From Chloroflexota bacterium (GTDB lineage Bacteria > Chloroflexota > Anaerolineae > Anaerolineales > Anaerolineaceae), in contig JAAZNB010000760.1 of assembly GCA_012798515.1 (NCBI GenBank), positions 1-39,891 of the forward strand: a stretch of 39,891 bases of DNA. Direction: 5' to 3'. Under the pieces are notes generated by a model. The model was not told the origin of the DNA and made no database searches. It saw nothing but the letters and a program-made list of their open reading frames with translations. The number at the start of each line of letters is the position of its first letter. The stretch's first letter is position 1. Of this stretch, positions 1 to 39,891 are shown piece by piece. Made by a program: the position numbers and the translations under genes.

Positions 1-1091
1 GGGGTAGCCAGGATACGCACCGGGCCGTGCGCCAGGCGCAGCTCGTCCAGCATGGCCGGCACCCGCTGCCCCAGGTACTCCTGGGCGGCCTGCAGGTCGG
101 CGGCGGGTAACTCTTCCGTGCCGATTTCCAACAAGAAGGGCACAGCCGTGGTCACAGACGGTGCGGCCGCGGCCGGTTTGTGGGCAATTGCCACGCTCCC
201 GCCGGCCCCATCTGCGGCCAGCCAGGGATATTCCAGGCTCTGGCGCTGCCCCAGGTAAGCCTCCGCCGTACGGCGGGAAAGATCACGCATGCGGGAGAAC
301 AATGCCTGGCGCTCGGTCACCCCCACCGCGCCGCGCGTATCCAGGACGTTGAAAGCGTGCGAACAGCGTAAGACGTAATCATAGGCCGGCAGCACCAGGC
401 CCTGCTCCAGGGCCGAGAGCGCTTCGCTCTCGTACAGGTTGTACAACTGGCGCAGGCGCTCCACGTCGGCGATTTCGAAGTAATATTTACTGTGCTCCTG
501 CTCGCCTTGCAGATTTACGTCGCCATAGCTGCGCTCGGGGCTCCAGCGGATATCGCGGAAGTTGCGCACTTTTTGCAGCACCATGGCAATGCGCTCCAGG
601 CCGTAGGTGATCTCCACCGAAACCGGGTTGAGCACCAGCCCGCCGGACTGCTGGAAATAGGTGAACTGGGTGATTTCCTGGCCATCCAGCCAGACCTCCC
701 ACCCCAGACCCCAGGCGCCCAGGGCCGGGGATTCCCAGTTGTCTTCTACGAAACGGATGTCGTGACGGGCCGGGTCGATCCCCAGCGCTTCCAGGGAGCG
801 CAGGTACAATTCCTGTGGGTTGCCCGGGTCGGGCTTGAGGATCACCTGGAATTGGTAGTGCTGCTGCAAACGGTTGGGGTTCTCACCGTAGCGGCCGTCG
901 TCCGGGCGCACCGAGGGCTCCACGTAGGCAACTTTCCAGGGTTCGGGGCCAAGCACACGCAGGAATGTCGCCGGGTTGTTGGTCCCTGCGCCTACCTGGG
1001 TATAATACGGCTGCCAGATCAGACAGCCTTGCTCTGCCCAGAACCGCTGCAAGGCCATCATAATCGACTGAAAATCAAGCGGTTGGGTCAT
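1..1091 (-). CDS. glyQS: Glycine--tRNA ligase, fused alpha-beta chain (5' part only)
   Basis: Charges tRNA-Gly with glycine in the cytoplasm. The frame is open from an ATG at 1091 to the left window edge, so about 363 residues of the N-terminus are seen and no stop. The first ~310 residues read as the class II GlyQ alpha subunit (start [52 protein letters not shown]). An Ala/Pro-rich linker ([14 protein letters not shown]) follows, and then [13 protein letters not shown], the typical opening of the GlyS beta subunit, in the same frame. This is therefore the one-chain form rather than two genes. It is divergent from the lipid kinase gene. I looked for T-box conserved elements in the leader and saw none. 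The fusion is directly visible; the rest of the beta part lies outside the window. Confidence 0.93.
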
Positions 1092-1412
1092 GACAGCTCC
1101 ATAACAAAGATAAGTTCGAGAAGGCTACTGCGCGCCGGCGCAAAGGCCTGCGCCCATAAAAAGGAGCGTGTAAACGCAGGGCACCGGCAGTGCAGTTCGC
1201 TTTGAGGCTCAAATTATAACACCAGCCCGGGGGCCGGGATTGAAAGCGGACGAGGATTGTGGCTGTATATCCCAGCCAGGTCGTCCAGACGTTTGCCAAA
1301 GTAGAAAAACAGGATATACTCGTAAAGAATGATGCACTCAGATTGGACCACCTGCAAACGATATCAACCAGCGAACAGCCTGGCCCTTTCTTTCGGGAGG
1401 CTCTAAACACCC
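1092..1412. other. Divergent intergenic region between glyQS and the lipid kinase gene
   Basis: No gene is seen here. On the minus strand there is a TATAAT -10 match at 1213-1218 and, nearer the gene, a GC-rich stem (GGCGCA 1137-1142 / TGCGCC 1149-1154) in the presumed glyQS leader. On the plus strand a separate promoter for the kinase lies at 1293-1320. No T-box signature is recognisable. Confidence 0.6.
1293..1320 (+). promoter_or_regulatory. Sigma70-type promoter for the lipid kinase
   Basis: TTGCCA (1293-1298), a 16-nt spacer and TATACT (1315-1320). The predicted start is near 1327, giving a leader of about 85 nt that ends in a GGGAGG ribosome-binding site (1395-1400). Confidence 0.55.
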
Positions 1413-2420
1413 ATGGCCACACATCGTATCATTGTCAATCCTATTGCCGGGCATGGTGAAGCCCGTCAGATGATCCCCGAGATCGAACAAGAGCTTCAAA
1501 AGAACCACATCGATTATGAGCTGATGCAGACCCAGCATGCCTGGCACGCCGCCGAGCTGGCCCAACAGGCCGTCGTCCTGGGTTGTGAAGTCATCGTTTC
1601 GGTCGGCGGGGACGGGACGTTCAACGAAGTACTCAACGGGATCATGCTGGCCCGAGAAGCCGGGTTAGGCAGCGCTGTACTGGGCGTCATCCCGGTCGGG
1701 CAGGGCAACGATTTCTCCTTTGCCATGGGCATCCCGGCCGGCGTGCCCGCCAGCGTGCGCGCCCTGGCCGCCGGTCAACGCCGCACGATCGACGTTGGAC
1801 TGGTGACCGGTGGGTACTACCCCCTCGGCCGCTATTTTGGCAACGGGGTCGGCATCGGCTTCGATGCTATCGTCAGCTTCCTGGCCGCCAAGAACCGGCG
1901 TACCAAGGGCTTTGCTTCTTACCTGTGGGCCGTCACCCGCACCATCTCTCTATATTCCAAGGCCCCCATGGTCAGCATCGACGTGGACGGCGAGGTCGTC
2001 CAGCAAAGAGCCTTGATGATCTCGCTGATGAACGGCCGGCGCATGGGCGGCGGCTTCGTGATGGCGCCGCAGAGCGACCCGGAAGACGGCCTGCTCGACC
2101 TGTGCATCGTACGCCAGGTCCCCCGCCCGCGCATCGTCACCCTGGTGCCCTATTTCTTGAACGGGACCCAGCGCCGCCTGCGCGTGGTCAAAATGCTGCG
2201 CGGCCGCAAAGTGATCGTCCGTGCCGTGCAGGGCACCCTGCCTGCCCACGCCGATGGAGAAACCATCTGCACTGAGGCCGACGAGCTCAGCATCCAGATC
2301 CTGCCCAAGCAAATCGAGCTGATCTACCAGCCCGAGCCGGAGCCCGTCCCGGCCCCTCCCCCACCCAAGAAGCGCCGCCGCTGGTTCCGGCGCAAAAAGG
2401 ACCGTCAGGCGGCCGGGTGA
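1413..2420 (+). CDS. Diacylglycerol/lipid kinase (DagK/YegS/BmrU family)
   Basis: 335 residues. The family phosphorylates diacylglycerol or related lipids with ATP at the inner face of the membrane, recycling lipid into phospholipid synthesis. The nucleotide-binding motif VGGDGTFNEVLNG sits at residues 64-76, preceded by IIVNPIAGHG near the start; PVGQGNDFS (about 97-105) and MAPQSDPEDGLLDL fit the second domain. After residue ~310 there is a proline run (PEPEPVPAPPPP) and a very basic end (KKRRRWFRRKKDR), unusual for the family and likely to bind acidic membranes. GGGAGG lies 12 nt before the ATG. The last 16 nt overlap the end of recO on the opposite strand. The exact lipid substrate is not readable from sequence. 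Confidence 0.88.
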   Translation: MATHRIIVNPIAGHGEARQMIPEIEQELQKNHIDYELMQTQHAWHAAELAQQAVVLGCEVIVSVGGDGTFNEVLNGIMLAREAGLGSAVLGVIPVGQGNDFSFAMGIPAGVPASVRALAAGQRRTIDVGLVTGGYYPLGRYFGNGVGIGFDAIVSFLAAKNRRTKGFASYLWAVTRTISLYSKAPMVSIDVDGEVVQQRALMISLMNGRRMGGGFVMAPQSDPEDGLLDLCIVRQVPRPRIVTLVPYFLNGTQRRLRVVKMLRGRKVIVRAVQGTLPAHADGETICTEADELSIQILPKQIELIYQPEPEPVPAPPPPKKRRRWFRRKKDRQAAG

Positions 2421-3187
2421 TTGTTGCCTTCCCGGCGGATCTCACGCAGGAAAGCCGGCGTATTCAATTTCCGTTCCAACAAATAGGTGAGATAAGCATT
2501 GAGGATGGCTTCCATTTCCTCGCGCACGGCGGCCGGAATGCCGCTGCGCTGCACTTCGGCATACGTACTGCGCTGGAAGTGGCGCAGGTATTTCAACACG
2601 TTTACCGAGATCGGGCGGGCGTCGGCGTAGCGCGGCCCACACTGCGGGCACAGCACCCCGCCCATGGAGTAAGAGAAAAACTGGTCCACGGGGCGCACCG
2701 GCGCCCGGCACGCGGTGCAGTAAAACAGCTCCGGCCGGAAGCCGAGCAGATCCAGCAGCCGAATCTCGTAATAGCGCACCGACACGCAGGTGTCCTGCTC
2801 CTCCGAGATCCGTTTCAAGGTATCGACGAGCAAATTGAACAGCGCCCGGTTCTCCCCCTCTTCGTAAGTAAAGCGGTCGAGCAGCTCGATCACGTAAGCG
2901 GCGTAACCGGTGCGCAGCAGGTCTTCTCGCAGCGGCAGGTATGCGTCCAGGGTGACCGCCTGGGTCACGATCCACAGGTCTCGCCCGCGGGCCAACATCA
3001 GCGCCACGTGGGTAAACGGCTCCAGGTGGCCGGCCTTACGCGAGCGCAGGCGGCGTACCCCTTTGGCGATACAGCGCATCTTCCCCTGTTCGCGCGTATA
3101 CAGGGTAAGCATACGGTCCGCTTCACCCCAATCCGAATGGCGTAAGACGACGGCGTCTACCCGCAGGGAACGCGGCGCATCCGGCAT
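2405..3187 (-). CDS. recO: DNA repair protein RecO
   Basis: 260 residues, normal for RecO. It helps RecR load RecA on gapped DNA in the RecFOR recombination pathway. The N-terminal OB-fold opens with RVDAVVLRHSDWGEADRMLTLYT, and HLEPFTHVALMLARGRDLWIVTQA follows. A zinc site is visible as Cys157-x2-Cys160 and Cys180-x2-Cys183. The C-terminal helical part ends LNTPAFLREIRREG. It is the last gene of a minus-strand run, starting 6 nt after the cdd stop, so probably cotranscribed with it. It meets the lipid kinase tail to tail with a 16-nt overlap. Confidence 0.93.
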   Translation of the reverse strand: MPDAPRSLRVDAVVLRHSDWGEADRMLTLYTREQGKMRCIAKGVRRLRSRKAGHLEPFTHVALMLARGRDLWIVTQAVTLDAYLPLREDLLRTGYAAYVIELLDRFTYEEGENRALFNLLVDTLKRISEEQDTCVSVRYYEIRLLDLLGFRPELFYCTACRAPVRPVDQFFSYSMGGVLCPQCGPRYADARPISVNVLKYLRHFQRSTYAEVQRSGIPAAVREEMEAILNAYLTYLLERKLNTPAFLREIRREGNNHPAA

Positions 3188-3193
3188 GGCCGG

Positions 3194-3610
3194 TTATCCC
3201 GATGTAGCCGGCAGGTGCTCCGGCAGGAACGCCCCGGGCAACAGGCCGGCCACGGTGGTCTCCTGCACCAGGTTCCCGTCTGCGTCCGCGATCCACACCT
3301 GGGTATCCAGGCCAAACTCGGCCATCACCTGGCGGCAGCTGCCGCAGGGAGCCCCCCCGTTACCGGTCACCACGGCGATGGCCTGGAAGTGCCGCTCACC
3401 TTCGGAAACGGCCTTGAAAATCGCCACCCGCTCGGCACAGATGCTGGTCGGGTAAGCCGCATTTTCCACATTGACGCCATCGTATACGCGCCCGGAATCC
3501 GTCAGCACGGCCGCGCCGACTGCATAATGTGAATACGGCGCATAGGCCCACTGGCGCGCCTGGCGAGCAGCTTCGATCAATCGTTCCCGGGTTTCAGCGC
3601 TCAAGCTCAT
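3194..3610 (-). CDS. cdd: Cytidine deaminase
   Basis: 138 residues, the size of a homotetrameric bacterial Cdd. It deaminates cytidine and deoxycytidine to uridine and deoxyuridine in pyrimidine salvage. The zinc ligands are Cys58 (in CAERVAIFKA, with catalytic Glu60) and Cys89/Cys92 (in PCGSCRQVMAEF). The substrate loop YAPYSHYAVGAAVL (residues 23-36) and the conserved NVENAAYPTSICAER stretch are present. Its first 17 nt overlap the end of the CorC-type gene upstream, which suggests translational coupling. Confidence 0.95.
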   Translation of the reverse strand: MSLSAETRERLIEAARQARQWAYAPYSHYAVGAAVLTDSGRVYDGVNVENAAYPTSICAERVAIFKAVSEGERHFQAIAVVTGNGGAPCGSCRQVMAEFGLDTQVWIADADGNLVQETTVAGLLPGAFLPEHLPATSG

Positions 3611-4874
3611 CTTGTTTTTCCTCCGATTCGGCCGGCGTCAGGATGCGGACGGCCCGCACGAGGCGGATACGCCGCCCGTTGACCTGTTCGACGCTCAACC
3701 GCCAACCTTCCACGGCTACCTGTTCTCCCCCGGTGGGCACACGGCCGATCTCGCCGTAGATAAAGCCGCCCAGGGTATCGGCCACCTCACGGGTCATGTG
3801 GGTGTTGAGGATCTCGTTCACGTCGGCAATGTCGATCTTCCCCTGGAACAGGTATTCCCCTTCCCCGACCTGTTGGTAGAGTAGTTCTTCGCTCACGTCG
3901 TACTCGTCCCGAATCTCGCCGACGATCTCTTCCATAATATCTTCCAGGGTCACCAGGCCGGCCATGCCGCCGTATTCGTCTACCACCACGGCCATGTGCA
4001 CGCCACGCGCCTGCATCTCCTTGAGCAGCTCGTCCACTTTCTTGGCCTCGGGCACAAAATACACCGGGCGCAGCAGAGAGCGGATCGATTCCGAATTGTT
4101 TTCGTCCAGCTGCAAACGCAGCAGGTCTTTGGCGTACAGCAGTCCAATGACGTTATCGATGCCTTCCGCGTAGACCGGCAGGCGCGAGTGGCCCGACATG
4201 ATCGCCGCCTGGATGGCCTCCGGCACGGAGGTGTTGATATCCAGGGCAAACACATCCACGCGCGGCACCATGACCTCGCGCGAGAGCGTATCGCCGAACT
4301 GGAAGATGGAATAGATCATCTTCCGTTCGCCCTGCTCCAGGCTGCCCTCGGGCTGGCCTTCTTCCACCCAGTTGCGCAGCTCGTCCTCGGTGACCAGCCC
4401 AATCGAACGCTGCTGGCCCTGCGAAGAACCCACCAGCCAGGAGACCGGCCGGAAAAGCCACTCGACCAGCCACCCGGCGGGCGCCATGCGGATCGTCCAG
4501 GTCTCGATGTCCTCCAAGACCATGCGCTCGATGACCAGCTCAACCGCCAGAATGGCCAGCACCAGCAGGTACATCACCCCCAGGTAGACCCACCAGGCCT
4601 CGTAACGCGCCAGCAGCTGGGTCACCAGCAGGGTCGCCGCCGCGGCGGTGCAAAAATGCAGCAGAACGACCGCCATCCGCAGGGCGGTAATCAGGCGCGG
4701 ACGCTCCAACAGCCGCAAAGCCCGGTCCACTCTCACCGGGTTCTGTTCGCGCAAATTCATCAAATGGGGCAGTCGGGCATTCAAAAGGCTGGCGCGCACC
4801 AGGACTACGAACCAGTCCAGGGCCAGCACAACGACAAAAAATATCCAGTCTTCTTGTATACTACCAGGTTCCAT
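3594..4874 (-). CDS. CNNM/CorC-type membrane protein with CBS pair (HlyC/TlyC family)
   Basis: 426 residues. The order is an N-terminal membrane part (hydrophobic segments near 11-30, 63-90 and 95-117), a linker, two CBS domains starting around MVPRVDVFALD (202-212), and a C-terminal CorC/HlyC domain (EYLFQGKIDIADVNEILNT to about residue 415). The family is tied to Mg2+/Co2+ resistance or export; the old hemolysin name is not informative. The hallmark VVVDEYGGMAGLVTLEDIMEE motif is intact. The membrane domain looks short for the family, which often has three or four clear helices. It precedes cdd with a 17-nt overlap. No strong ribosome-binding site or promoter is seen in the 132 nt upstream. 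Confidence 0.85.
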   Translation of the reverse strand: MEPGSIQEDWIFFVVVLALDWFVVLVRASLLNARLPHLMNLREQNPVRVDRALRLLERPRLITALRMAVVLLHFCTAAAATLLVTQLLARYEAWWVYLGVMYLLVLAILAVELVIERMVLEDIETWTIRMAPAGWLVEWLFRPVSWLVGSSQGQQRSIGLVTEDELRNWVEEGQPEGSLEQGERKMIYSIFQFGDTLSREVMVPRVDVFALDINTSVPEAIQAAIMSGHSRLPVYAEGIDNVIGLLYAKDLLRLQLDENNSESIRSLLRPVYFVPEAKKVDELLKEMQARGVHMAVVVDEYGGMAGLVTLEDIMEEIVGEIRDEYDVSEELLYQQVGEGEYLFQGKIDIADVNEILNTHMTREVADTLGGFIYGEIGRVPTGGEQVAVEGWRLSVEQVNGRRIRLVRAVRILTPAESEEKQDELER

Positions 4875-5006
4875 CTTAGTTTATCTTCCACGGTAGGCTC
4901 AATTTTCGCGCCGTGGTATTCAGGTACAGTCGCCCATCGACGAGCTGTTATTGAGTCTTCAAACCCCGCCAGTTACAATCCACCTGGTTCTATTTCTTCG
5001 AGCCGT

Positions 5007-6032
5007 TCAATGGATGGGAACCGTCTGTACGACATCCTCACGGATGTGAGCAAAAGGGCCGATTTTTATATTATCGTCCAATGTCGTCTTTTCTACAACT
5101 GACGACAAAATGGTGCATCCCGCGCCCACCCGGGCATCTTCCAGAATCGTATTAGGGCCGATGTGGCAGCCTTTGCCGATCTCGGTGTGACCGCGCAGGT
5201 GAGTTCCCGGGTAGATCGTGGTGTCCTCTCCTATTTTAACACCGGCCTCGATATAGGTTGCGCGCGGGTCGATCAGGGTGACCCCCGCCAGCATCCAGGC
5301 CTCATTGATGCGCCGGCGCAGGGCTGCCTCGGCCTCGGAAAGGTGCAGGCGGTTGTTGATCCCAATACTTTCCGAGGGATCTTCCAGGGTCAGCGCCTGG
5401 ACGTACTGGCCATCCCCCACCGCCAGGCCGATCAAATCGGTCAGGTAGTACTCACCTTTAGGAGAAATCTTTACCCGGCGCAGCGCCGGCCACAACCAGT
5501 CGGAACGGAAGCAGTAGGCGCCCACGTTCAACTCGCGGATGGCGCGTTGTTCCGGCGTAGCCTGTGCTTCCTCGATAATGGCCGTCACCGAGCCGTCCTC
5601 TGCCCGTAAAATGCGTCCAAAGCCGCGCGGGTCGGGAGAAATGATGGTCACCATGGTCAGCGGGCCCGTGTTCTCCGCCTGGGCTGCCAGCAAACGGCGG
5701 AAGGTCGCCGTGGTCAACAACGGCAGGTCGGCGCTGGTTACCAACACCAGGTCGCCGCGGCCGGCAAGTTGTGCCTCGGCCGACAGGACGGCGTGGGCGG
5801 TGCCCAGCTGTTGTTCCTGCACGGCAAAGCGGGCCTCGTCGCCCAGCTCATACCGCACGGCGTCTGCCCCATGGCCAACCACCACGACAGGGGTTTCGCC
5901 GGTGGCTTCACCCACCGCCTTGAGCGGATAACGGATCAAGGGCACGCCAACCAACGGATGCAGTACCTTGGGTAGGGCAGAACGCATTCGCACGCCGTGT
6001 CCGGCTGCCAGGATGACCGCAGTACCTTTCAA
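5007..6032 (-). CDS. glmU: GlmU-like UDP-GlcNAc pyrophosphorylase lacking most of the acetyltransferase domain
   Basis: 341 residues against about 450 for full GlmU. The N-terminal uridyltransferase is complete: LAAGHGVRMRSALPKVLHPLVG (8-29, with Val where Thr is usual in GxGTRM), QEQQLGTAHAV, SADLPLL, and GEYYLTDLI. This half makes UDP-GlcNAc from GlcNAc-1-P and UTP for cell-wall precursors. The left-handed beta-helix begins near residue 250 but stops shortly after IGPFAHIR, so the residues that bind acetyl-CoA and GlcN-1-P are missing. I searched the other frames of 4875-5006 and found no continuation, so a simple frameshift is not the cause. The start is TTG at 6032, chosen because AGGAG lies just upstream. 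It could be monofunctional or a decaying copy. Confidence 0.82.
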   Translation of the reverse strand: MKGTAVILAAGHGVRMRSALPKVLHPLVGVPLIRYPLKAVGEATGETPVVVVGHGADAVRYELGDEARFAVQEQQLGTAHAVLSAEAQLAGRGDLVLVTSADLPLLTTATFRRLLAAQAENTGPLTMVTIISPDPRGFGRILRAEDGSVTAIIEEAQATPEQRAIRELNVGAYCFRSDWLWPALRRVKISPKGEYYLTDLIGLAVGDGQYVQALTLEDPSESIGINNRLHLSEAEAALRRRINEAWMLAGVTLIDPRATYIEAGVKIGEDTTIYPGTHLRGHTEIGKGCHIGPNTILEDARVGAGCTILSSVVEKTTLDDNIKIGPFAHIREDVVQTVPIH

Positions 6033-6078
6033 TACACCTCTCCTTCCAAAGGCCGGTTGATCTACGAGTTAATCAAAC

Positions 6079-6117
6079 AACGGGTTTGCTCCCACTGACC
6101 AGCAGAGCGAACCCGTT
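6079..6117 (-). terminator. Hairpin between tRNA-Gln and glmU
   Basis: On the minus strand AACGGGTT-c-GCTC pairs with GAGC-a-AACCCGTT and is followed by a moderately T-rich stretch (GTTTGATTAA). It starts about 20 nt after the tRNA 3' end, so it is probably the tRNA terminator or an attenuator before glmU. Confidence 0.6.
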
Positions 6118-6138
6118 ATTAAGGGTAATTGCGCCAGG

Positions 6139-6209
6139 CTGGGGCGCCTGGATTCGAACCAAGATCCACAGATCCAAAGTCTGGTGTGCTGCCGTTGCAC
6201 CACGCCCCA
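6139..6209 (-). tRNA. tRNA-Gln (anticodon UUG)
   Basis: 71 nt. The acceptor arms TGGGGCG and CGCCCCA pair fully, with discriminator base G and no encoded CCA (CCT follows). The D arm is GTGC/GCAC, the anticodon loop CTTTGGA gives UUG, and the T arm is CTTGG-TTCGAAT-CCAGG. The anticodon stem CCAGA/TCTGT has one C-U mismatch at its outer pair. The uridine start and anticodon fit glutamine. Confidence 0.93.
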
Positions 6210-6236
6210 ATGTGCCCGCATACCCCGGGCGCATGA

Positions 6237-6242
6237 ATTTTA
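6237..6242 (-). promoter_or_regulatory. Possible -10 element for tRNA-Gln
   Basis: TAAAAT on the minus strand, 27 nt before the tRNA 5' end. The -35 candidate 17 nt further up (TTCCAT) is weak. Confidence 0.35.
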
Positions 6243-6351
6243 ACACAAAACCGCGTTCCATGGAATAGCTACGTTGAGCCGGCGCAGGGCCATTCCGCAA
6301 ATTCGGTGAACAGGCGTGGCGCCGGGGTTTTAAAACCACCCAAAAGAATAT

Positions 6352-6380
6352 TTGTCAGATTCGACGAAATGTGCTATAAA
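6352..6380 (+). promoter_or_regulatory. Sigma70-type promoter for the first binding-protein gene
   Basis: TTGTCA (6352-6357), a 17-nt spacer and TATAAA (6375-6380), in an AT-rich island. The predicted start is near 6387, giving an unusually long leader of about 370 nt. Confidence 0.6.
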
Positions 6381-6607
6381 ATTATATCATTCCTACATGT
6401 ACCCACAGATTGGTGAAGGTAATTGTTATTGGTCACCACCCTTTTTTATTAAAAAACAAACGAAAACACCAGCCACTTGAGAAGATTCTCCTGGCCCCGA
6501 TGTGTCTATCGCCAGTAGAGAAGCATGGCAAAATCCAGCTCTCCTGGAATTGTGGCCAGACATTCTTTACGAGGTGCGTACATTCTTATCGATCGAGATT
6601 ACCCGGG

Positions 6608-6650
6608 GAACAATGACCTGGAGGTGGGTTTATTGTTCTTTTATTTGTAT
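6608..6650 (+). promoter_or_regulatory. Attenuator-like hairpin in the leader
   Basis: GAACAAT (6608-6614) pairs with ATTGTTC (6632-6638), enclosing a nested ACCT-gg-AGGT stem, and TTTTATTTGTATC follows. The AT-rich stem is weak, so termination activity is only a possibility. Confidence 0.35.
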
Positions 6651-6757
6651 CTGTACTTTTTTCGGAAGGAGGCTGTGTCTTCATAGCAAGCGTAGTACCG
6701 CCCACCTGGGCGAATGTGCAACCGTAGTACCATTCTAAGTTTTCGCTAGGAGGAGAT

Positions 6758-8557
6758 ATGTTCCATAAGAAAAGCTGGTTAGTCGTCAGCCTGTTGATTG
6801 TGGTAGCCATGGTATTGGCTGCCTGCCAGCCGGCCGCGACGCCCATCGTCCAAACCGTTGTCGTTGAGCAAGAAGGTGAAACGATTATCGTCACCGCTAC
6901 GCCCGACGCCTCAGCAGAGACTTCGGCTGCTCCCGCCGAGAAGAAAGTGCTGCGCATGTCGTCCGGCGCCAGCGATCTTCCCACCATCGACACTGCCATG
7001 GCCACCGATGTGAACAACATCCAGGTCATCGAAGAAATGACCGTCGGCCTCGTGCGCCAGAACGTCCAGACCGCCGAACTGGAGCCCGGCATGGCAACCT
7101 CCTGGGAGATTTCGGACGACGGCCTGGTTTACACCTTCACACTGCGCGACGACGTGCCGTGGGTCAAATATGACGCCGCCACCGATCAGGTCGTCAACGT
7201 ACAGGACTGCGAAGGCAACAACCGCATGGTCACCGCAGATGACTTTGCTTATGGCATCATGCGCACCCTGAATCCCGCCACCGCTTCCGACTACGCTTAC
7301 GTGCTGACCCCCGTCATCGCCGGCGCAGCCGAATATAACAGCGGCGAGGTCGAGGACCCGACCACCGTGGGCGTCAAAGCCATCGACGCCACCACCCTGG
7401 AGATCAGCTTCCTGGCCCCGGCCGTCTACAACCTCAACATCGCCGGCCTATGGGTCGCCCATGCCCAGCCCAGCTGGCTGATCGAAGGCGACGACTGCAC
7501 CCAGGCCCAGGGCGACAAATGGACCGAGACCGGTTTCTACCAGGGTTATGGCCCCTTCACCCTGAAGGAATGGATCCATGACGCCTACATCACCCTGGCC
7601 AAGAACCCCCTGTGGCCTGGCACCGACAGTGTGCCGGTGCCCATGCTCGATGAGCTGACCTGGGTCGTGCTTGACTCCAGCCCCACCCTGGCCGAATTCG
7701 AATCCGGCAACCTGGAACAGGCGACCGTCCCCAACAGCGATTACGACCGCATCATGAGCGATCCCGACCTGCTCCAGCAGGTGATCTACACCAGCACCCT
7801 GGGCACCGAGTTCTATGCCTTCACCCCGGGCGTCGAGCCCACCGGTGACGTGCGCGTGCGCAAGGCGCTCTCCATGGCCATCGACCGCGAATCCCTGCTG
7901 ACCAACGTGGTCAAGAGCGGCAAGGTCGCCGACTACTTCACCAACCCCGGCGTTGCTGGCGCCCCCAAACCGGAAGCTTACCCCGACCTGGGCATCAAGT
8001 ACGATCCCGAAGGCGCCAAGGCCCTGCTGCAGGAATACCTGGACGAGAAGGGTATCACCGCCGACCAGATCACCCTGAGCCTGATGTACAACACGGACGA
8101 AAGCCGCAAGAAGATCGCCGAGACCGTGGCGGGCATGTGGGGTGACGTCCTGGGTGTCAACACCACCATCCTCAACCAGGAACGCAAAGTCTTCTTGCAG
8201 ACCCGCCGGGCCGGCACGGAGAACATCTACCGCGGCAGCTGGGTGCAGGACTACCCGGACGCCAATAACTTCCTCTCCGACGTGTTCGGCCCCGGTGGCG
8301 GTTATGCGGACGTGGTTGACTGGGAAGGCCCCAGCTACGACGAGTTCGTAAACCTGATCCAGCAGGCAGCCATGGAAGCCGATCCCGAAGCTCGTATGGA
8401 CCTGTACGCACAGGCCGAACAGATCCTCGTGACGGACGAAGCCATCATCGCCCCGCTGTACTGGTACAACACCCCCGTGTTGGTCAAACCCTACGTGACC
8501 CACTTCGACTCGATCACCGGTTACGACCGCTACGAGTTCTGGGACATTACCCAATAA
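6758..8557 (+). CDS. Peptide ABC transporter substrate-binding lipoprotein (family 5), copy 1
   Basis: 599 residues. The signal peptide MFHKKSWLVVSLLIVVAMVLAAC has a lipobox ending at Cys23, so the mature protein is lipid-anchored outside the membrane. A Ser/Thr/Ala-rich linker follows to about residue 65 and then a family-5 (SBP_bac_5, OppA/DppA type) fold: VGLVRQNVQTAELEPGMATSWEISDDGLVYTFTLRDDVPW, VRKALSMAIDRESLL and the C-terminal DPEARMDLYAQAEQIL. AGGAGG lies 4 nt before the ATG. It is clearly paralogous to the binding protein at 16254-18080 (for example VGLVRQN/VGLTRQN, GYGPFTLKEWIHDAY/SYGPYALKEWVHDSY). It stands alone without permeases, so it may deliver ligand to the Opp core further right. 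The ligand is unknown. Confidence 0.9.
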   Translation: MFHKKSWLVVSLLIVVAMVLAACQPAATPIVQTVVVEQEGETIIVTATPDASAETSAAPAEKKVLRMSSGASDLPTIDTAMATDVNNIQVIEEMTVGLVRQNVQTAELEPGMATSWEISDDGLVYTFTLRDDVPWVKYDAATDQVVNVQDCEGNNRMVTADDFAYGIMRTLNPATASDYAYVLTPVIAGAAEYNSGEVEDPTTVGVKAIDATTLEISFLAPAVYNLNIAGLWVAHAQPSWLIEGDDCTQAQGDKWTETGFYQGYGPFTLKEWIHDAYITLAKNPLWPGTDSVPVPMLDELTWVVLDSSPTLAEFESGNLEQATVPNSDYDRIMSDPDLLQQVIYTSTLGTEFYAFTPGVEPTGDVRVRKALSMAIDRESLLTNVVKSGKVADYFTNPGVAGAPKPEAYPDLGIKYDPEGAKALLQEYLDEKGITADQITLSLMYNTDESRKKIAETVAGMWGDVLGVNTTILNQERKVFLQTRRAGTENIYRGSWVQDYPDANNFLSDVFGPGGGYADVVDWEGPSYDEFVNLIQQAAMEADPEARMDLYAQAEQILVTDEAIIAPLYWYNTPVLVKPYVTHFDSITGYDRYEFWDITQ

Positions 8558-8595
8558 AATAAGCTTTCCCGAACAACTACAGCCAACGAATGAAC

Positions 8596-8637
8596 GGGGC
8601 CGCTCGCAATGAGCGGCCCCGTACGTTTTCCGGTAAT
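8596..8637. terminator. Bidirectional terminator between the binding protein and aspS
   Basis: Perfect 10-bp stem GGGGCCGCTC (8596-8605) / GAGCGGCCCC (8611-8620) with loop GCAAT. A short T run (TTTT) lies about 5 nt beyond on the plus side. It sits between two convergent genes. Confidence 0.7.
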
Positions 8638-8660
8638 CCGGCGCACATCCGCGCCGGGCT

Positions 8661-10424
8661 TTATTCCGGCATCTGCACGCGGATGTGCAGCTCCTTGAGC
8701 TGTTTCTCCGCAGCCATGGAGGGAGCATCGGCCATCAGGTCGCGCGCCGCCTGGTTCTTGGGGAAGGCAATCACCTCACGAATGTTGGGCTCGTCGGCCA
8801 GCAACATCACCAGGCGGTCGATCCCCGGGGCAATGCCGCCGTGCGGTGGGCAGCCATATTCGAATGCCTCCAGCATGTGGCCAAACTTCTGCTGGATCTC
8901 GGTGTCTTGCAGCCCCAGCATCTGGAAAACCTTGAGCTGGATGTCACGACGATGGATACGAATCGAGCCCGAGGCCATCTCGTACCCGTTACACACCATG
9001 TCGTAGGCGTCGGAAAGGATCGCTCCCGGGTCGGTATCAAACTTATCCAGGTCCTCCATGCGCGGCATGGTAAACGGGTGGTGCGCCGCGTCCCACTTCT
9101 TGTCCTCTTCGCTCCACTCGAACATAGGGAAGTCGAGCACCCAGGCAAAGGCCATCATAGAAAGGTCGGCCAACGCCAGACGATCACGGAAGTGCAGGCG
9201 CAGGGCGCCCAGGGTCTTGTTGGCCACTGCCTTGGTATCGGCAATGAACAGGATCAGGTCGCCTGGCTGTGCACCGCAGCGCGCGCTCACCTGCTGGGCT
9301 TCCTCGGCGGTAATTTGCTTCTGCGCCGTGCCTTTGATGCCCTCGGCGGTCAACGCCAGGGTCGCCAGGCCCTTGGCGCCCTGCTCGCGAGCCAGGCCGG
9401 TCAATTCATCCACCTCTTTGCGGGTGAAAGCAGCGCAGCCAGGGGCCACGATGCACTTCACCACACCACCGCTGCGCAACACGTTCTGGAAGACCATAAA
9501 ACCACTGTGAGCAAAGATATCACTCAGGTCATACAGTTCCATCTCAAACCGCAGGTCGGGTTTGTCACTGCCATAGCGATCCATGGCTTCCTGGTAGGAA
9601 AGGCGGGGCCAGGGGGAGGAGAACAGGCGCTTGTGCGGGGCGACGGCCGGGAGCATCTCGGTGAACAATCCCTCCATCAGGTCCAGCACGTCGTCGCGCT
9701 GCACGAACGACATTTCCAGGTCCAGCTGGGTGAACTCCGGCTGGCGGTCGCCACGCAGGTCTTCGTCGCGGAAACAGCGTGCAATCTGGAAGTAACGTTC
9801 CACCCCCGCCACCATCAACAGCTGCTTGAGCTGCTGGGGCGACTGCGGCAGGGCATAGAAACAGCCCGGATGGACCCGCGACGGCACCAGGTAGTCACGC
9901 GCCCCCTCCGGCGTGGTCTTGAACAACATGGGGGTCTCCACCTCGATGAAGCCCTGCCGGTCGAGATAGTCGCGCATAAACTTGACTACCTTATGGCGCA
10001 ACACCAGGTTACGCTGCATGCGTTCGTGGCGCAGATCCAGGTAGCGGTATTTTAAACGTACGTTCTCGTCTGTATCTTCGTCCTTGTTCACCAGGAAAGG
10101 CAGCGGCTTGGAGGGGTTGAGCACCACCACCTCACTCAGGTCGACTTCGACTTCCCCGGTGGGTAGGCTCGGGTTCTCGGCGCCTTCCGGCCGCCGGCGC
10201 ACCAGGCCCGTCACCTGCAGCACCCATTCAGAACGGGCATCCTGGATGACGCTCAGATTGGGATTGGCCGGGTTCGCCACGATCTGGACCAGACCGGAGC
10301 GGTCACGTAGATCGATGAAGGTCACCCCACCATGGTCCCGGTGGCGGTGCACCCAACCAGCCAGGGTCACTTGTTGGCCAATGTGCGACGATCGGAGCTC
10401 ACCACAGTTGTGTGTCTTGTACAT
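8661..10424 (-). CDS. aspS: Aspartate--tRNA ligase
   Basis: 587 residues, the length of bacterial-type AspRS. It charges tRNA-Asp. The N-terminal OB-fold ([31 protein letters not shown]) binds the anticodon. Motif 2 is visible in [32 protein letters not shown] and motif 3 in [13 protein letters not shown], with the bacterial GAD insertion between them. The start at 10424 has GAGG 4 nt upstream. It lies 63 nt downstream of a response-regulator gene on the same strand and could be cotranscribed. Discriminating or non-discriminating charging (Asp only, or Asp and Asn) cannot be decided here. Confidence 0.95.
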
Positions 10425-10487
10425 ATAACCTCGTGTAGATAGAAAGTCTTTTTTGATATACAGACAGCGTCACATAACCACCCCGGC

Positions 10488-11576
10488 TCAGGCCTCGCCC
10501 GACTCGGGATCCTGGGGGGCCAGCCCGAGCTGTCGCGCCTGGTCGTAGGATAACACGTCTGAAGCGCCCTGTTGTTGAGCCGCCTGCCCGGCCGCCTGAT
10601 CCCAAAAAGCCTGTACGTCGCCCGGGCTCAAGGCCTGCCCACCTTGTTTGAGAAGGTGCTCCAGCCCGGCCAGGGCGCCTTCGTCTTCCAGAGGGTGAGA
10701 CGGCTCCACGGCCTGAAGCGGGATCCCTTCTATTGCCGGCAGGGTCGACTGTAAGGGAACGCCCATCTGTTCCAGGATCTGGGCCAGTGCAGACCGCGCC
10801 GCCAGTGTCTCTTCGATGGCCAGGGCAATGCGTAAAATCGTCCGCCCGGTGTGCAGGAACACGATGAGGGCGAAACTGCCGATGGGCAGGAGCAGCAGAT
10901 CGTAATCCACTCCACGGAAAGACAACAGGCCTTCCGGGGGGTGAGGCGAGATCAAGCGCGAGACGCGGCTGTTGGCGCTGAGCGCAGCCATCAACGCCGG
11001 CACCCAGTTTTCCTCGAAATCGTCCACAGGAATGCCGCCGGCCGTCCCGGCCGCGTGCCCCAGGTCGTCCAACAGCACCACACAGGCCGCGTTCAGGTTT
11101 TGGCGCAGCCCGGCCAGGACGCCGGGGAGGTCATTGCCATCCGCCGGAGGCGCCGCCGGCCCCCCGGCCGGGGTTCTCTGGGCCGTGCCCTGGTCCTGCA
11201 CCCCGGCACCATACAGGCAGCTGCGCACCGCGTCCAGGAAAGGCTCCATCCCTACCGGCTTGGTGAAGAAGGCGTCCACGCCCAGCCTGTCCACCTGTTC
11301 CTTGACGTCGGCCTCTTTCAGGCCGGTGATGAGGATAAAGTGCGGGTGGACCGGGGCGCTGCGCAGGCGCTCGATCAGCTGTATCCCGGTGATCCCCGGC
11401 AGGCGAATATCGGCGATGAGCAGCTCTACCGGTTGGCGGTTGACCTCCAGGATGGCTTCTTCCGCCGATGGGATGACGATCACCTCCAGGCTCGGATCCA
11501 ACGTCAACAGAGCCGAGCGAAAGAAACGCCCCAGCTCCATCGAATCGTCTACGATCAAGACATGTTTGGATGCCAT
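10488..11576 (-). CDS. Response regulator with C-terminal profilin-like sensor domain
   Basis: 362 residues. A CheY-like receiver fills about 5-120: Asp10/Asp11, the phospho-acceptor Asp56 (ADIRLP), Thr84 (LITG) and Lys106 (FFTKPVG). After an Ala/Pro/Gly-rich linker, residues ~155-270 (CVVLLDDLGHAAGTAGGIPVDDFEENWVPALMAALSANSRVSRLI...YDLLLLPIGSFALIVFL) look like a roadblock/LC7-type alpha-beta domain, as in small-GTPase or gliding-motility proteins; GAF is the alternative. The C-terminal ~90 residues are low complexity and unassigned. There is no DNA-binding domain and no histidine kinase nearby, so it probably acts by protein contact. Confidence 0.8.
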   Translation of the reverse strand: MASKHVLIVDDSMELGRFFRSALLTLDPSLEVIVIPSAEEAILEVNRQPVELLIADIRLPGITGIQLIERLRSAPVHPHFILITGLKEADVKEQVDRLGVDAFFTKPVGMEPFLDAVRSCLYGAGVQDQGTAQRTPAGGPAAPPADGNDLPGVLAGLRQNLNAACVVLLDDLGHAAGTAGGIPVDDFEENWVPALMAALSANSRVSRLISPHPPEGLLSFRGVDYDLLLLPIGSFALIVFLHTGRTILRIALAIEETLAARSALAQILEQMGVPLQSTLPAIEGIPLQAVEPSHPLEDEGALAGLEHLLKQGGQALSPGDVQAFWDQAAGQAAQQQGASDVLSYDQARQLGLAPQDPESGEA

Positions 11577-11654
11577 GACACCTCACCGCCCCTTCCACCA
11601 TGATGCAGCCGCGATGCTCAGCACCTTTCTGGAAACGGAACGCCGGCCAAAATT

Positions 11655-11689
11655 AACTCGCACACCAGCGGCGCTGGTGTGGACGAGTT
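11655..11689 (-). terminator. Terminator after the second binding-protein gene
   Basis: On the minus strand AACTCG-tc-CACACCAGC pairs with GCTGGTGTG-CGAGTT around a 3-nt loop, and TAATTTT follows. It lies 76 nt after the stop of the gene ending at 11765 and before the response regulator. Confidence 0.75.
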
Positions 11690-11764
11690 ATGGGTCAAAG
11701 AAAATTTCAATCTCTTGTTAATATACCAGAGAATTCCACTTTTTTCGCCATCCCGATCCCCGGC

Positions 11765-13714
11765 TCATTGGCAGCCGGAGCCGTAATCCAGGCTTTCCAG
11801 GTTCCACAGCACGCTGCGAGCGGTGACGTCCATGTCGAACCCGCACAGATCCGGGCGCGACACGGCCATCTTCAGGCGGTAGAACAGCGGCACCACGGGC
11901 AGATCCTGGGCAAACAGGCGTGCCACTTCTTGCTGGCGCTGCTGCAAGAGGTCCGCCTGGTCCGGGTGGGTATCCATGGCCGAAGCACAGGCCACGTCGT
12001 ATTCCGGGCTGGAATAGCCGGTGACGTTCACGCCCAACCATTTATTCTCCGCCGTGGGAATCTGGCTGGTCTCGTACAGCCAGCAGGCCGGCGTCGTGCC
12101 CGACTCCCAGGCAAACTGGGCCAGATCGAACTTGCGGCCGAACAGGATTCCATCCGGCCCCGGGGCATACAGCTCGCCTGGCGTGTAGTACTGCACGTTG
12201 ACCTGCACGCCGCACTGCGCCAGCGATTCGCTCAGCTGGCGAGCCACTTCGACGCGTAGTGCGGCTTCGGTGGTGGCATAGTTGAGCACCAGCGAGGCGC
12301 CGTCGAGCACGTTGGCCACCCCCAGAGAGGTGCGCGGCGTGGCCGGGTCGCCATCGTCATCCACCCAGCCGATCTGGTCGAGCAGGGCCTTTCCCGCCTC
12401 AACGTCGTAGGACAACGGGCTGAGCTCTGGCATATACAGGGGACTGGACGGCGCCAGGAATGTCGCCGGCACGGAAGACTGGTCCATGAGCGGCTTATGG
12501 ACGATACCGGAACGGTTCATACAATAGGTCAGCGCCTGGCGCATCCGTATGTCGCTGAAATAATCGGGACGCTCCCCCGAATAGGGATAGTAACCGTCGT
12601 CGTACGACGACGGGCGAATGCCAAAATCCAGGTGCTCCCATTCCGGGCCTTGCCCGATGTAGGCCTTGAGCTTATTGGCCTGCTGCATTTCCAGGATCGG
12701 CTCGAGCTGGTCTTCGAGCAGCGTGGTAGCGTCGATGATGTCACACTCGCCCACCTCCAACGCGGCCAGGTTATTGTCGGAAGCCTCGCCCATGAAACGG
12801 TACACCAGGTAGTCGAAAGCCGGCAGGCCCTCGGAGGCGCGGAAATAAGCCGGGTTCTTACTCAGCTGGATGTGGTCGCCGGGCACCCACTCGTCGATCA
12901 CATACGGCCCCCAACCCAACGGAGCGCGGGTAGCCACTTCGCTGGTCAGCAATGCCTCCGGGGAAAAAGCGCCCCACACGTGCTCGGGCAGCGGCATCCA
13001 GAAAAGGGTGCTGTACTGCTGGGGCAGGTAACCGGGCAATCCGACCCATTTGACCGTCAGGTCATCTGTCGCTGCGTAGGAAGCCGTACGGTAGACGACC
13101 TGCTTGGAAACCGGGGTAGCGTTCGCCGAGGCCAGCTGGAACGAATAGACCGAATCTGAGGCCTGCAGCGGGGTGCCGTCTGACCAGGTCAGGCCGGGCA
13201 GCAGGCGGAAGGCCACGCTGAGCTGGTCCATTTGCAGCGGCGAAGTACCGTCCCAGGTAATGGCGCAGTCCTGACCGGAACACCCGCTGGGCAGCAGCCG
13301 GGTCCCGGCCGTCAAAGACACCAGGTCGCCATCGTAGTTCACGATTTCATCCCCAGCCGCCACGTCGACCGCCTGAATGGCTGCGTCGCCATCCGACAGG
13401 TTGGGCATCTTGGACAGGATCACCGGCTGGGTCGAAAACTGGCGAGTATCGAAGGGGCCATCGTAAACCGCCTCCAGGATGCTCCAGGTGCTGTCCGAAA
13501 TGCCGCCATAAGGGTACAGTGTCTCAGGCTCCTGGCCCACACACACCACCAGGGTGCGCGGTTCCGGCGTCGCCGTGGGGGTGGGCAGCGGCGGCACCGG
13601 CGTCGCCAGCTCCTGCGTGGGGCTGACGCTAACCGGCGTGCTCTGGCAGGCAGCCAACATAGGAATCAGTACAGACAGCAACATCCCAAAAAGTAATCCT
13701 TTTCGCGAATGCAT
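11765..13714 (-). CDS. Peptide ABC transporter substrate-binding lipoprotein (family 5), divergent copy
   Basis: 649 residues. Signal peptide MHSRKGLLFGMLLSVLIPMLAAC with lipobox Cys23, then a Thr/Pro-rich linker (PVPPLPTPTATPEPRT) to about residue 55. The fold is SBP_bac_5: VCVGQEPETLYPYGG, LPGLTWSDGTPLQASDSVYSFQLA, GWGPYVIDEWVPGDHIQLSKNP and IRMRQALTYCMNRSGIV. It differs clearly from the two closely related copies at 6758 and 16254, so its ligand is probably different. It sits downstream of oppC but behind a strong terminator (13855-13874) and has its own -10 (13785-13790), so it is a separate unit. AGGAG lies 6 nt before the ATG. Confidence 0.88.
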   Translation of the reverse strand: MHSRKGLLFGMLLSVLIPMLAACQSTPVSVSPTQELATPVPPLPTPTATPEPRTLVVCVGQEPETLYPYGGISDSTWSILEAVYDGPFDTRQFSTQPVILSKMPNLSDGDAAIQAVDVAAGDEIVNYDGDLVSLTAGTRLLPSGCSGQDCAITWDGTSPLQMDQLSVAFRLLPGLTWSDGTPLQASDSVYSFQLASANATPVSKQVVYRTASYAATDDLTVKWVGLPGYLPQQYSTLFWMPLPEHVWGAFSPEALLTSEVATRAPLGWGPYVIDEWVPGDHIQLSKNPAYFRASEGLPAFDYLVYRFMGEASDNNLAALEVGECDIIDATTLLEDQLEPILEMQQANKLKAYIGQGPEWEHLDFGIRPSSYDDGYYPYSGERPDYFSDIRMRQALTYCMNRSGIVHKPLMDQSSVPATFLAPSSPLYMPELSPLSYDVEAGKALLDQIGWVDDDGDPATPRTSLGVANVLDGASLVLNYATTEAALRVEVARQLSESLAQCGVQVNVQYYTPGELYAPGPDGILFGRKFDLAQFAWESGTTPACWLYETSQIPTAENKWLGVNVTGYSSPEYDVACASAMDTHPDQADLLQQRQQEVARLFAQDLPVVPLFYRLKMAVSRPDLCGFDMDVTARSVLWNLESLDYGSGCQ

Positions 13715-13784
13715 ACATTCTCCTTAAAGTAGTTGGACGCATATTCAGGGAAAGGGAAAAATGCGCCGCGTAAATCTGGCAAGA

Positions 13785-13790
13785 ATTATA
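13785..13790 (-). promoter_or_regulatory. -10 element for the divergent binding-protein gene
   Basis: Consensus TATAAT on the minus strand, about 70 nt before the ATG. No good -35 is found at the usual distance (TTGTCG occurs at a short 14-nt spacing). Confidence 0.45.
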
Positions 13791-13847
13791 CCCGCATAAA
13801 GTCTCGACAATAGTTTTGTCTGGCAGATCGCTTCCTGTGGAAGACCT

Positions 13848-13874
13848 AAAAAAAGAGCCCCCAGATGGGGGCTC
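13848..13874 (-). terminator. Terminator of the opp operon
   Basis: Perfect stem GAGCCCCC (13855-13862) / GGGGGCTC (13867-13874) with a 4-nt loop; on the minus strand seven Ts follow immediately (13848-13854). It lies 21 nt after the oppC stop. Confidence 0.92.
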
Positions 13875-13894
13875 GTGGTATCCATCGAAGCCGT

Positions 13895-14917
13895 TTACTG
13901 CGTTCCACGCAGGCGAGGGTCAAGCGCATCGCGCAGGCCGTCGCCCAGGAAGTTGAAGGCGAACATGGTAATCGCCAGGGCCAGGGCCGGGAAGATGGTC
14001 TGGTTCGGATAGGTGCGCACCACCTGGGCGCCATCCGAAATCATCGCTCCCCACGAAGGCGTGGGCGGGTTCACCCCCAGGCCGATGAAGGACAGGAAAG
14101 CCTCCGTCGAGATATAGCCGGGGATGGCCAGGGTCTCGGCCACGACCAACGGCCCGACGATATTGGGCAAAATGTGGCGGAACATGATGCGCCCATTGGT
14201 CGCCCCGATGGTGCGCGCCGCTTCCACGAACTCTTTCTCACGCACCGAGAGCACTTGCCCGCGGGTCAGGCGCGCCATGGTCTCCCAGGCGGTCAGGCCG
14301 ATGCCGATAAAGATGAACAGCATACCGCCCATTTTCTGGTCTACCTGGCTGATCGAATAGACGAACGAACCGGGGTCTGGACGGGCAAACGTAGAGCGGA
14401 AGAAGGCCAGCAAAAGGATGATGAACAGCAGGCTGGGGAAGGCGTACAACACGTCTACAATGCGCATCATGAAATTGTCGACCTTGCCGCCAAAAAAGCC
14501 CGATACGCTGCCGTAGATCACACCGATCAGCAGGCTGATGAACGGGCCGATCAACGCCACGGTCAGGGAGATACGCGCCCCGTAGATGATACGGCTGAAC
14601 ACGTCCCGCCCGACGTAATCGGCGCCGAGGAAATAGTTCTCCGAAATCTTGGCATAGGGCGCCATACTGGGGAAAACGGACACGATCCAGCCTGGTACCT
14701 TATTTTCGTCGACCAGGGTTTGCTTTTCAAAGGGATATGGCGCAATGACACTAGCAAGAATTGCGACCAGATAAAGCAACAGGATTATCACGCCGCCTAA
14801 AACGGCGGCCCGGTTTCGCACCAACCTGCGCAACGCATCGCCCCACAGGCTTTCACGCTTCTTGGTTAATGGAGCGCCTGCACCAAACTTCGCATCCACT
14901 TGCAACTGTGCAGTCAT
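13895..14917 (-). CDS. oppC: Peptide ABC transporter permease (OppC/DppC family)
   Basis: 340 residues. One of two inner-membrane permeases that form the channel. An N-terminal cytoplasmic stretch precedes the first helix (AAVLGGVIILLLYLVAILASVIAPYPF, 54-80), and five more helices follow in the binding-protein-dependent permease domain. The EAA loop that docks on the ATPase is VEAARTIGATNGRIMFRHILPNIVGPLVV. GAGGAGG lies just before the ATG. It is the last gene of the opp operon, 78 nt after oppB, with a small CCAGG/CCTGG hairpin in the gap. Confidence 0.92.
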   Translation of the reverse strand: MTAQLQVDAKFGAGAPLTKKRESLWGDALRRLVRNRAAVLGGVIILLLYLVAILASVIAPYPFEKQTLVDENKVPGWIVSVFPSMAPYAKISENYFLGADYVGRDVFSRIIYGARISLTVALIGPFISLLIGVIYGSVSGFFGGKVDNFMMRIVDVLYAFPSLLFIILLLAFFRSTFARPDPGSFVYSISQVDQKMGGMLFIFIGIGLTAWETMARLTRGQVLSVREKEFVEAARTIGATNGRIMFRHILPNIVGPLVVAETLAIPGYISTEAFLSFIGLGVNPPTPSWGAMISDGAQVVRTYPNQTIFPALALAITMFAFNFLGDGLRDALDPRLRGTQ

Positions 14918-14995
14918 TAATCCTCCTCAGTAAGATCCACCAGGCCTACCTGGACAAAATAACGTTCGTCAAACGCTTCGGATGATAGTACGGCG

Positions 14996-16051
14996 CTAAT
15001 CATAACGAATGCGCGGATCCAGGTAAGCATAGACGATGTCTACAATCAGGTTCGCCACCACCAAAAAGACGGCATACAAAAGGATCGTGCCCATGATCAC
15101 CGGGTAATCCCGGTTGGTGATACTGGTCACAAAATACTTCCCCATGCCGGGGATACCGAAGGTCAATTCAGTCACGAACGTGCCCGTGACCAGGGCGGCG
15201 AACAGCGGGCCGATGATGGTGATCACCGGGATGAGAGAATTCTTGAGGGCGTGGCGTAAGATAACCATACGCTCCTGCAAGCCTTTCGCGCGGGCGGTAC
15301 GGATGTAGTCTTCCCGCACGACTTGAAGCAGGCTGGCGCGCGTCAGGCGGGCGATGATCGCCGAACTGCCCAACCCAAGGGCAATCGAAGGCATGAAGGC
15401 GTATTTAAAGAATTCCCAATCCAGGTGACTGGGGAGGAACCCCAAGAGATACGGTGGCTTGGCCCCCCAACCGGTTGGTGGGAACCACTTCAACGTCACC
15501 CCAAAGATCCAGATCATCAACGGCCCCAGGACGATGACCGGCACCGAGACGCCGAAGATGGCAATGCTCATGCCGATGTAGTCAAAGACGGTGTTCTGTT
15601 TCAAAGCCGACAGGATTCCAAGGGGCATGCCGATCACCAACGCCACCAGGAGCGCCATGGTACCCAATTGGGCCGAGACCGGCAGCTGCTGGCGGAAAAT
15701 ATCATTGACGGTGCGGCTGCGCGAGGCGTACGAAGGACCAAAATTGGCCCACTTCAACCACATTCCGCCCAGTTTGACGTTGAGCAGGTAGTCGTCATCC
15801 AGGCTGGTGGAAGGCGGCTCGGTGGTCAGGTGTGGGATAAACACGTCCGTCAAATAACGACCATACTGCACAATCAAGGGATCGTCTAGATGGTAGCGTT
15901 TTTCCAGGTTCGCCATGATTTCGGGCGGGAGCGCCTTCTCGCGGTCAAACGGGCCGCCCGGGACAGCATGCATGAGGCCAAATGTAATTGCAGAGACGAC
16001 CAAGAGAACAACGACCAGGTAGATCAACCGGCGGGTAATATATCGACCCAT
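14996..16051 (-). CDS. oppB: Peptide ABC transporter permease (OppB/DppB family)
   Basis: 351 residues, partner of oppC. The first helix near the start (RLIYLVVVLLVVSAITFGLMHAVPGGPFD) is typical of OppB, which opens with a short cytoplasmic arm. The EAA loop reads ARAKGLQERMVILRHALKNSLIPVITIIG. A periplasmic-side insertion of about 60 residues lies between helices 1 and 2, as usual in this subfamily. GGAGG lies 6 nt before the ATG. It is separated from the binding-protein gene upstream by 202 nt containing two strong inverted repeats, which may uncouple the expression levels of binding protein and permease. Confidence 0.92.
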   Translation of the reverse strand: MGRYITRRLIYLVVVLLVVSAITFGLMHAVPGGPFDREKALPPEIMANLEKRYHLDDPLIVQYGRYLTDVFIPHLTTEPPSTSLDDDYLLNVKLGGMWLKWANFGPSYASRSRTVNDIFRQQLPVSAQLGTMALLVALVIGMPLGILSALKQNTVFDYIGMSIAIFGVSVPVIVLGPLMIWIFGVTLKWFPPTGWGAKPPYLLGFLPSHLDWEFFKYAFMPSIALGLGSSAIIARLTRASLLQVVREDYIRTARAKGLQERMVILRHALKNSLIPVITIIGPLFAALVTGTFVTELTFGIPGMGKYFVTSITNRDYPVIMGTILLYAVFLVVANLIVDIVYAYLDPRIRYD

Positions 16052-16122
16052 TCTAATCCTCCAAGTTTCTCAAACCCCGGTCCGGTTTACATACCCATGA
16101 ATACTACCGGGAAGGAATTGAT

Positions 16123-16176
16123 CGTAACGGCTTGAGTCGTAGTACCAGGTAGATCATGACGGCTAAAGCCGTTACG
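16123..16176. repeat. Inverted repeat upstream of oppB
   Basis: Arms CGTAACGGCTT (16123-16133) and AAGCCGTTACG (16166-16176), 11 bp perfect, with a 32-nt loop that contains CGTAGTACC (16138-16146), the nonamer also found twice before the first binding-protein gene. Confidence 0.7.
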
Positions 16177-16200
16177 CCGATTCCATTTTGAGATTGTACT

Positions 16201-16224
16201 TGGGGAGGGGCATGCCCCTCCCCA
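16201..16224. repeat. 24-nt perfect palindrome after the binding-protein gene
   Basis: TGGGGAGGGGCA followed by its exact reverse complement, 29 nt after the binding-protein stop. There is no T run, so it looks more like an mRNA 3'-end stabiliser or partial terminator inside the operon than a full terminator. Confidence 0.75.
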
Positions 16225-16253
16225 GAACTGACTGATGTAGATCTGCTGCCAGA

Positions 16254-18080
16254 TTACTTGGCAGACATGTCGATGTCCCACTTTTCCATGTGCTCAAGAC
16301 CGCCGAGCACAGAGAACGTGCGGGTTACGTACGGCTTGGTGGTGGAAACGCGGGTGTACCAGTAGATCGGGATGATCGCGGCTTCGTCCCACGACAGGAT
16401 CTCTTCCGCCTGAGCGTACAGGTCGGTACGAGTGGCCAGATCGGGCTCAACCGCGGCTTCCTTCAGAAGCGATTCGAACTGATCGTTGACCATGTTGATG
16501 CCACCGTAGGGGACATCTCCATCCGCCGGGTTAGAAGAACCATTGACGCGGAACACGTCGGAGATGAAGTTGTTGGCATCCGGGTAGTCCTGGCACCAGC
16601 CGAGGCGCCAGAGCTGCGGGGTATCGCGGCTCTTGACAGTCTCGAGGTACACAGCCCATTCCTGGTTGACGATCTTGACATCCACACCCAGGTTGTCCTT
16701 CCACATTTGCTGGATGGTTTCAGCAATCTTCTGGTGGCCGGAATTGGTGTTGAACACCAGGCTGATGTCAAGCTGGTCGGCGGTCTGGCCGGTCTCATCC
16801 AGGTATTCCTGCAGGACGGCTTTGGCCTGTTCGGGGTCGTACTTCACACCCAGATCGGGGTATTCTTCGATGGTCGGGGCAGCGCCCAGGCCGGGGCGAG
16901 AGAACCACTGAGCGGGTTCCTGGTCACCTTTGAGCACGTTGTCGATCAACGCCTGGCGGTCTACGGCCAGCGAGAGGGCGCGGCGGACGCGGACGTCATC
17001 CACAACCGGGGCCTTGGTGTTGAAGCCATAGTAGTAGGTGCACAGGTCAGGGGCGATGCGCAGTTCAGTGGAAAGCGTCGGGTCAGCTTTCACACGGTCC
17101 ATGTCGGCCAACGGGACGAGAGCGACGTCCAGGTTGCCGGCTTCGTATTCGGCGAAGGCAGGTGCATCGTCGAGCATGGTCCAGGTGATCTCATCGATAT
17201 TGGCCTGCGGGACGGCATCGCTACCGGGCCAGAAGGGGTTCTTGATCACGGTCAGATAAGAGTCATGGACCCATTCCTTGAGGGCGTAGGGGCCGTAGCT
17301 CTGGTTGAAACCGGTCTCGATCCAGCGATCGCCGCGGGCTTCGGTGCAGTCGTCGCCGTCGATCAGCCAGCTCGGCTGAGCGCGGGCAACCCACATACCG
17401 ATGATGTTCAGGTTGTAAGCAGCAGCCTGGTTGAAGGTCACTTCCAACGTGGCGTCATCGATAGCCTTGACACCCACGGTGGTAGGATCGTCGGTCTCGG
17501 CGTTATTGAAGGCAGAAGCGCCCTGGATCACTTCGAGGACGTAGGCATAGGGAGAACCGGTGGTGGGGGTCAGGGTGCGCAGGATGCCGTACTCAAAATC
17601 CTTGGCAGTGACCATGCGGTCGTTGCCTTCGCAGTCCTGAACTGTCACAACCGAGTCGGTCGCCACGTCATATTTCACCCAGGGGACATCCTGGCGGATG
17701 TTCATGGTGTAGACCAGGCCGTCATCGCTGATGGTCCAATCGGTGGCCATGCCGGGTTGGTTGTCAGTGGTCTCTTCATTCTGGCGGGTGAGACCCACGG
17801 TGAGCAGCTCGATCACCTGGTTCGAGGAAGTATCCTCCGCCACAGCCGGATCCAGCGTGGGGATGTCGCCCGCACCCATGTTCAGGCTGAGGGCCTTTTT
17901 GTCAGATACCTCTGCCATACCAGTATCGGCGCCCGGGGTCGGGGTCACAACGACCACCTGAGGGGTACCTTCAACGATTACGGTCTGTACGATCGTCTCC
18001 GGCGCAGCAGGCTGGCAAGCTGTCAATAGCATGCTTGCAACGATCAGCAAAGCTGCAAACGCAAACAGTTTTGAACGCAT
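16254..18080 (-). CDS. Peptide ABC transporter substrate-binding lipoprotein (family 5) of the opp operon
   Basis: 608 residues. The signal peptide MRSKLFAFAALLIVASMLLTAC places the lipidated Cys at 22; a PTPGADTG-type linker follows and then the SBP_bac_5 fold (VGLTRQNEETTDNQPGMATDWTISDDGLVYTMNIRQDVPW; VRRALSLAVDRQALIDNVL; DLATRTDLYAQAEEILSWDEAAIIPIYWY). It presumably captures oligopeptides and hands them to oppB/oppC. AGGAGGAG lies 6 nt before the ATG, directly after an 8-bp hairpin and a short upstream ORF. Its place between the ATPase genes and the permease genes, with structured RNA on both sides, suggests it is made in excess over the membrane parts. It is closely related to the copy at 6758-8557. 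Confidence 0.93.
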   Translation of the reverse strand: MRSKLFAFAALLIVASMLLTACQPAAPETIVQTVIVEGTPQVVVVTPTPGADTGMAEVSDKKALSLNMGAGDIPTLDPAVAEDTSSNQVIELLTVGLTRQNEETTDNQPGMATDWTISDDGLVYTMNIRQDVPWVKYDVATDSVVTVQDCEGNDRMVTAKDFEYGILRTLTPTTGSPYAYVLEVIQGASAFNNAETDDPTTVGVKAIDDATLEVTFNQAAAYNLNIIGMWVARAQPSWLIDGDDCTEARGDRWIETGFNQSYGPYALKEWVHDSYLTVIKNPFWPGSDAVPQANIDEITWTMLDDAPAFAEYEAGNLDVALVPLADMDRVKADPTLSTELRIAPDLCTYYYGFNTKAPVVDDVRVRRALSLAVDRQALIDNVLKGDQEPAQWFSRPGLGAAPTIEEYPDLGVKYDPEQAKAVLQEYLDETGQTADQLDISLVFNTNSGHQKIAETIQQMWKDNLGVDVKIVNQEWAVYLETVKSRDTPQLWRLGWCQDYPDANNFISDVFRVNGSSNPADGDVPYGGINMVNDQFESLLKEAAVEPDLATRTDLYAQAEEILSWDEAAIIPIYWYTRVSTTKPYVTRTFSVLGGLEHMEKWDIDMSAK

Positions 18081-18093
18081 TCTTTTCTCCTCC

Positions 18094-18114
18094 TTCTTCG
18101 TGTTTAACGAAGAA
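18094..18114 (-). promoter_or_regulatory. Hairpin next to the ribosome-binding site of the opp binding protein
   Basis: Perfect 8-bp stem TTCTTCGT / ACGAAGAA with a 5-nt loop, ending immediately before the AGGAGGAG Shine-Dalgarno. The stop codon of a 17-codon upstream ORF lies in its loop. Confidence 0.55.
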
Positions 18115-18157
18115 CTAAAATGGGATTAACTAACGAGAAAACGGTTTTATGGGACAT
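18104..18157 (-). CDS. Possible 17-residue leader peptide
   Basis: ATG at 18157, product MSHKTVFSLVNPILVLR, stop TAA at 18104-18106. GAGGAAG lies 8 nt upstream, and a stronger AAGGAGGT lies further up just after the oppF stop. The stop codon falls inside the hairpin preceding the binding-protein ribosome-binding site, so a ribosome finishing here would open or cover that hairpin. It is rich in Val and Leu. It resembles no known leader; its length and context are the only support. Confidence 0.35.
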   Translation of the reverse strand: MSHKTVFSLVNPILVLR

Positions 18158-18195
18158 AAAATCGACTTCCTCGGTAACCACCTCCTTTCAGCCGG

Positions 18196-19172
18196 TTAAA
18201 CCAGGTGACAGGCCACGTGATGGCCCGCGCTGACCTCACGAAATTCGGGTTGGATCTCTGAACATTTTTGGATAGCAAGGGGGCAACGTGTGCGAAAACG
18301 ACAACCAGACGGAGGGTTAACCGGAGAAGGAACATCCCCTGGTAGAATGATGCGCTGCCGTTTCTCTTCCGCAAGGGGATCGGGAATCGGAACAGCTGAC
18401 AGCAATGCCTGAGTATAGGGATGTAAGGGATTTTTGTACAGCTCGTCACGGCTGGCGAGCTCGACGATAATCCCCAGATACATCACCGCCACACGATTCG
18501 AGATATGGCGAACCATGGACAGGTCGTGGGCGATAAACAAGTAGGTAAGGTTCAGGTCGCGCTGCAAATCTTCCAACAGATTGACCACCTGGGCCTGGAT
18601 GGATACATCCAGGGCCGAGATGGGCTCATCACAGACGATCAATTCAGGGTCCAAAGCCAGAGCCCGGGCAACGCCGATGCGCTGCCGCTGCCCGCCGGAA
18701 AACTCGTGCGGATAGCGATTCGAAAAGGCCGGGTTCAACCCTACCATTTTCAAAAGATACTCGACTCTTTCCTGTTGTTCTTTACCCTGATGGGTCTTGT
18801 GGATTTGCATGGGCTCGGCGATGATTTCCCCCACCGTCATACGCGGATTCAAACTGGCGTAAGGATCCTGGAAGATCATCTGCATCTTGCGTCGCGTTTT
18901 TCGCAGCGTCTCGCCGTTCACCTGTACCAGGTCTACACCTTCGAAAATCACCTTCCCGGAGGTGGGCCGGTAGAGCTGGAGGATCGTCCGGCCGGTGGTC
19001 GATTTACCACAACCTGACTCTCCCACCAGGCCCAGGGTCTCACCTTTTTTGATATCGAAGGAAACGCCATCCACGGCATGTACGGCACCCACTTGCTTTT
19101 CGAAAATAATGCCGCGCATGATGGGGAAATGTTTAACCAGTTGATCGACTTGCAATAGCGTTTCAGGTGAAC

Positions 19173-19176
<4 letters not shown>
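18196..19176 (-). CDS. oppF: Oligopeptide ABC transporter ATPase (OppF/DppF family)
   Basis: 326 residues. Cytoplasmic ATPase powering peptide import. Walker A is GESGCGKST (about 54-62), the signature [15 protein letters not shown], and Walker B LIVCDEP, with the H-loop in [14 protein letters not shown]. The C-terminal oligopeptide-transporter extension has a Cys-rich signature ([14 protein letters not shown]...HHVACHLV), which in some DppD/DppF homologues binds an iron-sulfur cluster. The ATG at 19176 overlaps the oppD stop by 4 nt (ATGA), so the two are translationally coupled, as expected for a heterodimer. Confidence 0.95.
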
Positions 19177-20162
<986 letters not shown>

Positions 20163-20250
20163 GCAACTATGCCCTCTTTGAATAAGTTTTTTGGGGAAAA
20201 AACAGCTACCATATACGTTGCTGTGTCAATTTCTAAATTTAGTATAAGAG

Positions 20251-20279
20251 ATTTTACACTGAAAGAATTATATTGTCAA
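20251..20279 (-). promoter_or_regulatory. Strong sigma70-type promoter of the opp operon
   Basis: On the minus strand TTGACA (20274-20279), a 17-nt spacer and TAAAAT (20251-20256). It sits in an AT-rich divergent region of 160 nt shared with the plus-strand serine hydrolase gene. Confidence 0.75.
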
Positions 20280-20322
20280 ACTGAACCAGACAAACATCAT
20301 CTAATAATGGAGATGATAACCC

Positions 20323-21093
20323 ATGAATCACCCACCCTATGACCCACGCACCGGCATCGCCGCCGCTGTAGAGCGCCTGGAGGCGCTGGGCTGCGAGTAC
20401 GCTTTCTTCTACAAACGCCAACAACAGGCGCCGGTTCTCAAATCCAATGCCAGTTGTTTCGTCTCGGCCTCGCTGATTAAAGTGCCACTGCTGCTGGCCT
20501 GGCTGATGCTCGAGCGTGAGGGCCAGGTCAGCCGGGAAGAAATGTGCTGCCTGGACGACGAGCCCCAGGTGGAAGGCGCCGGGTTTTCCTGGCTGCTGCG
20601 CACCCGCCAGCTGCCCTACGACGATGTGCTGCTGCTGATGATGTCCTTATCGGACAACCTGTGCACCAACCTGGTCATCCGCAAGGTCGGCCTGGAACGG
20701 GCCAACCAGGTCTTCACAGACGCCCTCGGGCTGCAGGACGCCCGCTTGCAGCGTAAAATGATGGATCTCGAAGCCCGCGCCCAGGGCCGGGACAACTGGA
20801 TTTCTGCCCAGGACTGTGTGCGGCTGTACGAGTTCATCGACCGCCTGCCCGCCCACGAACGGCGCTGGATCGAGCAAAAAATGCAGACTTGTATGGATGA
20901 GGCTTTGCTGCTGCGCGAAGTGCCCCGCGACCAGGTGGTGTTCTATCACAAGACCGGCTCGCTGTCCGGCATCTTCCACGATTGGGGTTATACCCGGGAA
21001 CACAAGATGTTCCTGCTCACCCAGGGCGTCTCGGATGAACTGGCGGCATTTGCAGTCTTCGGCCGGCTCGGTCGCTTGCTGTACGAAGCCTGA
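20323..21093 (+). CDS. Serine hydrolase with class A beta-lactamase fold, no signal peptide
   Basis: 256 residues. All three active-site motifs are present: Ser50-x-x-Lys53 (SASLIK), Ser110-Asp-Asn (SLSDN) and Lys210-Thr-Gly (HKTGSLSG). The GRDNWISAQDCVRLYEFID stretch matches the NxxSAxDLAxL segment of the class A fold, and an acidic residue (Glu150) could play the omega-loop role. Unlike secreted beta-lactamases it has no signal peptide or membrane anchor and carries at least six cysteines, so it should work in the cytoplasm. Relatives are often named simply serine hydrolase. It is divergent from oppD and faces cell-wall peptide genes, which suggests a peptide amidase or carboxypeptidase role; that is inference. 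A GGAG lies 9 nt before the ATG. Confidence 0.85.
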   Translation: MNHPPYDPRTGIAAAVERLEALGCEYAFFYKRQQQAPVLKSNASCFVSASLIKVPLLLAWLMLEREGQVSREEMCCLDDEPQVEGAGFSWLLRTRQLPYDDVLLLMMSLSDNLCTNLVIRKVGLERANQVFTDALGLQDARLQRKMMDLEARAQGRDNWISAQDCVRLYEFIDRLPAHERRWIEQKMQTCMDEALLLREVPRDQVVFYHKTGSLSGIFHDWGYTREHKMFLLTQGVSDELAAFAVFGRLGRLLYEA

Positions 21094-21144
21094 TCTCCCT
21101 GATCAACAGAACCAACTATGCAATCCCCCTATGTCGTGACCGCG

Positions 21145-21186
21145 GCCTGGGCGTCCCTGCGCGCTGCACAGGGACGCGCCCCAGGC
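21145..21186. terminator. Bidirectional terminator between convergent genes
   Basis: GCCTGGGCGTCCCTG pairs with CAGGGACGCGCCCCAGGC (near-perfect 15-bp stem with a small bulge), followed on the plus side by GCAAAAAACATTC. Confidence 0.65.
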
Positions 21187-21216
21187 GCAAAAAACATTCT
21201 TCTGAACTGACGTTTT

Positions 21217-22221
21217 TTATAAATAAGTACACCCGAACAAGAAATCGCTGCGCAGGTGCTCGACGGATTGCACGTTATCGATGTACACGCCATTGCGGGA
21301 ACGCGAAGAGTGGATGATGTCCCAATCGCCCAGGCTGATGGTCACGTGAGTGATGCGCCGCTTTTCACCCTTCTCTCCAAAGAACAACAGATCGCCGGGC
21401 CGGAAGGGGTATTCCACCGGCCGGCCGCCGTTGTACTGCATATCCGCGTCGCGCAGCACCGGGATCCCCACCCAGCGGTGTACCAGCTGGGCCAGCCCGG
21501 AACAGTCGATGCCGTTGGCGCTGCACCCGCCCCACAGGTAGGGCACACCAATCATCCGCTGCGCGTCTGCCGCCATCCTCTGGCGGCGTTCGTCAGCCTG
21601 GTGGGGCAGCGCATCCAGGGCGCGTAATGCCGAGGCCGGCACCCAGCCCTGCTGGTTGGCCGCCACACAGGCCCACTCCCCTTCCACAGCCAGGCAGCGC
21701 AGAGACATGCCGGCCAGGATTCGCGTGAGCACCGCACTGCCGCCATCCGGGGCAGCGTGCACCGGCTGTACAGGGTCGATCACCAGATGGGTGGGTTGCG
21801 GCGCCGCAGCCTGTGTCAGGTACGGGCGGTAGGCCCACCCCAGGTAGCCGTCGGGCTGGCGTACAAAGACCCAATTGGAACGTTCCTCCAACATTTCCAC
21901 CGGCCAGCCGTACATCAGCTCGCTGACCATTTCGCTGGAGAAGCTGGGCTCGCCGTACAGCCCGGTGAGATTGGTGGCCACGCTGAACATCTGCGCCGGC
22001 TGCCGGCGTAACACCCGGACGCCGCTGTCCTCGACCGGGACACCCGGCATCTGCTCCTGAAAGGCGCTGCGCATGGCGCCGCGCACAGTCTCATCCAACA
22101 CCCGCCCGGTCAGAACCAGCCTGCCCGCTTGCTGGGCTTCCGCCTGCACGTCAAACACGTGCACCCTGACATCCGGGAACTGCTTGCGCAGTTGACCTAA
22201 AACGTTCTCCACAGACTCCAT
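21217..22221 (-). CDS. NlpC/P60 cysteine peptidase with N-terminal BON-like and two SH3b domains
   Basis: 334 residues. Residues ~1-72 look like a BON domain (VRVHVFDVQAEAQQAGRLVLTGRVLDETVRGAMRSAF); two bacterial SH3 domains follow (~75-137 with LYGEPSFSSEMVSELMYGWPVEMLEE, and ~147-203 with GWVPASALR). The NlpC/P60 domain (~210-334) carries Cys240 (GIDCSGLAQ), His292 (RITHVTI) and His304 (IIHSS). The SH3b-NlpC/P60 core matches gamma-D-glutamyl-L-diamino-acid endopeptidases of the YkfC type, which cut L-Ala-D-Glu from the rest of murein peptides in the cytoplasm. No signal peptide is present, in agreement. AGGAGC precedes the ATG by 7 nt. It follows the epimerase gene by 157 nt, so a common transcript is likely. 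Confidence 0.88.
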   Translation of the reverse strand: MESVENVLGQLRKQFPDVRVHVFDVQAEAQQAGRLVLTGRVLDETVRGAMRSAFQEQMPGVPVEDSGVRVLRRQPAQMFSVATNLTGLYGEPSFSSEMVSELMYGWPVEMLEERSNWVFVRQPDGYLGWAYRPYLTQAAAPQPTHLVIDPVQPVHAAPDGGSAVLTRILAGMSLRCLAVEGEWACVAANQQGWVPASALRALDALPHQADERRQRMAADAQRMIGVPYLWGGCSANGIDCSGLAQLVHRWVGIPVLRDADMQYNGGRPVEYPFRPGDLLFFGEKGEKRRITHVTISLGDWDIIHSSRSRNGVYIDNVQSVEHLRSDFLFGCTYL

Positions 22222-22378
22222 TCCAACCGCTCCTGAACAAAGATGATCCGGCGGCCCCGGGCAGCCGCAGCGCCGAAAACCGCCGATCGATTTTGATTAA
22301 AACATTGGTAAACTATTGAGAAAGCGGGGGCTCCTGATTTTAGGAAAATGGCTCTTGCCCTCTCTGGCTTATCTCGTA

Positions 22379-23410
22379 TTAAAGAGCATCCGCTTTGAGC
22401 GTAACCCCAATCCCGGGGCGCTCCGGCAGGCGCAGGACGGCATTGGCGTCGATACGCACCCCCTCGAAGGGGTCATTGCTGACCAGCAAGGGCGCATCCA
22501 GGTCCAGCCAATCGGCCATCCCGGCCAGGTGCGCCATGGCAGTGATGCCGACCGAGGTCTCGATCATCGATCCCAACATGACCCGCAGGCCCAACTCCTG
22601 ACAGCGGCGCAGGATGTGCAGCGCCGGCGTGAGCCCCCCCACCTTCATCAACTTGACGTTGATCCCCTGCACCCCGGCAGCCGCCAGGCGTTCGACCTGC
22701 TCGTAGGTCTGCACCGATTCGTCCGCCACCACCGGCACCGGGCATTCTGCCTGCACCCGGCCCATGCCTTCGATGTCGTCTTTGCGCAGCGGCTGTTCGA
22801 TCAGCTCCACGTTGTATTGCATCAAGGTTTTGACCAGCTGCCGGGCGTTGTCACGCGTCCAGCCGGCGTTGGCGTCCACCAGCAAGCGCACGTCCGGTCG
22901 CGCCTGGCGGATGGCGGCCAGGCGGGCTTCGTCGTCTTCACTACCCAGCTTGACTTTGATAATCCCATACCCCGGCACTTCACTGGCCAGGCGCGCCATT
23001 TCCTGCGGGGTATCGATGGCAATGGTAAAAGAAGTGGCCATGGGCTGCGGCTGTGGCAGTCCCAGCAGCTCGTAAAGGGGTACACCCCGTTTCCGGGCCA
23101 TGCGGTCGTACAGCGCCAGGTCCAGGGCGCTGCGTGCCGGGGCCGGGCCGTCCGTCCCTACCCAGCCGGGCACCTGCTCCGGCTCCTCGGGCAGGGGATC
23201 TGTGCGCCGGGAAGCCCGCTCCCAACAAGCCATCATATCCGCCGGGTCTACCCCGTAGTAGGGCGGGATGGTACCTTCTCCCCAGCCCTCGTCACCGGCC
23301 AACCGCACACAGAACGCCTGGCGCGTCTCGCTGACCCCGTAGGATAAACGAAATGGATTGCGCAGGTGGAGGGTGAACTGTTCCCAGGTCAACAATGCAG
23401 TCGGAATCAT
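22379..23410 (-). CDS. ykfB: L-Ala-D/L-Glu epimerase-like enolase superfamily enzyme
   Basis: 343 residues, muconate-lactonising subgroup of the enolase superfamily. The catalytic lysines are Lys152-x-Lys154 (IIKVKLG) and Lys253 (GINVKLMKVGG); the Mg2+ ligands are Asp179 (LLVDANAGW), Glu205 (ELIEQPL) and Asp230 (VVADESV). This lysine pair with a second lysine on barrel strand six is the dipeptide epimerase pattern. Such enzymes turn L-Ala-D-Glu, released from murein, into L-Ala-L-Glu for ordinary dipeptidases. The neighbouring NlpC/P60 gene would make exactly that dipeptide. Other dipeptide or N-acyl amino acid specificities cannot be excluded. AAGGAG lies 9 nt upstream of the ATG. Confidence 0.85.
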   Translation of the reverse strand: MIPTALLTWEQFTLHLRNPFRLSYGVSETRQAFCVRLAGDEGWGEGTIPPYYGVDPADMMACWERASRRTDPLPEEPEQVPGWVGTDGPAPARSALDLALYDRMARKRGVPLYELLGLPQPQPMATSFTIAIDTPQEMARLASEVPGYGIIKVKLGSEDDEARLAAIRQARPDVRLLVDANAGWTRDNARQLVKTLMQYNVELIEQPLRKDDIEGMGRVQAECPVPVVADESVQTYEQVERLAAAGVQGINVKLMKVGGLTPALHILRRCQELGLRVMLGSMIETSVGITAMAHLAGMADWLDLDAPLLVSNDPFEGVRIDANAVLRLPERPGIGVTLKADAL

Positions 23411-23492
23411 ACAGCCTAACTCCTTCTCAAAAGCTCAACGTTGAAACGCCCTCCTCCGGCGCCAGGGCTATCCTGGCCGGGGAAGGCGCGGG

Positions 23493-24407
23493 TTATTCGT
23501 CTCCACCACGCAGGCGCAGGTACGACTCGTAGCGCCTGGCGTGGATGCGGCCCTGGTCGACCGCGGCGCGCACTGCACAGCCCGGTTCGTTGGTATGCGT
23601 GCAGTCGTTGAACTGGCAGTGCTCGACGAAAGGCCGGATCTCGACAAAATACGCGTCCAGTTCCTCGGGCTCGGTATCCCACAATGACAGGGTGCGCAAC
23701 CCGGGCAGGTCGGCCACGTAACCGCCCTCCTCCAGCGAGAACAGCTCCCGTACCTGGGTGGTATGGCGGCCCTTCAACGTAGACTGGCTTACCTCGCGCA
23801 CTTCCAGGCCCAGCTGGGGGCGGATGGCGTTAAGCAGGCTGGATTTGCCCACTCCCGAGGGCCCTGCCAGGCCGGAAATCTTGCCCACCAGGCACTGGCG
23901 CAGAGCTTCGGCGCCCAGGCCCTCCCGCGCCGAAGTATACAGCACAGGGTATCCCAGCGGCGAGTAGATCGAAAAGATCTCCATGGCCCGCTCCTGGCCG
24001 ATCAAATCCACTTTATTGGCCACGATCACCGGCGGGATGTTTTGTTTCTCGCAGATCACCAGAAAACGGTCCAGCATCCGCAGGCTGGGAGCCGGCTGCG
24101 AGCAGGCAAACACCAGGACGATCTGGTCGGGGTTCGAAAGTAATACTTGCTGGTAGGCGCCCCGCGCCGTGGGCGCCAGGCGTACCAGGGCCTTCTGGCG
24201 GGGTTCCACACGCTCGATGGCGCCGCTGCCATCCGGCAGAACGCTGATGTGCACCCGGTCCCCCACGGCCACGATATCGCCCTCCTGGGGGCCTTTTTTC
24301 AAACGGCCGCGCAAACGACAAACTACCACCCCCTGCCCCGTCTGGACGGAATGAAAACCAGACTGCTGCCGTACCACAAGGCCGGGGGTGGTAGGTTCTG
24401 GGCTCAT
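23493..24407 (-). CDS. rsgA: Ribosome small-subunit-dependent GTPase A
   Basis: 304 residues. A circularly permuted GTPase acting late in 30S maturation. The order is an OB-fold (~8-70), then G4 (VIVANKVDL), G5 (YTSA), G1 (GPSGVGKSSLLN), the switch (STLKGRHTT) and G3 (VADLPGLR), and a C-terminal zinc domain with Cys/His ligands in HCQFNDCTHTNEPGC. The start at 24407 overlaps the PBP stop by 4 nt (ATGA). The ORF is normal in length and all GTPase motifs are intact. Confidence 0.95.
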   Translation of the reverse strand: MSPEPTTPGLVVRQQSGFHSVQTGQGVVVCRLRGRLKKGPQEGDIVAVGDRVHISVLPDGSGAIERVEPRQKALVRLAPTARGAYQQVLLSNPDQIVLVFACSQPAPSLRMLDRFLVICEKQNIPPVIVANKVDLIGQERAMEIFSIYSPLGYPVLYTSAREGLGAEALRQCLVGKISGLAGPSGVGKSSLLNAIRPQLGLEVREVSQSTLKGRHTTQVRELFSLEEGGYVADLPGLRTLSLWDTEPEELDAYFVEIRPFVEHCQFNDCTHTNEPGCAVRAAVDQGRIHARRYESYLRLRGGDE

Positions 24408-26719
24408 AGCTCAGGTGTAGCGGTAATCACAAATTCGTCCGGCTGGGACTCGGTCTGCGTATTCTCGGCCGGAGGAGCCGCGGGAGGCGGCGCACTGGTG
24501 GCGGCCGGTGGGGCCGGCGGCGGCGTCTCGGTGGGCGTCTCACTCTCCGAAGGCGTCGGCGTCTTGGTCACGTAGTAGCTGGATTCCCAGTTGTACAGGC
24601 GGCCCGGACGACCGTCGAAATACAGCTCGACGACGCGGCGGAAGATCGGCGCCGCAATTTCGGAGCCCTCGCCGGCGTTCTCAGCGATGACCGCCACAGC
24701 AATGTCCGGCTTGTCCTCACGATTGGCGTCTGTAAAGCCGGCAAACCAGGCGTGGGGCACCCCGGTCGAATTCGAGGCCGTGCCGGTCTTGCCATATACC
24801 GGGACGCTGATCCCGGTGAACACGCTGAAAGCCGTGCCGCGCGGGTTGTTGACCACGCTGCGCATGGCGTCGCGGATGATTTGCATGGTATCAGAGCTGA
24901 TCGGCAGTTGGCCACGCTTTTCCGGGGTAAACTGCATGGCCACGTCGCCGTTCGGCGAGACTACTCTCTCCACCACCTGCGGGCGGTACAGCGTACCGCC
25001 ATTGCCGATAGCCGCGATGAAATTGGCTACCTGGAGTGGGGTCACCTGCAGGGTGGCCTGGCCGATACCCATCTGCACTGCGTCGCCTTCGTTGTTCGGG
25101 TAAGGCACGTTCCCCGTGTCCTCGGCCACCTGGTCGATGCCGGTGGCGCTGCCCAGGCCAAAGCCACGCGCCATCTCGGTGATGGCCTCGGGATGGTTCT
25201 GGCGATACAGCTGCAAACCGATGTGGTAGAACCACGGGTTACAGGAACGCATCAGGCCTTCCGGCAGGGTTAGCGTACCGCTGGGCGCCAGGCCCTTGTC
25301 ATACGTCCAATCGTAGAAGACCGACCCGTCCAGCTCGGTGAATTCGTGCCCGCACTCGTAGGTGTCTTCAGGCTTGAACACGCCGGTTTCCAGGGCAGCT
25401 GACATGGTGATGAGCTTGAATACCGAGCCGGGTTCGTACCCGCCCTGCGTGGCGCGGTTGAGCAGCATCCGGTCCGATGAATTGAGGATTTCGTTGGTCA
25501 GGTAAGAGCTGTTGTAATTGCTGGCCTCAAAAGAATTGGGGTCAAACTCGGGCGACGACACCATAGCCAGCACCCGGCCGGTATCACGTTCCAACACTAC
25601 GATGGCGCCTTTGAAACCGGCAATCGCCCGCTGCGACTGTTCTTGCAGGAACATGTCGATGGTGCTGTAGACCGAATAGGCAGGCTGCGAATCGGTCTGC
25701 GCCAGGCGGGTGATGATCTCGCCGTTAGGATCGGTCACGTACAGGGATGCCCCGCGCGTCCCGGTCAGGTAATCCTCGCCCCATTTCTCCAGGCCAGACC
25801 AACCCACCTTTTCGTCGATGCGATAGCCTTTGCGCTGGTATTCTTCCAGTTGTTCCTGCGGGATGGAGAGCACGTAACCGGTGACGTGCGGCGCCACGCC
25901 GCCGTCATAATAGAAACGCGAGGAGAAAGGATTGACCCACAAGCCGGCCATGCCCGATATGACGTCGTAGCGTTCGCTGACCTCCTGGGCCGGGACCTCG
26001 CCGATGGGCACGTAATCCTGTGGCAACGCGTCTTCCAGCATGCCCATGATCGCCAGAGGAGTCTTGCCGGTCATGGTGCCCAGGATGCTCAACAAGGCAT
26101 TGCGGTTATCATCGTCGATCTCGCCCGGGATGACGCCCAAGGCCATGGCATCCGCCTGGGCCGCCAGGGCCTCCCCATCGCGATCGTAGATGTTGCCGCG
26201 CGCCGGGATCTTCAAGTCCAGCGCCAGGTGATTGCCGCCGCGCAGTTCCGGCAGGATCATGCCATCTTCCCACTGTACACGCCACTGGCCGTTCTCGACG
26301 GCCAGGTTCATCACCATATCTCGCGAGACGTCACCCATCAGGGAAGTATGGAAGGTAACCCCATAAGCCACCTGGGCCGATTGAGGATTGGTCAGGGAGG
26401 AGAGGATCTGGAACTCCAGACGCTGCAAGCTCAAATTGAGCGTCGTCTCTTTGTAGCGGTTCGAAAACTCATCCAACGTAATCGAGTCTTGGGTGATGCG
26501 GGTCAGCATGGCGTACATGGCTTCGTAGTTGTCGGCCTGCCACGCTTCCAGGAAAGCCTGGGCAGCCGCCTGAGCATCTGGGGCACGCGTGACGTGCACC
26601 CCCGGCTCAGGCAGCGAGGTAGGCGATTGTACAACCTCTGGGGTGGTGGCCTGTGGCCCCGTAGAAGTACAGGCGGCCAACACGATCAACGACATTAGGA
26701 CCCAAAAACGAAACTTCAT
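24404..26719 (-). CDS. Lipoprotein class B penicillin-binding protein with MecA_N-type domain
   Basis: 771 residues from the ATG at 26719. I chose this start over the upstream in-frame ATG at 26740 because AGGAGG (26730-26735) precedes it by 10 nt and it overlaps the maf stop as ATGA. The N-terminus MKFRFWVLMSLIVLAAC is a lipobox signal (Cys17) instead of the usual membrane helix. Residues ~48-155 fit an NTF2-like MecA_N domain, ~170-330 a PBP dimerisation domain, and ~365-700 the transpeptidase with Ser432-x-x-Lys435 (GSVFK), Ser492-Cys-Asn494 and Lys644-Thr-Gly646. A Pro/Thr/Ala tail follows. It should cross-link peptidoglycan outside the membrane, possibly with a specific glycosyltransferase elsewhere. 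Confidence 0.92.
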   Translation of the reverse strand: MKFRFWVLMSLIVLAACTSTGPQATTPEVVQSPTSLPEPGVHVTRAPDAQAAAQAFLEAWQADNYEAMYAMLTRITQDSITLDEFSNRYKETTLNLSLQRLEFQILSSLTNPQSAQVAYGVTFHTSLMGDVSRDMVMNLAVENGQWRVQWEDGMILPELRGGNHLALDLKIPARGNIYDRDGEALAAQADAMALGVIPGEIDDDNRNALLSILGTMTGKTPLAIMGMLEDALPQDYVPIGEVPAQEVSERYDVISGMAGLWVNPFSSRFYYDGGVAPHVTGYVLSIPQEQLEEYQRKGYRIDEKVGWSGLEKWGEDYLTGTRGASLYVTDPNGEIITRLAQTDSQPAYSVYSTIDMFLQEQSQRAIAGFKGAIVVLERDTGRVLAMVSSPEFDPNSFEASNYNSSYLTNEILNSSDRMLLNRATQGGYEPGSVFKLITMSAALETGVFKPEDTYECGHEFTELDGSVFYDWTYDKGLAPSGTLTLPEGLMRSCNPWFYHIGLQLYRQNHPEAITEMARGFGLGSATGIDQVAEDTGNVPYPNNEGDAVQMGIGQATLQVTPLQVANFIAAIGNGGTLYRPQVVERVVSPNGDVAMQFTPEKRGQLPISSDTMQIIRDAMRSVVNNPRGTAFSVFTGISVPVYGKTGTASNSTGVPHAWFAGFTDANREDKPDIAVAVIAENAGEGSEIAAPIFRRVVELYFDGRPGRLYNWESSYYVTKTPTPSESETPTETPPPAPPAATSAPPPAAPPAENTQTESQPDEFVITATPEL

Positions 26720-27417
26720 TTGTTGTTTTCCTCCTGGCATGCTGCCAGATGTTCATCCGGTCGAAAATCCGGCCGGACGGCCTGGAAGACAGGACAATCA
26801 TACCGCAAATTTCCCTGGCACACGAGTGGTGCATCCAGGGCAGGATTCAGACCCAACTTCGCCGCCAGGCGCGCCAGGTTGCACAACGGCAGGCCCATCA
26901 CACAGGCATAGCAACCCCGGAAGTCCTCCACGGGGTGGAAACCGGCGTGTTGGATGGCGTATGCCCCGGCCTTGTCGAGCGGGTCGCCGCTGGCGACGTA
27001 GGCCTCCAGCTCGGCCTGGTTGTAAGCGCGCATGTGTACGTCCGTTCCACACAGGTCGGTCACCAGGCGCTCCTGCTGCGGGGAGAACAGCGCCAGGGCG
27101 GTATACACCTGGTGCGTGCGACCGCGCAGGCGGGCAAGCATATCCGCCGCCTGGCGAGCGTCTGCCGGTTTTCCCAGGATATCGATCCCATCCGCCACGG
27201 TGGTGTCTGCCGCCAGGATCAACACACCCGGTGCGACCAGCGCAGCGGCCGCACGCGCTTTCGTCTCTGCCAGGCGCAAGACGTAAGATTCGGGGCGTTC
27301 CTCAGGATAGGGGGTTTCATCGATGCCGACCGGAGCAACGTCAAAAGACCACCCCGACCAGGCCAGTATTTGCCGCCGGCGTGGAGAGCCGGACGCCAGT
27401 AGAATTTGCGGAACCAT
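26716..27417 (-). CDS. maf: Maf family nucleotide pyrophosphatase
   Basis: 233 residues. Maf enzymes hydrolyse dTTP/UTP or modified nucleotides (house-cleaning) and are tied to septum formation. Motifs: ILLASGSPRRRQIL (5-18), the DETP segment, ILAADTTV, and DKAGAYAIQ. A C-terminal extension of about 35 residues beyond the usual end holds VCQGNLRYDCPVF, a pair of cysteines not typical of the family. It is the first gene of a three-gene unit, overlapping the PBP start by 4 nt. No Shine-Dalgarno precedes the ATG; a TGATACAAT extended -10 lies only 9 nt upstream. Confidence 0.92.
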   Translation of the reverse strand: MVPQILLASGSPRRRQILAWSGWSFDVAPVGIDETPYPEERPESYVLRLAETKARAAAALVAPGVLILAADTTVADGIDILGKPADARQAADMLARLRGRTHQVYTALALFSPQQERLVTDLCGTDVHMRAYNQAELEAYVASGDPLDKAGAYAIQHAGFHPVEDFRGCYACVMGLPLCNLARLAAKLGLNPALDAPLVCQGNLRYDCPVFQAVRPDFRPDEHLAACQEENNK

Positions 27418-27426
27418 TGATTTTCG

Positions 27427-27435
27427 ATTGTATCA
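27427..27435 (-). promoter_or_regulatory. Extended -10 promoter of the maf-PBP-rsgA operon
   Basis: TGATACAAT on the minus strand (TGn extended -10 with TACAAT at 27427-27432). The predicted start is about 2-3 nt before the maf ATG, giving a nearly leaderless mRNA. Confidence 0.5.
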
Positions 27436-27482
27436 TAAAGTCAACCCCCTGCCCGGCGCGCCTTTTGCATGCGACAGGGCCA

Positions 27483-27599
27483 TTCGCAAAGCCGGCTAAC
27501 GCCCTCCAGCCCCATTTCTGTCGGGTGACTTTGCGAACGACCATGTTGCACGGGATACATCCCCAAGAGATCGCTTGCACCCCTCACAGGTTAGCCGGC
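27483..27599. repeat. Overlapping inverted repeats in the maf/xpt divergent region
   Basis: TTCGCAAAG (27483-27491) pairs with CTTTGCGAA (27529-27537); GCCGGCTAAC (27491-27500) pairs with GTTAGCCGGC (27590-27599). The two pairings overlap by one base. The segment CAGGGCCATTCGCAAA (27475-27490) recurs with one inserted C at 6285-6301. Confidence 0.6.
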
Positions 27600-27661
27600 A
27601 CATAAATAACAAGATCGAAAACACGTCATGATTTCACCTCCCCGAATCGTGGAGAGCAAAG

Positions 27662-27667
27662 TACAAT
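27662..27667 (+). promoter_or_regulatory. Possible -10 of the xpt-guaA operon
   Basis: TACAAT 31 nt before the xpt ATG; no clear -35 at 16-18 nt. I looked for a purine-riboswitch core upstream and saw none. Confidence 0.35.
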
Positions 27668-27698
27668 GACAGGATAACAAGTTTCCCTGGAGGCCTCC

Positions 27699-28271
27699 AT
27701 GCAAGCACTGACCGAGCGCATTCTCCGAGATGGCAAAAATCTCGGGGGTGGTATCTTAAAAGTAGATGGTTTCATCAACCACCAGGTTGATCCCGTTCTG
27801 ATGGACGCCTGTGGCGCCGAACTCGCCCGCCGTTTCGAAAAAGCGGGGGCCAACCGGGTGTTGACCGCTGAAATTTCCGGCATCGCCCCGGCGCTGATGA
27901 CGGCGCGTTATCTGAACCTGCCCGTCGTCTACGCCCGCAAAAACAAACCCATTACCATGCCCGACACGATCTACCTCACTGTGGCGCCATCCCACACCAA
28001 AGGGCACATGGTCGAGTTGATCGTCTCCCCCGAATACCTGCCCCGCGGCGAGCGGATCTTGATCATCGACGATTTCCTGGCCACCGGCTCTACCATCCAT
28101 GGCCTGGTGCGCCTGGCTCACGCCGCCGGCGCCGAAGTGGTCGGGATTGGCACCCTGATCGAGAAATCCTTCGAGGGCGGCCGCGAGGCGCTGTCTAAAT
28201 TGAACGTTCCTATCGAATCCCTGGCTTGCATCACCTCCATGGATAACGGCCAGATCCAGTTCGGCGATTGA
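27699..28271 (+). CDS. xpt: Xanthine phosphoribosyltransferase
   Basis: 190 residues, the length of Bacillus Xpt. It makes XMP from xanthine and PRPP. The PRPP-binding loop ILIIDDFLATGST lies at 120-132, and the opening MQALTERILRDGKNLGGGILKVDGFINHQVDP is characteristic of Xpt and separates it from adenine PRTs. A purine-base loop is visible in APSHTKGHMVELIVS. GGAGG precedes the ATG. It is followed after 23 nt by guaA, which converts its product XMP to GMP, so the pair forms a salvage pathway to guanine nucleotides. Confidence 0.95.
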   Translation: MQALTERILRDGKNLGGGILKVDGFINHQVDPVLMDACGAELARRFEKAGANRVLTAEISGIAPALMTARYLNLPVVYARKNKPITMPDTIYLTVAPSHTKGHMVELIVSPEYLPRGERILIIDDFLATGSTIHGLVRLAHAAGAEVVGIGTLIEKSFEGGREALSKLNVPIESLACITSMDNGQIQFGD

Positions 28272-28294
28272 CGCCGCTCATCCCTGGAGTAAAC

Positions 28295-29842
28295 ATGTCC
28301 GAAGCAATCATCATCCTCGATTTTGGATCGCAGTATTCCCAGCTGATCGCCCGCCGTGTGCGTGAAGCGCAGGTGTACTGCGAGTTATTTCCCTGGGACG
28401 CTCCGGCCGAAAAGATTCTGGCGCTGAACCCCAAAGGCTTCATCCTCTCCGGTGGGCCCTTATCCGTATACGAACCCGGCGCGCCCTACATTCCGGATTA
28501 CGTCCTGGAATCCGGCCTCCCCATCCTGGGTATTTGCTACGGCATGCAGGCGCTGACCCACGCCCTGGGCGGCAAGGTGGCCGCCGCAGTCTCGCGGGAA
28601 TACGGCCCGGCGCTGGTGGAGACCAACAGTGAAAACCCGCTGCTGCCCCCTGGCAGCTATGCGGTCTGGATGTCACATGGCGACCGCATCGAAAGCATGC
28701 CCGCGGGCTTCGAAGCCGTGGGATTCAGCGCCAACAGCCCGATCGCTGTCATGTGCGACGCGCAGCACAAGCGCTTTGGCGTGCAGTTCCACCCGGAAGT
28801 GCACCATACCCCCAGGGGCAAAGAGATCCTGCAGCGTTTCGTGGTGGACATCTGCGGCTGTTCTCCCAGCTGGACGCCCGAATCGATCATCCAGCAGGAA
28901 ATGGAGCGCATCCGCCGCCAGGTGGGGCAGGAGCCCGTGCTGGTAGCGGTCAGCGGAGGGGTAGATTCCAGCGTGGCCACGGCCCTGGCCTACCGCGCCG
29001 TAGGCGAGCAGCTCATTGCCGTGTTTGTCGATACCGGCATGCTGCGCCAGGGTGAACGCCAGCAGGTGGAAACGGCTTTCCGCGCCAGCCTGGGCGCCCA
29101 CCTGATCGTGGTCGACGCCCGGGAGACTTTTCTCAACGCTCTTAAAGGCGTCACGGACCCGGAACAAAAACGGCGCATCATCGGCGAAACTTTCATTCGC
29201 ACTTTCGAAGAACAGGCGCGGCAGGTCGGCAAGCCGCGCTTTTTGATTCAAGGCACCATCTATCCGGATGTGGTCGAGTCCAGCGCCCCGGACCGGGCCA
29301 AAGCGCAGCGCATCAAGACCCACCACAACGTGGGCGGCCTGCCCAGCGACCTGTCCTTCGAGCTGGTCGAGCCATTGCGCTACCTGTTTAAAGACGAAGT
29401 GCGCGCCGTCGGCGAAGCCCTGGGCCTGCCAACGGCTCTGGTCTGGCGCCAGCCCTTCCCGGGGCCGGGGCTGGCCGTGCGCTGCCTGGGTGAGATCACC
29501 GCGCCGCGCCTCGACAGCCTGCGCGCCGCCGACGCCATTTTCACCAGCGAGCTGGAGCGCGCCGGGTTGCTGGACCGCGCCCGCAGCGATCGGATCGGGC
29601 AAGCCTTTGCCGTACTGCTCCCTGTGCGTTCGGTGGGCGTCATGGGCGACCAGCGTACCTACCAGGAAGCCGTGGCGCTGCGCGCCATCACTACCGAAGA
29701 CTACATGACCGCCGATTGGGCCCGGCTGCCCTACGATCTGCTGGCGCAGATTGCCAACCGTATTGTTAATGAAGTTCCCGGTGTGAACCGGGTGGTGTTC
29801 GACGTAACCAGCAAGCCACCTGCCACGATTGAATGGGAATAA
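28295..29842 (+). CDS. guaA: GMP synthase (glutamine-hydrolysing)
   Basis: 515 residues. It converts XMP to GMP with ATP and glutamine. The class I glutamine amidotransferase part carries Cys81 (GICYGMQ) and the His/Glu pair in GVQFHPEVHHT; the ATP-pyrophosphatase part has the P-loop SGGVDSS near residue 227; the C-terminal dimerisation part ends NRVVFDVTSKPPATIEWE. I start at ATG 28295 because CTGGAG lies 6 nt upstream; a longer TTG-initiated frame at 28268 would overlap the xpt stop and lacks family sequence. Second gene of the xpt operon. Confidence 0.96.
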   Translation: MSEAIIILDFGSQYSQLIARRVREAQVYCELFPWDAPAEKILALNPKGFILSGGPLSVYEPGAPYIPDYVLESGLPILGICYGMQALTHALGGKVAAAVSREYGPALVETNSENPLLPPGSYAVWMSHGDRIESMPAGFEAVGFSANSPIAVMCDAQHKRFGVQFHPEVHHTPRGKEILQRFVVDICGCSPSWTPESIIQQEMERIRRQVGQEPVLVAVSGGVDSSVATALAYRAVGEQLIAVFVDTGMLRQGERQQVETAFRASLGAHLIVVDARETFLNALKGVTDPEQKRRIIGETFIRTFEEQARQVGKPRFLIQGTIYPDVVESSAPDRAKAQRIKTHHNVGGLPSDLSFELVEPLRYLFKDEVRAVGEALGLPTALVWRQPFPGPGLAVRCLGEITAPRLDSLRAADAIFTSELERAGLLDRARSDRIGQAFAVLLPVRSVGVMGDQRTYQEAVALRAITTEDYMTADWARLPYDLLAQIANRIVNEVPGVNRVVFDVTSKPPATIEWE

Positions 29843-29931
29843 TAACCAGCATCCCTGCAACTTTTTAAACGGCATTACGTAAACATTGGTAGGGAGACGC
29901 TACGGAAATGAGCAGGCGATCTTCCCCCACA

Positions 29932-30003
29932 GGCGCCCCAGGGCGCCCGGTACATGCCCAGGCGAGCAGCAGAAGCGCCTCTCTTCGATCTGCTCGCCTG
30001 GGC
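29932..30003. repeat. Strong hairpins after guaA
   Basis: GGCGCC (29932-29937) pairs with GGCGCC (29942-29947). Next, a 14-bp perfect stem GCCCAGGCGAGCAG (29956-29969) / CTGCTCGCCTGGGC (29990-30003) encloses a 20-nt loop. No T run follows, so it may be a non-classical terminator or a dispersed palindromic element. Confidence 0.65.
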
Positions 30004-30089
30004 GATGCCGGGGTAATGGATGTTGTGCTATTATTCTCACGGATTAGTACCGCCTGATTCGGGGGAATTCAACAGTATAGGAGGTCTCG

Positions 30090-31142
30090 ATGGACTACGG
30101 TGAAGTATTAAGTAAAGCCTGGCGTATTATCTGGAAATTTAAAGTACTCTGGATCTTTGGGCTGCTGGCCAGCTGTGGACGTGGCGGCGGCGGTGGCGGC
30201 GGTAATGGCGGGGCCAGCTACCGTTCCGGATCCGGTGACATGCCTTTCAACGGGCCCAATCCCTTGGATAGGATGTTCCCCGGCATGGAACAGTTTGGGC
30301 ACCGCATGGAGATGTGGTTCACCAGTGAAGGCGGCTGGTTGATCATTACCGCAATCGTCTTTGTCATCCTCATCCTGACCGTGCTCGCCATCTTGCTGAA
30401 CACGATGGGCCGCATCGGCCTGATCCGCGGCGCCTGGCGCGCCGACGAAGGCGCCGAGCGGCTGGCCTTTGGTGAGCTGTGGCGCGAGAGCCTGCCGTAC
30501 TTCTGGCGGGTGTTGGGCCTGACCTTATTGATGGTACTGGCCGGCATTCTCCTGGCCCTGGTGATCGTCTTGCCGCTGATCTTGCTCTCGGTAATTACCC
30601 TTGGCATCGGCCTGATCTGCGTGCTGCCGTTGCTCTGCTTGATGGTGCCGGTGCTGTGGTTTGTGACGGCTATCGTGGAACAGGCTTACGTGGCCATCGT
30701 CGGAGAAGACCTGGGGGTGTTCGAAGGCCTGAAACGCGGTTGGGACGTAACGCGCAACAACGTCGGCCAGATCATCGTGATGGGCCTGATCCTGATGATC
30801 GGCAGCGCCGTGATAGGCTTCCTCATCGCCATCCCGGCCATCCTCATCGTCCTTCCCATCATCGCCGGTTTCGTCATCAATTCACAAACCGCCATGGGAA
30901 CCGGGTTGATCGTGGCCAGCATTCTCTTCCTGATCTACCTGCCGGTAGCGCTCCTGGCCAGCAGCATCTTGCAGGCCTACGTCGGCACAGCCTGGACGCT
31001 GACCTTCCGCCGCCTGACCGGGCGCGGGGCAGCCGGCAACGTCGCTGTGTATCCCACCGTGACGCCCACACCCTCGCAGGATGTTGAGGACGTGGCCGAA
31101 GACGTCCAACCCCCGGCGGAAATGGGGTACCAGGCAGCATAA
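30090..31142 (+). CDS. Polytopic membrane protein of unknown function
   Basis: 350 residues. The start MDYGEVLSKAWRIIWKFKVLWIFGLLASC is a short amphipathic arm plus a first helix, then a Gly-run loop (seven Gly in a row). Further hydrophobic segments lie around 83-106, 132-190 (two or three helices), 226-262 and 272-305. A charged tail with PTVTPTPSQDVEDVAEDVQPP ends it. The layout, and the LGVFEGLKRGWDVTRNNVGQIIVMGLI segment between helices, resembles DUF7544/glycerophosphodiester-phosphodiesterase-type membrane domains found in many Chloroflexota, but I cannot assign a function. AGGAGG precedes the ATG by 6 nt. Confidence 0.75.
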   Translation: MDYGEVLSKAWRIIWKFKVLWIFGLLASCGRGGGGGGGNGGASYRSGSGDMPFNGPNPLDRMFPGMEQFGHRMEMWFTSEGGWLIITAIVFVILILTVLAILLNTMGRIGLIRGAWRADEGAERLAFGELWRESLPYFWRVLGLTLLMVLAGILLALVIVLPLILLSVITLGIGLICVLPLLCLMVPVLWFVTAIVEQAYVAIVGEDLGVFEGLKRGWDVTRNNVGQIIVMGLILMIGSAVIGFLIAIPAILIVLPIIAGFVINSQTAMGTGLIVASILFLIYLPVALLASSILQAYVGTAWTLTFRRLTGRGAAGNVAVYPTVTPTPSQDVEDVAEDVQPPAEMGYQAA

Positions 31143-31157
31143 TCTTATCGGTCTCGT

Positions 31158-31203
31158 AAAAACACCCTTCCGGCAGCTCCAGTCTGCGGAAGGGTGTTTT
31201 TTA
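31158..31203. terminator. Bidirectional terminator
   Basis: 11-bp stem ACACCCTTCCG (31162-31172) / CGGAAGGGTGT (31187-31197), with A-run before and TTTTT after, between the convergent membrane-protein and inositol-phosphatase genes. Confidence 0.93.
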
Positions 31204-31246
31204 TTGTGGTAAGCAGCGTATCCGGTTGGCGCCGGAGAAGCGGCGT

Positions 31247-32053
31247 TCAGGCCACCTTTTCGGTCTTACCGTCCAGCGTACTCTGGATGACTTCCAGCAT
31301 CTGCGGGTGCAGCACCGGGTTGGCGGCCACGATCGTGTAGGGGAAGTGGAATACGTCGGGGTCGCCCCGGAAAGTCGTCACCACCCCGCCGGCTTCACGC
31401 ACCATCAACGTACCGGCGGCGAAGTCGTAAGGCTTGATCTCCATCTCCCAATAGCCATCGAACCACCCGCAGGCAATGTAACACAGGTCCAGGGCCGCAG
31501 AGCCCAGGCGGCGTACTGCCTGCGCGGTAAAGGCAAAATTGGTGTAGTGGTCCAGGTTATTGCCGCGCTGGCCGTGCATATCGTATGGGAACCCGGTCAC
31601 CGTCAGGGCGTCGATCAATTTCTCCGTGGAAGCGACGTGGATCGGCTCGTCGTTCAGGAACGCGCCCTGGCCTTTAGCCGCGCTGAAGCAGTGGTCACGC
31701 ATGGGGTCGTACACCACACCCAACTGCAATTCGCCGCGATAGGCATAGCCGATGGAAACGGAAAAGATCGGGATGCCGTGTACGTAATTGACCGTGCCGT
31801 CCAACGGATCGATAAACCAGCGGTGCTCTTCTTGCTCGCCGTTGATCATACCGGTCTCTTCGGTAAACAATGAATGATCGGGAAAATGGCTGCGGATCTG
31901 GTCGATCAGGTAAGCCTCGGAACGCTGGTCGATCTCGGAAACGATGTCAATGACGCCTTTGTGACGCACCTGGTGCTGTTTGCCGTGGCCCTCGCGCAGG
32001 ATGCTGCCGGCCCCGGCCGCCCAGGTTTTAACGATATCGAGAGTGGGTTGCAT
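31247..32053 (-). CDS. suhB: Inositol monophosphatase family protein
   Basis: 268 residues. Li+-sensitive Mg2+-dependent sugar-phosphate phosphatase fold. Metal ligands: Glu65/Glu66 (FTEETG), Asp82 and Asp85 in WFIDPLDGTVNYVHG (79-93), and Asp210 in EIKPYDFAAG, where the usual first residues of the WDxAAG motif are replaced by PYDFAAG. Substrate could be inositol-1-phosphate, fructose-1,6-bisphosphate or PAP; the sequence cannot decide. GGAGATG lies about 8 nt upstream of the ATG. The 171 nt before it hold a GC palindrome (GCGGCGCGCCGC) and no clear promoter. Confidence 0.9.
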   Translation of the reverse strand: MQPTLDIVKTWAAGAGSILREGHGKQHQVRHKGVIDIVSEIDQRSEAYLIDQIRSHFPDHSLFTEETGMINGEQEEHRWFIDPLDGTVNYVHGIPIFSVSIGYAYRGELQLGVVYDPMRDHCFSAAKGQGAFLNDEPIHVASTEKLIDALTVTGFPYDMHGQRGNNLDHYTNFAFTAQAVRRLGSAALDLCYIACGWFDGYWEMEIKPYDFAAGTLMVREAGGVVTTFRGDPDVFHFPYTIVAANPVLHPQMLEVIQSTLDGKTEKVA

Positions 32054-32224
32054 GGATATTCATCTCCAACGGCTTCCTTGCCCGGGCCGGCAGCCGGCAT
32101 GAATTGAGCGGCGCGCCGCGCCGCCCAACGAATATGTCCCAGACAGAGGTGCACTTCAGTTGCTTACCGGGATCCCGGCCAGATGGTTTGGAAGCCTGCT
32201 TCTAAGATAATGCGATCTTTCTGG

Positions 32225-32881
32225 TTAAGTTTTCGCCGGCGAACCATCATTATTGGCGCCGGGTTTGAGCTGGTCTAAAGTCTGGTACAGCTGGTCGAGC
32301 TCCCGCTGGATCTCGTTACGGTCGCGCACCGCCTGGTCCAGCAGGGCCTCGAAAGCCGGTTTCTGCTCGGCCGGCAGCGACTGTAACAGCCGCTCCGTGC
32401 GGGCAATCTGAATATTCTTGTAACGCAGCTTGCTCTCCAGGCGCTCCCGGTAACCCTGGTAGAACTCCTCTTCGCCCATGGGGCGCGGCAGGGTGGCAAC
32501 ACCCTGGGTCAGGATTTCGGCCACGGTGAGCAAGAAGTCCTCGGTATCGATGGGTTTTTCGATAAACCGCACCCCACCCAGGCTGAGGGCAAACTTCTTA
32601 TCCTCTGGAGTAATGTAAGTAGCCGAGATGAACACCACCGGGATGCGGTTGGTCAGCGGGTTGGTGCGGATGGCGTGCGCCAGGCCAAAGCCATCCATCT
32701 TGGGCATCAAGATATCGGTCACCACCAGGCTGGGGTGCTCCTGGGAGATCTTTTCCAGGGCTTCCTGCCCGTTGCTGGCCGTTACCACCGGATAGCCCTT
32801 GAATCGCAAGGTCACCTCCAACAGTTCCTGCACGTTGGGGATATCCTCTACTACCAGGATGGGGCCATGCGCTATGTTCAT
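32225..32881 (-). CDS. Response regulator receiver with C-terminal coiled coil
   Basis: 218 residues from the ATG at 32881. The receiver (about 6-125) has Glu12/Asp13 (VVEDI), phospho-acceptor Asp56 (VVTDILMPKMDG), Ser85 (FISAT) and Lys108 (FIEKPI). Residues ~145-205 are heptad-like and charged (YRERLESKLRYKNIQIARTERLLQSLPAEQKPAFEALLDQAVRDRNEIQRELDQLYQTL), so the output is probably a coiled-coil interaction; no DNA-binding domain is present. The start is chosen because the promoter -10 ends 7 nt before this ATG, which would make it the first codon of a leaderless mRNA. A second ATG 6 nt upstream is the alternative. No partner kinase is in the window. Confidence 0.8.
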   Translation of the reverse strand: MNIAHGPILVVEDIPNVQELLEVTLRFKGYPVVTASNGQEALEKISQEHPSLVVTDILMPKMDGFGLAHAIRTNPLTNRIPVVFISATYITPEDKKFALSLGGVRFIEKPIDTEDFLLTVAEILTQGVATLPRPMGEEEFYQGYRERLESKLRYKNIQIARTERLLQSLPAEQKPAFEALLDQAVRDRNEIQRELDQLYQTLDQLKPGANNDGSPAKT

Positions 32882-32888
32882 ATGCATG

Positions 32889-32917
32889 ATTGTAGTATGG
32901 ATAGGTCCGAATTGCAA
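32889..32917 (-). promoter_or_regulatory. Promoter placing transcription start at the response-regulator ATG
   Basis: Minus strand TTGCAA (32912-32917), 17-nt spacer, TACAAT (32889-32894). The predicted start base falls at 32881-32882, on the ATG. No Shine-Dalgarno is present. Confidence 0.6.
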
Positions 32918-32977
32918 TACAGGCGGCCGTTTACGCCGCCCGTCTGGCAATACTGTTAACTTTTTAGCGCCGGTTTT

Positions 32978-33613
32978 TCAGCGTTCACCGGCCAGTTCGG
33001 CCTGGAGCACCTCGAAATACTGGCGTAGATAAGCCAGGCGCTCGACGGCAATGTAGCGAGCCGTCTCGGTAAACAGGCGATCTTTGATCTTCACCAGCTT
33101 GAACAGGTATTCGTGATATGCGCTGTGCGGCTCGCCCGGCTCTTTCTCGCCATGCTCCAGGAAGCGCGGTGACGGCTGGCTGAAAGTAGGCTGTCCCGCC
33201 AGGGCAGCGTAGGCTACCACACGGGCCACGCCGATGGCCCCCAGCACGTCCAGCTTGTCGGCGTCGAACAGAACCTGGGCCTCGATGCTGGCCGGCTTTT
33301 CACGGTTGTCCCGGTAGCGGTGGGCGCGGACACAGTGCTGCACGGCCGCGATCCGTCCGGCAGGCCACCCTTCGGCAGCCAGGACCTCCCCGGCAAATTC
33401 GGCCGAGGCCAGGTGGTGATCTTTACGCGCCTCTCCGCCTGGCAGGGTTCCCTGGGCGTCGTGCAGCAGGGCCGCCGTGCGCACGATCTCCAGGTCGGCC
33501 CCTTCGGCCCGGGCCAGGCGTTCGGCCATGTGATAGACGCGCTGGATGTGGTCGAAGTCGTGGACCGGATCAGCCCCGGCGTACCACTGGCGCGCCTGTT
33601 CGAAAGTAGGCAT
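32978..33613 (-). CDS. HD domain phosphohydrolase
   Basis: 211 residues. HD-superfamily metal phosphohydrolase, similar to predicted nucleotide hydrolases. The metal ligands are His18 (HDFDHIQRVYHMA), the His51-Asp52 pair (LLHDAQG), a helix with HHLASAEFA, and the distal Asp in VLFDADKLDVLGAIGVARV. The substrate is unknown. I start at ATG 33613 because GAGGAG lies 7 nt upstream; the 10 additional residues of the longer frame have no such signal. It follows the MFS genes behind a terminator, so it should have its own promoter in 33614-33668. Confidence 0.85.
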   Translation of the reverse strand: MPTFEQARQWYAGADPVHDFDHIQRVYHMAERLARAEGADLEIVRTAALLHDAQGTLPGGEARKDHHLASAEFAGEVLAAEGWPAGRIAAVQHCVRAHRYRDNREKPASIEAQVLFDADKLDVLGAIGVARVVAYAALAGQPTFSQPSPRFLEHGEKEPGEPHSAYHEYLFKLVKIKDRLFTETARYIAVERLAYLRQYFEVLQAELAGER

Positions 33614-33668
33614 AGAGAATCTCCTCGCAGGATGATTAAGCATTTATCCGAAAATTATTGAGGAAGTT

Positions 33669-33700
33669 GCTTTTTGAAGTGCCATGGCGCCTCAAAAAGC
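33669..33700. terminator. Terminator after the MFS genes
   Basis: 32-nt near-perfect inverted repeat GCTTTTTGAAGTGCCA / TGGCGCCTCAAAAAGC (two unpaired or wobble positions), 18 nt after the stop of the second MFS gene. The stem itself carries the A and T runs. Confidence 0.65.
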
Positions 33701-33718
33701 GGAGATCCCTGAATAAAC

Positions 33719-34903
33719 TCACGCCGCATCGCTGGCGATGTGCACCGAGCGCAGCGCCAGGACGGCAGCCAGGTCGAAAGCCAGGGCGGCCAGGCCCACC
33801 ACCAGCATCCCCCACTGGTATAGATAGGGACCCAACAGGTCTCCCAGGCCGCGACCGAAGGCAATTGTGGCCACATTGATGCCCAGGATGGTGGCCCGGG
33901 CAGACGGCAGCAGTTCAGTCATCAACGGCAGGCTGCTGACGATGGTCAATTCGAAACTGAAATAGAACAGGAACAGCCCAACCAGCGCTCCCGCCAGGCC
34001 CAGTCTGCCCAGCCAGGGCAGCGCCAGGGCAATCACGGCGTTGAGCAGGATCCCGGCGCGGATGGTCTTCTGTTTCCCCACCCGATCGACCACCCAGGCC
34101 GTGATCGACTCGCCGCTGAGCTCGGACAGCCCGATGATTCCGGAAGCCAGCCCCAGGGCGCCCAGCGCCAGGCCGTAGGATTCTTGCATCCACACCCCGA
34201 ACACCAGATTGACCACCTCGTTGGCCGCCACGATGCTGAAGGTCATGATCAACCCGGCGCGCACCACCGGAAAAGACAGCACCTGCCGGAAACTGTAGGC
34301 GCTGCGCGCCCGCGGCGCCTCGTGCTGGCGCCCGGGGACGATCAGCCAGGTGCCGCAGATCACCAGCGTGCCCAGCACGCCCAGCAGGGCAAACCCGGCC
34401 GTCCAGCCATAATTATCCATCAAGGAAGCCACCAGCGGCATACCCAGGATGAAGCTCAACGACCAGCCCAGCTCGATAATGGCGATCACCCGGCCGCGCC
34501 GGCTGTACACCACCTGGTCCCCAATGGAGGCCTGGATGGAAGACACCAGGATGAAATTGCCCAGCGAGGCCACGCACTGGGTGACGACGAACACCGGGAA
34601 GAGCGGCCACAGCGCCATGACGATCACGCCGGCCGTATACAATCCCAGGCCGATCAAGATGCCACTGCGCCGGCTGCGCCGGTCGGCCACCTGGGTGACC
34701 AGGGGGCTCAAGATCCCGGTGAAGGCCCGCAGCGAGAGCGCCAGGGAGATCACGGCCAGGTCGACGCCCATCCCGGCTGCGAACAGGCCCAGGAAGGGAT
34801 ACACCATGCGCACGCCGATGTTCATGGACCAGCGCGTGAAAACAAAATGGGCCACCTGCAGGGCAAGCGGCGCCGGAGGTCGTTCAGTTGCCAGGGAGGC
34901 CAT
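33719..34903 (-). CDS. MFS transporter (second of a tandem pair)
   Basis: 394 residues, 12 predicted membrane segments. Sequence features: TRWSMNIGVRMVYPFLGLFAAGMGVDLAVISLALSLRAFTGILSPLVTQVADRRSRRSGILIG, where the D-R-R-S-R-R loop between helices 2 and 3 is the MFS cytoplasmic motif, and a later copy IGLSELSGESITAWVVDRVGKQKTI. Its ATG lies 20 nt inside the end of the upstream MFS gene, with GGAG 10 nt upstream of it. It is clearly homologous to that gene (GRVIAIIELGWSLSFILGMPL against GRMLALVELSWALSFILGVPL). The direction and the substrate are unknown. Confidence 0.87.
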   Translation of the reverse strand: MASLATERPPAPLALQVAHFVFTRWSMNIGVRMVYPFLGLFAAGMGVDLAVISLALSLRAFTGILSPLVTQVADRRSRRSGILIGLGLYTAGVIVMALWPLFPVFVVTQCVASLGNFILVSSIQASIGDQVVYSRRGRVIAIIELGWSLSFILGMPLVASLMDNYGWTAGFALLGVLGTLVICGTWLIVPGRQHEAPRARSAYSFRQVLSFPVVRAGLIMTFSIVAANEVVNLVFGVWMQESYGLALGALGLASGIIGLSELSGESITAWVVDRVGKQKTIRAGILLNAVIALALPWLGRLGLAGALVGLFLFYFSFELTIVSSLPLMTELLPSARATILGINVATIAFGRGLGDLLGPYLYQWGMLVVGLAALAFDLAAVLALRSVHIASDAA

Positions 34904-36125
34904 CTTTAGTCATCTCCGTAGAAACAGGCTGCTGCGCTGCGCCCACGCGCACACCGCCCAAGGCCCCCAACGCCAGCAGGTCGAAGGCCACGCACACCAG
35001 GGCATTGGCCCAGAAGCCCACCTGGTAACAATACGGCGCCAGGAAGGCCCCCACGCCGATACCCAGCGAGAAAGCGGCGATGTTGGCCGCCATCATGGTC
35101 ACCCGCGCCCCGGGCACGATCTCGGTCACCAGGGGCAGGATGGCCACAGCGGTGAATTCGAAGCTCAGGTAGAACCACACCAGCCAGACCATCGCCCCGG
35201 GGACCGTGCCGCCCAGCCAGGGCAAACTGACCGCCGCCAATCCGTTGACCACCATGCCGATGGCGATGGAACGCTTTTTACCGACCCGGTCCAGAAAGCT
35301 GGCCGCCAGCCCCTCTCCGCCCAGCTCAGAGAACCCAATCAACGCCGAAGACAGCCCCAGGGCCGCCACCTGGAATTGAAAAGCGTCTTCCATCCAGATG
35401 CCCGACGCCCAGCTGACCACCTGGTTGCCGGCAATCACAGCCGCGCTCACGGTCATGATCGCCCAGGCGGAGCGGGTCGAGAAGACCTGTTTGAGGGCCG
35501 CCAACGGGTGAGGCGCGGCTGCTGTGTTCACCTGGCCGGCCGGCAGGCAGAGCACGACCAGCAGCATGGAGACGAAACCGGCCACGGCCAGGGCAAAGAA
35601 GGGCGCCTGCCACCCAAACCCCTGAATAAGGGCCGCCATCAGGGGTACGCCCAGGATGAAACTCAACGCCCAACTCAATTCCACCAGCGCCAGCATACGC
35701 CCGCGGTGTTCGAAAGCCGAGAGGTCGCTCAGGTAAGCCTGAGATGTGGCCGTAAACAGGTTATCCCCCAGGTTGATCAACAGCATAGAGGCAAAGAAAG
35801 TCGTGTACGCCGGGTGCAGCGCCACCAGCGCCGTGCCCAGTGAGAACAACAGCATGCCCAGCAGCAGCCCCTGGCGCCGGCCACGCCGTTCGATGACCGG
35901 CGCCAGAAAGGGCGCCAGCAACGTAATCGACATGGACAGCGTCACGGCCAGGGTCAGGGCCGGGATTTCCACCTGCATTCCCCGGCTAAGCAGGGGCAGG
36001 AAGGGATAGATCATACGAATGGACGTGTTGATCGCCGTACGCATGGCCGCCACCAGGGCCACCAGTGGCGCCAGGCTACGCCGCGGGTACGGCGCAGAGG
36101 GGTTGAGTACTCCCGGCGTGGTCAC
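34884..36125 (-). CDS. MFS transporter (first of a tandem pair)
   Basis: 413 residues, about 12 membrane segments. It has RTAINTSIRMIYPFLPLLSRGMQVEIPALTLAVTLSMSITLLAPFLAPVIERRGRRQGLLLG (MFS loop ERRGRRQG) and the second-half counterpart IGFSELGGEGLAASFLDRVGKKRSI. The start is GTG at 36125, overlapping the stop of the preceding small membrane gene by 4 nt (GTGA). The shared features with its downstream neighbour indicate an ancient tandem duplication. The substrate is not readable; drug or metabolite efflux is the common fate of such genes. Confidence 0.87.
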   Translation of the reverse strand: MTTPGVLNPSAPYPRRSLAPLVALVAAMRTAINTSIRMIYPFLPLLSRGMQVEIPALTLAVTLSMSITLLAPFLAPVIERRGRRQGLLLGMLLFSLGTALVALHPAYTTFFASMLLINLGDNLFTATSQAYLSDLSAFEHRGRMLALVELSWALSFILGVPLMAALIQGFGWQAPFFALAVAGFVSMLLVVLCLPAGQVNTAAAPHPLAALKQVFSTRSAWAIMTVSAAVIAGNQVVSWASGIWMEDAFQFQVAALGLSSALIGFSELGGEGLAASFLDRVGKKRSIAIGMVVNGLAAVSLPWLGGTVPGAMVWLVWFYLSFEFTAVAILPLVTEIVPGARVTMMAANIAAFSLGIGVGAFLAPYCYQVGFWANALVCVAFDLLALGALGGVRVGAAQQPVSTEMTKDGLPGN

Positions 36126-36739
36126 GGTTTACCGGCCCTGCGCCACAAGCGGGCGACCTGCCAGCCGGCCAAGACGGTCAGCACCAGCACCCCGCCGAAG
36201 TACAGCTGGATGCGCAGCGAATCCGATCCCAAGACCGGCGAATCCGGGTGCAAGACGTTCTGCGCCGGCAACAAGATGCTCCACAATGCCACCCCAAAGG
36301 CCAGGTTGGCCACCGAGGCCGCCGCCGGGATATTAATCAGGGCCAGGCCACTTTGCAACAGCACGCCTACTACGGCAAAGGCAAAGGGGATCCGCCAGCG
36401 CGGTTCGTCGAAGAAAAATCCGCCCCAGCTGATCTGCATCACCGCCAGCGACATGGGCAGGTAGGTCAGCCAGAAGCACAGCCCCGTGCGCCCCAGGGCC
36501 AGGGACCAGGCGTGCAGCCCCGGCTTGCGCCCCAGCAAAGCAGCCAGGCCAACCAGCGCCGCCAGGGCAAATGCCAGCAGCCCGGTCCATACCCAGGCGC
36601 CGTGCAGCAAGATCAGGCGCAGGCTGGTCCCCAGGGTACGTTCCAAGGGAGCCAGCGCCAGGTAGGCCAGTAGCAGCAAAATAATCACCACCAACACGAC
36701 CGCCGGATGAAAACCGCGGGCGCGTAAACGTTCCGTCAT
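36122..36739 (-). CDS. Small multi-pass membrane protein heading the MFS operon
   Basis: 205 residues from ATG 36739. Hydrophobic segments lie near 13-31, 42-70, 82-105, 116-150 and 172-190 (five or six helices). No family is recognised. The start is chosen because the predicted promoter (36752-36781) would begin the message only about 5 nt upstream; the frame reaches further upstream without a start signal. It overlaps the first MFS gene by 4 nt, so the three are one transcript and this protein may belong to the same transport function. Confidence 0.7.
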   Translation of the reverse strand: MTERLRARGFHPAVVLVVIILLLLAYLALAPLERTLGTSLRLILLHGAWVWTGLLAFALAALVGLAALLGRKPGLHAWSLALGRTGLCFWLTYLPMSLAVMQISWGGFFFDEPRWRIPFAFAVVGVLLQSGLALINIPAAASVANLAFGVALWSILLPAQNVLHPDSPVLGSDSLRIQLYFGGVLVLTVLAGWQVARLWRRAGKP

Positions 36740-36751
36740 ACATCCACCCCA

Positions 36752-36781
36752 AGTGTAGATTACGAGATTTCCCCCTGCCAA
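36752..36781 (-). promoter_or_regulatory. Promoter of the membrane-protein/MFS operon
   Basis: Minus strand TTGGCA (36776-36781), 18-nt spacer, TACACT (36752-36757). The predicted start is near 36745, leaving a leader of about 5-6 nt. Confidence 0.5.
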
Positions 36782-36862
36782 TTGTACTCGAATGCCGGCC
36801 GCTTACCCCTGTCCCGGGGAAAGTCATTTTAAAACCACTCCATCTCTACCGGCCGGGGTGGT

Positions 36863-36894
36863 TAAAAACAAAATCTCCGGGACCAGCCCGGAGA
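36863..36894 (-). terminator. Terminator of the Rrf2 operon
   Basis: Stem TCTCCGGG (36874-36881) / CCCGGAGA (36887-36894), loop of 5 nt, followed on the minus strand by TTTTGTTTTT. It lies 22 nt after the stop of the 85-residue gene. Confidence 0.9.
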
Positions 36895-36915
36895 AACGTT
36901 TACAAGTTATCAGGT

Positions 36916-37173
36916 TTAGTCTAGCGAGCCGCGCGGTTTTTCCGGCAGCCCAACCAGGTACACTTCACGGTCGTCGTAATAGGAAATCTTCCCCGACGAT
37001 CTCAAGACGCTCAGCTCTTCGTTCGACAGGCTGTGGCCCATGTAGGGTTCGCTTAAACGACGATATTCACCCGTCTCGATGTCCTGGTATTGGCCGCCAC
37101 CCCAATCGACCAATACACTACCGTCCGGCGCCATGACGATCCACTGCCGTCCAATGGGTGTCCCAACAGGCAT
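36916..37173 (-). CDS. 85-residue protein of unknown function next to an Rrf2 regulator
   Basis: 85 residues, starting MPVGTPIGRQWIVMAPDGSV. It has no cysteine, no signal peptide and no transmembrane segment, so it is a small soluble protein. It reads as short beta strands (RQWIVMAPDGSVLVDWGG; EVYLVGLP) around a charged middle (EEELSVLRSSGK-like), and no family is recognised. AGGGAGG lies 4 nt before the ATG and the gene starts 17 nt after the rrf2 stop, ending at a strong terminator, so it is translated from the regulator message. It may be a partner of the regulator, but that is inference. Confidence 0.7.
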   Translation of the reverse strand: MPVGTPIGRQWIVMAPDGSVLVDWGGGQYQDIETGEYRRLSEPYMGHSLSNEELSVLRSSGKISYYDDREVYLVGLPEKPRGSLD

Positions 37174-37190
37174 TGCCCCTCCCTTCAGGT

Positions 37191-37613
37191 TCAGGCAGCC
37201 TGAGCAGTGGTTTCACCGTTCTTGAAATAGGCAAACGAAGTGTTCTTCAAACGCTGCACCAGTTCGGCCTGGGCCTCACACCACAGCGGACGAAGCGGGC
37301 ACTCGTTGCCAAAGGGGCACACGGCAGGATCTTCGGTGCATTCGTTCAACGCAATCGGACCATCGATGGCCTCGACCACTTCCAGAACAGAGATCTCGTC
37401 GGCCGAGCGCGCCAGGGCAACGCCGCCGCGAGCACCGCGGGAAGTATGAATCAAACCGGCGATCGACAGTTGTGAGATGATCTTGGCCAGGAAGGACGGG
37501 GGAATGCGCTGCTCTTCTGCAATCTGGCTGGTAGCGGCGCGCCGGTTTGGATCTAAACGGGACAAATATATCATCGCCCGAAGAGCGTAATCGGCCTGTC
37601 GAGTGATCTGCAT
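37191..37613 (-). CDS. Rrf2 family transcriptional regulator
   Basis: 140 residues. The winged-helix N-terminus MQITRQADYALRAMIYLSRL with the recognition region SQIAEEQRIPPSFLAKIISQLSIAGLIHTSRGARGGVALAR is standard for Rrf2. A Cys cluster lies at 92, 99 and 105 (CTEDPAVCPFGNEC), with a fourth at 112. IscR and NsrR hold a [2Fe-2S] or [4Fe-4S] cluster on three cysteines in this segment, spaced x5/x5; here the spacing is x6/x5, so cluster binding is plausible but unproven. It could sense Fe-S status, NO or redox stress. GAGGAA lies 7 nt before the ATG. Confidence 0.9.
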   Translation of the reverse strand: MQITRQADYALRAMIYLSRLDPNRRAATSQIAEEQRIPPSFLAKIISQLSIAGLIHTSRGARGGVALARSADEISVLEVVEAIDGPIALNECTEDPAVCPFGNECPLRPLWCEAQAELVQRLKNTSFAYFKNGETTAQAA

Positions 37614-37921
37614 GTGATTGTTCCTCTTATGGTAATATGGGTAATATTTCTCTAGTTATAAATAAGTCTATTCCAACCATATTTAGCTAACAAGTGACAG
37701 ACATCATTGCTGTGGGATGACCTTCCGCTTTTGAATTGGACACATTCGTCAGAATATTGGAAAGAACGCCAAGTGCTTCAACAAAACCCGAGTCTCAGCG
37801 CATTTTCCTGTGACATTTCAGTCCCAGGGCTGCCTGCCCGGGGGTCTGGTAAAACGGCCGTAATTTACCCATCCCCACCCGGATGGCTGGATTTTTATCC
37901 CTTAAGTGAGATAATTTTGCC
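37614..37921. other. 308-nt divergent region between rrf2 and the thioesterase
   Basis: The rrf2 side (37614-37700) is AT-rich and holds its leader and the GGTAATAT repeat. The rest has no recognisable gene; a 72-codon open frame here has no ribosome-binding site and its sequence is unlike a protein family. A -10-like GATAAT lies at 37910-37915, 7 nt before the thioesterase ATG. Confidence 0.6.
37631..37647 (-). promoter_or_regulatory. Direct repeat in the rrf2 leader, possible operator
   Basis: Two copies of GGTAATAT (37631-37638 and 37640-37647) with 9-bp period, 18-34 nt before the rrf2 start, in a strongly AT-rich segment. Autoregulation is only a possibility. Confidence 0.3.
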
Positions 37922-38356
37922 ATGACAAAATTCCGTTTCTACTACCCGATTCAAGTCCGCTATGGGGACCTGGACCCGCAGTGGCACGTCAACAACACTC
38001 GCTTTCTCACCTACCTGGAACAGGCCCGCCTGGCCTACCTGATTGAGCTGGGACTCTTCGATGGGGCCTCGTTCTTCGATCTGGGCTACATCGTCGGCGA
38101 CATCCACATTCGCTTCCTGGCGCCCATTTTCATCCACGACAAAGTGCGCGTCGGGTTGTGCGTTTCACACATCGGCAATAAAAGCATGACCATCGATTAC
38201 CACATCGAGGACGAGGATGGCAGCCGGGTGATGGCCGAAGCCCAAACGGTGATGGTGGCGTATGACTACCGCCAGCAAAAAAGCATTCCCATCTCGCCCG
38301 CCTGGCGCGAAAAAATCGGTGCATTCGAAGGACGAGAATTTCCGCTCCCCGCCTGA
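37922..38356 (+). CDS. Acyl-CoA thioesterase (4HBT hot-dog family)
   Basis: 144 residues. YbgC/4HBT-type hot-dog: VRYGDLDPQWHVNNTRFLTYLEQAR (12-36) with Asp16/Asp18 and His22-Val-Asn24 is the catalytic/CoA region, and IRFLAPIFIHDKVRVGLCVSHIGNKSMTIDYHI is the core strand pair. It hydrolyses acyl-CoA thioesters. The gene has at best a weak ribosome-binding site, and a -10-like element 7 nt before the ATG suggests a leaderless or near-leaderless message. The M42 peptidase gene follows 67 nt downstream. Confidence 0.9.
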   Translation: MTKFRFYYPIQVRYGDLDPQWHVNNTRFLTYLEQARLAYLIELGLFDGASFFDLGYIVGDIHIRFLAPIFIHDKVRVGLCVSHIGNKSMTIDYHIEDEDGSRVMAEAQTVMVAYDYRQQKSIPISPAWREKIGAFEGREFPLPA

Positions 38357-38423
38357 CCTGCCGCACCCCAACCCTGCGGCCGCTGCGCCGCACGGCCTAT
38401 GGCACCACCTGGAGAAACCATTG

Positions 38424-39467
38424 ATGACCCTGCCTGAAATCGATACAGCCTATCTACTCGACTTTTTAACCGGCCTGCTCAACACGCCCAGCCCCACGGG
38501 CATGGCCGAAGCCGGCATTCTCTACACCGAGCAAGCCCTGTCCGCCATGGGCATTCCGGCCCAGCGCACCCACAAAGGCGGCTTGCTGGCCAGCCTGGAC
38601 GGGCAGCTGGCCTCTGCCCCGCGCGCCATGACCGCGCACGTGGATACACTGGGCGCCATGGTCAAGGCCATCAAGCCCAACGGGCGGCTCAAGCTCACCC
38701 AACTGGGCGGCTACGCCTGGAACAGCATCGAGGGGGAAGGCTGCACCGTCTTCACCGCCGGCGGGCACAAGATCAGGGGTTCGATCTTGCTGGACAAAGC
38801 CTCCGTGCACATTTACGGTAAGAAAGTGTCCGAAACGCCGCGCGACGAAGAGGTCATCGAGGTCCGCATCGACGAACGTACCGTCAGCCAGGAGCAGACC
38901 CGGGCCCTGGGCATCGAGGTGGGCGATTTCGTGTCTTTCGACCCACGCGTCGAAGTGGTCAACGGTTTCGTGCGCTCCCGCCACCTGGACGACAAGGCCT
39001 GTGTGGCCTGCATCCTGGCGGCCGTCAAAGCTCTGCACGAGGCCGGCTTGCAGCCCGTGCAAACCACCCACCTTTTCTTCAGCAATTACGAAGAGACCGG
39101 CCATGGCGCCGCGGCGGGCATCCCTGCCGGCTGCGTCGAGCTGCTCACCGTGGACATGGCTGCCGCCGGCGAAGGCCAGAACTCGGACGAGTATCACGCT
39201 TCATTATGCGTCAAAGATTCGGGGGGGCCTTACCATCACGGCATGAGCCAGCGCCTGCGCCACCTGGCCGGCGAGAACGACATCGACTACCGGGTGGACG
39301 TTTATCCTTACTACGGCTCAGACGGCGAAAGCCTGTGGCGCGCCGGGGGAGACCTGGCTGTGGCCCTCATCGGCCCGGGGGTGGACGCCTCTCATAGTTA
39401 CGAGCGCACCCACCTGGACGCCCTGGTGGCCACGGCGCGCTGGATCCTGGCCTATCTGTTGAATTGA
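38424..39467 (+). CDS. M42 family metallo-aminopeptidase
   Basis: 347 residues from ATG 38424, chosen because GGAGA lies 8 nt upstream and the upstream part of the longer frame is low-complexity Pro/Ala sequence. Metal and catalytic residues: His72 and Asp74 (TAHVDTLGAM), Asp189 (RHLDDKA), Glu223/Glu224 (NYEETGHG), Asp244 (TVDM) and His324 (DASHSYERTH). These match the TET/PepA M42 pattern with a dinuclear zinc or cobalt site; oligomeric aminopeptidases of this family finish peptide degradation. Neighbours do not fix its substrate; it may act on peptides imported by the Opp system. Confidence 0.92.
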   Translation: MTLPEIDTAYLLDFLTGLLNTPSPTGMAEAGILYTEQALSAMGIPAQRTHKGGLLASLDGQLASAPRAMTAHVDTLGAMVKAIKPNGRLKLTQLGGYAWNSIEGEGCTVFTAGGHKIRGSILLDKASVHIYGKKVSETPRDEEVIEVRIDERTVSQEQTRALGIEVGDFVSFDPRVEVVNGFVRSRHLDDKACVACILAAVKALHEAGLQPVQTTHLFFSNYEETGHGAAAGIPAGCVELLTVDMAAAGEGQNSDEYHASLCVKDSGGPYHHGMSQRLRHLAGENDIDYRVDVYPYYGSDGESLWRAGGDLAVALIGPGVDASHSYERTHLDALVATARWILAYLLN

Positions 39468-39891
39468 AACAGAGATCCTGCGGGCCACCAAGCTACCACG
39501 ACCAATGGATAACGGTTTAAATAACTTCCGGCGATGGGCCACACCGCCGGAAGTTATTATGAAGCAAATTCCCCTCGGTAGCCCCCGCTATGCATTTTGC
39601 TTCCCGTTATCGAAAGTGTTCTCTTTGTCGTGCCAGGGAAACAATCAGGGTCTATCCTACGTGGACAGCTTGTGATTACGCCAAAGGATATTACACTCTT
39701 TACTATTATACCCGGACAGGCAAGCCCTGTGGGAACTTAAATCGCCGCCGCGGCCAGGGTAAACGCATCTAAATTGCCAGATGCATTTGCGGACTTTTGC
39801 CACTCCCCCCGGCCCCCTCTCCGCGGCCAAAAGCGCCGCGCAGAGGGGGAGAAAAGATTTTTCTGCGAGATGGCTGTATCTGGCGGCACAA
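39468..39891. other. 424-nt gene-free region at the right edge
   Basis: Apart from the terminator at 39520-39558, it holds GCATCT/AGATGC (39765-39784) and a hairpin formed by CCCCCTCT and AGAGGGGG (about 39809-39850) followed by AGAAAAGATTTTT. A 60-codon open frame with many Tyr and Arg codons was judged noncoding. The next gene is outside the window. Confidence 0.55.
39520..39558. terminator. Hairpin after the M42 peptidase gene
   Basis: 14-bp perfect stem AATAACTTCCGGCG (39520-39533) / CGCCGGAAGTTATT (39545-39558), 11-nt loop, starting 53 nt after the stop. The base of the stem supplies A and T runs. Confidence 0.75.

Follow-up and report, generated by a model that had tools for sequence, protein, structure and literature searches.

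A leaderless serine hydrolase encoded beside peptide-transport genes in a Chloroflexota bacterium of the family Anaerolineaceae has the motifs and the predicted fold of class A beta-lactamases and lacks the omega-loop glutamate (Glu166) of that class. The gene, here called BL, lies in a stretch of 39,891 nucleotides ("the window"), which is one whole contig (G000:C252) of a genome of 4.9 Mb in 768 contigs; close relatives with named records also belong to the Anaerolineaceae. A role of some kind for BL in murein-peptide catabolism is very probable. Our more specific proposal, that BL is a cytosolic serine peptidase that would release D-Ala from murein peptides by L,D cleavage, is tentative and falls somewhat short of probable.

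Sequence, predicted fold and omega loop

The BL gene and the sites that we refer to below are as follows.

20317 to 20319, + strand: in-frame stop codon TAA, two codons before the ATG of BL, leaving no room for a signal peptide
20323 to 21093, + strand: BL, a leaderless class A beta-lactamase-fold serine hydrolase (ATG start, 256 amino acids; PF13354 match and structure model)
20470 to 20481, + strand: S50-L-I-K53 (SxxK), with Ser and Lys catalytic by the rule of the family
20650 to 20658, + strand: S110-D-N112 (SDN), from sequence and alignment
20752 to 20796, + strand: omega-loop region R144-N158, with Met146 at the Glu166 position
20950 to 20958, + strand: K210-T-G212 (KTG), from sequence and alignment

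BL matches the Pfam family PF13354 (Beta-lactamase2) with 121 bits (cut-off 22), and its score of 38 bits with the NCBIfam class A beta-lactamase model NF033103 lies below the cut-off of 200. The original prediction held that SxxK, SDN and KTG are intact, and the alignment agrees, with the catalytic residues invariant apart from the threonine of KTG. S50, K53, S110, D111, N112, K210 and G212 are identical in 28 of 28 aligned sequences (the window protein and 27 of 29 loci from named records; L046 and L063 were excluded), and position 211 is T in 23, S in 3, I in 1 and P in 1. The isoleucine is found in L038 and the proline in L045, both of which keep the remaining catalytic residues.

An AlphaFold2 model of BL built from the 28 sequences (pLDDT 95.5, pTM 0.92) predicts a class A fold. 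The best PDB match in both fold (Z 31.3, rmsd 2.6, 248 residues aligned) and sequence (E 2.6e-23) is 4hes, a solved structure of a "Beta-lactamase class A-like protein" from Veillonella parvula. Both proteins carry an MMD...GRDN omega motif, although they are only ~27-30% identical; we found no function for 4hes, and none of the papers listed in a text search for its code contained it. Further fold matches are 4ewf (Z 29.1), 6v4w (28.6) and PBP-A (27.9, tied with LRA-5), and TEM-1 structures rank next, with Z near 27.

BL thus combines the three motifs of class A beta-lactamases with their predicted fold. The position of their omega-loop glutamate is occupied in BL by Met146, which pairs with Leu158 of PBP-A from Thermosynechococcus (2j7v) in a phmmer alignment that is gap-free there. 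Leu occupies this position in 21 of the 28 aligned sequences and Met in the other 7. Since none has Glu, BL fails the defining residue; judged by its sequence, it is a class A fold without the residue that defines class A beta-lactamases. The same description, a class A fold lacking the omega-loop glutamate, fits PBP-A. The two differ in that they share 20% identity, and BL is leaderless and linked to peptide-catabolism genes. PBP-A itself is exported, and a Nostoc relative of the fold carries a leader. Residue 158 of PBP-A is the site of an L158E mutant in the PDB list, and an excerpt of PMC11189452 describes a glutamate introduced into PBP-A where the catalytic Glu of class A enzymes aligns structurally.

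A catalytic role for Glu150, which the original prediction named for the omega loop, is not supported. This residue is not at the Glu166 position, and it is E in only 13 of the 28 sequences (A in 8, K in 4, and D, S and P in 1 each), on which ground we reject it as a relocated general base. The description of the protein as cysteine-rich is fair, although the enrichment is modest (7 Cys in 256 residues). All 28 sequences share Cys75 and Cys114, the latter lying two residues past SDN, in an enzyme that is presumably cytosolic.

The absence of a signal peptide was also part of the original prediction, with the proviso that a missed upstream start could add one. No hydrophobic run is seen at the N terminus on inspection of the sequence, so that BL lacks the export signal of a class A beta-lactamase, and the in-frame TAA excludes a missed upstream start and hence a longer N terminus with a signal peptide. 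All 12 BL orthologues lack a leader by eye at the chosen starts, with some frames open further upstream, and the partner NlpC/P60 protein described below likewise has none. From the missing leader, BL is presumably cytoplasmic. An excerpt of PMC2954226, the paper on the structure of B. cereus YkfC, places B. subtilis YkfB and YkfC in the cytosol on the same grounds, the absence of a signal peptide.

Gene neighborhood and co-occurrence

The genes that flank BL in the window include those for a peptide transporter and for two putative enzymes of murein-peptide breakdown.

11765 to 13714, - strand: second peptide-binding protein (SBP_bac_5; ORF and Pfam)
13895 to 14917, - strand: OppC-like permease (named by eye and position)
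14996 to 16051, - strand: OppB-like permease (named by eye and position)
16254 to 18080, - strand: peptide-binding protein (SBP_bac_5; ORF and Pfam)
18196 to 19176, - strand: OppF-like peptide transporter ATPase (ORF and Pfam)
19173 to 20162, - strand: OppD-like peptide transporter ATPase (ORF and Pfam)
20251 to 20279, - strand: candidate sigma-70-like promoter toward oppD (11/12, consensus match only), in the gap between the divergent BL and oppD genes
21217 to 22221, - strand: leaderless NlpC/P60 peptidase with SH3 domains, YkfC/DPP VI-like (Pfam and PDB matches)
22379 to 23410, - strand: enolase-superfamily dipeptide epimerase, YkfB-like (Pfam and PDB matches)

The BL gene diverges from oppD and converges on the NlpC gene; therefore, in the window it forms no operon with either. 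The best match of the NlpC/P60 protein is dipeptidyl-peptidase VI, and B. cereus YkfC is matched too. The epimerase best matches 3iji (named muconate cycloisomerase), followed by a dipeptide epimerase and the B. subtilis L-Ala-D/L-Glu epimerase. Its KxK and DLD motifs are conserved in 18 of 18 aligned rows; DxD is presumably the element that binds the amino end of the dipeptide. The window thus holds a ykf-type cluster, in which a leaderless NlpC/P60-SH3 protein and an L-Ala-D/L-Glu-type epimerase lie near a peptide transporter, although the epimerase scores below the NCBIfam cut-offs (236 of 400 for DgcA and 139 of 343 for L-Ala-D/L-Glu epimerase). B. subtilis ykfABCD with its dpp genes likewise places NlpC/P60 and epimerase genes beside a peptide transporter. 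It differs from the window, in whose genome no S66 gene was found and BL is present instead.

The order Maf, PBP2-like, RsgA, epimerase, NlpC (21217 to 27417, - strand, in the window) is common in many Anaerolineaceae loci, even where BL is distant; it occurs without NlpC and BL in G006 and without the epimerase in G031. The PBP2-like transpeptidase of the window (24404 to 26740, - strand) has a MecA_N (NTF2-like) domain and a lipobox-like N terminus, and the stop of its gene overlaps the RsgA start by 4 bases. A peptide-binding lipoprotein gene at 6758 to 8557 (+ strand) resembles by eye the opp-cluster gene at 16254 to 18080, in the opposite orientation.

Among 37 Anaerolineaceae genomes, BL is present in 13, the epimerase in 17 and NlpC in 15, with thresholds placed at gaps in the hit tables (E < 1e-60 for BL and NlpC, E < 1e-100 for the epimerase). 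Both NlpC and the epimerase are found in 13 of 13 genomes with BL versus 1 of 24 without it (Fisher P 4e-9, uncorrected for relatedness); the exception is G036, which is 77% complete. The NlpC/epimerase pair lies outside the stretch read around BL in 9 of the other 12 genomes with BL, and inside it in 3 of the 12 orthologous loci. An oppD gene is found within ~1.3 kb of BL in 10 of these 12, one of which is cut by a contig end.

In the 29 loci from named records, a set that shares 11 of the 12 orthologous loci and so is not independent of them, OppD is encoded within 3 kb of BL in 21, NlpC or the epimerase is present in 13, either kind of partner in 23, and neither in 6 (L039, L043, L046, L056, L058 and L063, with L046 and L063 on contigs shorter than 9 kb). 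The genomes of L039, L043, L046 and L058 encode the epimerase elsewhere (E < 1e-120) and also NlpC (E 2e-96, 3e-55 in two pieces, 4e-64 and 4e-104, respectively), and those of L056 and L063 gave no strong match to either. The record of L048, titled Clostridiales bacterium UBA10908, groups inside the Anaerolineaceae rows of the tree and is probably mistitled.

A profile search of 301 Chloroflexota genomes produced BL matches in 76, and as a distant sample we examined 25 of the 26 rows that come next after those of the Anaerolineaceae. NlpC/P60 is encoded at most 1 kb from BL in 6 of these 25 loci (L107, L108, L109, L115, L118 and L119). In 7 loci an epimerase-like enolase lies 5 to 8 kb from BL (as a weak, edge-cut hit in two: L113, 69 bits; L116, 41 bits), and 12 loci have neither. 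By comparison, neither NlpC nor the epimerase occurred in any of 20 arbitrarily chosen 16.7-kb stretches of genomes covered by the same searches. L108 shows a 4-base overlap between the NlpC and BL genes, and in L109 the two directly adjoin each other; a proline dehydrogenase gene lies upstream of the pair in both loci. Linkage to the epimerase is less tight, because in L110 unrelated genes are among those scanned between epimerase and BL.

We considered an MMD-like omega motif as a mark of linkage to NlpC or the epimerase and set it aside. In the 25 distant loci, sorted by eye, 13 of 17 with the motif and 0 of 8 without it are linked (Fisher P 5e-4), but the rule was made after seeing the data and the count includes the two edge-cut epimerase hits. 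A Deinococcus relative (L189) is linked although it has no MMD-like motif. In a tree of 66 rows, in which Opp alone sufficed to label an Anaerolineaceae row as linked, linked rows are clustered (7 changes versus a shuffled mean of 19.3, with 0 of 500 shuffles as low). The starred branches of this quick, bootstrap-free tree force at least 4 changes of linkage, which argues against a single origin of the linked forms. On the evidence of these sequences, the association of BL with its partners is either old or was made more than once. Two more PF13354 proteins of the window's own genome, on G000:C386 (L033) and G000:C535 (L034), branch at a great distance from BL in the tree, and a hydrophobic stretch is present at the N terminus of L034.

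Relatives in other phyla and in haloarchaea

A search of a plasmid collection with BL gave 7 records, from Cetobacterium, Fusobacterium, Cupriavidus and Halorussus, and searches with three of the relatives added Halostagnicola, Deinococcus, Granulicella, Aureimonas, Rhodothermus, Nostoc and Nonomuraea. Eleven records were read, leaving out Nonomuraea, the second Cetobacterium and the second Cupriavidus. By hydropathy and eye, 8 of the 11 relatives are leaderless, and 6 of these 8 lie near relevant genes. The Deinococcus relative has a nearby ABC transporter, M20 peptidase, NlpC/P60, dipeptide epimerase and MurR/RpiR regulator, and that of Halostagnicola, whose start is annotated 9 codons longer than alignment with Halorussus suggests, has NlpC/P60 and a dipeptide epimerase annotated nearby. 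Near the relative in Halorussus halophilus are an ABC transporter, diaminopimelate decarboxylase and M42, and a C40 peptidase lies ~4 kb from that of H. salilacus. The Cetobacterium relative is near glutamate racemase, diaminopimelate decarboxylase and M20, and the Fusobacterium relative is near an enolase-superfamily protein. No partner genes were seen by the Aureimonas relative or among the five neighboring Cupriavidus ORFs scanned. The three leader-bearing relatives (Granulicella, Rhodothermus and Nostoc) are without these partner genes; next door are a peptidoglycan-recognition protein in Rhodothermus and a SpoIID/LytB protein in Nostoc.

To our knowledge, haloarchaea make no murein. The haloarchaeal genes should therefore serve foreign murein, which suggests scavenging. 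On the Halostagnicola larsenii plasmid (L188), NlpC/P60, dipeptide epimerase and BL-relative genes lie together at 4278 to 7849, an odd set for a murein-free organism. Land plants, which are without peptidoglycan, also have such epimerases, according to an excerpt of PMC3605383. Among the matches listed in the open-licence literature, none connected epimerase/NlpC clusters with a protein of beta-lactamase fold, and none connected murein-peptide catabolism with haloarchaea.

The original prediction of a peptide carboxypeptidase or amidase in a recycling cluster therefore stands in one part, a leaderless hydrolase tied to murein-peptide genes in 13 of 13 genomes and in other phyla. "Recycling" fits less well and may be better termed catabolism or scavenging, because haloarchaea, which are without murein, carry relatives in the same setting. 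Carboxypeptidase is the activity that we favor for BL, as a prediction.

Proposed function and alternatives

In the proposed pathway, the Opp-type transporter encoded next to BL would import stem peptides of the bacterial cell wall. Once these are in the cytosol, BL would form an acyl-enzyme on Ser50, assisted by Lys53, Ser110 and Lys210, and would remove the terminal D-Ala, most likely by L,D cleavage, from the tetrapeptide or from diamino acid-D-Ala, which is the YkfA/LdcA slot. The NlpC/P60 enzyme would split L-Ala-gamma-D-Glu from the diamino acid, and the epimerase would turn L-Ala-D-Glu into L-Ala-L-Glu, on which ordinary peptidases could then act.

This scheme has precedents. In part of the text of PMC2954226, B. 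subtilis YkfA (an S66 LD-carboxypeptidase, as is LdcA), YkfC and YkfB are proposed to act in the cytosol on imported stem peptides, with YkfA in the slot that we assign to BL. The S66 enzymes differ in belonging to PF02016, which is not among the Pfam matches of BL, while BL matches PF13354. A passage in PMC9928106 reports that a YkfC orthologue cleaves tri- and tetrapeptide, with mDAP-D-Ala remaining from the tetrapeptide; D-Ala therefore still has to be freed. ElsL of Acinetobacter baumannii, according to an excerpt of PMC8649774, has no leader and functions in cytosolic recycling, although its fold is that of wall enzymes which are usually secreted; it differs from BL in its YkuD fold and cysteine chemistry.

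VanY is absent from all 13 BL genomes and S66 from 10 of the 13, including the window's own. S66 is found in 3 of 4 epimerase-bearing genomes without BL versus 3 of 13 with BL, a difference that is not significant (P 0.10); a clean replacement of S66 by BL is thus suggestive only. Three BL genomes also hold S66. YkuD matches number 57 in the 13 genomes, of which 30 were read as loci. A hydrophobic 12-residue stretch (mean hydropathy at least 1.59) lies upstream of the domain in 28 of these, several with a Tat-like RRxFL, and the other 2 are fragments, so that the 30 loci read offer no clear candidate for a leaderless, ElsL-type YkuD protein as the missing carboxypeptidase.

We favor D-Ala release by BL, and L,D over D,D cleavage, because of the YkfC leftover, the absences of S66 and VanY, and the ElsL precedent. 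The L,D preference is the weakest step of the proposal. The SxxK peptidases known to us act on D,D bonds, as does PBP-A, a relative of BL. Also against the L,D reading, 6 of 29 loci have no partners nearby, 2 of these 6 genomes lack strong partner orthologues, and G036 has NlpC and epimerase without BL.

It is possible, though doubtful, that BL represents one more type of structure, besides S66 and leaderless YkuD, that removes D-Ala from murein stem peptides in the cytosol. A leaderless class A fold lacking Glu166 would then function in a murein-scavenging module of Chloroflexota, Deinococcota, Fusobacteriota and haloarchaea, and murein-free archaea would use a cytosolic peptidase of beta-lactamase fold to eat bacterial cell wall. 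Placing the leaderless family members in murein-peptide catabolism, if true, would fill an apparent gap in the route of genomes that have no S66 enzyme, would offer a natural relative without Glu166 for studying how peptidases gave rise to beta-lactamases, and would predict that some haloarchaea feed on bacterial cell wall.

A D,D activity like that of PBP-A is rather unlikely. BL would then trim D-Ala5 of imported pentapeptides or open D-Ala-diamino acid cross-links in the cytosol, with another enzyme, or none, acting on D-Ala4. PBP-A is close in fold (Z 27.9) and likewise has no omega-loop glutamate, and D,D cleavage is the usual chemistry of the superfamily. However, PBP-A, a D,D-peptidase according to an excerpt of PMC11189452, is only 20% identical to BL, and the D,D reading leaves the D-Ala4 step open in genomes free of S66 and VanY, unless YkfC-type cutting of the tetrapeptide suffices.

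Less likely still, BL may be a serine peptidase or amidase that cleaves a different bond in D-amino-acid peptides or peptides derived from murein, working alongside NlpC and the epimerase or at a later step. The relatives in Cetobacterium and H. halophilus, with diaminopimelate decarboxylase and M20 or M42 and no annotated NlpC within ~8 kb, are consistent with such a role, as is the Cupriavidus relative beside amidohydrolase and CN-hydrolase genes. The fold and motifs of BL, however, are those of D-Ala peptidases and beta-lactamases.

An intracellular class A beta-lactamase acting on entering beta-lactams is very improbable. The fold and the three motifs would suit it, but Glu166 is missing, the NCBIfam class A score is 38 versus 200, and the loci read are tied to peptide catabolism rather than to resistance genes; on these three grounds we reject a beta-lactamase proper. 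Leaderless family members named beta-lactamase or serine hydrolase could be miscounted as resistance genes, a naming that placement in murein-peptide catabolism, if true, would correct. We give as little credence to a non-catalytic murein-peptide sensor that controls the divergent opp genes: BL is divergent with oppD, and the fold is present in BlaB (2wuq), deposited as a beta-lactamase regulatory protein, but all 28 aligned sequences keep the catalytic residues and Pfam found no DNA-binding domain in BL.
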